DNA of 64,000 bases from assembly GCA_022393335.1 (NCBI GenBank), contig JAJEKB010021681.1, forward strand, positions 1,216,036 to 1,280,035, written 5' to 3'. Within the stretch, counting starts at the first letter, position 1. Every line of letters begins with the position of its first letter. The notes under the pieces are model-generated. The model worked only from the letters and a program-made list of their open reading frames with translations. It ran no database searches and was not told the DNA's origin. The position numbers were made by a program, and so were the translations under genes. Source of the stretch: Macrotrachela quadricornifera (lineage: Eukaryota > Rotifera > Eurotatoria > Philodinida > Philodinidae). Below are positions 1-64,000 of this stretch, piece by piece.

Positions 1-762
1 GTTAATATTCTTATTAATAATGATAATCGTACCTTCATTAAACATGCGGAATATTCCGTCGGTGCAGCAGCGACCTTTTTGGTAGCAGGTGATGTTAGTA
101 ATGATGGATATCCAGATATTATTATTGCGCATCGTAATCCACCAGGAGTAAGCGTTCGCATTAACAATGGTAATGGTTCCTTCTCTGATCAAGTAAACGT
201 TAATAATGGTGTAATAAATTCTTATTTTGTGACAACAGCAGACCTTAATAATGATAATAGTCTTGATATCATTGCTTTATGTCACTCACCTAGCAAAATT
301 GTTATTCTTCTCAATATCGATAATGGAACATTTATTGTTAATTCTAGTTATGCTACTCCTGTAGAGCCACGGGGAATAGCGACAAAAGATATTGATGGAG
401 ACAATAAACTGGATTTTGTTGTTACATACGGTCAAGCAAATAGCATTGACATTTTTTTGAATAATGGTGATGCGACGTTTAGTAAGCAGAAAAATTACCA
501 AACGGATTTAGAACCAGTTTCGGTAGCAATAGGTGACGTTAATAACGATAGTAAACATGATATTGTTATTGCAAATTATAAATCTGGAAATATTGGCATA
601 TTTTTTCGCACAGATGATGGTAATTTTACTATTCAAATACCTTATTCAACTGATGATTTTCCACATGTTATTTTTATAAATGATATGAATGATGATGGTC
701 AACTTGATATTATTGTAGCACATGAGAATAGTGTAGGTATATTATATACTCATTGTGTCTAA
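1..762 (+). CDS. FG-GAP/VCBS repeat protein, 3' part (5' end outside window)
   Basis: The frame is open from base 1 to the TAA at 760-762, so this is the C-terminal 253 residues of a longer protein. The sequence is a run of FG-GAP/VCBS units of roughly 45-50 residues. Each has an Asn/Asp-rich, calcium-binding-like loop (DVSNDGYPDI, DLNNDNSLDI, DIDGDNKLDF, DVNNDSKHDI, DMNDDGQLDI) followed by I-x-I/V-LLN and a G-(N/D)-G-x-F turn. Such units fold as blades of an integrin-type beta-propeller and usually belong to secreted or surface proteins; no membrane segment is visible in this part. A TTG codon at 79 can be read as a start, but the repeat clearly runs upstream of it, so I treat the gene as truncated by the window edge. 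An AATAAA overlaps the stop codon and could serve as polyadenylation signal. Ligand and role are unknown. Family assignment is confident. Confidence 0.85.
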   Translation, partial: VNILINNDNRTFIKHAEYSVGAAATFLVAGDVSNDGYPDIIIAHRNPPGVSVRINNGNGSFSDQVNVNNGVINSYFVTTADLNNDNSLDIIALCHSPSKIVILLNIDNGTFIVNSSYATPVEPRGIATKDIDGDNKLDFVVTYGQANSIDIFLNNGDATFSKQKNYQTDLEPVSVAIGDVNNDSKHDIVIANYKSGNIGIFFRTDDGNFTIQIPYSTDDFPHVIFINDMNDDGQLDIIVAHENSVGILYTHCV

Positions 763-3700
763 TAAATTATTTCATGAGAAAAATATCTTTATCAAATATA
801 TTTATTACGATGATTCAACAGCAAAAGACTGACTTATTAATGAACGCTTTGATTTTATGTTGTGTATTGTAAAAAAAAATAATCAATTCTATTTAATAAA
901 CTATTTTTGTCAGCAGTCGTGTCCGCTTCATCAATACTTTAATTCTCTTCCATGTATTCTATCATGAGAAAAAGTTTTCATATTACAAATGTTTTTGAAT
1001 CTAGATAAATAGGAGCAATAATGTATTATCAAAGATAAGTGTTCATAATTTGCTTTCTTACTTCAAATGATATTAAAGGAATGAAGCTGGTAAACATACT
1101 TTGTTGCCAAAATAATAATGTATCCAATGATGGAAAAGACTTCTGTTAATGACAATTAGTAATGGAAATAGAAGTCATATGAATGAAATTGGATGTCATA
1201 AATGAAAGACTTGGTGATAAATTAGAATAAAAACAGAATATAATTACAACAGAAAGGTCAAACGAAGGAACGTATATACTGTAATAGGTAATAATTACCA
1301 TAAATCTTTTTGAATTGATATTAACTATTCATTTGTTATTCCATTTGAAAATGAATTTACTACTCTTTTTCTTCTTCATATATGTAATGATTTGAGATCA
1401 TTTAAATATATATGCGTGTGCTTTACTAATGTATATGAATATTTTTTGAAACACTGATTAAAAAAATATGACAAAATTATTCTTAGAAAATGTTTTGTTT
1501 AAATCGATAATCAATTGTAAAAATGAAGTCGAACAAATAATTCTTCGTCACAATACTTTTTTTTACAAAAACATATAATATAATGTATCTTTTATTTAAT
1601 TCAAAACAAAAGTAAATGATGAATTAATTTTAAATATAATCAAAGAAATTGATCTAGGTTAAGATAAAGATTTTTATCTATATGAATAAATTGCTTTTAT
1701 TTATCAGTAACTAAAAAAAAAGTAAGATTCAATTAAGTTATGTATTAAAATGGATGCCAGTATTAATGAATTAAAACAATAGAAAGATCTTTACATATTC
1801 ATAGTTTGGGAAACGGTCACTTTCAAGCAATTCATACAATATGAGTACTTATGTACGGACATGATCTTGTCAATGTTAGCCTTTGTATTTCCATCAATCA
1901 GTATCTTTTTAGTTGCATCGACACACTGAAGAGTCCGAAATAAGTTTATTTATAAACCCATTCTCGATTTACAAATGTCGACCAAATCAATCAAAACTCT
2001 ACATTTTCGTAATTTTTGATAAACAGTAAAGTTTTGGAAAATAAATATCGTTTCGGATCCTTTACTGAATGAAGAATAGTGAAGAAAATCATACAGAAAG
2101 AATAAGACGGAATAGCATTCAATATGATAGGAATATAAAACCCATCGAGTTCTGTTCTACATGACTAACGATGTATATATAATCAGTTAATTGTGTCAGC
2201 GATGATGATTTGCTTAAGTTAAAATTTCCAATGCTTTGAATATAATCTCCTTTTCAGACATTGCTAAATTCAGTTGAATTTATACTCGATTCATCGTACA
2301 AACTAGCGTTAGAATAAAATGCTTGGAAGTATTAATTAGAGTCGACATTTATAAACAGTTGGAATTTATAAATGTTGACCCGGTTTATAACCGTTCTAAA
2401 TTTTTGGAAAAATCATTCCGGATTCTACAGTGATTTATATACACATCGATTTCAGTTTAGAATGCCGAAATGAGATAAGTGAAAACTTCATTTTCGTTTA
2501 GCTAGGTAAAATTAAAATCTCAATAACTCTAGCTTACAAAAAAGAGAAACTGATAGATGGTTTCAGCTAATATGAAAGAGGTAACTATCGTCACTGATTC
2601 ATTTAAGTTGACACTGCTCTTAAAATCAACCTTCACGAGCTATTCATCTACGAATATTTATCTTCCAATTGTGTAAGATAAATTCTAACTGAAAATTTTC
2701 AAATACAATAAAAGATTATTATTATAAATGAATTCGATTATATTCAAAAATAAGATTGTATCAGAGAAGAACTATATATTAGATAGACCACCATTAGATT
2801 ATCACTTTTATAGTTAGTTCGAGATGAACTGTTGAAAAATGCGATAATTTATGGTTTAATTAGTTTAGTTTGATACTGTGATTATTCATAAATAAAATAC
2901 GGAGTTTTGAGAAAGAACTCATGATATAATCGAGAAATTTTCCGCAGAAACACAATATGAGCAAATATCAAATTTTATTTTATTTGATATTTGAAGAATA
3001 CGCCTCTCTATAATTTGCTGAAATCTTGAGCAGATTATATTTCACTTTCTTCTAGGTCATTTCACAAAAGATATTTTTCAGCAATATCTCATTTGAAAAA
3101 GAAAATAAAATTGAATATGTTGGACTATTATCTATCTGCCTAAACAATGATATTTACTGTTTTCATAGATTAATAAACTTCAAAAGTCATAATATTGAGT
3201 TTTGAAAATATTTACAATAGCAAAACTAATTTTCATTGAAAAATTTATTAGTTCATATAGTACAAAACTCATTTCTGCGCAAGGTTTCTATTTGTAAAAG
3301 GGTCCGTAAAATGATTAAAAAGATCAAAATGCTATCAATGTCTTTGAAACAATTAATTAATGATTTACATAAGACAAGAATGTGTTTAAAATGAAAAGAA
3401 TTATGATAGTACAATAGATATTAAATCTTCTATCAATAATCTCTTTTCATTTTTTATCTTAAAATATATGTAATATTTATCAATGACACATGGCATGTAT
3501 AAATTGGCATATGAATGCAAATAAAATATATAACGGAAGAAAATGAGCGAGTGTTTAATGAAATGAAGAATGACAAATATTTGTAAATCAGGTAATATCA
3601 GAATGTCAAAAGAAAAAAAAATTTTATTTCATAAAATTCATTCATGTTTTTTTAGGAACTACACATATCTTATAATAATAAACGATTTCATTAAATAAAC

Positions 3701-4236
3701 GTAAATACAAAGCTGATATATAATGACTTCCGATGTTTGCATGATTCAACATGTAAATAAGGATTAACAATATTCGTTCCTATTTATGTAGTGTGGCCTA
3801 TTAATTTACCGAAAACAACAAAATACACAAATTTTCTATCCGTAGCTTCTTATATTTTTGATGAGAGTAATAAGATAACAAGACATACTTGAAATTCTTA
3901 TATTAATTTATTGTTTCATTTTATTTATTCTACAATTCGTTTCTAGTATAATAATATTATTTAATCTATTTAAATATCAAAGAGAGTTTGAAGTAACTCA
4001 TAATTAGTATTATTTATAATCAAAAATAATCATAATCTTTTCAAAGATATTTTTCAATAAGTTATTAATATCGATGAAGAAAGTTATGTAGTAAGAGGAA
4101 GATCAACTGGTATCTGAAGATGTGATATAAAAATTTACATATATTATCGATGTCATTCTTTTTATGAATAAAGAAAATATTTTATGATATAAAATTTTAT
4201 TCAAACAAAATGAAAAAAAGAAAATAATTATAAAAT
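763..4236. other. AT-rich intergenic stretch with small inverted repeats
   Basis: I see no coding region in these 3.5 kb on either strand. A perfect 12-bp hairpin (CAAATATCAAAT, 8-nt loop) lies at 2962-2993. A possible short TIR element lies at about 1926-2075 (listed separately). The rest is unstructured AT-rich sequence. Confidence 0.6.
1926..2075. repeat. Possible small TIR element (MITE-like), with a related end at 2340-2430
   Basis: The left end (CTGAAGAGTCCGAAAT) is similar to the reverse complement of the right end (CAGTAAAGGATCCGAAACGA). A second stretch at about 2340-2430 ends in ATTCCGGATTCTACAG, again an inverted version of the left end, and shares an AAATGTYGACC block with the first. 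This looks like two decayed members of one non-autonomous DNA element family. The match is imperfect and no target duplication was seen, so confidence is low. Confidence 0.25.
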
Positions 4237-4992
4237 TTAAATAGAAGGTTGAAGATGAGATGGCCTATCAGACCAAATAATATCGTCACCATGTTTTTCA
4301 GTTTTAAGAAAATCATTAGCAAATTCTAAAAGACTTGAATATTTAACATCATAATAAATATTATCATGTTGATTTGGATCATCATGATATTCATGATCAA
4401 TAAAAACAAGTTTTGTATGAACATTTTCAATATCTTTAAAATTTCTTCTTAAATCATCAACAAATACAATTGGATGTAAATCTTCAATAATTTTTCTTTT
4501 AGGATTATTATTAAAATTATCTTTATCATAACCAGAACTAATAATTCTATCAATAGGAAAACCATGTAAACGAAAATTTTCTAATCGATGTTCAATAAAA
4601 CGATCAGATAATGCTGTAACACAAACTAATTCATAACCGGCTTGATGTAATAAAAGACATGCTTGAAGTGATCCATCTTCCATTGGTAATGTTCTCCAAC
4701 CATGTTCATTCCATACTTCATCAAATTGAAGTTTTTCTTCATCAGTAAAACGAATACCATATGCATCTCTTGCCTAAAGATTATCATTTTTTAATAATAA
4801 AATCAATTTTCTAATAAATATAATATTACTTACACGATAAGATTTAGGTGCAACAATTTCTAATTGTTTTCCAAATGTTTTTTCATAAATTTGTGCAAAA
4901 CCTCCATGAGTATCCAAAAGTACACCATCACAATCAAGTGCTATGATTGGTTTATTATTTGTATTTGTAGATGAAGTAGAACCTTTTGTCAT
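4237..4992 (-). CDS. HAD-superfamily hydrolase, two exons
   Basis: Exons on the minus strand are 4992-4834 and 4773-4237. The 60-bp intron (4833-4774) has GTAAGT at its donor and TTTAG at its acceptor and sits in phase 0. The protein is 231 residues. Haloacid-dehalogenase motifs are all visible: motif I DCDGVLLDT with D20 (nucleophile) and D22, motif II at VTALS (T106), motif III Lys in NPKRK (145/147), and motif IV VFVDD (D159/D160). The stretch of about 75 residues between motifs I and II fits a small helical cap (C1 type). No signal peptide is seen, so it is probably cytosolic. The family hydrolyses phosphate monoesters through a phospho-aspartate; substrate cannot be read from sequence. 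It resembles bacterial HAD proteins more than typical animal ones, suggesting old horizontal acquisition with later intron gain, which is an inference. Confidence 0.85.
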
Positions 4993-6214
4993 TTTTTTTT
5001 AATATTAATAACAGAATCAAATTAAGTATTTATATACATTTTTTCTTCCTTCTTCGTCATACAATTCTATGACAATGTTATTTTGTAAGTATTACACAAT
5101 TACATATGCATGTTGGCATTCACTTATCGCCGAAAGGATTATATGACGATTGCTTTTATTTCTCATCTTTATCGTTTTATTTTCAGTGAAAAAAAATTAA
5201 GCGTTTTTTTTTTGATTTGATATATTATTACAATCTAAATTATTAGATAAATATGAAAACAATGAATTATTTTCAATAGATCTTCTTATGTTGATAATTA
5301 TAAATCTTCTAATAGAATAAATTTATCATTATATATTTAACGTAGATGATTTCATTGTTAAGCTAATAAGCGATCAGTATGATATTATCATAAGAGCATT
5401 TTTTTTCAACACAAAACGTTTGAGAGAGTATTTTACTTCTATTAAATTATTATTGCATTTCGCTGGTAATTTATAGTTTCCTGATGACAAAATCTATACT
5501 CTCTTCTTGTGTTGAAAAATAACAAAATATTATGTTAAGTTTTTACAGATGGTATAAAAAATATTAATTACTGTACGACTTAAACAATTAAAAAAATTGA
5601 ATATGATATAACAATTGTTTTTTTTATCAGCAAAAATTTTCTTTAAAGATTCTTATTGGGCCTCGAACAGTTCCACATCATAAGATCAGATCTAGGTACT
5701 GACCATAGAGTAGCTTAGAATGGTCCCTAAACAATTACTACGAGTACTCAAGAATAGCGCTTGAAAGATAGCTCTTGGAATATTACTAAGGATATCCTTA
5801 AATAAAAATATATCAATTTGTTTCTTTTGATAAAAAATTATATGACAGATTTTATTCGATGTATAATAAACAATTTCATATTTGGAAAACATGAGTTTTG
5901 AGAACAAGATTACAAAACAACTCTCACTAGCTCCATAATTTAAAAAAAAAAGAAAGCGAAAATATTACATAGAGAATCGAATTAAAAATTCCACAAAAAA
6001 TGTGACCGAAGAGAAAAGAATACAAGCTGCTGCGCACAATAAAAGAATGTCGCACATTAATAGAAATATACTTTCAATATAATAAAAGCCTAATAGATCA
6101 TAGAATAATATATCTTTTAATTGTTCTTTTATATTCATAATCGATTCGAATTCATATCTATTACATAGTGATACAAAGGAGAAAAATATTTTTTATAGTT
6201 CTGTATATTTATAA
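4993..6214. other. Intergenic region between divergent genes
   Basis: No gene is visible. The region separates the divergently transcribed HAD gene and phosphodiesterase gene and must hold both promoters; no clear core promoter motif stands out. A short inverted-repeat element lies at 5399-5520 (separate entry). Confidence 0.5.
5399..5520. repeat. Short inverted-repeat element of about 120 bp
   Basis: The left end reads TTTTTCAACACAAAACG followed by GAGAGAGTAT. The right end is its approximate inverse, with ATACTCTCTTC then TTGTGTTGAAAAA. The terminal inverted repeats are about 30 bp around a roughly 60-bp AT-rich core, which is the layout of a small MITE. No target-site duplication could be fixed. 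Confidence 0.4.
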
Positions 6215-7834
6215 ATGAATGATACGGACAGAATTTCTGAAGAAATACCAAGTAATTATATTTGATTTTTAAAAATTATTTGTATAATTCCTGAAAAAAT
6301 GAGGATCAAAGTAGTATGATTTCATTATTTAAATAAATTTTTATTTTAGTTTATTCTTCAAATAAATCATTAATTACAAATAATAATAAATCTCAATCAA
6401 ATTCTATAAATCTTAAATATATTCCATTAGAAGATGATTTGGAAATAAATGAAGAAATTATTGATAATATGACAGAAAATAAGAAAATTAATCAACAATG
6501 GATTTTTCTAAGTATTATTCTTATCTTAACTGTTGTTATTAGTATTTTAATATTTATAATTACTAATGTATCATTCATTCAACATTCTTCAAGTATATTT
6601 TTTATAATAAAAATTAAGATTTTGATTTTTCTAATCTTTTTTTTAATGTCTTGTTATAGATAAACCTTTAAAGAAAGTTTTATTTATTATTGTTGATGGT
6701 ATACCTGCAGATGTTATTGAAAATGCAACAATTCCTAATATTAAAAAAATTATAGAAATTGGAAAATATAAAAGAGCTTATGTTGGAGGTGATATTGGTA
6801 CTTATACTGAAACGCCTACAATTTCAGCACCTGGTTATATGAGTTTAGTTACTGGTACATGGGCTAATAAACATAATGTATATAATAATAGTGTTGAAAA
6901 ACCAAATTATAATTATAAAAATATTTTTCGATTATTTAAAGAACAACAAACAAATAAAAAAATTGGAATTTTTTCAGCTTGGATTGATAATCGTATTAAA
7001 CTTATTGGTGAAGGTTTATTGAATGCAGGTTATATTATATTTGATTATAAATATGATGGTTATGAATTAGATTTAATTAATTATCCTCATGATACTTTAA
7101 ATCTTTATAGATATTATATTGATCAACGTGTTATAAATGAAGCTTCAAAATGTATTAAAAATTATTCACCAGATCTTTCATGGATTTATTTAGATAATAC
7201 AGATGAAGTTGGACATCTTTATGGTGATAGTAAAGAATTTCATCAAGCAATTAGTTATTTTGATCAACAAATAGAAAAAATATATCAATCTATTGAATAT
7301 CGAATAAAATCTTATAAAGAAGATTGGTTTATTATTATTACAACTGATCATGGAAGAGATCCAATAACAGGTAAAAAACATGGAAATCAAACTGAAAGAG
7401 AACGAACAACTTGGATTGTAACTAATAAAAAAGAAACAAATAATTATTTTCGAGATTTTCAACCAAGTATAGTTGATATATTTCCTACTATCGCAAGATT
7501 TATGAATCTTAATATTCCAATTGAAATTGCAAGAGAATTAGATGGTATACCATTTATAGGAAATGTTTCTTTAATTAAACCTGATCTTAGTTTATCGGGT
7601 GATAATTTAATAATTAAATGGAAAGCCTTAGATACTAGAGGAAATGTTACAATATGGTTATCGACTACAAATATATTTAAAGATGGTTTATTTGATAATT
7701 ATCAACTCATTGGAATTGTGCCAATAGAAAAACAAATGATGATATTTGATTTAAAACAATATACATCAAAATTCTATAAAATAGTTTTAGAAGGACAATA
7801 TAATATGGTAAATAAATGGATCTTTAGACCATAA
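6215..7834 (+). CDS. Type II membrane phosphodiesterase/nucleotide pyrophosphatase-like (alkaline phosphatase superfamily), three exons
   Basis: Exons are 6215-6251, 6350-6592 and 6660-7834. The introns of 98 and 67 bp are both in phase 1 with GTAATT/GTATAT donors and TTTAG/TATAG acceptors, giving 484 residues. A cytoplasmic Asn-rich tail is followed by a membrane anchor (about 64-90), so the catalytic domain faces outside or lumen. Metal-site residues typical of the ENPP fold are visible: D106 (VDGIP), D275 and H279 (DEVGHLYG), D323-H324 (TTDHG) and H334 (KKHG). The nucleophile position, Thr in ENPP enzymes (PTxTFPN), reads PTISAPG here, so Ser149 probably replaces it. The about 90 C-terminal residues form a beta-rich extension resembling the DUF4983-type tail of bacterial homologues. 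Known family members cleave phosphodiesters or pyrophosphates; substrate is unknown. An AATAAA lies at 7840. The family call is firm. Confidence 0.85.
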
Positions 7835-10621
7835 GATTAAATAAACTCAAAAATCATAAAATATAATTATATTCTTGTTTGTCTTTGTATTTTCAAATCT
7901 TGTAAAGACTCGATTCTTCATTGACGGATAATAGGTTATTTATTAGTTGTTTTAACCTTTTAAATGTGGATAATGTTTTATAAAAAAAGAAAAAGTGATT
8001 TTATACATCTTCAAGTCGACGACTTTGACGATCGAATCTCATAGAAATTTACTGGAAACGATCAAGCAGACATAGGACACATAGTAGCAGGATTTCGATT
8101 GGAAGTTGTCGTGCTGAAATCATCATCTTCCATAGATTTCTGCTGAAAGAAGTTAGTAAAAAACAATGCCGCAGTAAAATAGAAGAAATCCGATGGAATC
8201 TATCGGAACACGCAACATATCTGTCAGGAATCGTTCATTTAATATGAGAACAGTCTCAGAAAAAAACTTTTAAAGTTTTCTAGCGAAACAATCCATCTCG
8301 GTCCTAAGTATACTATGTGCATACACTAACAGATCAGTGTCAGATATCAATTGTTATCATTGATTTCAACAATGATGGTAAATAGGATACCGCAGGAAAT
8401 ATTGATGTTGATTATTATGTGATTATATTGTTTGGACATGATTGTGGAAATTTTGAAGAACTAATAACATTTTTGATCGGAGAAACTCCCTCATATAGTG
8501 TTCATGTCGATGATTTCAATGTCAACAACCTATCAGAACTCGCTGTTACCAACCAATAAAGAAGTAGTGTTGGTACTACATTGCACACATGTTCCTGTTG
8601 TAGACATGACTTTTCCAGTCAAACATATTCATTTATCAGTAGTTTTTCTTGACATCTATCGAAAAATATGGATTTCATTACTTCTTCGTAGAAAAATTTC
8701 ATTTGCGTTAAAATTATTATAAATATGAGTTTTTTTTATTGAAAATTACTTAGATCGATAAATTAGATAGTAAGATTCATGTAAAATGTTTTTACGATCA
8801 AATAATATATATGAGTCAAACAAGATCATAGAGTACAATTTTGCTGTATTTATTCACAATTTTGCATTAGGACTAGTTCTGAATCGAATTACATACTCAA
8901 AACAATAAATAAAATTTTAAACCAAAAGATACAGAAATATTTAGTGCAAATACATTTTTATAGAACTGTTTCTCGATTCTTTTCACAGTTAATATATGTA
9001 TTCTTGCATGCTTTGAGAAAGCTCAGTTGAATACATTTATATATGAAATTAAAAAATCTCTTTATTCATTGATGTATTATCAAATATTACTCCATTCTAC
9101 AGAGTTATTTTGTTAAAATATATTTATCCATGATAAGAATAGTTTGATCAAGAATTTCTGAATACAAAAATTAACATATCAGATGAAGTCTTCCTTACCT
9201 TCTCGTATATATTTCTCTCTTTATGAATCTTATCTGACCTGATTAAATCTAACACGAGTGGTTAAATGAGTTCTAAATACATGATGTTCTATGGATTCAA
9301 ATATAGAACAAATAAATGATTATCAGAGTTTATTCGAAAATAACAATGAATAGTGAATCATGTTGTCTATATGATACATTAATTATTACTGGTAATAAAT
9401 TCTACAAATACATTGCAGAATAAATCTTGATTTTAGAACATTAAATATACAAAATTTATAGCTTTATTATTGGTAGTAGCAAATATACGACTTAAAATCT
9501 CTTTCAAAATTTTATCTTTCTTTTTTGATTTGCAATATTTTTTCTTTTCGAAGTTCTTTGTTAACATATTTTTTAATCGAATGATTCATTGTGCTCTCAT
9601 ATGTTCTCTATTTGAGTAGATATCGGATATCTTCATATGAAGTATTTCATTCTTTAGTCATGAAAAGAGTATCGACATATCAATAAAGAATCAAATGAGT
9701 AGGAGATCTCCTTGAAGTTGTATATAGAAAGTTAAAATTGAATTTTATTTTTAAATTAACGAATGATCCAGAATAAATGAATCTCTCAATGTATATGCTT
9801 GATTTGCTTTTCAAAAGATAGTCTGTGCAATTCTCTAGAATATCTTATGAAAAATGCTGTGCCCAACAAATAACCGTGGAGTTATGTCCGATTAATACTA
9901 CAATGCTCCAAACTAATCCACTTTCAATGCACTCATTTTTATATTAGAGATTTTTTTGGCCGATTATAAAGAAACTATATGAACTATTTTGTAGTTCATG
10001 AAAAGTTCTAGCGTTTCAGCGATTATCTTTTTGTGATATACTGTTAATTGACTTGAATAAAATATTTTCTTTGTTTCTCTTCATTCATCTTCTGAGAATT
10101 TTCTTTTTCTTATGTTAAACCGAAAATCATTGCATATTAAAATTTATTACTACATAATGTTTGTAAAGTGTTTTCTTCAATGCTCGAGATGTATAACATG
10201 AACAACCAGTGGTTTCAACTTGTTTTTTGTAGAAGATTGATCGATGAAACCTCTAAAACATATTTAAATATCTTCTTTTAGACTCTGTAAGAAAGAGTAC
10301 ATGTGAAGAACAAGGTTTCATATCTGTTTTGCTAGATAGAATAAAATCATCACTTTTATAAAAATGCGTATTTCAGAGTAAGCCATTTCAGAACATTATA
10401 CTGTTTATCGGACATAATTCCATAGCTATTCATGGTTACAGCTCTTTTCATAAGGTTTTATAGAGAATTGTATGAGGTACCTTTTGAAGAAAATCAATTT
10501 ATTCTTAACCACTCGTTAGAATTCACTTCAATAGATACAACAATTTGTTGAACCGATAGAAAAAGTACCATATTATCTTAATTTTTTTTATTTAAAGTTT
10601 TACCAACAGTAATATATTGAT
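7835..10621. other. Intergenic stretch containing one FG-GAP relic
   Basis: Apart from the FG-GAP relic at 8341-8652 I see no gene or RNA feature. The stretch 8000-8300 is slightly richer in GC and could be more of the same relic, but I could not find a convincing frame there. Confidence 0.5.
8341..8652 (+). pseudogene. Decayed FG-GAP/VCBS repeat fragment
   Basis: One frame (starting near GTT at 8353) reads as FG-GAP sequence interrupted by point nonsense codons. DFNNDGK is followed by TAG at 8383-8385. GNFEELITF, VDDFNVNNLSELAVTN and Q then lead to TAA at 8557-8559. After that RSSVGTT and FSSQTYS run on to TGA at 8650-8652. The calcium-loop pattern and the SVG...FSSQ wording match the FG-GAP family also found at 1-762. 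All segments stay in a single frame, so decay was mainly by substitution. It is best read as a dead copy of an FG-GAP gene, possibly a duplicate of the one at the left edge. Confidence 0.7.
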
Positions 10622-11443
10622 TTAATATCGATTTGAAATTATATTTAAACTCATCATCATGATTATGAAAAAAATAGATATCATAAATCTCGAACCATGA
10701 TTCAATCGTCCGTCTAATGTTATTGTCACATTATATTTGAACATAACATCTTTAACTGCTTGTAATGTTAAATGTTCATTACATAAAGATTGATTGCAGT
10801 GAATATTAAATGTAGCAAAATTATTCGAGCTGTATATAAACACAGATGTTTCACGACTAAATAATTCAGTATCACATGAACGATTCATTGTATTCTGGAT
10901 AATTCTATATGATATATAACATGAACCACGTATAGTTGATGTACTACATTGACGAATATTTTGATTTGAATCATAACAATTGAGAATACTATTATCTGAC
11001 GTTAGAGAAGAATAAGTAATTAAAGGTTTAATTTCATTAGAAATGGCAGCTAAATTATATTGACGTTCAAGAATTTCATTGACTGTATTAATCATTAAAT
11101 CTCGTGCACAATCATTTTTATTTTTACATGCTTGATAAATGTTATAAGTAAAATAGGGCGAATAATACGATGAGAAAGTTAATGAAACATAACGTTGATT
11201 ATCTACACCAGAGATAAAACTTGACGAATCGGCATAAAAATGAACATCATAGTCTTGAGTATGATATGAAAATCTTACGTATGCAAGACATTTTCCAGCT
11301 GATACAATTTGATTACATTGATCAGGAATATTGAATGGCTCCGTGAGATTATATTTAATTGAGCAGTTCATTGTACAACGAAGAGCATAACATGATAAGA
11401 AAAAATAAAAGAAAATAAAAATGGTATTTTGTAAAAATAACAT
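10622..11443 (-). CDS. Secreted or GPI-anchored Cys-rich protein, unknown function
   Basis: A single exon of 273 residues. The N-terminus is strongly hydrophobic (residues 3-18, ending near CYALRC), consistent with a signal peptide. The C-terminal 18 or so residues are again hydrophobic (FMISIFFIIMMMSLNI) after a short polar stretch, the arrangement of a GPI-attachment signal or a terminal membrane anchor. About a dozen cysteines (CTMNC, CNQ, CKNKNDC, CNQSLC) suggest a disulfide-stabilised ectodomain, and there are several NxS/T glycosylation sites. I do not recognise the family; the overall plan recalls lineage-specific surface proteins of rotifers. The region 11444-11585 just upstream can be read open in other frames but shows no protein-like composition, so I start at the ATG at 11443. 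Confidence 0.65.
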   Translation of the reverse strand: MLFLQNTIFIFFYFFLSCYALRCTMNCSIKYNLTEPFNIPDQCNQIVSAGKCLAYVRFSYHTQDYDVHFYADSSSFISGVDNQRYVSLTFSSYYSPYFTYNIYQACKNKNDCARDLMINTVNEILERQYNLAAISNEIKPLITYSSLTSDNSILNCYDSNQNIRQCSTSTIRGSCYISYRIIQNTMNRSCDTELFSRETSVFIYSSNNFATFNIHCNQSLCNEHLTLQAVKDVMFKYNVTITLDGRLNHGSRFMISIFFIIMMMSLNIISNRY

Positions 11444-13030
11444 GATGAAAAAAAGAGTGGTAAAGGTGCGTTACCATCACTGTCATTGACAAAATGAAGT
11501 AAAAAACCTCTTTTTTTTCTGCTTTTACGTTCTCTGCAAATATTTTTATTATGATGCATGAGAGTAAAATATTTATCTTTTTCATTACAAAATAATCTGA
11601 TAGTATTAACTTCTCTCTCGACTATGCGTCATTCTTTTTTATCTAATAGCACTGGTATTATAAATCAATACAATGACAAGAAAATAGAAGACAGAGAAAT
11701 AACATGCAAGCTCACTATATGTGGTGTTTTCAAATAAGTAGAAGGATAAATGTTAATATGATAAAAGTAAGAGAATCACATGTTATCAGAGAATTCTTTT
11801 TTATAGAAATTGTGTCATGAAATACATAAGATCGACAGTGGAAATATGCTGATGATATTAAAATTATAATACCACTGCCAATAGTTTTTCGAATTTTTTT
11901 ATTGTTTAATAATTGAACAATAACATCAATGAAATAATTTATTTATTTCCTTTTTTTAACTCTATCTTATCATTATTGTTTTTAAATAGAAAACTCTTTT
12001 TGAAAATTTGTCAGAGAAACTCAAATTTTCTAAGAACATCTCAAAAATTTGTTATATTTCAGGTTGTACAAGAAAGATTACTACTGAGTCTGATGTGAAA
12101 ATTAATTTTGCTTTTTCCAAGCTTAGCTACTTCAAAAACCTTACACCTCTCCAATCCTGAGATCCTTGCGCGGAGCCTGTTATATAGATAAAAAACAACA
12201 TTCATATCTTCTCAAATTTCAGACATATTCAATTTAAAGCTTTAATTCATATTCTTTGCATCTGATAAATAATTTTATGTATTCATCTATTAAGACTCTA
12301 AAGAAAACTGTTATTGTTAGTCTAAGACGTAGATGCCCACCAATCTAGATAGATAGTTTTTTCAATTAATAATTATCATGTTTATTACAGAATTACAATA
12401 AAAACTAGTATTAACCTATGTGATTCAAACCGGAGAAAAATTATCGGTTAACCGTTCCGTAGAATGTGTGCTATGTTGGCGATATAATGCCGATTTTTTG
12501 TTAAAAATAGAATGTCGTAATGCTTTATATAAAAACGGTTGGACATTTTAAAAATCTGTTAAAACTGTGTTAACGTCTACGGTACTATATATTATCGACG
12601 CGCTTGAGCCACCTATACCAATCACAGAGCCCAAATAGATCCCAATCCCGAAATAAAGCTTTTACTAAAGAGGATACTGCAAAAAATTGAATAAAATATA
12701 TTAAAAAGTAGTTTCTTTCTCAGTAAATGTGAATTCTTTGTATAAAACATTGAACCTCTGACAGAAACGGCTTTCTGTGATCGTTTACAATGTAAACCCA
12801 ATAGTTTAAAATCAACCATTGTTGTTAGAAAATATATCCACATTCTATCATCCTAATAAAATCAATTCATTCAACACACATCAAAATAACATATTCAATT
12901 CCAAAATATGTTTTCATTTTGGACAAGAAATATTTTTTCAACGATATCAAAAAATTCGGATATAAATCATTTATCTTTTCTTTTTAATGATAGCTTCGAT
13001 ATTTTTAGTTGCAAAATTTTTATATTACTA
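11444..13030. other. Intergenic, nothing recognised
   Basis: Several short open frames exist in this AT-rich DNA but none has recognisable composition, partner exons or motifs. Two slightly GC-richer patches (about 12120-12180 and 12450-12650) could be transposon debris; I cannot identify them. Confidence 0.4.
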
Positions 13031-14167
13031 TCACTCGAAATAAGATCGAATTTTATTTGATATATATCGTCTCAATTTTACATTATATATAAATAAATAT
13101 ATCACAATACCAAGTAAACATAATTCACCGAATAATATTGTCAGTAAAAATACTAATGGATTTAGATAAATAATATGATGGAACAATATAAGTAAATAAG
13201 TAGGAGTCCATCCACCAATAAACATAGTGAACATGAAGATTACTTGTTTTATCAAAGAAATATCTCGACGATTAATTTTTGCTTGTCGAATAATTATGGT
13301 ATCTGCTAATGTATTTGTCTTTTGTGGTTGAATACGATAAGAAGCTCGAATATGAACAAAAATACGAATATTTATGATAATATTTATCAATGAAGGCAAA
13401 ACTACAGCCATAATAAGTGTATAAATACACATCCAAAGTTTGTTATTACAATACTAAAAGTAAATAAAGAAAAAATAATAAATTTTCTCTATTTGTAATC
13501 CTAATAAAACTGTATTCAAAGTTTTCCAAAGATATTTATATTCAGTTATATCAACATAATCTAATGTATAGATTTCTTCTGAAATATTTTCATATTATTT
13601 ATTGTTTTGAAATAAAAATTTTTCAATATTTTAATTAATTTTATATGTAGAATTTGATCAAATTACAATGATTAATATAATATCAAAATCAAAACCAGAA
13701 GTAGCTATTGAAGTAATAAATTTTATACTTACAGGTTCTGTTCTAAAAATAAATGGTAATGAAATACTAAATTCAATTATCCATTGACTAGCAATACATG
13801 TTGCTAGCCATTGTTTTGTCTTAAAGAAAGGTTTCATATAATAGATTATAGAACATAAACGATGAACAGAAAAAGTAACAAAAGCGAATGGAATCTGAAT
13901 ACTAGCGATATTATATGCATAGAACAAAAATAAACATGTACGTGGAATAAATAAATCTTGATAATCAAAATATTGCATCGTGAGAAAGATAATAAAATAT
14001 ACACACGTACTAATTATATTTACGCACATATTCAGTAATAATATGTTATTTTGATGATGAAAATGACGAATAAGTAAAATTAATATTGAATATATTAAAG
14101 CCAAGAATAAATTTAAACTAAATAAAATTATTTGAAGAATAGCAGTAATATAGATTAAATCAATCAT
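13031..14167 (-). CDS. Divergent rhodopsin-like seven-transmembrane receptor, two exons
   Basis: Exons on the minus strand are 14167-13733 and 13453-13031, joined in phase 0 across a 279-bp intron (GTAAGT...TTTTAG). The protein is 285 residues. The first exon encodes an extracellular N-terminus and TM1 to TM4. TM1 is rich in Leu/Ile, TM3 ends in FSVHRLCSI where DRY normally stands, and TM4 carries CIASQW. The second exon encodes TM5 to TM7. It begins YCNNKLW, has a basic third loop (RRDISLIKQV), a TM6 with GGWTP in place of CWxP, and a TM7 lacking NPxxY. This layout and the missing canonical motifs fit the large, lineage-specific families of short rhodopsin-like receptors in rotifers. It probably signals from the plasma membrane through G proteins; ligand unknown. 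The paralogue at 19504-20467 supports the exon structure because it has the same intron position and the same WMxIYTLI continuation. Confidence 0.75.
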
Positions 14168-17100
14168 TATAATAAATTGAAGATATTAATAAAACTCTCT
14201 GTGATTAATAATATCTGTTAATTTTTGTCTTAAAATAGCTAAAAGAAAAATAAAATAAAAAATATTTCTTAATAGAAATATGATAATTAAATATCAATGA
14301 ACTTTACCATAGTCAATAAATGAAATATTATTTAAAAAAAAAATTTTAAATGCTTTAATGAATCTTTAGCAATGAAACATATCCTACTGAAATTTATACT
14401 TCTATTTTATATGATAATATTCATTTGAGCATTTGTGCTTACGATAAACAATAATTCATTAACAATTTTTAGTCTATAAAAGAGATAAAAAGTAAAGTCA
14501 GGTGTCATAATTCTACCAAAGAAAAAACATCTTTTCTATTTCAATGATAAATCGAGTTAGGCACATTGTAGAAAAATTATTTTTTCCCTTATAGATTAAA
14601 CATTCCTCTATCGATTTATCAAAAAATTATTTAAATTGAATTGATTAATCATTTCAAAATGCTTGACAATAGAGGAGGACTGGAATTTTCTTGAATTTTT
14701 GAATGTTCATTATTTTGTCACTTAATGTATTTATTGACCCTAACTCTGTCAGTTATATATAAAATCGCACTATATTTTAGAAAAAGTTTTTATTCTAAAT
14801 GAAATCGATTGAGCTTAATAATAAAATATATAGCACTCGATTCATCTTGAGACGGGCTATTAATTAGGCATGCACCGAATCCGAACGATAGGGTTTGGGA
14901 TTCAGGCTCGGTGTCAGAGTTCGAGCTCCGGTTCGGTCATTTTTATTGAATTGTTAATAGGACAAAGAAATAAACCAAAAGAGAAAATTTCAAGGTTGGC
15001 TATGGTTAGTCCGAGTACAATGAGACAAATGATCCACAAAATGAAGAACTAAAAACATCTGTAAAAAAATCTGACGACGTTTGGAATTACCCAAGCCCAA
15101 GCTTTAGGACGTTTTTAGGCTTGATTATATACTTCTAGAAAACGCTTGGAGAATTATTTAGATAGTCGTTCTAGTCTGAGTTTGTTGAATAGATACCGAC
15201 CTCGAACCCAAACCCCAAGCAGGCCCTCGACCAATGGGGAAATGGCACTTCGAAGTCTCGATCTAAAACTTCGATGGCCGTCAGAAGCTAAAATTCGACA
15301 AATCGAAAAGCCGATCGGATGACTACTTGGGTTCTTACTTGTTGATATATTGATCTCTTAAGGTTGAACAAGACGAGTAGAAGATTGAACATCAACAAAT
15401 ATGAATATAATACTGTTGAATGATAATAAAAAGACGGCTCTTATATATGTATAGATTCTTTCTCAAAGTTCAATACTATACTTATAATCAAAGAGAATAT
15501 TTTATTTAATGTCAATTATTAATTCATATAATATGAACCTTATATTATAAATATTTTATTTTTCAAAAGAAAAATTTTCCGTTAAGTAAAATCTATAGAA
15601 TGTTTCAGATATAATGGATCTTTTTATATTTTGATAATATCTCTTTTATTCGGACTTAACTTTTTTTTAATCAAAGGATGTATCTTTTGAAGCTCTATAA
15701 AATGATGAATTTTTTATTTGATTAAATAATGTTCATTGTTTTCTAAATACGCTTCAAGCAAACAGTTCACAGTGAATAGTTCGTAATATAACACTTTGAT
15801 TGAAGCGTATCTTAGACAAAGATGGGCGTTATTTAAGCAAATAAGAAATACATTATTTTCAACAGCTTCGAAAAACGCATTTTCTTGAAGAAAAAATTAA
15901 GTGCAAACAAAGGAGTAATAAAAAGACATATTATTAAGATATAAAAAGGTTCATTAAACCTAGAACATCCGATAATTAAAAATTAAAAATTTTTTCTTTG
16001 TTTTTCGTTTTACATTTTTTTTCTCATTTTTCTTTGAAATATTAAACATGTAATAATTTAAGTAACTATTTATTTGTAAGAATAAAAGAATATTCTTTTA
16101 TATATATACATATTATTGTAACAAAAAGAGAGAAAAACACTGAATAATAAAATAAAGAAAAAATAAAATTAGAGATGTAGAGAGAAAGAAATCTAGATCA
16201 GAAAAGATCACAGGTACTTTCATAGAAGTGAATAAAAACTATATTTATAAATAAATGTAAGTTCATAATATGTTTATTCTCGTATCATATACAGAAAAAG
16301 ACTAGTCTTCAAAAGAAAATGATACAAATTATTGTTCATCAACATTCATTCGATAATTTCAAGTTTCTACAGGAAAAGATAGTATTTCTATAAAATCTTA
16401 TTAATTTGAATCAATATTGATGAAAAGAGATAATCATCAAAACAAGAGAATTTCAACTAGGATTAAACATTGTAATACAAATTGACACTAGTTAATAAAT
16501 AGATAACTATCTAATATCGTACTATCATTTCATTACGCATGATTTTAAAGAATTCGATATTCTATACAATATATATATTTTCCTTGCTTTTCTGTCAAGA
16601 AGAATTACATAAGATTTTTGTTCAAGTTTTAATGTGATTTTACTTAATTACTTTAAACATCATTTTGATTGTATCATGTACTTTTGTTCTGAATTTTATG
16701 TAATAAAAAAATACGTAGTTTACAGATATTTAGAAAGAATAGTTTATTGTTCTTATTGTTTATGCTTTTTACGATGATTTTAGTGTATCAAAATTGATTG
16801 ACTGTATTTCATTTATTCTATATGTTAAGATAATTATTTCTTGTTTTTATTATTCAAGAGAAAATCAAAAAATTCGAAACAGAATTTTAATAAAACTTTT
16901 CCATATCACTATCCAAACATTTTTTTTTAATCTAATTAAGTTGAGATTTATCCTACCGACAACAATCTCACATTAGACAAATTATATAATCTTGATTGTT
17001 TGTCTGCTAAAGTCACCTATAATCAAAATGAATAAGTCACACAGTGATGGAATGTCTTATTATATTTAGCATAATAGAAATATTTCGATGACTTCATTTG

Positions 17101-18366
17101 TTTTGTAATAAGAATTTTTTCATACAAATATGATAAAGCATTTGACGATGCATTTTTACGAAAAGGGATTACGATTATATGATATACCTACCGTGAGATA
17201 TTCGAAAAACATTATATGGGGCAATCTTAGGTCACAAAATAGAACATATTCCTCTTTTATTTTCCGTTAATTTTCTCACAAGTAGACTTTTCTGAGTTCT
17301 AGAAGTACAGACATATGTGAAAATATTGACTCTTCAGTTGCCAGTTCATTCAAATTAATTAATTAAGAAATAAATAGAGAATATTTCTCGAAGCATATCA
17401 GAAAAAAATTTAAAATTTTTACGATAGATTGTGTGACTTGAACTACGTTTATAATAAAGTTTCCATAAGAGCAGACTTCAATAATGCTTCTAATAAAGAC
17501 TAACTCTTTGGTTTTTCCATCGAGTCTTGGAACAAAAATCTTTATCTTATGATAATATATACATCTTAAAAAGAATATATATCATTTGGATCATCACATT
17601 GCTAACAAATGATTTTATATTTAAAACAAATAAATATTGAATATCAAACTATGTCATTCAGACAAAAAGTTGTAAAATAAAACTAAAGTACTAAATATGG
17701 TGAAACATATATTAATTATAAATATACTATTACAATAATAAAGATTAAAAGCACGGCTAATACAAGTTATTATAATGTCATAAAATATATACATCATTAT
17801 GAAAAAAAAAATATTTAGGAACACTTACTATATTAGTATTATTAAATAAAACAGAAAATGAAAGAGTTTTATAGCAATAAGTAAAATTTAATAAAAAGAA
17901 ACTTTAAGTGTAATCTCGAGGGGAATAAAATGTAATATATAATAGAAATATGTTGACCTGGGCGTAATACAAAATTTATTATAAAAACTTTATGAACGCA
18001 ATTCCTTTTGGGGCTAAAATATGGAACTCATATATGCAAACAACGTGTGTGGTAATTTTGATAAAAAAATCTGTTAATAACATGAAACAAAAATTAAAAG
18101 TGAAGTACACTTATTGGATATGTCAAGAAACCGGATCGCGAAAATCCAGAGACGATAAAATTTGGAAAAATAAAAATTCAGAAAATATATAAAACAGTTC
18201 GAAAGTCTTCATAGTATATCGTCCATCAGACATTATTCATTTGTATTCTAATGTGTATGTAGTGCAGTGACACTAAGGATCCTTCCTTCTCTTTCCATTT
18301 CTCATCATTTGTGTGCTGTTTTTTGTTCTGACGATATAGCACCGTCTGTTATTTCTATTTCTTAAA
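14168..18366. other. Intergenic stretch, one GC-richer block
   Basis: Mostly AT-rich DNA without convincing genes. The block 14865-15335 has clearly higher GC and is listed separately. Nothing else stands out. Confidence 0.5.
14865..15335. mobile_element. GC-richer block, possible decayed hAT-type transposon fragment
   Basis: This stretch is abruptly richer in GC than its surroundings and full of CGAAC/CCGAA words. Its left edge reads TTAGGCATGCACCGAATCCG, which resembles the ends of some hAT elements (TAGGxATGCACCGAA-like termini). The right end (CCGATCGGATGACTACTTGG) is only weakly similar in inverse. No transposase frame survives. Assignment to hAT is a guess from the end sequence and base composition. 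Confidence 0.25.
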
Positions 18367-18516
18367 ATGACTACTGCTTATCCAACACACTCTTTCATGA
18401 AGAGACTGCCCATGCAGAAACAAACCGACAATTTGAGCGCTTGGTTCTACGACAATAATATCGGTCGTGCCGAACTTCTCGATGGATTCTCACTACAGAT
18501 GACTTCAAAGAAATAA
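18367..18516 (+). CDS. Small open frame, 49 residues, possible short gene
   Basis: ATG at 18367 to TAA at 18514-18516 in a patch whose codon use is far less AT-biased than the neighbourhood (GCC, CTC, GAC, CTG). The peptide is mixed-charge and hydrophilic, with MKRLPMQKQ and SAWFYDNNIGRAELL in the middle. There is no signal peptide or known motif. About 130 bp of CT-rich sequence, with a GTGCAGTGACACTA stretch further up, precede it and could be a promoter and 5' UTR. I do not recognise it. It could be an intact small protein, the first exon of a longer gene, or a leftover of a decayed gene. The main support is codon composition. Confidence 0.3.
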   Translation: MTTAYPTHSFMKRLPMQKQTDNLSAWFYDNNIGRAELLDGFSLQMTSKK

Positions 18517-19503
18517 TTTTCTTATCAGATTGTCTCTCATGTCTTTTCTAATTAAAAAACTTAGAATAAATTTTTTCCAGATTTCTTGATCTCATATCGC
18601 TATTACAACTGTTCATTATGAATATTATTTAATCAATGTGCTTTTCTATATATTTTCGTTTCTTTTAGTTTTGCATGGTACTTCTGACACACCAACAAAA
18701 CTTCTCTAATCATATCAGTTAATAATAGGAATTTATAATAATCTTTGTTCCTTTTTCATTAATACAACTTTAGCGCAGCTAATCATACGTAATAACTATT
18801 TTTTATATCATACCTATTGGTATTCAGTGACAGCCGTCCGTAATAGAAAGAAAGAAAACCAAAAAATAATTTATATATCGTGCTTGATCATATTCAACGA
18901 CAATTGTCTGTAAGAAATGGAAGGAAGGAACAGAAAAAGTTCATCTTAAAATTTGTACTCACATCTTTATATGTTCGTTCTACAAAATTGAGGTGAAGTT
19001 TTACATGTAGTTTTTTATTAAGAAATGAAGAATATGTTTTAGTTAATAAGAGAAGGATGAATTAGAAATAGTATGTACACGAAAAGAATAGATGAAAATT
19101 TCTTCCTTTTAACAAAAACATCTATAATTACTAAAATCTATCTGTATTAGTAGAGATTCTAGTCATAAATACAAATTCAACGATTCAAGCGAAAATTATA
19201 TAATATTAATTTTTTTCTTATAATATCACACGATCATAATTCGCCACTGTCTAAGTTAATGATGATTTCAATCCGAGAAAAAGTCCATATTTACTTCCAA
19301 AAAATCTTCCTTAATAAATTTTTATGAATTATTTCTTGCTATTATATACTTATGGAAGTCAACAATGAATCATAATATTGTCTATAGAAAAAACATTCTT
19401 TGACACGAATATGCAACTATATAGATTTATTACAAATAAAAACATGCCTAAATCAAAAAAGAAATTTCTCATACACGAACTGTATTAATAAGTATTTATA
19501 TAA
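18517..19503. other. Intergenic, nothing recognised
   Basis: AT-rich DNA downstream of the small frame and of the receptor pseudogene. Two similar 40-bp stretches (about 18825-18865 and 18890-18930) may be a degenerate direct repeat. No gene is seen. Confidence 0.4.
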
Positions 19504-20467
19504 TCATCTAAAAAGTTGTTGAAATATATTTAAAAAATATCGTCTTAGTTCATGGTTACATTTGAATAAATTGATAATAATATTTAAAAGAACTATTGCG
19601 CCAAATACCACGCTAAGATTAAAAAGAACTGGATTATAATAAACAGCTTGACTGTATATTACAATTGCATAAATAGGGGTCCATCCTCCAACAAACATTG
19701 AAAACATAAAAATCATTTGTTTTAATAATGATATTTCTCAACGACTAATTCTTGATTCTTGAATATTATTTGTATGTGATAACGCTGAGATACTTTGAGG
19801 TTGTATACGTCGTGTAGAAGATCGAACATGGAGAAATATCTGACCATTTGGAATAATATTAATCAATAAAGGCACAATTACAGATACTATTAATGTATAA
19901 ATCCGCATCCATATTTCATTACGACAATACTATAAATAAAATAATACATAAAATTACCACCTGTTTTAGAATTTATTTATGTTTTTTGTAAACAAATATA
20001 TAAATTACTTTAAAAAAACTGTATCTACTTACTGGTTCTTTTCGAAAAATAAATGGTAATGATATCACAAATTCGATTATCCATTGACTTGCAATACATA
20101 TTGTTACTCATCGTTTACTTTTGAAGAAAGGTTTTGTATGATATACTATTGAGCAACATCGATGAATAGAAAAAGTAACAAAAGTAAATGGAATTCCAAT
20201 ACTAGCGATATTAAATGTATAGAGTAAAAAACGACACATATCTGCAGCATACAAACGCCGTAAATCAAAATAGAACATTGCAAAATAAATAATAAAATAT
20301 ATACAACTACTAATTATAGTTAAGCATATATTAAGTATAAATATGTTATTTTGATGACGAAAACGGCGAATAAATAAAATTGGTATACAATAAATCAAGG
20401 CAAAAAACAAATTTAGAGAGAATACACTAACTTGAAGAATAGTAATGATGTAAAGGATGTCTACCAT
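19504..20467 (-). pseudogene. Seven-transmembrane receptor pseudogene, paralogue of 13031-14167
   Basis: The exon layout matches the intact paralogue: exon 1 20467-20033, a 103-bp phase-0 intron (GTAAGT...TATAG), then exon 2 19929-19504. Residue identity is high throughout (FVTFSIHR, FKSKR, CIASQWIIEF, GGWTP). Two in-frame TGA codons break it. One at 20110-20108 stands where the paralogue has TGG (Trp of KQWLATC). Another at 19740-19738 stands where the paralogue has CGA (Arg of NRRDIS). Each is a single substitution, and no frameshift is seen between them, so inactivation looks fairly recent. A translated product would stop after TM3 or TM4. Alternative decoding is unlikely because other genes here end in TGA. 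Confidence 0.75.
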
Positions 20468-22714
20468 TTTTAAAACTGAAAGAATCTTTTAGGACATTTC
20501 AGAGCTCACCTTAAATAGGTAAAATATGTTTATTGGATTGTAAATAATAAGATAAACTGGAAGATGTCATGTATTCTATCATCCTTGAAGCGATAAATGC
20601 TCATCAGGCGGTACGTATAATATCTATTCTAAGAGAAATTACGAAAAGCATATTGCTTTGAAGTATAGCAACTGAGAAAAAGGTGTTTTTCATGTCTTCG
20701 AGACAACATTATAATGATGGCAAAATATAGATAATCAACGTCATAACATTCAAAGCATGATTTTTTTTTAATTAATTTTTTATTTAATATAGCCTACATT
20801 TTTTTGTTTATTTATGCGTTAAAGAAGAATATCATATGACATAAAGTTCATTTTATATTTTCATTGCATAGTCATTGCCGATCCTACGACTTATAAAAAA
20901 AATAAATAAATCAAATTTTAGTTATATATAGATGAGAAATAACCGTGCTTCTTTTGTTGTAACTTGATATTAATATTCAAAACAAACTTAAATTTTCTGC
21001 TTTTACTTAATCCTTCAGAACTGAGGAAACTTTTTCTAACGATGAGCGAAAACTGATCACTACAACAGAGCTTCTCAACCTTCAGTATGATTATGTTATA
21101 GCTAAAAAAATATTTCTTTCTATTCACACACATACAGGATGTTCCTTGGAGGAACATTCGATCTTAACGGACCAATTTTTTTCTATTATCAGTTTATGAC
21201 AACGAATTGAAGGAATATTTTACACACTTTCTGTTTCAATATAAGGCTTGCTCGAAATTTTTTGGCTCATTAAAACCGAAAGTTCCTTCCAAGAGACATT
21301 TTCTTTCCACTGTCATTAGGTAGCAGCAAGTCGATTAAAAATTTTTGGAATGATTTCATTCGATAGCCTGATGTTGTGTTTAGTAATATCACTCAAAAAA
21401 GCAAAATTTCGCGCTATATTTCTGAATAGGTAAAGAATGCCATTTCAAAAAATTCATGAGTTTTACAAAATCTGTTGCCTCTTCTGACATTCAGTTTTCA
21501 GAAAGTTCATTCCATTCTATGTTCTATCAGATCATCAAAGTCTAAACAAATATTGGTGTTTGCCTAAACGGCTTTATTACGCCTTCTATAGCTTTCTTCA
21601 CAATGTTCATTAGAAGGGATGTTCGGTTTTAAAAGTGTTAATAACACGGTCGATATAGTCTAACAGGATATTTCTGTTGGTTAATTTCGATTAATCATAA
21701 TAGCTGAAATAATTAGTCTTCACTCATTTTGAACATCAAATACTTGAATTAGAGAAAAAATTCTTTGTAAAGAAGTTAAATATAACCATGACATAAGTTA
21801 GAAAATTCACATTCGAAGCCATATCGATGTATTCGTCTATCATTCATTATAGTAACTCGTTCCGTAAAATACAATCTAAAAGGAATATTAAAGTAGAAAA
21901 TTGCATCTACTCACTAGCTCTCTTGACAGATTTATCAGATATATTAGCAACAATTCATCACAGACGTAACAGACACGCCTAACTAACCCTCTTTAAAGAA
22001 TAAGTTAATGTGATTAGTTATGTTTAATAAGTTTAGTCAATATTTTCGAATATTTTTCATGAAAAAACTGCTACTTTTATACAAAAATATGCTATGCATA
22101 GTATAATACAAAGCAACTTCATAAAAACAGCTATATTTAACTGATTATTAATTTATATATTCAAAAATTCTATCTTTTTCTAAAATTGATTTATTAGTTA
22201 GAGTATGACTTTTTAATTTGTTTTTTAATTGTTTATATGTATTTGTTGTTACTATAGAATATTGAACAATGCATCGCGATCACATATTAAATTATCCTTC
22301 AGGTTTTATGAAAACACTTTCAAATGGAACACATACATTAATTAGTCAGTCTAATATCGAATACAAGACTGAATCAATTTATGTTGTGAATTGACATTTT
22401 TTTTTTATCATAATAACAACTATCATAGTTACGTCTGGTTGAAATTGATCGATTCTTTACTTGAGGAATAATATTGATGCATAAAAATTTTATTATATTT
22501 TGAACGAAATCAATCGTTTTTCATCTTTTTATATTTATATTAATATTTCAGATTTATGATTGAATATTATTATAATATTTATATTTATATAGTGAATATT
22601 CAACTTTTTAAAACAAAAAAATCAATTAATTTTTCTTTTGTAATAAAATAATGAACTTGTTTATTATCAATTTAGATAAATAGCTAGAAAGAAGAATAAA
22701 AACAAAATACAGAA
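20468..22714. other. Intergenic stretch with a possible transposase relic
   Basis: No intact gene. A short minus-strand stretch at 21316-21430 looks like decayed transposase (separate entry), and neighbouring sequence up to 21700 has similar composition. The remainder is AT-rich and unremarkable. Confidence 0.45.
21316..21430 (-). pseudogene. Possible hAT-like transposase relic
   Basis: On the minus strand one frame reads RNFAFLSDITKHNIRLSN followed by EIIPKIFNRLAAT and a stop. The phrase resembles the LAFLxDITxHLNxLN segment of domesticated and active hAT-type transposases (the SCAND3/FAM200 group). Flanking sequence is broken by stops and shifts. The match is short and from memory of the family pattern, so this stays tentative. 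Confidence 0.25.
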
Positions 22715-24466
22715 TTACATTATTAATTGTCGATTATTTTGACTATCAGTTGATGATTGAGAATTAGTACGAGATCTATTATTACAAGACGCACCAAGAG
22801 AATTACTACGTGAACGAGATGGTAAAACTAGACAAGCTACATCTGCAGCTTGTGGTGGTAGATTATTTGGTAGAGAAAGTGTTGTTGGTTCTACATCTAC
22901 CTCTGGTGCAACGATCAACTCTTCTTCATTCGAAATTCTTCGAGTAATTATAACAAGACATCTAACAAAAAAAAAGAATCAAAAAAAAATTTTTTTTACA
23001 AGTGAATCATTACTTACAAGTTAAGAATAAACGGTACAATACAAAGTCCACTAGCAACTAATAATGTAAAATTTTTTTGATGAGTTACTGTTCGAGCATA
23101 GACCCAATTGAAGAATGAACTTCCAAATGCCATAATAATTGTATTAATTTCTGTTACTAATGTAAAAACATTATTACGTTCATCTACTTTTAACCATTTC
23201 GATATCATTGAAACTGTCAATACACTTTGATAGCCTGAAAATGGATTAATCAATAATGCTAAAACTAATTGCCAACTAAATTTAGCTAGAGCAATCCATA
23301 ATGCATATCCAAAAAAAGAAATATGTCCCAATGCACAAATTATAGCATCATTTGCACCAAAATAAGTTAATATTTTCATACCAAGCACACTAAAAATAGC
23401 TGTACTAATCAATGATATTGCAGAAAAATTGCCAAGATCTTTTGATGACCAACAAAATGGTGCACCAAGTAGATACCATAGTAATGGTGACATTGATGAT
23501 AATGCTAATAAATGAAATATATAGGAAATAAGAATTAAAATAAGACTAATTGATTTTTTTCTTGAATGATTTTTAAAACTAAATATTGTACAAATATCAA
23601 AACAACGAGAACAATTTGATATCTTAGATTTCTTAATCCTGACATTTATAGTGTCTGATGATTGTGATAGAAGTGACGTTGTTTCATCAATTGATGATGA
23701 AATTTGTGTAGGTTTTAACAAAGAAATTACCACTAAAATTGATAAAACTTCTAATCCAATTGCCATCCAAAAGAGATCTGTAAAACCACGCCATTGAATA
23801 TAATAACCGATACCAAGTGTTGTAATTGCTGATAAACCAGTAGTCAATGCACCAAGACGAACAAAACGTGATGATAGATCACTTTCTTCAGTATTCTCAG
23901 TAACAATTAAATTAATTACAATACCTTAAAATAAAAAGATAAGTTGAGATCAAATCTATCCAATAATATGAATACAAACCAAGAACATTAGTACCACCTG
24001 CTAAACCAGCAATGAAGGCAGATATATACCACCAATATTCTGCAAGATTTTTATAAATAATTGCTTGATAAATAACTACATGAATGCCATTTCCAAATAT
24101 AGATAATAACAATACGAATCGACGATTTAAATGTGAAGCATAGAGACCAAATAAATATGTAATAATAATTACTGGAAATGCTCTCCATAGAGTTGCTTGA
24201 AATATTAAATCAGCTGAATGTTGTTGTGCCCAGGCTTGAGCAGAACTATTTGAACTGTCTGTTATATTATCTGTACATTGTTCTTCATTTAATTGTAAAT
24301 TATTGATTGTAAATAAACTAAAGTTTGTTCCATTTTGAGAACTATTATTAGGATAAGTTTGTAAAAAAAATGAATAAATGTATTGTCCAACAACTGATAG
24401 AATACAATTGTAGAGTGTTTGAAGACACAGAATAGTTATAATAAAATAACTATTGTTATTAGTCAT
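22715..24466 (-). CDS. SLC46-like major facilitator transporter, three exons
   Basis: Exons on the minus strand are 24466-23980, 23924-23018 and 22961-22715. The introns of 55 and 56 bp are in phases 1 and 2, and the product is 546 residues. The N-terminal half opens with a TM helix (FIITILCLQTLYNCILSVV). A long loop with several N-glycosylation sites follows, then LWRAFPVIIITYLFGLYAS and HLNRRF, the MFS loop-2/3 region. A Ser-rich cytoplasmic loop with a basic CSRCF stretch separates the halves. The second half carries further helices and the WLKVDERNNVFTLVTE segment, which resembles the ExG-VFA motif region of SLC46 proteins. The last exon adds a Ser/Arg/Asn-rich cytoplasmic tail. About 11-12 membrane segments are visible. 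SLC46 members (folate/proton symport, thymic transporter) suggest proton-coupled organic anion transport at the plasma or lysosomal membrane; the substrate here is inference only. Confidence 0.8.
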
Positions 24467-26472
24467 TGTTGATTATCATACTGAAAATAAGTTCGTATAT
24501 AAAACATACCTTTCCTTCTATTGACAACATTCACTATTCCGTTTTTCAATGTTTTTTCGTTTCTACAGAAGAAAAAAAAAAGAACATGTAAGCTAGTTCG
24601 ATGATTTTTTTTCTTTTCATCATAAAACATACAAGAAAAGCAAAAATATATTTACCGATTTTTTTTTATTCTCTCTCATATATATATAGACACACATTGC
24701 ACGTGATTGTAAGAGAACATAATTCGTATTTTTTATCATTCAGCGTTAATAAAGTGATAAAAAAAAATAAGTTTTATCAAACAAATCTTTTTTGCAGTTA
24801 GTAATATAGATGTTAACAGATTTATAATAATAATTAAAACAAGTGAATTTATATTGATTGCTAGTCATAGATAAAGATATGTACCAATAAGATTTATGAT
24901 TGATGTATTTTAGTGTGATTTGGGATTTAACAAGACGAAGTAGAGGACAAATATTTACAAAAAGATATAAAAATTATTTTTTGAAAAATTGATGAATCAA
25001 AATAACGATAAGCTATAAATAATACGAAAAATGATAATATTGCAACATATATTTATCAATAGAAATTCATATCTGAAAATATGAATGAAAATTTATATTT
25101 TACATTTCACTTTGAAATGATATATATGAAAATAAATTTCATTTATTAATGATTTAATATGATATCGTATAAAATACTATATCTTCTTGTATCTATTTCA
25201 TTATTTCTTTCATAAAAGAATATTATAGAAATTATAAATAGATGTGCACCTTCTGATATATCAAACTAACAAATAAATAAAGAATATAAATAATAAAATC
25301 ATCATTCAGTTATCCTATATTAAATATTCTTTAAAAATAACTCATGATTTAATTAGAAAACCATATTACTAACTAGCATATTGTTGCTAATTGTTAGAAA
25401 AATATTCTATTGTAGTTAAGTGTTAATATTTGAAAATATCTTTTGATTGGTTGAAACTAATATCGAATAAAGATATTGATAAACATAACATTTACTCAAG
25501 AGTTATTTACGTTCAGTTTTCTCAATATAATAATTATGACTCAACAATGTATATTTGTGTTACTTTTTGGATAAATTTTACTATAAATTATATGGCGACT
25601 GAAGAAACCAATATACAAGACAGCGATAGTAGTAGCTCAATGAGTGGAGTGAGAGCTTTGGATAATGATTTTATCTGATTGTGACAAATTTTTTGGTCTT
25701 GCTTGTTTCAGTGAGAAAGTATCATGCGTTGCTGTAAATAATTCAACCAGTAGTCAGGTAGAGCAAACGACATATTGTGTAATTTTCTGCCTGACAAAAA
25801 AAAAATGGAAAAGAAAATGTTTTTCTATGCAGTTTCTTGTTAAAATATGTTGAGTCTGAGTGATAGTTGAATTTAAAAGTTGAATAGTTCGAACGACTTA
25901 ACGAGTTCTACACTACTGGATACATAATAATAAAAATAGAAAAATTGTAAAAAATATATCGATGCAAACAAGAAGAATACTATTTAGTTTATATACAATA
26001 ATATAAAATATAACGATTTTAGTATATCGCATACTAAATTTATTCGTTGAAAATTTTATTTTATTCAATTATATAATTTCAATATTTTCTTTTATTTTAG
26101 ATATTAATGTTGCATAAAACATTGTCCATTGTTTAAAATATAGATAATGAAAAAAATATCCATCTGCTAATTTTTAATATTAACAAAAAAATACAAATGG
26201 TACGTATAATAAATACTTGATTCACTTGTTCTACATTTATTATTCATTAAAAATAACTTATTATTTATTTAGAAAAATAGATTAATACCTTTAATATTGT
26301 CGCTAGTTGTCAGTAAAATATTGAAAAAACGAACATTTAATTGTAGACTAGTACCAACATACATTGAAAAGATGAGTGTTGGTTGGTTAAAACTATTATC
26401 GAATAACAGTGTGAATATAGATAAGAGTTACACAACCAGTCATTATCATTCTGTACTTTCGATAAGAACAAA
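24467..26472. other. Intergenic region with truncated duplicate of the acetyltransferase 5' end
   Basis: AT-rich spacer between two divergent genes. Its only recognised content is the duplicated block at about 25320-25560 (separate entry). The stretch 25590-25855 has a Ser/Asp-rich short frame (MATEETNIQDSDSSSSMSG) without known relatives. Confidence 0.45.
25320..25560 (+). pseudogene. Truncated, diverged copy of the 5' region of the adjacent acetyltransferase gene
   Basis: The order of short blocks matches the region 26235-26490 directly upstream of the acetyltransferase. Shared blocks include AAAAATAACT, ATTTAGAAAA-like, TATTGTTGCTAATTGTTAG versus TATTGTCGCTAGTTGTCAG, TTGGTTGAAACTA versus TTGGTTAAAACTA, ATCGAATAA, and a final ATGACTCAACAATG versus ATGACGCAACCAGT at the start codon. 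The copy ends just after the start codon equivalent. It is a tandem partial duplication about 930 bp upstream, now decayed, and may keep promoter-like sequence. Confidence 0.5.
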
Positions 26473-27249
26473 ATGACGCAACCAGTAACACCAGTTCCAA
26501 TTATAACAACTTCTCTCGATGAAACACTTGGTAAGACTGTTCCAAATTGGACACCTCGTCTCCATCCTCTTGCTGATCCACAATATCACATACTTCAAGG
26601 TCAATATTGTCGACTTGAAGTACTCAATTCAAAAACAAGCGATGTCGTCATTCAGCAACTTTATGATGTATTTAAACCAACCGAAGAAACTCATTTTACG
26701 TATTTGATGTATGGTCCATTTAAAAGTGTAGATGAATTTAAAGAAGCAGTGAATATTAAAGAAAAACCCAGGAGTGATATCGTCTTTTATACAATCTTTG
26801 TTAATAATGTACCAGTAGGATTTCTTAGTTATTTAAGAATTAATCTAGAACATGGTACAATTGAAATTGGAAATATTAATTTCAGTCAACATTTAGTTCG
26901 AACTCGACAAGCTACTGAAGCAATTTTTTTGCTAATGCAATTGGCATTTGATACGCTTGGCTATCGACGAGTAGAATGGAGCTGCAATTCCTTGAATATG
27001 AAATCACGACGAGCAGCAATAAGATTAGGTTTTCAATATGAAGGTACATGGTTAAAACAATATGTTGCTAAAGGTCGACAAAGGGATAATTGCTGGTTTA
27101 GCATTGTGGATGATGAATGGCCACTGGTCAAACAAGAAATACAACGTTGGCTAAATCCAAATAATTTTGATTCAAATGGACAACAATTAACTAAATTAAA
27201 TGCTGCTCAAGTTAATCCACGTCAACATAAATCTGCAGACATTAATTAG
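26473..27249 (+). CDS. GNAT N-acetyltransferase, RimJ/RimL-like
   Basis: Single exon, 258 residues, start ATG after a 5' leader. Residues about 45-225 form a GNAT fold of the RimJ/RimL subgroup, with a first strand at YCRLEVLN. The central strand GFLSYLRINLEHGTIEIG continues to NINFSQHLVRTRQATEAI, where acetyl-CoA pyrophosphate contacts are expected. Further conserved phrases are LGYRRVEWSCNSLNMKSRRA, RLGFQYEGTW and KGRQRDNCWFSI. These are characteristic of a group known from bacteria and fungi that transfers acetyl from acetyl-CoA to an amino group. The substrate (protein N-terminus, amino acid or small amine) is not determined. The C-terminal 30 residues are polar and non-conserved. No targeting signal is seen, so a cytosolic protein is likely. 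Lack of introns and the bacterial/fungal resemblance are consistent with horizontal transfer. A broken copy of its 5' end lies upstream at 25320-25560. Confidence 0.85.
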   Translation: MTQPVTPVPIITTSLDETLGKTVPNWTPRLHPLADPQYHILQGQYCRLEVLNSKTSDVVIQQLYDVFKPTEETHFTYLMYGPFKSVDEFKEAVNIKEKPRSDIVFYTIFVNNVPVGFLSYLRINLEHGTIEIGNINFSQHLVRTRQATEAIFLLMQLAFDTLGYRRVEWSCNSLNMKSRRAAIRLGFQYEGTWLKQYVAKGRQRDNCWFSIVDDEWPLVKQEIQRWLNPNNFDSNGQQLTKLNAAQVNPRQHKSADIN

Positions 27250-28204
27250 AAAATAGATACATTCATTTTGATTATATACTAGATTTTTGTAATTTTATTT
27301 TGAAAGCCGCAAATCTTATTTTCATAATTTGCCCTAATCAATTTCTAGAACAATAGCAATGATAAAAAAAAAATTATCTGATTATTATTTTCAAATACAT
27401 ATATGGTTAATTTGATAATCTATTCATTTTTTAGATATATATATATATATCTACTATGTATTTTTTATAAGCTTATCATGTCATTACTATTATTAGTGAA
27501 GGGATAATAATTCAAGTTAGTAAACTGCTGTAAAGAGCTGATCAGCCATTTCTTTCAGCTAAAGTGATATCAGAATTGGAATCAGAGAAAAAATATTCAA
27601 ATACGAAGATTATTTTAATTTAATAATAGCTAGAACAGAAAGTAACTGAGTTAATCTATATTCTAGCAAAAACTATTCCATAATTTTTTCTAGTATGATA
27701 ACACAATAGAATAGATACTTGCTCATCAATAGTTTAAATATCTAACTCTTGTACAACATTGAAGGATCATAAAGTATGCTGACGTAGAAATATAATTTCT
27801 CAATATGATTTCAACTATGCTAATCGAAGACAAAATCTGTGAATAGACTCTCATTCTATAGACATTACTGATTTTACTTGTGACAATATTTATACCTAAA
27901 TATTAAATATGATTATATAAAAACGATTCATAAAAAAAGAGTATCAGGTGCATACCCATATTATAAGAGCCAATCAAATTTTACATTGATTAAAATGAAA
28001 ATATTTCACTTTTTTCTCTTCGTATAAATAGATGGTAACTAAATTAGCTAATTATAATAAAATGTTGATGTATAGATCTTACATATGTTGTACTTTATAT
28101 TAAGATTCTTTCCAGTAAATGTATAACTAACTTCAGAAATTCTTTATCTGCAGCAGCAATTGGGTGAACACATGCCACTAACAGTATTGCATCTTTTTGA
28201 ACTA

Positions 28205-28823
28205 ACGAGGAAGGTTCACCAACTTAAAAATCGCTTTTGAGCTGATACTTCGCGCATAAGTAGACCCTAGTAAGACTAGTAAAAGCCTAAAATCATAAGC
28301 GCTAATAGGCCTTTCTTTCTGAGTTATAGTCGTTTTACTAAAATTTCAGCCTGTACATGGGTACATACTCAAAAATCGAGTGACCGCATTTCGAGCTGAA
28401 TTTTTGTCGATACGTAAGTCTAGCGATAGCTAGCAATCCCTAAAAATTTCAGTTCACCTGGATGCTTCCTTCACGAGATAATAAATTTTCAAAAAAACAG
28501 ATTTTCATGAATCATTGAAAAAATATGAGTACTTTTTGAAAATTTATTATCTCGTGAAGGAAGCATCCGGGTGAACTGAAATTTTTAGGGATTGCTAGCT
28601 ATCGCTAGACTTACGTATCGACAAAAATTCAGCTCGAAATGCGGTCACTCGATTTTTGAGTATGTACCCAGGTACAGACTGAAATTTTAGTAAAACGACT
28701 ATAACTCAGAAAGAAAGGCCTATTAGCGCTTATGATTTTAGGCTTTTACTAGTCTTACTAGGGTCTACTTATGCGCGAAGTATCAGCTCAAAAGCGATTT
28801 TTAAGTTGGTGAACCTTCCTCGT
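28205..28823. repeat. 619-bp near-perfect palindrome (foldback element)
   Basis: Left arm 28205-28495 and right arm 28533-28823 are each 291 bp and are inverse copies of one another around a 37-bp loop (28496-28532). Reading along the arms I found only about three mismatches, for example ATGGGTACA versus CTGGGTACA and CACCTGG versus CACCCGG. The outer ends are ACGAGGAAGGTTCACC and its inverse, and the inner ends are AAATTTTCAAAAA and its inverse. There is no coding frame. The structure is that of a foldback transposon or a recent inverted duplication. A transcript would form a very long hairpin and be a natural Dicer substrate. No target-site duplication was found immediately outside the arms. 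Confidence 0.9.
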
Positions 28824-29254
28824 AAGTTTTCATGAAACTTTTTTTAAAACCTCGTAAAGAGACTCCCGAAAATTTCATCTACATTTTACGTTTCTCATGC
28901 AAAATTTTATAGATAAAAACCAAGATATATATATAAATGTGTGAACTATATCTAAGCATTTTGTGTTGTACACACTACAGATGCATGATTGCTCTCTAGT
29001 CTTATAATCATATCATAAAAATATAATATTCTTGTTCCATTTTGAATTTGATCGGGTAGAAATGCACACTTATTAAATTATTGAGAATATAGGGAAAATT
29101 TAATAGGTTGATCGGCGGTGGCGGCTAAGCTGCTCGGCTCACACTTTTAAGCCGAATTTGCCATTTCATATTTTTAATTTCTAATACGTTTTATTAAAAA
29201 CACTGTATACACCACAAGATGTAGCGTGAAAAGCTCTTCAACTTGGAAGGCACA

Positions 29255-29345
29255 GCTAGGACACAAGTATTTGTACTGGTACTTATACTTGTACTTCCAG
29301 ACATGTACTTGCGCATAAGTACAAAAACAGAATACTTCATACTTT
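29255..29345. repeat. Degenerate TACTTG simple repeat
   Basis: A run of imperfect GTACTT/ATACTT/TACTTG words (for example TTGTACTGGTACTTATACTT) in otherwise non-repetitive DNA. Such runs are common inside decayed hAT-type elements, but nothing more specific can be said. Confidence 0.5.
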
Positions 29346-29423
29346 TATTTGAGGCATATGTCACCTTCATCCATGAGTACCTTTATTAACTTTCCAAGAG
29401 CTATTCTGAGGCATCCTTAGTCG

Positions 29424-29720
29424 AAAACTGCCATAGAAGTCTATTGATTTTTTTAGATGTGCGGAATTAGCATAAAAAAGTGCGTCGATTCATATACTTT
29501 TCTAGTGTTTTAATGGAAGCTTTTTTTTCGTTGACAATTCACTCCTAGCCATCCTCAGCACTACGTCAATGAATAAATTCAGTCAAAAAATGACTAGGAG
29601 TTATTTTTTTGAGGAAGAAAAACTTTCGTTAAAATACTCAAAAAATATATGGATCGGCACACTTTTTGGCACTGATCCCGAATATCTAAAGAAAATGAAT
29701 AGACTTCTATAGCAGTTTTC
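29424..29720. repeat. Imperfect inverted repeat, arms about 105 bp
   Basis: The arm 29424-29530 starts AAAACTGCCATAGAAGTCTA. The arm 29615-29720, read in reverse, starts AAAACTGCTATAGAAGTCTA and continues with many shared blocks (TTAGAT, AAAAAGTG, CATATA, GTTTTAA). The core between the arms includes TCAAAAAATGACTAGGAGTT, which closely resembles a block in the 39-kb repeat family, so the two are probably related non-autonomous elements. Confidence 0.5.
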
Positions 29721-30567
29721 AGAATGCCATCGTAGTTTTCCAGAGATCTTGCAAAAAATCTGGTTTTGGAATTTTTTTTCCAGAAATGATTTTGCTTATG
29801 AAAATATGCGCCTGAGTCTTGGCTATCAAAGGCTGAAAACCACAGATCTCATTCTTCCAGTCTTTTTCTCGTATTGAGACCGTTCTTTCGTTAATAGATT
29901 GGAGAGCGTATTTTCTTAATCTTTATTTCAACCGATGTCTGAATATCTGCTTTATCTATAGTGATTGAAAACTCGTTCAGCCTTGTCAATATAGTTATCA
30001 ACCAGAGGTCGTCAAATCTCGATTAACAGCCATTAATAATATAGTTATGGCACGGTCGGCTTTCTCTCATTCAAGGGACAAACTATAAGTATTATCGATT
30101 TTATTTGTATATTTTACAAAGAGCAGTAAGAGTCTACCTGATAAACCTTATACGAAACAATATCATTTAATTTCACTTCGAATGTCGCCAAAGCATACAT
30201 GATACAGAAAACTTTTGTAACTCTATCACGGAGCTAAGTGAACTGGAGTAACTAACCTTTAAGCCAATGGATTTCGACAGAGTACGGGACAAAAGAGTTT
30301 ATAGGGCAGATCCAGTGGGAGACAGCATCGTTCTCCATGCATTTCTGGTCTGTTCAACATTGATTAATGTAAAGAACGTCTAGCAAAGCGTAAATGATTG
30401 ATATAATTCATTAAAATGAACGGTGATGAATTCGGATTGTATAATTAAAAGTTTCTTCAGAAATGATAAGGATTTGAGTACGTTGATAAAAAAGGTTTAA
30501 ATAGGTGTGGTGATAACAATAAATGAAGAAATGAGAAATATGAGAACATCTTTTGTAATAAGTACAC

Positions 30568-30961
30568 ATGAACGATATTGGAAGAAATATGTGTAGTTTA
30601 ATTACGTTTACCGAGCAAATATCAGATCTTCTGAATCATTATCTTCGTAAGTTAGATCGTTTATATGAAAGCCAAATCAGAGATGCTGATAAATGGTCAC
30701 CCGCAAGACTATCGTCAGGAAAACACTATTTATAAAATGATTTGCCATTAGCTGCATTATACAATTCTTTTTTTCTTTCAGAGAGCTTTGAACAGCAATA
30801 TCGAGTCGTTGTTAGGTAAATCATTATGAATGACAAAAAATTTGTGGATTGTTAGTAAGCTTATTTGCTTTTCACAGATAATCAATAATTGTTTTTATAG
30901 CATGATACGGATTGAAATATATGATGTACTCTTTAATACCAATACGTTTCATCCGTATTGA
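30568..30961 (+). CDS. Possible small three-exon gene, 57 residues
   Basis: Tentative exons are 30568-30646, 30782-30815 and 30901-30961. The donors are GTAAGT and GTAAAT, the acceptors TTTCAG and TTATAG, the phases agree (1 then 2), and the sum is divisible by three. The peptide reads MNDIGRNMCSLITFTEQISD and continues through LLNHYLQ, SFEQQYRVVV and SMIRIEIYDVLF. It has no recognised domain. The alternative is a remnant of a longer gene whose other exons have gone, or chance. The TAA two codons before the ATG fixes the start. It lies 0.9 kb upstream of the large PAR-related gene on the same strand but shares no frame with it. Confidence 0.2.
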
Positions 30962-31893
30962 AGGTCAATATATCACTTATTACTTTTTATTTTTTGTGGA
31001 TACACGAAATGATAAGGACTGCCACAAAAACAGTCTTCTTATTTAGGCTTTACAAAAAAAAGACAAGTCTATATCTCGGCATTTAAGTTTTCGACAAGTA
31101 TGCTAGATGAAAATGACTTAAAGCAAAAAACGGATTGCTCGACTCGAACCCTATGCATTTGCAGTAAGATTTCAAAATCTAAAATAATTTAATGATTGAT
31201 AAGAAAAAACTATTTTAAGATAGGTCTAATGTTTCACTTACCGACTTTCATCAAGTGAAAAAATATGAATTGTTTGATGATTAAAGTCGAGTCACTATAG
31301 TCAAGTCAAATGTTTTTAGTTTCTTTGTAGCAGAGTCTCTACAAAACAAGTATTCAACTTAAGAACGATCACCTTTAAAAATATTCTTTCTTGTTTATTC
31401 GAAAGTTCATGAAAAATTGCTTCGAAACCCAAAATTTTATCGCTTAAACATTGAGTTAAATGAAAGTAGCATTATTAATATTTTCAGCCGTATATCATCA
31501 CGGCAAAGTTGCAAAAGCTTAATCCTCTTGGTATTTTCTCGTTATCTCATTTATTTTTGGACTGCTTTCTGATGAAAAAACCTCCCATTCATTTACAGTA
31601 GCTTTTTATCTAATTGTGTGTTATCTTAGTAGACTTTCTTTTTCTGCTGTTTTGAAAAGAGTTTCAGTCATTTTCGCGTTTATTTTAAAAGTCAGCTTCG
31701 TGCTCTCTTTTTCTTTTCCTTATCACGAAACAAGAAAAAACTAACGTCACAACATTCTCACTCTATACCACCTTTATCAACGGCAGCTGCATTGTTATGT
31801 TCCTTTTGTCTTCGTTTAAAAATATATTTAGAAAAAAAAAGATTGTTTGCAACAGGTTCGCAAGTAAGGAATTTTATATTTTCAGATTAATAG

Positions 31894-34800
31894 ATGTCTT
31901 CGTCAACCAAAAATGAATGTTATATATGTGAATCGCCTCTGCAAAGGGATGTGGAAACCGTGACAACTGAATGTGGTCATACATTTCATCGTTTATGTGC
32001 TCAAAGACGTATCAATGAGATACGCAAAAGCGATTGTAAGAGATGTGGAAAACAAGGAGCCTTAGCCGATGCACTTAAGAAACAGCTAACAACAAGAAAC
32101 ATTACATACCGGAATCAAAACTATGATCAATCTGTGAGCAAAGTATGTTTATTACAATTCATCTATATTGACAAATTTAGGATGCGCACTCATTTAGCAC
32201 CTTCTGCAACACTTTGAGAGCACTAGATCATAAATACAGAAGACTAAGCTATTTCTTGAATGATTAGGCAAACGCACAAGTTATTGATCTATGTTTTCTG
32301 TCACAGAAAGGAAAAAATACCCAACTAGTAGAAATTTGTCAAAAAATGTGGGCTTTAAAAAAATAGTTAGAGTGAAAACTCTTCGGCTTGCCTGTTAAAG
32401 AAGTTGTGACTTTTCTTCTAGGTAGTGAAATTTTTTTTTGCAAGCTTGCTGTAAATTCGATTTATAGAATAAAAAACAGATGAATCTGCTTTATTAATAA
32501 AAGACTATTACTTCTGCTTTTTCTGTATCAATTCATAAGTGCTTTATTTATCTGTTAGATGAATTATTAAGAAAGACAAATATTTGAACATATTTAATGT
32601 ATTACTAATGATGTGAAACAAAATGCATTTCAGTCATAGTACGAAACACATTGAGTATATTCAATAAAATAGTAGCATTCATTTTATACAATTAGAAAGA
32701 AAAATCTATTTTTTCAGAGTTTATAAAAACAAAATAAATATATGTCATACACTGTTGCATACTTGTCCATGCAGTAATCATTACACAACATCGAATATGA
32801 TCTTATCTAAAAATCTATTATCGTTCACTCTTTTGAAAAAGTGTCACCCTTTCCTCCTTTTGAAATTCTAGAGCTATCGTTATTTTTTTTGAATCTATTA
32901 CTCCTACATGAATACAATTATTATTAGTCGGTAATCTTTATGCAAGTATCATATATTATTATTTCCGTCATTAGACATCTATTTCATTGAAGTAAAAATT
33001 ATTCTATATAGACTATTAAATGCACTAATTGTATAGCATGTCTAAAAGCTTTAGGGTAAACTAGTATAAAAAACAAACATAACAAGATTTTGACATGTAG
33101 AAAAAAAAATATTGAAAAGAAAATGTATTGTGCATTTGTTGCTAAAAGGATTATTACAATAGTTCAATTCTAATACCTACATGAACAGACTCCTGATCTA
33201 ATTAATTTATGTTCTTTTCTAGTAAAATATATGCTTTTGATAGAGATTTTAATACAACTGCAGGAAAATGGGACAGTGAATGTATGGACAGACATAACGT
33301 TCTTTTAAAGAAGAGAATTGAGGAAGATGAGCTCATTTTTGTTTGCATCACTTCAAACTCTTCATAAAGATCAGATAGACATGTAGATCTAATGCCTATC
33401 AATTTAAAAAAGGTTCAGAATTAAATGATATTTTAGGATATAAAAAATCACAGGCCACATTTTTAACATCTCTCAGCGAAAGTTTTTGACTAAAAAATTT
33501 CATACTGATTTAATCATTTATCAAATTATACCAATGCTTTTAGAAAATTTCTGAGTCAAAGAGCAGAAGAAGTCAGCATATTGATCAATAGTGTCAAAGC
33601 TATATACGTTTTCTTGCAGTTTTCAAATGTTGTCTAACGCGCTAAAAGTAAAGGGAAAATGCCGTCCTACTCTTCTAGCATTTGTTGTGGGGCAGCTTCG
33701 GATATTCAGACGAATATATAATATGTAGTATAGGAAAAGAAAGGGAACAAGTGATGATAATCAGGATCTTAGAATGTTAATGGGAACTATATTAAGAGAG
33801 GTGTAGACACAGATCAATAAATATAGAATGGTAGATGAACCAGTCTTCTATCAGCTATCGAAGTCAGTCAAATTAAACAAGAAAGATTTTTTTAGTTGTG
33901 TCCTTCTAAAATGTACAAAGCGGATCAACTAATATATTCGCAAGTAGAAATAGGTACTAGGATTACATTTTTATGGATACGAGATTATAAGGTAGTCCTT
34001 TTCTAATATTTTAAAGATCAATTTAGAGCATGTACAATTAATCCAAAAAAAATCCTTATGGCATACAAATCGAATTAAAATATTAGAACTTTATGAACTT
34101 ACTATTATTTTAACTGAAACAGAATTAGTAACAGCTTTTGTAAGCGAAGTTACTAACCTCATTAGCCAACGAAAGTTAAAAACTCATTAGAGCACGACCT
34201 AGTGTTCAATCAACTTATTTAATTTCTCTCTTATTTAGACCAGATGTATTGTTAAATACTTTAATATCTGATTGAAAGAAAATAGGTACCCATAGATTTA
34301 GAAATTGCCTAAGATTATCACACCAGATGAACTAAAACCAGGCGTTTCGTAAGGTAATGAAACTAGACTTATCTCTCTTTCAGTTGCATACAGCAAATTT
34401 TCTGAAAAGTGCTTATTGACTGAGTTAGACTATGGACTGAAAGTAACTATCTGGTTTCTTCTGAACAATTAGAATTTAGACCTAATTATCCGTCCTCTCC
34501 ATAATGCTTTCGATCTATCAAACAGCCAAGAATAACTTAATCACTGATGTTTCTACGTTGCCCATTTATGTTGATTATCAGAAGTATTTGATCTTGTTTA
34601 GGATGCAGGATCTCTGGTCAAGCTGTGTAGATTGGAGATGCCATCTAGCCTATTAAAGCTGATTATATGTCAGCTAGATAACAATACAATGTGCACAAGC
34701 GATGACTAAAAGAAATATAATTGCTTTGGTGTCTATGCCGATCTCTTTCAAGGAAGTAGTTTAAGTTCTTATGTCTCTATCCCATGTAATAGTGATTTGA

Positions 34801-37800
34801 TATCTTATTTACAAACGCATTTAAACCACCTGTTCACAAATGATTTGCGTGTGTTCATTCGAGCTCGCATCAAAAAACCGTTCTTTTTCTTAGTTACGTA
34901 TATTTAGAAATTAAAAGTAGTAAAACATGTAACAGGATTGCAAACATTCAATAGACATAGGCAAGACAGTAATGCAAGTTTTTTATTCACGAATTAAAAA
35001 GAACTCAGTTATTATCTATATGTTAAGTAAAACGAGAGATGGTAAATTTCTTTGAACAACTTGCGTCTATCTAAACAAGTCAATCGTAGTTAAAGATCAC
35101 GATGATTAGATGCCTGGAGAACATCCAAGATTATCGTGTGCAAGCTGTAGTGACTGGGATTAAAACGACATTTATTTGTCTATACTTTTCCGACCTTGCT
35201 TAATTTTCCCCCTTTGTTCTCGTCCTTTCTAAAATTCTGCAAAAAACACTTAGAAAAAAATTTAGAGTAGTGATTCATCTAGTTCACCACACTCTATTCG
35301 TAAGTACGATGGATTTTTTTTCTTGTTTACTAACAAAGATTATTAGAAAATTACACCAAACAATGTATCTCGAGGCGATTGAAAAATAAGTATCTCTATG
35401 ATTGAGGCACTTATCTTCTTCTAGAGAACATATTCTTTTTGGAATAAATATTATAAGCAGACAAAACACAGTATAGTTATTTCGTTTCAATGAAAAAAAT
35501 TCAATGGATAATGGATAAACATCATTAATTGCCCATAGATTTGTACCTCACTTCAAGTATTATTATCTAGTAACTTGTTATATATATAGTTATAGGATAG
35601 ATACACATCCTCCTTCTTCTCAATCCCTTCTTAACTGTCGAACTTGTTTTTTTATATTGTATCTGCGTTTTGCACTTATTTATTGTCTTCTTTTTCATGT
35701 ATTTTATTGTTCCTTTCTTAACATTATTTTGCTACCTGCAAGTATTTCTGAGAGTAACAATCAAGGGGAGTGGATTTAAAAGAAAATAGTTCACTTGTAT
35801 ATGAGTAACTGTCAGTCTTTCAAAGAAAAAACTTTATCAAACAAAACAATGAAAAACTCTTGTGCAAATAATGAAGTTTTTTTTGCATTCTCTATTCTCA
35901 ATGAGATGATGGTATAAGCGCAAGAAAGGCCGATGAATGTAATTTTGTATCATTCTTTAGATTAATTTGTCAATGAAGACATTATTTTATGACGCAGACA
36001 ATGTAATATAGATTATCTGCAAAAATTTCAAATATCATTGAAGAGATACGATTGAATTTCACTTTTTGCAGATTCTTTTTATTTTTGAAATAATAAACGG
36101 AAAATCTATCCATGTTTTTCTCGAATTCATAGGAAAGAGAAGCAAACGATTCTGCTGCTGCAGCAAAATCGGCTCACGAGTATAGCAAACGCGATGATGC
36201 AATCGACACTTGGCAATGCGAACATTGTTCGATGAAGAATACGAACTCAGCGAGGAGGTGCGGATCTTGTGGTGAGTCACAGTATTCTGCATCGAGAACC
36301 TCGTATACAACGCATAAAGGAACACTCTCTGGAGATAGCTCTGATAAAAAATCACGATCGGATGAAGAAGACGAGGCGGAGGGTGCAACAAAATCGGCTC
36401 ATGAGTATAGCAAACGCGACGATGCAATCGACACTTGGCAATGCGAACATTGTTCGATGGAGAATGCGAAATCAGCGAGGAGGTGCGAATCTTGTGGTGA
36501 GTCACAATATTCTGCATCAAGAATCTTGCATGTAACGCATAAAAGAACATTCTATGAAGATAGTTATGATAAAAAATCACGATCGGATGAGGAAGATAAT
36601 TATTATCGTAACCATAATGAAGAAGAAGCAAGAGGTTAGTATAAATAATACATTTCTTTCTAATATAATCTAGCTTCTGACGCCATTTATAGTTCTGTTC
36701 TACAAATAGTAGCGTATATCAATAAAATATATAAAACAAAATTTTATAAGAGATTGAAGCTGTTTAGATGAACAAGACTGTTTTTATAAAAAAAAGTTGT
36801 GAGAATTGGCAGTTTTCCTGGAATCCTGTTTAACCTCGAGATCTACGGAACAAACGGGATTTTTTGGGGTTCAGGACTGCACCGAAGTACTCTAATTTGG
36901 TCAATAGTTTTAATGAAACAATGAAGAACATAACTAGAGATGTAAATGAATCCTCGATTAGGGAAGGACACTATCGCTTCCAAGCTGATGTTTTTTCATG
37001 ATTAGAGACAAATTCGAAACGTGCGACAGTGCTTCGTCTTGAGAAATTCCTCCGCCATAATAGTGCCTTTGGGTGTGGATAAATGATTCATTGAATTATA
37101 TGTAACTCGAATGTTTCTAAGTATGGTTCATGTTCACAAATCAGTTGCATAGGCCAGTGACTAGTGGGGAAACGTTCCTATCTATCAAATTTCTTTTGAA
37201 CCGATTGTGTACTCAAATGATAAGCCTCAGTACTTTATTGGCATGCTTTTCCAAGCTTCTATTGTCGAGTTATAGATCTTTACTTGATTATTTGACTTTA
37301 AGGATCATATTTTCTGAAAACCGGAATGATGAAGATTCCAATTGAAATTCTGTCCATAGATAGGCCTTTTAATCATCAAAAACCATCCAAAATTTGACCC
37401 AAAACAAACATATCCTCGTGGAGATATCAGCTTATCATAAAAACATTCCTATTTTTAAACTCAGCCCAAAACCAGTGTTTCTTTAAAATATGAATATATC
37501 GATAAGATGAGGTTCGTTTTAGCCCAAATTTTCCGAAGTTTATAGTAACTATAAGACATACCTACAAACAGAATTTCAGTTCGAATTTCGACCATTCAGT
37601 TTCTTAGAAAATACTATACCTCTCGACAAAAACCGAGTAAAAGGTATATAACTCATTAAGACCTACCATTTGCATGCATACTCAGTCCAAAAGTGATTTC
37701 ACAGCCAGGAATATCCAATCGTGGATGCAGATGGATGAATATGACTTGTGCTCAGGGATTCTTTTGATAATCGGATACATAGTGAGAGGGAACCGAAATG

Positions 37801-40800
37801 TTTAGCACGCGAACGTCCATTATGGAAAACCACATCATCAGAGCCTTAGTACGGGTGAGGGTGTAGCTATGGGTGCCAGTTGATGTAGGTGAGATAATAA
37901 ACGTACATGTGGGTGTGGACATCGTTGTGAGTGAAGTCATAGACAGGAATAAGGGTTTTATGCGGCTTCGGTGGTGATCTGAGTGTAAATCTGGGTGTGT
38001 ACGTGGACAAAAATGTGTTAGAAATACACATCACAGACCCATACATTGAGAAGGATGTCCAGTAGCTGTGCTGTTGTTCACACCAAGAGTCTCACGGTGT
38101 GTTTTTCGTGATGGACGTTCGCGTGCTAAAAATTCATCAACCCAATATATCAGCGAGAGAGAGAGAGAGCAATAGATCATGAATACGCCGCTCCATTATT
38201 GTGCTTTCACAAATATCGATGTATCTAGAATTTGGAATAATTGATGTTTTGAGCATGAACCACTTAATTGAGAAATTTTCAATCAAATTCTACAAAAGAA
38301 ATCGCTATTTTCTCAACGTAAACCCTAACGAGTAGGAAAATTGGAGTAAGGCAATAACACATGCATCCTAATTCTCTATCTATGGTAGTGTTGCATATTG
38401 CGTTTGCCTACAAATGACCAGTTCTGAATGAACGGACGTCTATATATCAAAAGATATGTAGGCTAAGTATGCTTCATTTGTGAAGTTTTATTCCGTTCTC
38501 TCTGCATATAAAATCTTATGGAGCCTTAGTTAAAATGTAGATAGAGAATGATTAAAACTGGAAGGATACAATCAGATATCTCGGTATATTTTTCTGTACC
38601 GAGATTCGTAATGCTTGGGTACTATTGACATGAACATATTCTATAATATCTGAAAAGTAGTACTTCGGTTCGAAAATCAATAGTTTGCTTACAGTTTCTC
38701 AGTCAAGTCCAGCCGTACATCATTGGCTTGAGTAGTGGATCTTCCGTTTCTCCCGATGTTAGAGTTATGACTATCAGTCGATGTGGAAAAAGTTTAAATA
38801 CAAATCTACCAACAGATTGTTCATCATTATTATAGTTGATAAAGCAAAACCACATGAGAATGACACTTTTAGAACATTTCCAAATCTTCAATTCGTCAAA
38901 TACATATGATCATAAGATCTCGTACTAGTCATTTTTTTTTATTGTTGCGTTCTGTTCACCGTATTATTTAGGGTGGATCAGACAATGCTCTATTTTTTAT
39001 GCTATTCGATCATACTTCATCTAATTGAATAAGAATTTTTTGATAGAAACAAGATAGAGAACTGCAGTTTTTGATCGTTTGAAAGATGATATGAAGATGC
39101 ATCGAATCATATATTATAGATTTTACTAATATTTATCTCTAAAGTATTTTTATTTAGTTTTGTAACTAGTAGAAAAATCTTTTACGCAGAAAAAAAGAAA
39201 AAGTACAAAAGTGAGCTTTTTCCATAGAAACTGCTAGAAAATCGTATTAGAGGCTGGACTATGATACATATTATTGATTTCAGTCTTCTGCAATTTGTGA
39301 ATCTTCGATTCATGTCTATTCCAAAAAAGAAGAGCCCTCGTCATTTTTTGAATAACTTTTCACAGGAACAAGCTAGAGAGCTACGGTTGTCATTATTGGA
39401 AAGACGAGATGAAGACACATCAAATCCGTATTGACAATATTTTTTAATAAGTTTTTTAAGAACCTTCTATCATGTTTATTGAAAATCAATGTACCATGTA
39501 GGATCGCTTTGATAGATTTTTGATTTTCAGGAGTGCATTAGGACCGTCAAGTGAATATCTATAGAATTACACATGGTTCAAGACATTAGCTTGAATCCCT
39601 CAGGAGTTATAGGCATTCTACTGAATACTGGAAGCCGATTTTTCTAAAAACCTCTGGTAAAAGAAGAACTTGTTTTACTTTTAGTTTGTTTTCCAAAAAA
39701 AACATTTTTTGTCGCCACTTTTAGAAAACTGATTAGAAAAGCTCGAGAAAATATATGATAAAAATCTGTAATATATGATTCGATGTGTCTTTAACTGCTC
39801 TTTTCAACGATGAAAACCGCAGCTCTCTAGCTCGTTCCTGTGAAAAGTTATTCAAAAAATGACTAGAGCTCTTATTTTTTGAAATGGACATTAGTGCATG
39901 ATCTTCTAATAGAGTCTGTCCGAAGGGTAGGAACAACCTATAAGTTTATAGTCAAGTCTGATCTCCTATAATCGCCACTAGCAGCTGCATTGTGTTTCAC
40001 ATTTTAATCCCGCAGGAATTGCGCCAACAACTTTTTTTGAAAACTTCGTGGAACTTCACACTCGAAGTCTTAGTTGTTTACCCTTCGATTTTTATAAAAA
40101 TAGAGAACAGTACTAGGTATTCAAACTAGTCTCAATTGATTCTGCTTTTTTGAACCGCCTGAGAAGAGTACATGTAGAAAGCATTCCGATGTTACACGAA
40201 CACTAACGAAAGGAAAAAAAACTATTGTATGTTTTAACTTGTATTTAAGTTTGAAATAAAGTAGGTCCATGATTGGTGAAAAAAAAAAGCAGAAAGGAAA
40301 CTTCTGGAAGAAATTTTTGATTGTTTTGGAGGGTTCTGCGCCTCTGCTTGTACCTATCGGATTCCACTGTGAGCTATTATAGGATGAGTTAATCGAATAA
40401 AACCAATGCCCAGTTAATGTCGCCCATGTTCCCTGATTCTCAACTAAGATATCGGAATATAAAATTTCTGATATATGGTGCTACATAAATTCACGATGAA
40501 TACTCAAAATTAAATAATGGCATATCAAGGAGTCATTGTCACTTTATTTTGCTGTCATCTTTCTGAAGTTTTATTCGCCATTGTTTTACCTAAAATTTCT
40601 AATTATTGATCGATTTTGCACTATAAACTTCTTACATACGACTGAGAATAATGTAATTAAAAGCCTAAGCAATAAATATGATTGTTGCTAATTATATAAG
40701 TAACAAATAAGTTTGTTTGAAGAAAATATCAATTTTTATCAGAATCTTGTGTACAAAATATATTTCTTGTAGGTGAGCTCCACCAGACTCACACAAGATT

Positions 40801-43800
40801 CACGGCAAGCAGAAATAATAATGATAAACAGCAACATAAGGATCAAGAAACAGAACAATATAACTCTCGTAGTTCTACTAATGTGCACAACGATTTCATA
40901 GGTTTTTCTACCACTGACAAGTACCCAAAGGAAAACCAGAAAACAAGAACAGATGACGATCATATTCAACCATCATCAACTTCTCCATTAACGTCACGCC
41001 TGGATGGTCCTTTATCAGACAGAATCACTCCTTCTGGTAATATGAGAAATTTACCTAAGCCGTATGACACAGAAGAAGTCACACAAAAAATCGAAGCACC
41101 AGTTGTCAGAGGAATACCAAGTACAGGCGAAAATTCATTGACAGCAACTCAAACAACATCACTTCAATTAAAGACAATTGTGTACATAACTAATCTGCCC
41201 ATAACCATTGGTGACAATACATTACTAGAACGCAACATTCGTCAACGAATTGAAAAAAGCTTAAATATAAAAATCGGTGACATAATATGCTATACAAAAT
41301 TAGGTGTTGGCTACCTTTATGTAGAAAATGATGAAATAAAAGATCGATTAATCAACGGTTTAGGAACACTTGCATTGGTTCCTACTGTTGGAAAACCTAT
41401 AATTTCATTTGTTGCCGAACTTGAACTGGTTTCATACATTGTGATTGAGATAGACGAAAAAAAGAAAAATGTTGTCTTACCGACAGCAGATGAAATGAAG
41501 CGTCGTTGCATGGAATTGTACAAATGTGAAAAGCTACCTCTTTGTGAAAAATTGAATTATCAATTTCCCAACATCTATAAGATTACATTTTCATCATTAA
41601 GTGAACTACTAAAAGTCATACACAACCAACAATTTTCGATTAATGATCAATTTGCTCGAATCTATTATTGTGCTGATTGTAGTTTCTTTGAAGATCTACC
41701 ACAATCAGTGACTGAAGATAAGTTAAGAGACACTATTCAACAAGAATTTCAAAAACCGACCATTTCTTCGTCATCTATCTGGATTCAATTAAACAAACGA
41801 ATGAAAAGTGCTTGTATTATTGTTACTGATACAGCACGACTTTGGTCAATAAGGAGTTACATAGTTATTGATGGTAAATTATTGTCAAAGAAGAATAATC
41901 TCACTTGTCGCCTTCGTATTTATCCTGTTCCTCAGTCGTTTGCTCTTCGCAAGATTACGAATCATGAAGTATTTGCTGATAAACTAGTTGGTTTTAAACA
42001 TCAAGGAGAAAATCTCATTGTTGAGTTAGCCGACAAAACAGTTTTTGATGAATATGTGACACGTAAAATGTTACGCGTCGACAATAATAATATTTTTCAT
42101 GTAGAACCTTACAATGTTCCAAACAATCCAGAAGCAAATGACATAGATGAAAATACGTGGTATGAAACAGAAATGCCACAATACAAACCTGATATAATGC
42201 AGTTTATTCTTACTCCTGAACATGAAATCTTTCGATATAAATGGAATTCAGAAAAATGGCTCCAGCAATTTCAACAAACAATTTTTCAAGATAATGATGG
42301 CAAATATAAACGCGATCGAAGAGACACACCAAGTGATCAAATTCGTCATCAATTAAGAGTAACAGTGATGTTGAATACACTTGCTATTGTACGCAAAAAG
42401 AAATATATGATTGATAATCAAGAAATTAGATTAAAAATAAACAATCAAATGAAAACAATTGTCTACGATCAACGATCAAAGTTGCAACGACAACAGAAGT
42501 TATCCTTCACAACTGCACCCTATTCTAATACACATATTGATGTTATAAACGGAGATTGTCTAGATGTCTATGAACGTCTCGTTAATGATGGCTACAATCC
42601 ACTTCTGCTAAATATGGCTAATGCAATTACTCCTGGTGGTGGATATCGAAAAGGTGCTGGAGCTCAAGAAGAAAATATTTTTCGCCGATCAGACTATTTT
42701 CGAAGTCTTGATGTTGATCTCGATCAATGGGTTTCACCACGAAGTGAACGATTTTATCGTTCATCCAATTGTCAACTCGATCCATTGTCTGATCATAATA
42801 ATATGTATCCAATGCACGATTTTGGAGCTATTTACACATCGGGTTTGACTGTTTTCCGTCAGTCTGAAGATACTGGCTATGCTTATATGACCAAACCACT
42901 TGAAAATGTCTGCTCATTAGCCATGGCTGCTTATCGAGATCCAAAATTGGAGGGAAACATGCTATTACCAAAATATACTGTAGGAACAAGAAAAAAGATT
43001 GAAAATATATTTGCTATTGCCTTTCATCATAAACATGATAGTCTTGTTCTTTCAGCTTTCGGTTGTGGAGCATTTAAAAATCCTCCAAATCATGTTGCAC
43101 AACTTTTCCGTTCGGTTATTGACCAGTATGCTGGTTTTTTTAAACTCATTACATTTGCTATTATTGATGATCATAATTCGGGTCATTATTTGAATCCAGA
43201 AGGTAATTTTAAACCATTTAAAGATATCTTGGATGGAATGGTAGTGTTTCCCTTATCACCATTGAATAGACCATGTACCATGTTTGGACCTTATCAATTA
43301 TTATCTGATGACTTGTTAGTAAGTGATGTTTGTATTTTTGACACCACACCATGTAAATGTGGAGCTCAATGTAAAGATATTTATGATCGTAAACATGCTC
43401 AAGAGTATTCTCATCCGACCTTTTGTCCACATGTAGCTATAAAAGGACGGTGTGAGTTAATAAAAGACTCTGTTCATATGAACTCATTCATTCATCGAAA
43501 TCGATGCCAGTATGGTGGTCAATGTCTACGAACTAAAAATGAAAAACATATGCAAGAATATGAACATCCATCATATTGTCCAGCTGGAAGTGATTGTCAA
43601 GATATGAAAGCAGAACATTTGAATGAATATCGTCATTTACCACAATGTCCAGATGGTCTTAAATGTATAGACTATCAAAACAATTTTCAAGCTCATTGTA
43701 AAGCTTTTCGTCATTGTACAATCGATTGTCCATATGGAAATTATTGTGCAAATTTACATGACAAACAACATTACGATAGGTTTGAACACCCCTTTCCTAC

Positions 43801-46800
43801 ACCATGTTCATGGACTCCATTTCATTGTAAATTATATATGGATTTAACAGAAATTGAGGATCATCATAACCTTTCACGTGAAATAGTAGAACATTGCCGT
43901 GACTTTGCTCATGTCTGTCGATTTGGTCGTAACTGTGTTGATAAAAGTAGTGAACATTTGAAAACATCTATTCATATTGCTCGAAATCTCTGTCCTGATG
44001 ATGACAAATGTAAAAAACTCAATAATGAAGATCATCTCAATTCATTCACACATCCTGAAATTCCCGATATAAGAGAATTATGTCAACATGCAGATGACTG
44101 TTATGAACGTGAAAAACTTAATCATATAATAAAATTTCGACATGCACCAAAGTTCGAACATAGTGGTATTTTACGCTATTTTAACTTCAATGAACATATT
44201 AATTTTGTTCAAAATCAAAAAGAGAGCATTGAACGTATTACTGCTTATATTCAAAAACAAAAATGGAAACCATTACCATCAGGAAATATTTCACCTGAAA
44301 TTTTGAATTGGATTCGTACTGTTCAACCTGTTCATCGATGCAATCCAATAATTTTTGAGTCAATTCTTCTTCATGGTCACGTTATGAGTCGACAGTATAT
44401 GAAAAATTTGAGAGATCCAAAATTTGTTGCGAACTCTGTTTTACAACATAGTCGCATACGGCGTATCAATGGTTTACAAGAAAAAATAGTTGCTCAGCAT
44501 GTCAAAGAATATGTCATTGCTGTGATTACAGAACAGTTTGAGAATAAGAAACTTTTTTCTTCAGCATCATCCAGTACAAAAACAAGCACAAGAGGATCAT
44601 CATTATCACAAGTAACTCGTAATGATACAGGATCCCACATGAAGGTTATTGAAACTCAAGAGGCATATTTATCATCTGTATTAGAAAAAAAAGATTTAGA
44701 AGCAATATATACCAAAGCTAGAAAAATTGCAGATGCTTCCATCAATCTTCATACTAATCCATCTGGTATTGATTTTGATACAGATACAGATGTAGGAACA
44801 GATAAGACAGTCAATAGTATTCTTGGACCACATTTAGGACATTATTATGGAGATGTGTTTATTGTTTTCAAACGTGAAATTCTACATCATCCAGATGCTA
44901 ATTTTACAATTCAATCAGCAACATCCTTTACAAATGGAAATACCTTCTATATGCGTCCATGGTTAGGTAATGATACAGGTTCACATAATGAAAGAGTCAA
45001 ACAATACCATCGTTCAAAGTTAAATGCTTCTATTCCTGGATATGATTATGCAGCTGCTCTTGAATTGATAGCTCTTACAAGTCATGATATGAAGGAAAAA
45101 ACAATGGATATTGATCTCTCTAATATTCTTAATCGTTGGATCAAAGTTGATTCCCATACAAATATTGAAGCCCATTTACCACAGCTTATTCCACTAAGTT
45201 ATATTGATCATATCTATATACCAAAAAACCTATTTGATGGTTTTAATGACGCTTCATATCGACTTATTAATGCAAAATTTAAACATAATATTAGCCTTAT
45301 AGGATACGATGGAGTGAGTAATCAACCATCTGAACCACGTGGCCCAATGCCTTCATCAAAATCTCGAGAAGCCTATCAAAATTTTGTTAATAAGGAACTG
45401 ATGACGCGACATACTCAATATATGAATCAACCATCATCACAATCTGTTCAAGGTGTTGCTATTACTATAGCACCAACTGACTTTACTGATCATTACGTAT
45501 TACCTCTCACCATATCACAAGCATATGAACAGTATTGTTTCGACAAGAAACATCCATCACCAGACCAAACAACATATATATATTGGCAGGTTAGTAGTGG
45601 CGATATGATATTAACACTATCGAATGAACCAATTGAAACAGATGAGAACCAGCCACAGCTTCGCTGTTTAACTTGTTACATTGCACCTAAGGCTATTCAA
45701 AGCTCCACATCTTACGATGAATATTACTCATATTTGGATAATAATCCACCATTTAAACATCATATTTTAAAAACAACAGGCAAATTCGCTGCTAAATCGA
45801 ATAGATTTCACATTGGTTGCAACACTGATGATTTCATGACATTTTGTCTTGAAATTCAACGTTCAACTGGTACAGTTAAACTTACACATGCTGGACCAAA
45901 TTCAATCTATAATCATGAAATCATTACTTACATATTCAACGAATCAGAACTTGATTTGACAAAATTAGATTTTGTTCATGTTAGTTCTGGTTCTCGTACA
46001 GTGTCCATTCAAAATCTAATTATTTGCTTTGAAAAACAAATCGCATTACATCCTACATGTGACAAAAATTTTAATAAAATACCATCTTCTTCAGAAATAT
46101 ATTCACTTCAAGACCAAGAAGAACGTGACGATAGTAATGAAACCGAAAAAACATCATCATCGATGTTACATGACTATGATGAAAAGAAATCTTTCGAACC
46201 CACGAATCAAATGAAGCTTTCAAAATTAAAACCTTGCCGTGATAATGTTAGTTGTCTTCTTCAGTACTCTTCACGGGATGCAGCAGATCATAATGCAAAA
46301 TATTCACATCCATGTCGCTTCTCTGAGATTTGTCGTAATAAAGAACCTCATTTGACACATGAACCTCATAAAGTTTCTATGTGTAAATATGATAAAAACT
46401 GTAAAGAACTAGGTAAACCATATCATCGAGCCGCATTTCGTCATACAGATTTACCCGATTTTCTTGTTCCATGTCGTGAACAAAATGCTTGCCGTGACCA
46501 CTCAAATAGACATCGAATCAAATATTCACATGGCGAACAAGTTTATCGAGCAGAAGCATCAGTAGTAAAAGGTAAAAATTTATTGATCTAAGAATTTTCG
46601 TTTGAAGAAAATTTTTTGTAGAAATAAAAGCAAGTCCGCCACCGCAAAATCAGCATAGTACTGATCGACGATCACCCTGTCAATGGGGCTCAAACTGTCC
46701 AAATATTGGTAGTTCTGAACATCGTGAAAGATATTATCATCCAAATTCTGATCAAAATAAAGGAATTGTACGACAAGAGAATGATCAGCGTCAAAATCCA

Positions 46801-46989
46801 TATATACATGGTGCCCAATATGACAATAACAGTAGTCAGTATCATGCAAAATACTCTCATCCTATAAATGAACGACAGGACAGGCAAATAAAGGATCAAC
46901 GTACACCATGCAAATATGGCCTTCAATGCCATTTGATTAATGAGGCACAACATCGAGAAAAATATATTCATTTGAACATACCAAAATAA
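31894..46989 (+). CDS. RING-H2 / RanBP2-ZnF / RRM-like / PARG macrodomain / PBZ-array protein, four exons, 2,305 residues
   Basis: Exons: 31894-32142, 36133-36634, 40773-46571, 46622-46989. Phases agree at every junction (0, 1, 1), donors are GTATGT, GTTAGT, GTAAAA, and total coding length is divisible by three. Domains: RING-H2 (C9, C12, C27, H29, H32, C35, C48, C51); two RanBP2 fingers (W110-C112-C115-C126-C129 and W185-C187-C190-C201-C204); RRM-like strands from about 384; and a microbial-type PARG macrodomain at about 760-1070 with G872-874, seven residues, then Q-E883-E884. About ten PBZ-like C-x4/5-C...H-x4/5-HP fingers follow (about 1110-1382), such as CQYGGQC...HMQEYEHP. Three unrecognised regions span about 1383-2010, and a second finger array runs from 2071 to the end. 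PARG cleaves poly(ADP-ribose), PBZ fingers bind it, and RING fingers recruit E2 enzymes, so a PAR-directed ubiquitin ligase/eraser in the DNA damage response is inferred. The join of exons 1 and 2 to the rest is less certain than exons 3-4. Confidence 0.8.
33223..34187 (+). pseudogene. Decayed coding sequence inside intron 1 of the PAR-related gene, unidentified
   Basis: A chain of plus-strand segments has clear protein-like composition but is broken by stops and frame changes. At 33224-33367 it reads KIYAFDRDFNTTAGKWDSEC up to TAA. Around 33540-33635 it reads AFRKFLSQRAEEVSILINSV. Further on come RPTLLAFVVGQLRIFRRIY and, near 33830-33920, MVDEPVFYQLSKSVKLNKKD. At about 34000-34187 an open frame of some 60 codons includes ILELYELTIILTETELVTAF and EVTNLISQRK. 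In DNA this AT-rich such segments are unlikely by chance. I cannot name the parent gene. It may be a transposon-encoded protein or unused exons of the host gene. Further fragments may reach 34800. Confidence 0.35.
36164..36613 (+). repeat. 225-bp tandem duplication inside exon 2 (RanBP2 finger unit)
   Basis: Two direct copies (about 36164-36388 and 36389-36613) of 225 bp, exactly 75 codons, each encode one RanBP2-type finger plus a Ser/Asp/Lys-rich linker ending DKKSRSDEED. The finger parts differ at only a few bases (for example CACGAG/CATGAG, GCGATGAT/GCGACGAT), while linkers differ more. The in-frame period explains the two-finger structure as a recent internal duplication. Confidence 0.85.
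37801..38130. mobile_element. Non-autonomous DNA transposon with terminal inverted repeats, in intron 2
   Basis: The left terminus TTTAGCACGCGAACGTCCAT is repeated exactly in inverse at the right end (38111-38130), and weaker similarity extends to about 33 bp. If the element proper begins at GCACGC, both ends are flanked by the dinucleotide TA, the target duplication of Tc1/mariner-type elements. The 260-bp core is G-rich on the plus strand (GGGTGAGGGTGTAG, TGTGGGTGTGG) and encodes nothing. It is a MITE-like element inserted in the second intron of the PAR-related gene. Confidence 0.7.
38155..38169. repeat. GA microsatellite
   Basis: A pure run of about seven GA dinucleotides within intron 2, 25 bp downstream of the TIR element. 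Confidence 0.8.
38980..39935. repeat. Three copies of a dispersed repeat in intron 2 (two direct, one inverted)
   Basis: Copies lie at about 38980-39140 (+), 39281-39440 (+) and 39740-39935 (-). The second and third share, in inverse, blocks such as TCATTTTTTGAATAACTTTT, CACAGGAAC, AGCTAGAGAGCT and GACACATC. The first shares AGAGAACTGCAGTTTTTGAT and CATCGAATCATATATTA with the third. The inverted pair gives a foldback layout around about 330 bp. The block TTTTTTGACT-like is also found in the inverted repeat at 29.5 kb. Confidence 0.65.
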
Positions 46990-47927
46990 TCTGACGATGA
47001 AAATTTGACATAAAGAGATTTTTTAACAGCTTCCTAAAAACTATTTTTGCACAATTTTAGTTTTCATATAAAACTTTGAATACCACTAGACTTTTTGTCA
47101 ATCAAGAATTAAAAGAAATTAGTACATCTAATGTATTTGTACTTAAATATCGAAGTTAATGTGTAGTTGAGTGAGAACATGAAGTTTGGTTCAACACATT
47201 CGTACCCATTCATGCATGATGTATTAAACTTGAATAAATAGAAGAATTCGTTGGTATATACATTGCTCTTTGTTGTAGAAACTTTTCTTCATAAGAAAAC
47301 TTTGAATATTGAGTAAAAGAACATTTCTAAATGAGACAAAACTAAACAATGTTCAGAGGAAACTCGATCTATACTTTGATAAAGTTGCGCTATATCGAAA
47401 GTTAGAATGTCGACGAGCAGAATATCAACGATCAAATGAGTACTGAAAATATTGAATGTTGAGTGAGATTGCCAAAAATTTTTCATTGTTACAGTAGCTA
47501 TTAGTTTTCACACGTAGGCTGGAAGACAATATAGATGTTTATATTATTAATGAGTACAAAAGTAACCAAAATAAGTGAAAATTTTGTTAATATTTTTAAT
47601 CAAATACTCATGAAAAAGTCTATTACAGATGTACAAAAAAGAATGTAGTTTTATTCTTTTCCATTGTTTGCAATAAAGTAAGATGTTTCTTATAAATATT
47701 TTTGAACATCAGTTTCTCCATTATCGAACATGTGAGATGAAGTGAATGTGGAAATAGGTTGCAAGTATGGGCGTACAAAGAATTTTCCGAACAATAGTGT
47801 AAGAAAGAGTAAGTAGACTATGTATATGCATCATATTTTTTCCTAAGTACAAATCAGAAAATTTTTGGTATTTTATACTTTTTATTTTGTCTTTTGATGT
47901 TTTGCCATCCTCTCGGATTATATGACC

Positions 47928-48363
47928 GATTCAGAAATGAAAAACCAAGTATACTGTATTGTAGAGCTTTTTCCGGCGCATAACATGATTTATAATAACT
48001 CCTGTCTTTATAAGACTTTAAAGGAACTAGAGTCAATTTACTGATAGACCATTATACACATACTCTCAGTTTTCTCCTACCAAAGACCAGGTGACCGAAG
48101 ATGCTACGTATATGTGATTGTAATTCGGCAAAAACTCTACAAAATCATGTGGGAGAAAAATATTTTACCAACACTCTTCACTCGTGTCAAAAATAATGAT
48201 ATTCAGTAACTTATTATATTTAGGTGTGAATGTGAAGTCATCTCTCAGTAAACTAATTCTAATTCCTTTAAAGCCTTATGAAAGTAGATTTTGTTATACA
48301 CTATACCATAGGTCACAAAAAACTCTACAATACAATATATGTATTTTTCTATTTCTGAATAGA
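47928..48363. repeat. Foldback element, arms about 120 bp
   Basis: Arm 47928-48047 and arm 48241-48363 are inverse copies with perhaps 75 percent identity. In inverse the left arm gives TCAGTAAATTGACTCTAGTT, TTCCTTTAAAGTCTTAT and CTCTACAATACAGTATA. The right arm has TCAGTAAACTAATTCTAATT, TTCCTTTAAAGCCTTAT and CTCTACAATACAATATA. The roughly 190-bp core has no frame. It is a decayed non-autonomous element. Confidence 0.65.
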
Positions 48364-50185
48364 TTGCCATATCTGACAGCTCTTAAATACTGCGCTTAGA
48401 ACTTTTGATGAGCTCTAAGTATATATAATTCACTTAAGTGCGAAAAGTAATATGAACAGCAATACTAATAATTTATTTAAAATAATATATGAGTTATTCT
48501 TTATTAGTTTAAAAAGTAGCTGTTACTTCATGTATATATTAAAGTATGCATCGAATTTACTCTACAATATTTGCTGCATACTTCAAAGAATATATTGAAT
48601 TCAACATTTCATTTTACGGTTATGAATAATACTTTGATGTTGATAAATGAGCAAATAAAACTTTTGAATACATAGAAATTAAGTTCAAACATGCGGTCAG
48701 TAGCAATCTAGTTTATAACTTGAACGATGTTCATCACTGAAAATCATATTCGTATTCGAGCAACTCTATCAAACTAATAAAAATGGGTGCATTCATAGTA
48801 TTAAGAATAATGTGTGAACTAACCAACCTGTGTTCAAATTTTACATATCATCATCAACGTATACTAACAAGAGTGACTGTGAATTATAGGCGTCAATCGA
48901 ACGCGAAGGTTCAGGTTTGGACATTTCTGGTCAACTGATAAAAATGCAATTTTTTTTTCTCTTTACTTTCAACTGCACACATGAATTAAAGTATTTCATC
49001 AATCTCTTGCTTACATCATCCGAGAAAAAATATTATTCCGAATATTTAAGCATCAGACTCTTCATGAATGCCTCGACTTGACCCGGTTTCGGTCTATGGT
49101 ATATATCAGTAGTTACATGTGCTACCGTCAATGAGTGTCGTTATATTGCCAATATACCAATGCTTTCTTCAAATATCACGATATGTAGATGATAGCCCAA
49201 GTAAATGTACGAGAAAGATTTATACTTAAACAAATGTTTCGCTTTTCTCTAATATCTTTAAAAAGAATTCAACATGATGAGTCAATTAAAATCATTTCAA
49301 ACATTAGAAAAATACTTTTTATTTAATATAAGTTTTATTTTTGTAATATCATTGAACAAATTCAAATTTAAATTTTATTATATAGGTTTAGATTATATAA
49401 TGTATATATTATGAAACAATGCAAATAAAATCATTTATATGCGCACATTGAATATTTCTTTATCGTATGAAAAAGCCTTTACGTGTGTATTCATATATTT
49501 TGATGAATCGATATTGTTGTTATAAACATCACATGTATGTTCTTTATCTTTTTCATCTATTCAGTCGATCATGCTTTTTTTTTTATCTTTAACTGTAACC
49601 AACTATATTAATCGATTCATACATTCACCTAAGCATATACTATCGAGACATAAAAAATTGCAGCCAATTGTTGTATTCGATAGAAATTACGATATAAAAT
49701 TGTGTTCTCTTACAAAAAATATCAAAAAAATGGTGTCCTGTTTAAAAGTTGTAAATTTTTCAACAATTTAATCTGATTTTTTTTAAACTTTATTATCATT
49801 CATAGATATTCCAAGCGAACCGTCAATAGAACAAGCTTATTTTATTTGTACTTTTTTGTACATGATACATTTCAAAAGGTACATGGACTATAATATATCT
49901 AAGACAATTTACTAAATTAATTCACTTTAGAACAACAAAGCAGTGGTAATCATTATTGAAATGATTTTAATAATATTTTCTAAACATATTTTTCTTTTTA
50001 TATCAGGAATGTATCATCTAAATCTCGTCTTTCTAAAAACCAACACAAAATGAAGACAGCAACTCGATTTATCAAAAACGAGCCAAGATTATTTAACATA
50101 ATCGTTTAAAGATTTAAAGGTAAATTGATTAATAATATACATGTAAATTATATACCTTTCATTAATTGTTTGTTATTTTTTTATA

Positions 50186-50459
50186 GCATCTGGAAAAAAT
50201 ATTAATCTTCTTATTAAGGTAATTAGAATTTATTTATTTTTCTAAGACGTAGTATTTTGTCCTATTTGAATAAAAATTTTTCTTTTAGATATATCAAATG
50301 TTACTCCAGCGAGTATACAAAAGATTATCAAGTCGTAAAATAAACAATAGAAGATGTAAATTAATATTATTTTCTTACAACGCAGAATATTTCGCATTGT
50401 TTAGTCTTATTAATGTATTACATCAAAATTTCATTCTTTATAAAGTTATGTGTATCTAA
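50186..50459 (+). other. Tentative exon pair of unknown gene or relic
   Basis: Behind an acceptor (TTTTTTTATAG) a short exon ends at a GTAATT donor near 50218. After a 70-bp intron ending CTTTTAG, the exon 50289-50459 is open for 56 codons to TAA in the continuing frame (IYQMLLQRVYKRLSSRKINN, then LFSYNAEYFALFSLINVLHQ). Upstream candidate exons near 49571-49771, 49800-49880 and 50010-50120 exist, but their phases do not join cleanly and one has a stop. It may be a decayed multi-exon gene. No family is recognised. Confidence 0.2.
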
Positions 50460-51680
50460 AATAAAATATATTTCAGGTAATAATAATAATAAAATATTTT
50501 TTAAACATAAGTTTATTTTAATTATTTAAGATTCGATGGGACACGCTTGTCAACAGCATCTATTGTATTGAAAAATATCCAATCTATTAAATTTCATCCA
50601 TAAGTGACAAGGACATACATTTGACTTATTATACAATTAAATGATAACTATTTTTTATAAATAAAAGGCTTTTTTTTTAATACAACCTGTTTTTTCTCTT
50701 AATCCAACGATTTTCAAGTATTTTTTCTGACATTTTTGAAAAAGTGGAAATAATCTCCATATATCTGTTGTGTATAAATCTAATAATTTGTTTTTTTTTA
50801 AATATATAAATAAAATATTTTCATCAAAATGACATTCATTAAATTTATTATACATAAAATCATTTGATTTTGTTGGTTAATTATAAAAAATGTCACATGG
50901 CGTATTTATCTATTCTGTATTGTCCGATTCGTTTGAATGAACACCATACATACATATATATATTAGTTTTTTTCTTTTCTATCGATCGAATAGATATAAA
51001 GAGACAATATAGATCAAGTTATACTTCTTCCTCCAGTGAGAAGAAAATATAAACTTATATATACAACCAGTCGTTGGATGATTATACATTCTCTTTATAT
51101 GAATTTATCTCAACATATTTACCAGAACGCTTTTAAATATCGAACCTATTTTTAACAAGATACAATACAAAAAAATGGATAAATTGCTATCTATTTTCGG
51201 CATACATAAACCACTATCAATCAATGTATCATACTCCGTTGCATTTGTCAAACTAACAATGACCAAACTTTGCGAACAAGAGAAGTACAAGATCGATTTC
51301 GTATGACCTCTATTTAGCGGGAATATTATTATTACAAAAAAGACTATATTCATCTGAAGATTAAAGAAATTACATTAATAATTAATTAAAATGCTTGTAT
51401 ACCTATTTATATTATTGTATAAAAATGACGTCGTATTATTGATAAAAGTAAGATTTTTAATTTATTTGAAAATTTAATCTAATTAAAATTCAATTTAATA
51501 TTGGTTTTGAATTGTTTTCTGTTGAAACTTAGAAGTTTGAATAAAAAGTAAAATGAACTTGTAATATTTTTAATTCGTTGCTTTTTGATAGAATTTTATA
51601 AAACTCATATATATTTTTCAAAGGAAAATAGTGAGTGTAAGTTTTAAGAAAAAAAATTCTAATACTTTTTCTCCAATAAT

Positions 51681-52536
51681 ATAATCCACGATGCATAAAT
51701 GTCAAAGCTTGTTATGTTCAAACAGACAGTGCAAGAAACTTGATTTATTCACTGATAGATAGAGTACAGCTTATATTTTAAAACACATATTGATATTATA
51801 ATTGAAGATGTAGTCTACAACATTAAAGTTCAACTTCTTTTCAATCACTGAAATTGACATATTACCAAGGAAAATTGTTTCGTGCTTTTTCTTATTTAGT
51901 CTGCATGATATTAATTAAAATCTAAGATAATGGGTTCAAACTTGGCAAGAGAAGACTGTGGACTCTAGGCTTTCTAAAAATACTTTTTTTGATTTTTCTA
52001 TATATTAAAAGTTTCTAGCCCTCAGTGTCAAAAGTATAGCCAATAGATTCTTCAGTTTATTACTAAAATACTAATTATTTGTGAGAACATCAATCTATCA
52101 AAATGATATAAAAAAAACGGTATTTCGAGGTCTATAAGAATATGTAAAATACAGTAGAAAAAGTCGCTACTTGGTGTTCATAAATGACATAATATAAAAT
52201 AGCACATAGTACCAATCTGTATCTGATTAGCAACTTGTTAATTAGTTTGAGTTAAAGTTTGTTTTCAAACAAAGCTGTATACCTGCTCAAAATTTGTAAG
52301 GCATTTCAAAACATTATAAAATGAATATATATCTATCCAAAATATGAAAGACTTTCAAATTTTATCCTGGTAACGTGTCTATATCAGTAGTTGAAAAAGA
52401 TTGAAATTTAATATCGTAAACTACATCTTCAAATATAATGTCCATATGTGTTTTAAAGCGTAAGTTGTGCTCTATTTATTTCAGTTCAAACACAAGATTT
52501 TGACATTTGTGTAAAGATTTATACATCGTAGATTAT
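51681..52536. repeat. Foldback element of about 860 bp, arms about 180-195 bp
   Basis: Arm 51681-51876 and arm 52355-52536 are inverse copies. Shared blocks include ATAATCCACGATGCATAAAT versus ATAATCTACGATGTATAAAT, TTTTAAAACACATATTGA versus TTTAAAACACATATGGA, and GAAGATGTAGTCTAC versus GAAGATGTAGTTTAC. The core of about 480 bp has no recognisable transposase. Probably a non-autonomous DNA element, diverged by roughly a quarter. Confidence 0.7.
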
Positions 52537-54012
52537 AAAATGAAATCTTTTAAAAACTAATCATCTCCAGAGAATATTTGAAATAATGCATGAAAATAGT
52601 TTGTTGTTCTGGTTAAAATTTCAGGAAAGTTTCTATCATTTAAATAAGCAGAGTAGATGATTTCATTCGTTTCACGTAAGAATATGATGCATTGTGTCTT
52701 TAATTATAACTATGAAGTCTCTTTATTTAAATCAGATATCAAAATCAAAATTGCATCAGAACGATTTTTTTTGAATATTTTCCGGAGACAATTAGGTTTA
52801 AAAAAACTTTCATCTAACATATTATCGGAGAAAAGACATCCAGAGTTTTTTTTATTCGATTGTTGAAAACCAAAAATCGCTAGTGGTTATTGTTATTGAG
52901 CTTACACCGAATCCTCTTTCATTCTAAAGATGCTATATAAATCCTATCTTCCGTTCATTAAGGTTAATGTTAATAAGCTTTTTAATTGAATAATAAAAGT
53001 ATAACATTCAATAAAACTATTTATAGTTTATACGAGTGAAGATTTTGTAAAAACTATTTTATGTCTAAAACCAAAAATATATATCTATTAAATATTTTTG
53101 TTTTTTTTCTCTTCTTTCATTTAGAACTTGTTTGTTCCAGCGAAAAATAATGATTTCAATATAAAAATTATATTACACATTTACAATATCATATTTAACG
53201 AAATTACTTATTTAATTCAGAACACTAACAATTCCACGATTGTATTCAATCAATATAGACACTAGTCAATGTTTATCGAAATAACAAATTGATTCATTTT
53301 TTATATTATAAAAAAATTTATATATTATCAATTGTTTTATTCATTATGAACTACCATGATAATATAACACCTCAATGACAAATAAATCCATACCATAACC
53401 AAAATTGATTATTTTTTCATATAATTATTGTGAATATATATTTCTTTTATAATCGTTCCTCGTTTATAGTTGCAATACTCAAAAAAATGATGATAAATCT
53501 TTTTTTTACACACAATCATTTATATTAATTAAATACATATGGTATACATTCTTATATAAAAACATTACATACTCTAGAATTTATTCATTTCAAAACAAAG
53601 CAAGCAAAATCCTCATTGATATAAAAGGATTCATAGTAGTTTTATCAACCTTACTATGGAGACATTAATGTATATTATTTACATATAGTTCAACTGATTA
53701 TTGAAAGAAGCATTAGTATAATTTTCAATTTTTATTCTTTTAAATTTAATACTTATCCAGCGGTGAAATGTTTCTTTTTTTATCGTGTGTTTCAATGAAT
53801 TATGCTGTTGTTTAATAATCTTATCCACAATCAATTGAAATACATTCTCAAAAATGAAGAAAGATTTTTTTTTGCGTTTTTTTAATATTTAAAGACAAAT
53901 ATCAGAAATTTGATCAGTTGAATACCATGAAAAAGTACCATCGCAATACTACGATGATTATGAATGGTATAGAAAATATCTTATTTTTATATTATTATGT
54001 GAATAAATAAAA

Positions 54013-54474
54013 CTAATGAATTAGTTTTATACATTTAAAGCAATTCAACCATCGTATAAATTTTGACCAGCCTAAACGTTTCTTTCGACAGTGAAATGGA
54101 TGTTGTTCAAAATCTTCTCGATATCCTTTCCATCCACATTTATCAATACAAGTAATTATTTGCTTTGGACATGAATAATAAATATGATCAGAAAAATTAC
54201 TTCGTTCAATATTTGTTTGTTGACATAGTGAACATTGAACTAATAAACGATTTAATTGATTAAGTACAATACGAGTAAGAACAGGCACAAATGTATATCC
54301 ATTTTCTCTACAAGATGGACATGATAATTGGTCCTTTCTCCATGTATCAATACAAGATTGACAAAAAGTTTGACCACATTTAATACAATTTACAGGTGAT
54401 TGATAAGGTTGTCTACAAATCATACATTTAAGTTCAATATCAATTTGATCTTCATTAACATAAGTGTATAACAT
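54013..54474 (-). CDS. RING finger / TRAF-type zinc finger protein
   Basis: Single exon, 153 residues. The N-terminal RING has C17, C20, C30/C33, C38, C41, C52 and C55 in C3HC4 spacing (CMICRQP, CxKCGQTFCQSC, CPSC). The histidine ligand expected in CGHTFC is glutamine here (CGQTFC, codon CAA), which could weaken the second zinc site unless another residue takes over. A second Cys/His cluster follows: CSLC at about residue 81, then H-x4-CP, CIDKCGW and H-x3-HC. It matches TRAF-type fingers in which a CGW phrase precedes a final H-x3-HC. TRAF-like RING proteins act as E3 ubiquitin ligases or adaptors in the cytoplasm. There is no MATH domain or coiled coil, so the protein is short for the family. 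Rotifers carry many such genes. The start ATG is preceded by AT-rich leader. Confidence 0.8.
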   Translation of the reverse strand: MLYTYVNEDQIDIELKCMICRQPYQSPVNCIKCGQTFCQSCIDTWRKDQLSCPSCRENGYTFVPVLTRIVLNQLNRLLVQCSLCQQTNIERSNFSDHIYYSCPKQIITCIDKCGWKGYREDFEQHPFHCRKKRLGWSKFIRWLNCFKCIKLIH

Positions 54475-56694
54475 ATAATTTTTTTTTCTTTTATTTTAAT
54501 ATATTGTTTGGATGGTTAAGATAATATGTTTTTTCGTATTATTGACAAAATGATATTAAATTGACAATAAAGATTAAGAAAACGTGATACTTTCTAGTGT
54601 TCCTTATCAAATGCACATGAGTTTTTTTTTTGCATTTATATCATAATACTTTTCTCTTTTCTACAGTTTAATGTCTGATTGCAACATATAATATCTAAAC
54701 AGTGAAGAAAGTGACTGATGATAGTCAGGAATATGCACTTAGTCATATATTTTTGCAATATTCATAGACGTTGTATTCATGTAGAAGTTAAAAGACAACA
54801 AAGTTTTTGGAGTTTTCATCTTATTCACCATATAAATAATGGTAATACACTGCAAAGAACAAGATATTAAAATTATAATTAGAATGATTCTTTTTTTATT
54901 CGAAAGTTTCTTTATTATTTGCTGATAGTACCTGCTATAATATATATGTAAAAAATATCTTATTTTGAGGAGAAATTAATTCGTTTTTTTAAATTAGTAA
55001 ATAGTAGCGATGTGAAGATTAATTATATCATGTTAATGTAAAATTAACAAATGACAACGACGAAAAAGCGAAATATGTAACAGATTATTGACATCTTGCT
55101 CTGTCATAAAAGCGACTCCTAAAATAATTTTTTTTATCTTACGCTACAGTCTATAGAATAACCTGATAAGGAATCCATTTATAAAAGAATGTTCGATCAA
55201 AAAATACTTTTTTATCTCTGTTTTCCCTCTCCTAAATCATTTGATTTCAATCAGTTTGTTTCCTTTTAGACCCACATGATGCAAAATAAGTTCTAGCAGT
55301 GTACTATTCTTCAATATGAAATAATATTTCTTTAACTTAGCATATTCTACAAAAACCTTGAAGGATGTACTTAGCTTGAAGTCATACATATTGAATCCTG
55401 TCAAATTCTATGAATTCTAACTTCTTTACTCAGAGAATGATGAAGTTCACCAATTTATTTTGACTTTATTTTTTCAACATTATAGTTTATAACTGACCGA
55501 AAATTCCTATGAAGTGAACATCAAAAATATTAGAAAAGTATTGAAGTATTCATGATGTATTCTGATACTATTGTAATAGATAAATCTTAAGTAAAACACT
55601 TATTTTACAATGATTTATATAGCCAACTATTTTGGTTTTGTTATACCAATGTAATAGTAATATATGCTAGACTTTTTGAGAGAGAAGAAGATAATATTAT
55701 ATAGATTTGTATCAAAGATAAGAAAACCCGAAGTTCTCTATGATGGTTATCGAGTATAACTACCGAAGAGATACACTAGAAAAAATGACACTTATAGTTA
55801 CTTCGAACCATAGGAAAAAGATTCTAAGATTAAAGAAGAACGAACATCACAAAAGATAATAGATTCCATTAAAGTTATCGATCTATTCTAATTTTAATAT
55901 TTTTCTAAACAGTAGTTACAACTGTGTCATCATCTGACCTCTATGAAGAGAATTATATGATTCATTGTATCATCCTCCATTCTGATGACGCCATATCATA
56001 TTCGAATTCGTTCGTTTCGTTTCTTGATGTTCATCATGTGAATTGATATATATTTCTCGAAGACAATCAAGTGATTTTATTAACAATCGTATCTTTATAC
56101 TTTTTATCAATAATATGATGTCTTCTTAAAATGAAAGACAAGTCACAACATCCAATCTATTTCTTTTTACAATGAATCGTCAAGCAAAGAGAAAAATTTT
56201 AAAGTTTATAGAGACGTACTAATTATATTTTGATGAAAATACTCTGTAATAAATATAAAATATGTTAGAATGTAAAAATATATCATCATTTTTTACATAT
56301 TGATGACATACTAGTCATACGATTTGTTTCACATGGAAGTGAAAAATAACTCAAGGCAATTGCGAAATAGCAGAAGTATGTAGTATTAAGTTTAAGCGTT
56401 CTTCCATTTTTTGATAAATATACTTTCCAAGGGATGGAGTCAACGAAAATAATCGTTGAATCTTTCATATGTCAGATAAGTACTCACTTAATGATTTTTT
56501 CAAGCAGAATACTTATTTTGTTTTTTTTTCTTTTCTATATGAAAAAAAATAATCAATCGAATTTGTCAATTTTTTTCTCTTTGACAACTACAATATATAT
56601 TGTAAGTTAGAATTAGGTGCATAAAATAAAAATATTTCATTAATAAATTAAGTTATTGAAAACTTACTTGATTTTTTTATTTTTTAGATAAATA
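54475..56694. other. Intergenic, nothing recognised
   Basis: AT-rich spacer between divergent genes. A short acceptor-like TTTTTTAG directly before 56689 suggests that the downstream gene has an intron in its 5' UTR. No other feature seen. Confidence 0.45.
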
Positions 56695-57390
56695 ATGACA
56701 AATAAACCTTTTCGAGTACGTCTCTATTTAATTCGTCATGCACAATCAAATGCCAATCTTGTTCCGACGATTATATGTGGTCAAAATATTCCATCTGCTT
56801 TAAGTCCTTTAGGAAATGACGAAGCTATTCTACTAGGCAAACGATTAAAATATCAAAATATTAAATTTGATTATTTTTTATGTTCAACTGCTATTCGTGC
56901 AAAACAAACAGCTGATATTGTTTTAAAAATAATGAATATTGATCAATCAAAATTAATAACATCAAGTGCACTTTTAGAACAATCTCAAGGTTTATGGGAA
57001 GGAATGAATCGTAATTCATGTTATACAGCTGAAATTTTACAACAAATGAATGAAATACATGTTGAATTTAGTGCTCCTAAGGGTGAATCATTACAAATGG
57101 TACAAAAACGTGCTATTGAATTTATGGAACCATATATTGAACAAGCAAAAAAACAAAGTATAGAGGAAGATAGAGAAATATCAATTGTAGTTTTTACACA
57201 TGGAAATTTGATAAGAGCTGTATTACAATATTATTTACAAAGTAATCCGAAGCATACGTGGCTTATTGTACAAAATAATACAGCAATCAATGAAATTTTA
57301 TTAAATCAATATGGAACATCTATAGTTAAAATGAATGATAGCGGTCATCTAGCATTTTTTATTCCAGAATCATCACAAAATCATAATTAG
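56695..57390 (+). CDS. Histidine phosphatase (phosphoglycerate mutase-like), single exon
   Basis: 231 residues. The catalytic core of the histidine phosphatase superfamily is intact. The RH pair R14-H15 occurs as LIRHAQSN (RHA rather than RHG), with H15 as phospho-acceptor. An arginine in STAIRAKQTA (about R68), the proton-donor region LLEQSQGLWEG (E95 or nearby) and the second histidine H169 in FTHGN complete the site. The length fits single-domain members of branch 1. It is closest in pattern to small-molecule or protein phosphatases such as the PGAM5/TFB2M-type or bacterial cobalamin/fructose-2,6-bisphosphatase-like group; substrate cannot be assigned. There is no signal or membrane segment, so it is probably cytosolic. 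An in-frame TAA lies just upstream of the ATG, supporting this start. An AATAAA at about 57425 may be the polyadenylation signal. Confidence 0.85.
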   Translation: MTNKPFRVRLYLIRHAQSNANLVPTIICGQNIPSALSPLGNDEAILLGKRLKYQNIKFDYFLCSTAIRAKQTADIVLKIMNIDQSKLITSSALLEQSQGLWEGMNRNSCYTAEILQQMNEIHVEFSAPKGESLQMVQKRAIEFMEPYIEQAKKQSIEEDREISIVVFTHGNLIRAVLQYYLQSNPKHTWLIVQNNTAINEILLNQYGTSIVKMNDSGHLAFFIPESSQNHN

Positions 57391-59540
57391 AATGAAAAAT
57401 GAGAATTGATATAGTATTGAATTGAAATAAATTAAGAAGAATATCGTTTATTTAATAATATACCTAATTTTTGTTTATATAGTATATAATACTTGCAGTA
57501 ACTATAGTTTTCTTCAATTATTAAGAAGCATTTAATTTCATCAGAAAATAATTATTATAATCATTCGTATTTTGATAAATCTATCTGTATTATACATCTG
57601 CATAGATTATAAGGTAATCTATAGAATAGTAAGACACAGGTCTCTTATAGTAAAACTATACTGCACGCCCATGTTGATATAACTGTTTAAGTTTACGGCA
57701 TGTGTATTAACAAATTTTTACAATACATTACATTTGGATATAATAAATTAGAATACATTGTATGTAGAAGTATTTTTTCAAAGGCAATGCATAGAATTCT
57801 GAATTGCCATGACCTCAAAAGATTTTCTTAGAAGTCTTAAAGTTTCTTTGAATTCTATAGAATTCTTCAGAGTTTCTAGTAAACTATTAAAACTGTCCAA
57901 GGATGTTATCTGTGTCAAAACAAATTTTCATGCTGATATCTCCTTTTCCTTTCGCTTTATTGCGATTCTTTATAGTCATTGATACATATATACGTATCGA
58001 TTACTCATGATTTGTATTTGTTGAGTTGTAACTCATAGGATCGCATTATTTCCATTAGGAACGTTGCAACTAGGTCGATATTTTAATTCTGTCTATCAAT
58101 ACATTTAGGTTCAATTATAATACCAGAGATTTATATGTAGAATTGTACTCTTAAGATTCTTTTTCTAAGTTTTATACTATTAATCGGATGTTATAAAGAA
58201 AGCATTGAAACGATAGTTTTTCTTTATTTCAGATAATAAACATAAAAATGACAGTTCATGTTCTTCTGGATTAAGAATGGATCAAACATGATTCTAATTG
58301 ATAGCATCATGGATTAATAAATAAATCTTAATATTCATAAACTATATACTGTTTGATTGCATGTTTACTGATCTTAACCTACAAGGTATGTTGAAAAGAA
58401 TCAATTCACAATGTTAACATTGAAAACAATAGATGCTAGGTGAGAAAACTACGAAATATGTTATCGAATATTCAATTACTTAACGATGTACGTTGATAGA
58501 TTTTCCTATAACCGTAATACATTTCATGCATTTTGATCTAAAAAAAAGATTTTCTGAGATTTTAAAATTTCTGGATTGTAATCTTTCCTTCTTGAATTTT
58601 TTACAGATACCTTTACTGGTGATCTAAATCCTCTAATATATTACATATATATAATGGTGTAAAAAAATGCTAGGATGTATAGATAGGAAAGTAGTGTAGG
58701 CATGTCAATATTATGTGAACTATATACTCAATTAGAAATAAACAATAAATGGTCCCAATATGCTGGCATAACTTTTTTATATTCAAATAGTGCATCAAAT
58801 GGTTGAGATATATATGGTAGAAGACTTGCTCAAAAATATACATGTGTTAAAAAGAAGCAAATATTGGCATCTTAATATATATCACAAATAGATTAAAAAG
58901 TTGCATTTAGAAAACAAAATATGATCTGATTTAATTATCACATGCAATTTTGATTTGTCTATCGTGCATTTTCGTTCATTGTTTGGTCAAATCAGGTCAA
59001 GATTGAGTTCGTCAAGTTTATCTTCTCAATATCACAGCATATCAGTAACCACTTTGGCAACCATTGGCATTCGTTATATTACTAAGACGAGAAGCACACG
59101 AACATAGAAGAGATTCACACAAGTCAATGTTTGCTGTCATACTCGTCAAAACATTTGAAACATGCTTTTTCAGAGCTTCTTCGTGATATTATTTGTTCTG
59201 CAATTGGCAGCATTTTTTAAATTTTATTTTTAATTACTGTTTTCATGTTTCCAAGTTAGGTGTGAACTATTTTGTAATATTCATCATTTTACATCAAATC
59301 TAATGTGAACCGCACTATGAGAAGAATTTCACTATACGGTAATGATATCAACTTCAAAGAATTTCTTAAATTTGACTCTAAAAAGTTACTATAACTCTTA
59401 ATATTTAGTAATTATAAATATCATTTTTGATGCGCTCTAATTTGGTACAGTATTTATTGTTAATACTGTTTGAGATCATATGGTTACCACCCTGGAAAAA
59501 TATTATTAATCTAGTCGAATAAAATAATATCATCTCTTGT

Positions 59541-59640
59541 CCTTATTTAGCACCATGCTGTTTTCATTTTTTCGGCAAGTATATATTCCCATATCCTTCT
59601 CACTTTCGTGAATGCTGGTTTCAATGCTTATGCTTTGAAA
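59541..59640 (+). pseudogene. Possible mariner transposase scrap
   Basis: One frame reads PYLAPCCFHFFGKYIFPYPS, which resembles the conserved PYSPDLAPCDFHLFGKLK segment around the last catalytic Asp of mariner transposases, with the SPD part and the catalytic Asp lost. Only this short stretch can be recognised. No TIRs were located. Confidence 0.2.
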
Positions 59641-60589
59641 AGGTTCGTAGATCATCTAATTAAAGTTGAATGACGGACAAAAAACAAACATATTACAGTA
59701 GTAGCCTTGAAAATATCGTTTCTCTTTACGTAGTGACCTGGTTTTCGCGCGACTTTTCTCATTTTTTGCGGATCTTACCATGTACATACTAGGATAGCCC
59801 GAAACACGAAATGAGAATCAGAATAATCCTGCTGCTTGGTTAAAACCCAATTTTAGTATAGACTAAATTAATATTTTACGACTATATTTGTATTGTTTCG
59901 TAATTAGCATATTTACGATCAGAATCAGATCATCAAATAATGTCGTATTTGCACTATATTTTATCGTACACGTGTCAAACTTTGACCTTATGTACATAGG
60001 TGTTTGTCAAGTGGATTATGTACGATTTATATAAGACTAATGTTCGTAGTCGTATGTACAACAGAATTATTGATTGTTACAATAATTCATATTCATGTTT
60101 TTGATGTCACTAAATTGCATTGAATCAATGGAATCCTGTCCGCAGATATATTGGACTTTTCCTTGATGAAATTATAGTTGCAATGATAAGATCTCCATAC
60201 CAGAGATTGATGAAGTTACACCGCATTATCTTTCATTGTCCAATACTTTAGCACACATCTCGGCAAAATTTCGCAAAAACTACCGAGCGTATGCTACGCC
60301 ATTTCATGATTCAAGTGTTCTCAAAGAGCGTTGACGAAAAAAATTAGTATTGGCAAAATATTTGCATAGAATAAGGAGAGAAAGTATCAAACGATACGCG
60401 CAAAGGTAAGCAAGAATATGAAATAATTCCATCAATCTCTAATATGTACCAACTGTTAAAGCACTTTTAGTGCGTGTAATTTGTGACTATGTGACAGAAT
60501 ACTAACTGTCCTAATTCGAAGTCTCTTGAAAGCTTGATATTGAGAATTCCGAGCAAGAGTGATGATTGATCTGATGGTAACATTTCAAG

Positions 60590-60735
60590 AAATTGTTGAA
60601 TTTGCTGGATTCATTGAACTCTCGAAAATTCTTGAATTCGTTGAGTTCTAAAGCTCCTTAGATTCCTAAAATTTTTAAAATTCCTCGAGCTCTTAGCTTT
60701 CATTGAATTCTTCGAGATTTTTTGGATCTTGTTAG
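60590..60735. repeat. Degenerate GAATTC/TTGAA short repeat
   Basis: A run of imperfect 11-13 bp units built on GAATTC, TTGAATT and CTCGA words (for example AAAATTCTTGAATTCGTTGA). A similar, shorter run lies at about 57790-57900. Probably a decayed minisatellite; no coding capacity. Confidence 0.45.
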
Positions 60736-62175
60736 GCTTTATAACAATGATTGCATCTTCTTTTTGTTGTATGAACCTTTGAGTTTGACACTCACAGAAT
60801 TTGGTCAGATTTCACCTATTTGGTTTATATTAGAATCTCTTATATGATACAGAGATGATTTTGATAATATGTGTCTTGTTCAAATAATTCATATCTGTAA
60901 GACTGCTCCATTATTTAATAAAAGACAAAAATATTAACGAAAGCGATACAAAAAAACAATTTTTAGCATGTCTAGTCTGTAAGTTTTTGCAGAGAAATAA
61001 CTGTGCTCTTTAATGGAACAAATGGGAGCAATCAATTGTCAATGGATGAGTCAAAGCATACTCGATTTATTTCTGCAATCAGAAAAAAAACAATAAATGC
61101 CAAAAATTCGTTTGATAGATCAAGATGGATACTATGCAAAAGTCAGTGATTTATATCATGGTGTACATATGACATGATATCTTTGAAATCAGAATTCGCA
61201 AGGTAGAATTTGCCATCGTATGTGTGTAATTAACATGAATTGTTTTTTATTACTTCGACTATGTGTGTTGATAAAAAGTTAGATAATCATTCGTTGCACA
61301 TCAACAATCGAGTATATCTATGAATGTTAAAAATAACCTGTACAATGATAAACTACTTTTAATTTGATGTTATGAAAAATAATATGTTATATTATCCTCA
61401 AGTGAAACCAACGGAGAATCAGCTGATTGTAATTAAGGCAATCATCGACAAATAGAAATCGACTATTTTTAACTTACTTGTTCTCTATTGTGCAGACAAC
61501 GCATGTTGCTGTTGGAGTCACATAGAAGAGGATTTTCGGAAACTTCCAGATTGATTTGAAGAAAGCTATGTTTCATTCTTGTAATATAGAAGAAAAATCC
61601 TGTTAGAATCTGATTGGTCAATATGAAAAGATGTTCTACCAGACAAGTTTTCGTAGAGTTTTTTCTGTAATATAAGGACAGAACATAATCTTGTTCGAGG
61701 CAATTTTGAAATTAACGATGATCATCTTTCTTATGGTCCAAACGACACTATGATACGACCGCATTAGAATAAAGAAAAAATTCAAATTACCTGTCATTTA
61801 CCCAATGCAATGACTTTAAATTAACTTAAAGAGAATTAAATGTTAAGTAAATAGGCTTAGTTTTAAGTTAAATTAAAGGATCCACTCTATTAGCGATCAT
61901 TGGCCAATAGAATCAATCGTGACAATCATAAAATTAGCTGTCTCTGACATAAGTGAAACATTTACTATATATCAATATATTAATGGTTGTGCAAGTCGAT
62001 ATAAGATAATATTTTCCACTTGAATATAAATCAAAAAAATATTGAAATAGATTTAGTAATATTTCAACAAGAGCATGCTACAAAAGTTTTACCGCCGGCA
62101 TATCTACATACTTTTATTTGTAAGAAAATAAAAACAAATGAGAATATGTTCTAATAAATAGTGTGATTATAATAA

Positions 62176-64000
62176 TCAAATATTCACTTCTATTAGAGTT
62201 GTCTCACTGATAACTGATCCATACGAACTGGATCGAGTATTTATATTATATTCATTGTATGTTGCTCGTCTATTCGTTGCTACTTTGTATTGACTTGGTA
62301 GTATAGAAAGCTTATTGGTTTCATGAGAACTATACGAGCGCATGGTACGAAAAGTATAAAGTTGTTCTCGAAGTCCATCACGAATAAGTAAGAAACGTAT
62401 GACATAAGTTCGGAGTAACTTCATTATGATTTTACTTAGAATGGCTACTACAAGAACAGTACCTATAGATATACCAGTGATTTCACTTATAGTAAGACCA
62501 GATGAATTCTTCACAGTTGATTGAGAAGTAGATGGTGTCACACTTTCTGTAGTATACGTAAAAGTAGTTGAGGTTGTCATTGTCATTGTTGATTTAATAA
62601 CTAATGTTCGTTGAGTAGGTATCTATAGATAAATGAAATTTATAGTTTATATTTGATTAGTATCTTTTCTTTTTATTATTCAAATGAATAATTCATTTTG
62701 AAGATAATTTATAGTCAGGAATAACTTACGGTACGTGGTCGCAGTGTAGATGTAATTGAAGTTGTCGATGTTGACGCTAAAAGTAGACAAAATAGATTGA
62801 TAGAACAATTTTTATTTTATTTTCTTCATACTTGTAGTGGTACTTGTTGTTTCTGAAGGAATATTGAATGGCCAAAAAGTCGGATCAACAATAGGCATTG
62901 ATGGTTTCGAGCATGTCGAAGCAAGAGCAAGAACACCGCTATCAAAGTAAATATAATATCGTTCACCTGGCGTCCATATCACATTCGAAGTAATTACCAA
63001 ACGATCAGCAAGATAGAGAACGTTAGTTATTTCAGTAACAACATTGAGACGATATACATCTGAATTATTTGGTAACTGTTTGAAGCGAACGTAAGTTTCA
63101 GTCGTAGGTCGTATGTATTCGATGCCTCCAGTAAATATAACCCATGTAGATGTTGTTGAAGCTACTGTTCCGATAGGATAACGAGTTGTATTTTGTACAT
63201 AAAGAGGATTAAAGAGTACAGATGGTGATTCGACAATAAATCGAAGACAGGTTGACGAACCTTGATTTCCAATAGAATCAACACCAGAAAAGCAATAGAG
63301 ATTTTGCCCATATTGAGCAGGACTAGCAAAATAGGAAACAAAATAGACAAAGATTGTTTGATCAAAAGGATCTGGAATAATATTAGTATTAGTTAAGCCG
63401 GTCGGATTCACAGATATAATATTAGTGACATTAGCATTAGAACATTGAACTTGAAGACGAATGCGTGTAGTAAATGTTGTATTAGCTGCCAAATAAATGC
63501 ACATATCAGACGAAAGATCTCCGACATAAATGGGACCAATCCAACAAGGATTAGAGGAATCATAAACACGAAAGATAAATTGAATAGGTACTTGTGATAG
63601 ATATGCTGAAAGAGGACTTGTTGATGTTTCAAAATCGACGACAGTTAATGCAACTGCATAATAACCAGAAATTTGAGGAGTAAACGTTAGATAACAACTT
63701 GTTTCATTGAGTATTGCACCAGGAACATTGTCTGTTAAATTACCACATTGTGTTGTACCATTTGACCAAATACAACGATAAGGATCAAAATCATTATCAG
63801 CAACATTAATTTTGAGAACATATGTTTTTAAACGACGCAGCCTATAAATTGGTAACATAGTAACGACAGGAGCATTATTGTAACGACCACTAAGTCTTTT
63901 ATATGTTTGAATCTGAACAGCTACGCTCCAATCTGCATCGGGACTTACTACTAGTATAAACCAACCTTTACCGGTAAAACTTGCAACAAAACTAACATTC
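62176..64000 (-). CDS. Large single-pass membrane protein, 3' part (5' end beyond window)
   Basis: Minus-strand exons are 64000-62832 (open to the window edge), 62776-62730 and 62622-62176. The introns are 55 bp (phase 1) and 107 bp (phase 0), with GTATGA and GTAAGT donors and TTTTAG and TATAG acceptors. The visible ectodomain is about 390 residues, beta-rich, with scattered Cys and NxS/T sites. A Ser/Thr-rich, mucin-like stalk follows (TSTTTSTSTTSITST and TTSTTFTYTTESVT). One membrane helix (GISIGTVLVVAILSKIIM) and a cytoplasmic tail of about 85 residues with Ser/Tyr-rich patches complete it. The orientation is type I. I do not recognise the ectodomain; the repeated pattern of aromatic strands and phrases such as GWFILVV and GYYAVALTVVDF suggest immunoglobulin-like or similar beta-sandwich repeats. 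It is probably a surface or adhesion protein. The exon joins are firm, the function unknown. Confidence 0.75.

Follow-up and report, generated by a model that had tools for sequence, protein, structure and literature searches.

A bdelloid rotifer multigene family encoding very large proteins with a PARG-type macrodomain and PBZ-type fingers behind a RING in one chain

Introduction

In vertebrates, the writing, reading and erasing of ADP-ribose and its linkage to ubiquitin are spread over several proteins. CHFR and RNF146 are PAR-reading RING ligases; CHFR has one PBZ finger, and we know of no glycohydrolase in either protein. PARP14 has been described as a writer, reader and eraser with a macrodomain-1 that is unable to degrade PAR (PMC10470015), and its partners are PARP9 and the RING ligase DTX3L (PMC13224862). 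In bdelloids, the PARG of Adineta vaga is recorded as having several PBZ repeats, identified previously (Slade 2011, cited in PMC4245714); the same survey (Perina 2014) reports PARGs with extra domains in few species only. Seventeen PARP genes of A. vaga are switched on after radiation (PMC10809525). PARG is not named in the main text of that study, nor in the main texts of the further Adineta stress or repair studies consulted, which mention PARPs, or PBZ on ligase E/APLF.

Here we describe a gene of Macrotrachela quadricornifera whose predicted product resembles these systems in part. It shares with CHFR and RNF146 a RING and a putative PAR-binding module; unlike CHFR, it has 14 CCHH fingers. 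The solved PARG chains of T. curvata and D. radiodurans have about 250-280 aa, whereas the rotifer domain lies within 2,305 aa. Like the vertebrate, interferon-induced PARP14/PARP9/DTX3L set, as far as the sources describe it, the rotifer protein appears to combine RRM-like modules with a RING, a probable ART-type domain and a macrodomain of predicted hydrolytic function. However, that set consists of three chains and the rotifer protein of one, fingers stand where the set has WWE, and the rotifer macrodomain is PARG-type, in contrast to the PARP14 macrodomain-1 described as unable to degrade PAR. The pieces scanned gave no PARP, KH or Deltex (DTC) Pfam matches, a search that distant forms could escape.

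The closest published arrangement is that of A. vaga PARG, a bdelloid protein with the same combination of PARG and PBZ (PMC4245714), which is most likely a member of the family described below. Because that protein is in print, a reader and an eraser in one bdelloid protein are not new, and the novelty claimed in a preliminary description of this DNA was to that extent too broad. The RING, RanBP2, RRM-like, transferase-like and lectin-like parts go unmentioned in the portion of the A. vaga account available to us (PMC4245714). In the bdelloid and rotifer ADP-ribosylation literature consulted, which covers few subscription journals and is in part available as excerpts, we found no description of how large the family is, nor of its RING, its RRM-like modules or its transferase-like and lectin-like parts.

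Results

Gene structure and closest genome copy

The window is the whole stretch of DNA analysed, 64,000 nucleotides at C4860:1216036-1280035 of a 450-Mb assembly. Its translation showed four exons that join in frame to give 6,918 nt and 2,305 aa, with GT..AG at all three introns. Exon 1 (31894..32142; aa 1-83) encodes a RING-H2 finger (C3H2C3) at aa 9-51 (PF13639, E 1.9e-6); exon 2 (36133..36634; aa 84-250) encodes two RanBP2-type zinc ribbons; exon 3 (40773..46571; aa 251-2183) encodes the bulk of the protein; and exon 4 (46622..46989) encodes the end of the second CCHH array (PBZ, 15.5 bits) and the stop codon. These exons and all features given below are on the forward strand.

The closest genome copy, on C3979, has four exons of identical lengths with no gaps and with the splice sites kept. 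Its protein is 96.2% identical to that of the window gene, and its exon 1 is 95.6% identical in nucleotides with the splice donor kept. The C3979 protein seems one residue shorter because exon 4 ends in TAATAA and the stop was called before the last codon. The absence of an internal stop, the GT..AG introns and the same exons at C3979 bear out the four-exon, 2,305-aa model proposed in the preliminary description. For this one pair of copies, dN/dS was 0.28 overall. The values by region were: lectin-like domain, 0.06; PARG, 0.125; first finger array, 0.14; transferase-like region, 0.32; RRM-like region, 0.34; exon 2, 0.75.

RING and RanBP2 modules

The window RING scored 28.5 bits against zf-RING_2 (E 1.9e-6; Pfam cut-off 27.3). 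Its eight zinc ligands are all present, arranged as C3H2C3, and the hydrophobic residue preceding the second Cys is kept, in agreement with the initial RING-H2 call. The canonical E2-contact residues of a RING are the Pro of CPxC and a linchpin Arg after the last Cys. Neither was found in the window RING, which reads CKRCG with Gly at the linchpin position. The RINGs of relatives P0011, P0059, P0117 and P0119 have CPxCR. Thus, while E3 activity is plausible in the family, it is doubtful in the window copy. The C3979 RING has CYLC in place of CYIC, and the RING exons of the two copies differ by 10 replacement changes vs 1 silent change, a number too small to claim positive selection. Constraint on the RING of the window copy is not evident in this single comparison.

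Exon 2 contains a tandem duplication of 225 bp, with units at 36139-36363 and 36364-36588 that are 88% identical. The RanBP ribbon model matched two stretches (Pfam, E 1.8e-7). Both previously noted RanBP2 fingers are real, with the correction that they are the product of this duplication within one exon.

One chain or two genes

We considered whether the RING exon is a separate gene and rejected this, since single predicted chains of relatives hold RING, RanBP2 and PARG. At C4908 the RING lies closely upstream, and the two RanBP2 ribbons are in one open frame that continues into the RRM/PARG exon. One candidate intron there is 159 nt long; 425 of 471 stop-free splice paths retain both motifs, so more than one junction would fit. 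This layout places RING and large exon in one gene type, as far as sequence can settle it. A single chain in which a RING precedes a predicted eraser of PARG fold and fingers of PBZ type is well supported. The reader-eraser-ligase layout had been presented as that of a single novel protein; the single chain stands, but the layout is a family trait with many paralogs.

RRM-like region and PARG macrodomain

The structure model shows four tandem RRM-like modules at 41174..42109 (aa 385-696). An RRM-like region had been suggested from the letters alone; the model agrees with it, whereas sequence likeness is weak, the best RRM match having E 0.38. The family profile also matches Pumilio (E 0.005).

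A microbial-type PARG macrodomain follows at 42347..43231 (aa 776-1070), with the catalytic GGG-x7-QEE at 42635-42673 (aa 872-884), which in the window reads GGGYRKGAGAQEE. It matched PARG_cat_microb (PF10021; E 7.3e-23, 82.0 bits vs the Pfam cut-off of 23.5) and TIGR02452 (E 1.3e-29, 103.6 bits vs a cut-off of 50). Among solved structures, the sequence search recovered bacterial PARGs and, with a weak match, the APLF PBZ pair. GGGx7QEE is kept in 115 of the 120 relatives listed. The domain has the macrodomain fold of a microbial-type PARG. The profile matches, the intact motif and the fold confirm the macrodomain recognised at the outset, which may hydrolyse PAR.

CCHH finger arrays

The first array of CCHH (PBZ-type) fingers lies at 43352..44143 (aa 1111-1374; APLF 2kuo, E 0.002). 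The second CCHH array occupies 46235..46571 in exon 3 and ends in exon 4. A loose pattern found 14 fingers; in 1,000 shuffled versions of the arrays it found 0.24 on average and at most 4. Against PBZ (PF10283), exon 3 scored 22.1 bits, narrowly short of the Pfam cut-off of 22.7, and exon 4 scored 15.5 bits; relatives such as P0002 (30.1 bits) and P0072 (27.1 bits) exceed the cut-off. Of 24 family members scanned with Pfam, 19 had the PBZ model among their matches at E <= 10, with a best E of 3e-13.

The full PAR-binding consensus is given as [KR]xxCx[FY]GxxC..H...[FY].H (PMC4030884). With Trp allowed at the aromatic sites, 3 of the 14 fingers fit it, or 4 if the basic residue is waived; 11 deviate from the full form. 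The 109 relatives longer than 1,600 aa, drawn from the 120 listed, had on average 1.3 full-consensus fingers, or 2.5 without the basic residue, and 73 of them had at least one. With so few full-consensus fingers, most of the array is better described as having the shape of PBZ than as an established PAR binder. Accordingly, the two large PBZ-like arrays described earlier hold as CCHH fingers but in only 3 of 14 cases as full PBZ. We infer from the pattern that the arrays may bind PAR.

Transferase-like region and lectin-like domain

The structure model revealed two folded domains between the finger arrays. Both were omitted from the original domain list, whose RING, RanBP2, PARG and CCHH entries are retained. 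The second is a galectin/CBM66-like jelly-roll at 45449..46036 (aa 1810-2005). The first, at 44171..45301 (aa 1384-1760), probably has an ADP-ribosyltransferase-like fold, with likeness to SopF, a Salmonella ADP-ribosyltransferase effector with which we saw no other shared domain. No PARP was among the best structural matches listed.

Conservation was assessed over 151 sequences, namely the window and those fetched proteins whose match to the 391-residue piece extends over residues 30-365 or more, with partial ones excluded. The candidate residues are His1438/Arg1439 on the early strand PVHRC and Glu1716 (45167-45169), close to the start of a later strand. His1438 is kept in 137 of 151 sequences, with Tyr in 13 others; Arg1439 occurs in 144 and Cys1440 in 150. 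Glu1716 is invariant (151/151), as are Gly1602, His1623, Asp1625, Trp1647, Leu1719 and Pro1720. This set of invariant polar residues would suit an active site. The spacing of the PVHRC strand and the following helix (F, I-L, G) presumably resembles that of the first PARP motif. SopF uses an I-Y-E triad (PMC10333799), whereas the rotifer family has His at the candidate first-strand position in those 137 sequences. SopF is itself described as having no sequence homology to earlier ARTs (PMC10333799).

Sequence and fold searches with this region returned little. Pfam gave just one weak HIT-like match, on the consensus (E 0.16), and NCBIfam no family at E <= 10; no ART family was found in either at that threshold, with filters that drop most weak matches. 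No transferase was present among 25 of the 33 matching families, those listed for the 24 relatives scanned. SopF was absent among the best 50 Foldseek matches, and no transferase by name occurred among the best 50 of 464 matches in a viral fold library, several of which are unnamed. A phage search gave two matches at chance level.

A likeness to DUF3626 (PF12294) was first suspected by eye from a weak match in the viral library, at rank 37. This identity is not supported: hhalign gave a probability of 0.1% against a thin profile of three DUF3626-type genes, of which the two scanned were confirmed by Pfam. PF12294 had no match in the genome, where the control likewise matched nowhere.

Relatives and genome copies

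The exon 3 search found 146 proteins, of which 120 were listed. Among the matches listed, every relative that names an organism is from Rotaria, Adineta or Didymodactylos, and the same was true of the organism-naming matches for the C-terminal piece alone (74 proteins). These three genera are bdelloids, and the early guess of a bdelloid source fits. As far as the named relatives show, the predicted layout is restricted to bdelloids. Among the 120 listed relatives, the RING motif was present in 14, the RanBP2 ribbon in 33 and both in 11; the RING counts are probably lower bounds, since many sequences come from contig collections and may lack first exons. More than one RING occurs in P0044 (three) and P0072 (four), and the eight-ligand RING recurs across all three genera. 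The A. vaga members include I4U23_003738 and I4U23_015558.

A macrodomain query of the genome gave at least 48 matches, of which 25 span 370 or more of the 400 residues, the window gene being one of them. A search with the RING exon gave at least 35 matches. A RING exon lies upstream on the same strand at 9 of the 25 macrodomain places (C4860, C3979, C4649, C4286, C4908, C3801, C5453, C4559 and one of two on C3020); at the other 16 none was found at E <= 0.001, both match lists being lower bounds. C3801 and C4559 have five RINGs each, and on C3833 a RING precedes a partial macrodomain match. No RING was found in the 9.2-9.5 kb upstream at C4261 and C4683, and neither RING nor RanBP2 in the 9.6 kb upstream at C4675. 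RING exons also occur on C4449, C4423 and C4372, with no macrodomain match on the same contig among the matches listed. Inter-exon distances differ from copy to copy; the window gene, with introns of 4 kb, is among those with the longest.

Discussion

We propose, with a probability of about 0.6, that the window gene belongs to a bdelloid multigene family encoding a very large ADP-ribose signalling protein that works as follows. The fingers and RRM-like modules would anchor the protein at ADP-ribosylated targets, themselves probably bound to nucleic acid, where the PARG would trim or remove the polymer. The RING, one here and up to five in paralogs, would couple the site to ubiquitin, and the region at aa 1384-1760, probably an ART-type fold, could act as a writer or simply bind ADP-ribose or NAD. 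The whole would amount to the PARP14/PARP9/DTX3L set in a single chain, with a PARG-type eraser replacing the mono-ADP-ribosyl hydrolase. The reader-eraser core is well supported; the ubiquitin ligase part, predicted from motifs, is conditional. A stronger form, in which an active SopF-type writer, finger readers, PARG eraser and RING would complete the ADP-ribose cycle with a ubiquitin handle in one polypeptide, multiplied by bdelloids with RING (one to five) and finger number adjustable, is put forward tentatively and is rather unlikely.

The protein might instead be a PBZ-tethered PARG and nothing more, with the RING and RanBP2 exons optional or decaying and aa 1384-1760 structural rather than a transferase. 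The 16 near-complete places lacking a detected upstream RING exon, the upstream regions of C4261, C4683 and C4675, the excess of replacement changes in the RING exon and the lack of a strong sequence family for aa 1384-1760 all point that way. However, three genera share an eight-ligand RING that some members carry four- or fivefold in tandem, some RINGs retain both CPxC and linchpin Arg, and Glu1716 does not vary; we regard this limited role as improbable. For aa 1384-1760 specifically, the likeness to SopF may be a chance resemblance of a mixed helix/strand arrangement in a bdelloid-specific fold of unassigned type. This is a possibility of some weight but not the one we favour: the region is probably an ART fold, and its possible role as an ADP-ribose writer is a strong lead.

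An RNA-directed factor is another candidate. In that case RNA would be the ligand of most fingers, of the RanBP2 ribbons and of the RRM-like modules, and the PARG and transferase-like fold would act on ADP-ribosylated nucleic acid, for example in defence against viruses or transposons. The four modelled RRM-like modules, the poor fit of most fingers to the PBZ consensus and the numerous paralogs are consistent with such a role. PBZ fingers are reported to be structurally closest to ssRNA-binding C3H1 fingers (PMC4030884), and PARP14 and DTX3L, with their RRM and KH modules, have been linked to interferon responses (PMC13224862). Against this stands the listing of the PBZ model for most members scanned, with its low best E value, and we consider the RNA-directed role unlikely.

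We conclude that the layout is real and a property of the family. It unites a RING and RRM-like modules with a predicted eraser, a predicted reader and a probable transferase fold in a single polypeptide. A natural one-chain version, multiplied in animals that survive broken DNA, would make each step testable on one construct. The family would be a candidate counterpart to the radiation-induced bdelloid PARP genes. An active transferase-like domain would mean that an animal encodes a SopF-like fold.

A macrodomain tree, a midpoint-rooted drawing of 70 of 225 available sequences (hand-picked ones plus every third outside sequence), placed the long family and several short records in one clade (support 100/99). 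P0142, from a protist collection, adjoins the clade of the long family (support 99/95). A short PARG of Adineta ricciae, P0237, falls outside that clade, indicating that bdelloids have at least one other kind of PARG.

Finger duplication and RING amplification

Exon 2 of the gene contains an in-frame tandem duplication at 36139-36588, with a unit of 225 bp, by which the RanBP2 ribbon is doubled. The number of fingers looks like an adjustable feature across the gene's family. In the assembly that holds the window, contigs C3801, C4559 and C4372 carry five tandem RING copies in an open frame of ~340-360 aa. When this genome was searched with the macrodomain query, C4372 had no macrodomain match among the matches listed.

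A possibly truncated copy and a short relative

A copy with 95% identity was found at 632619-633818 of contig C4675 in the same assembly, with one TAG inside the match. Neither a RING nor a RanBP2 exon was found in the upstream stretch examined; this copy is possibly 5′-truncated. P0237, a short bdelloid protein of Adineta ricciae (392 aa), has a microbial-type PARG, which the macrodomain tree placed outside the clade of the long bdelloid family to which the gene belongs.

Repeats and neighbouring genes

Upstream of the gene, an inverted repeat at 28200-28828 (arms of 296 nt, complementarity 99%, spacer of 37 nt) resembles a foldback or MITE-type element. A second, weaker inverted repeat lies in intron 2 at 39301-39902 (arms of 155 nt, 78%), and the 4-kb length of this intron may be partly due to it. 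Two 300-nt copies, 77% identical and separated by 6.3 kb (13726-14025 and 20026-20325, both minus strand), sit within two reading frames that look GPCR-type; the frame at 13726-14025 had zero Pfam matches. On the minus strand at 54013-54495, the window encodes another protein with a RING, in which a TRAF-type finger is weakly matched. Three ordinary neighbours lie on the plus strand: a nucleotide pyrophosphatase-type protein (6647-7834), a GNAT acetyltransferase (26425-27249) and a histidine phosphatase (56692-57390).
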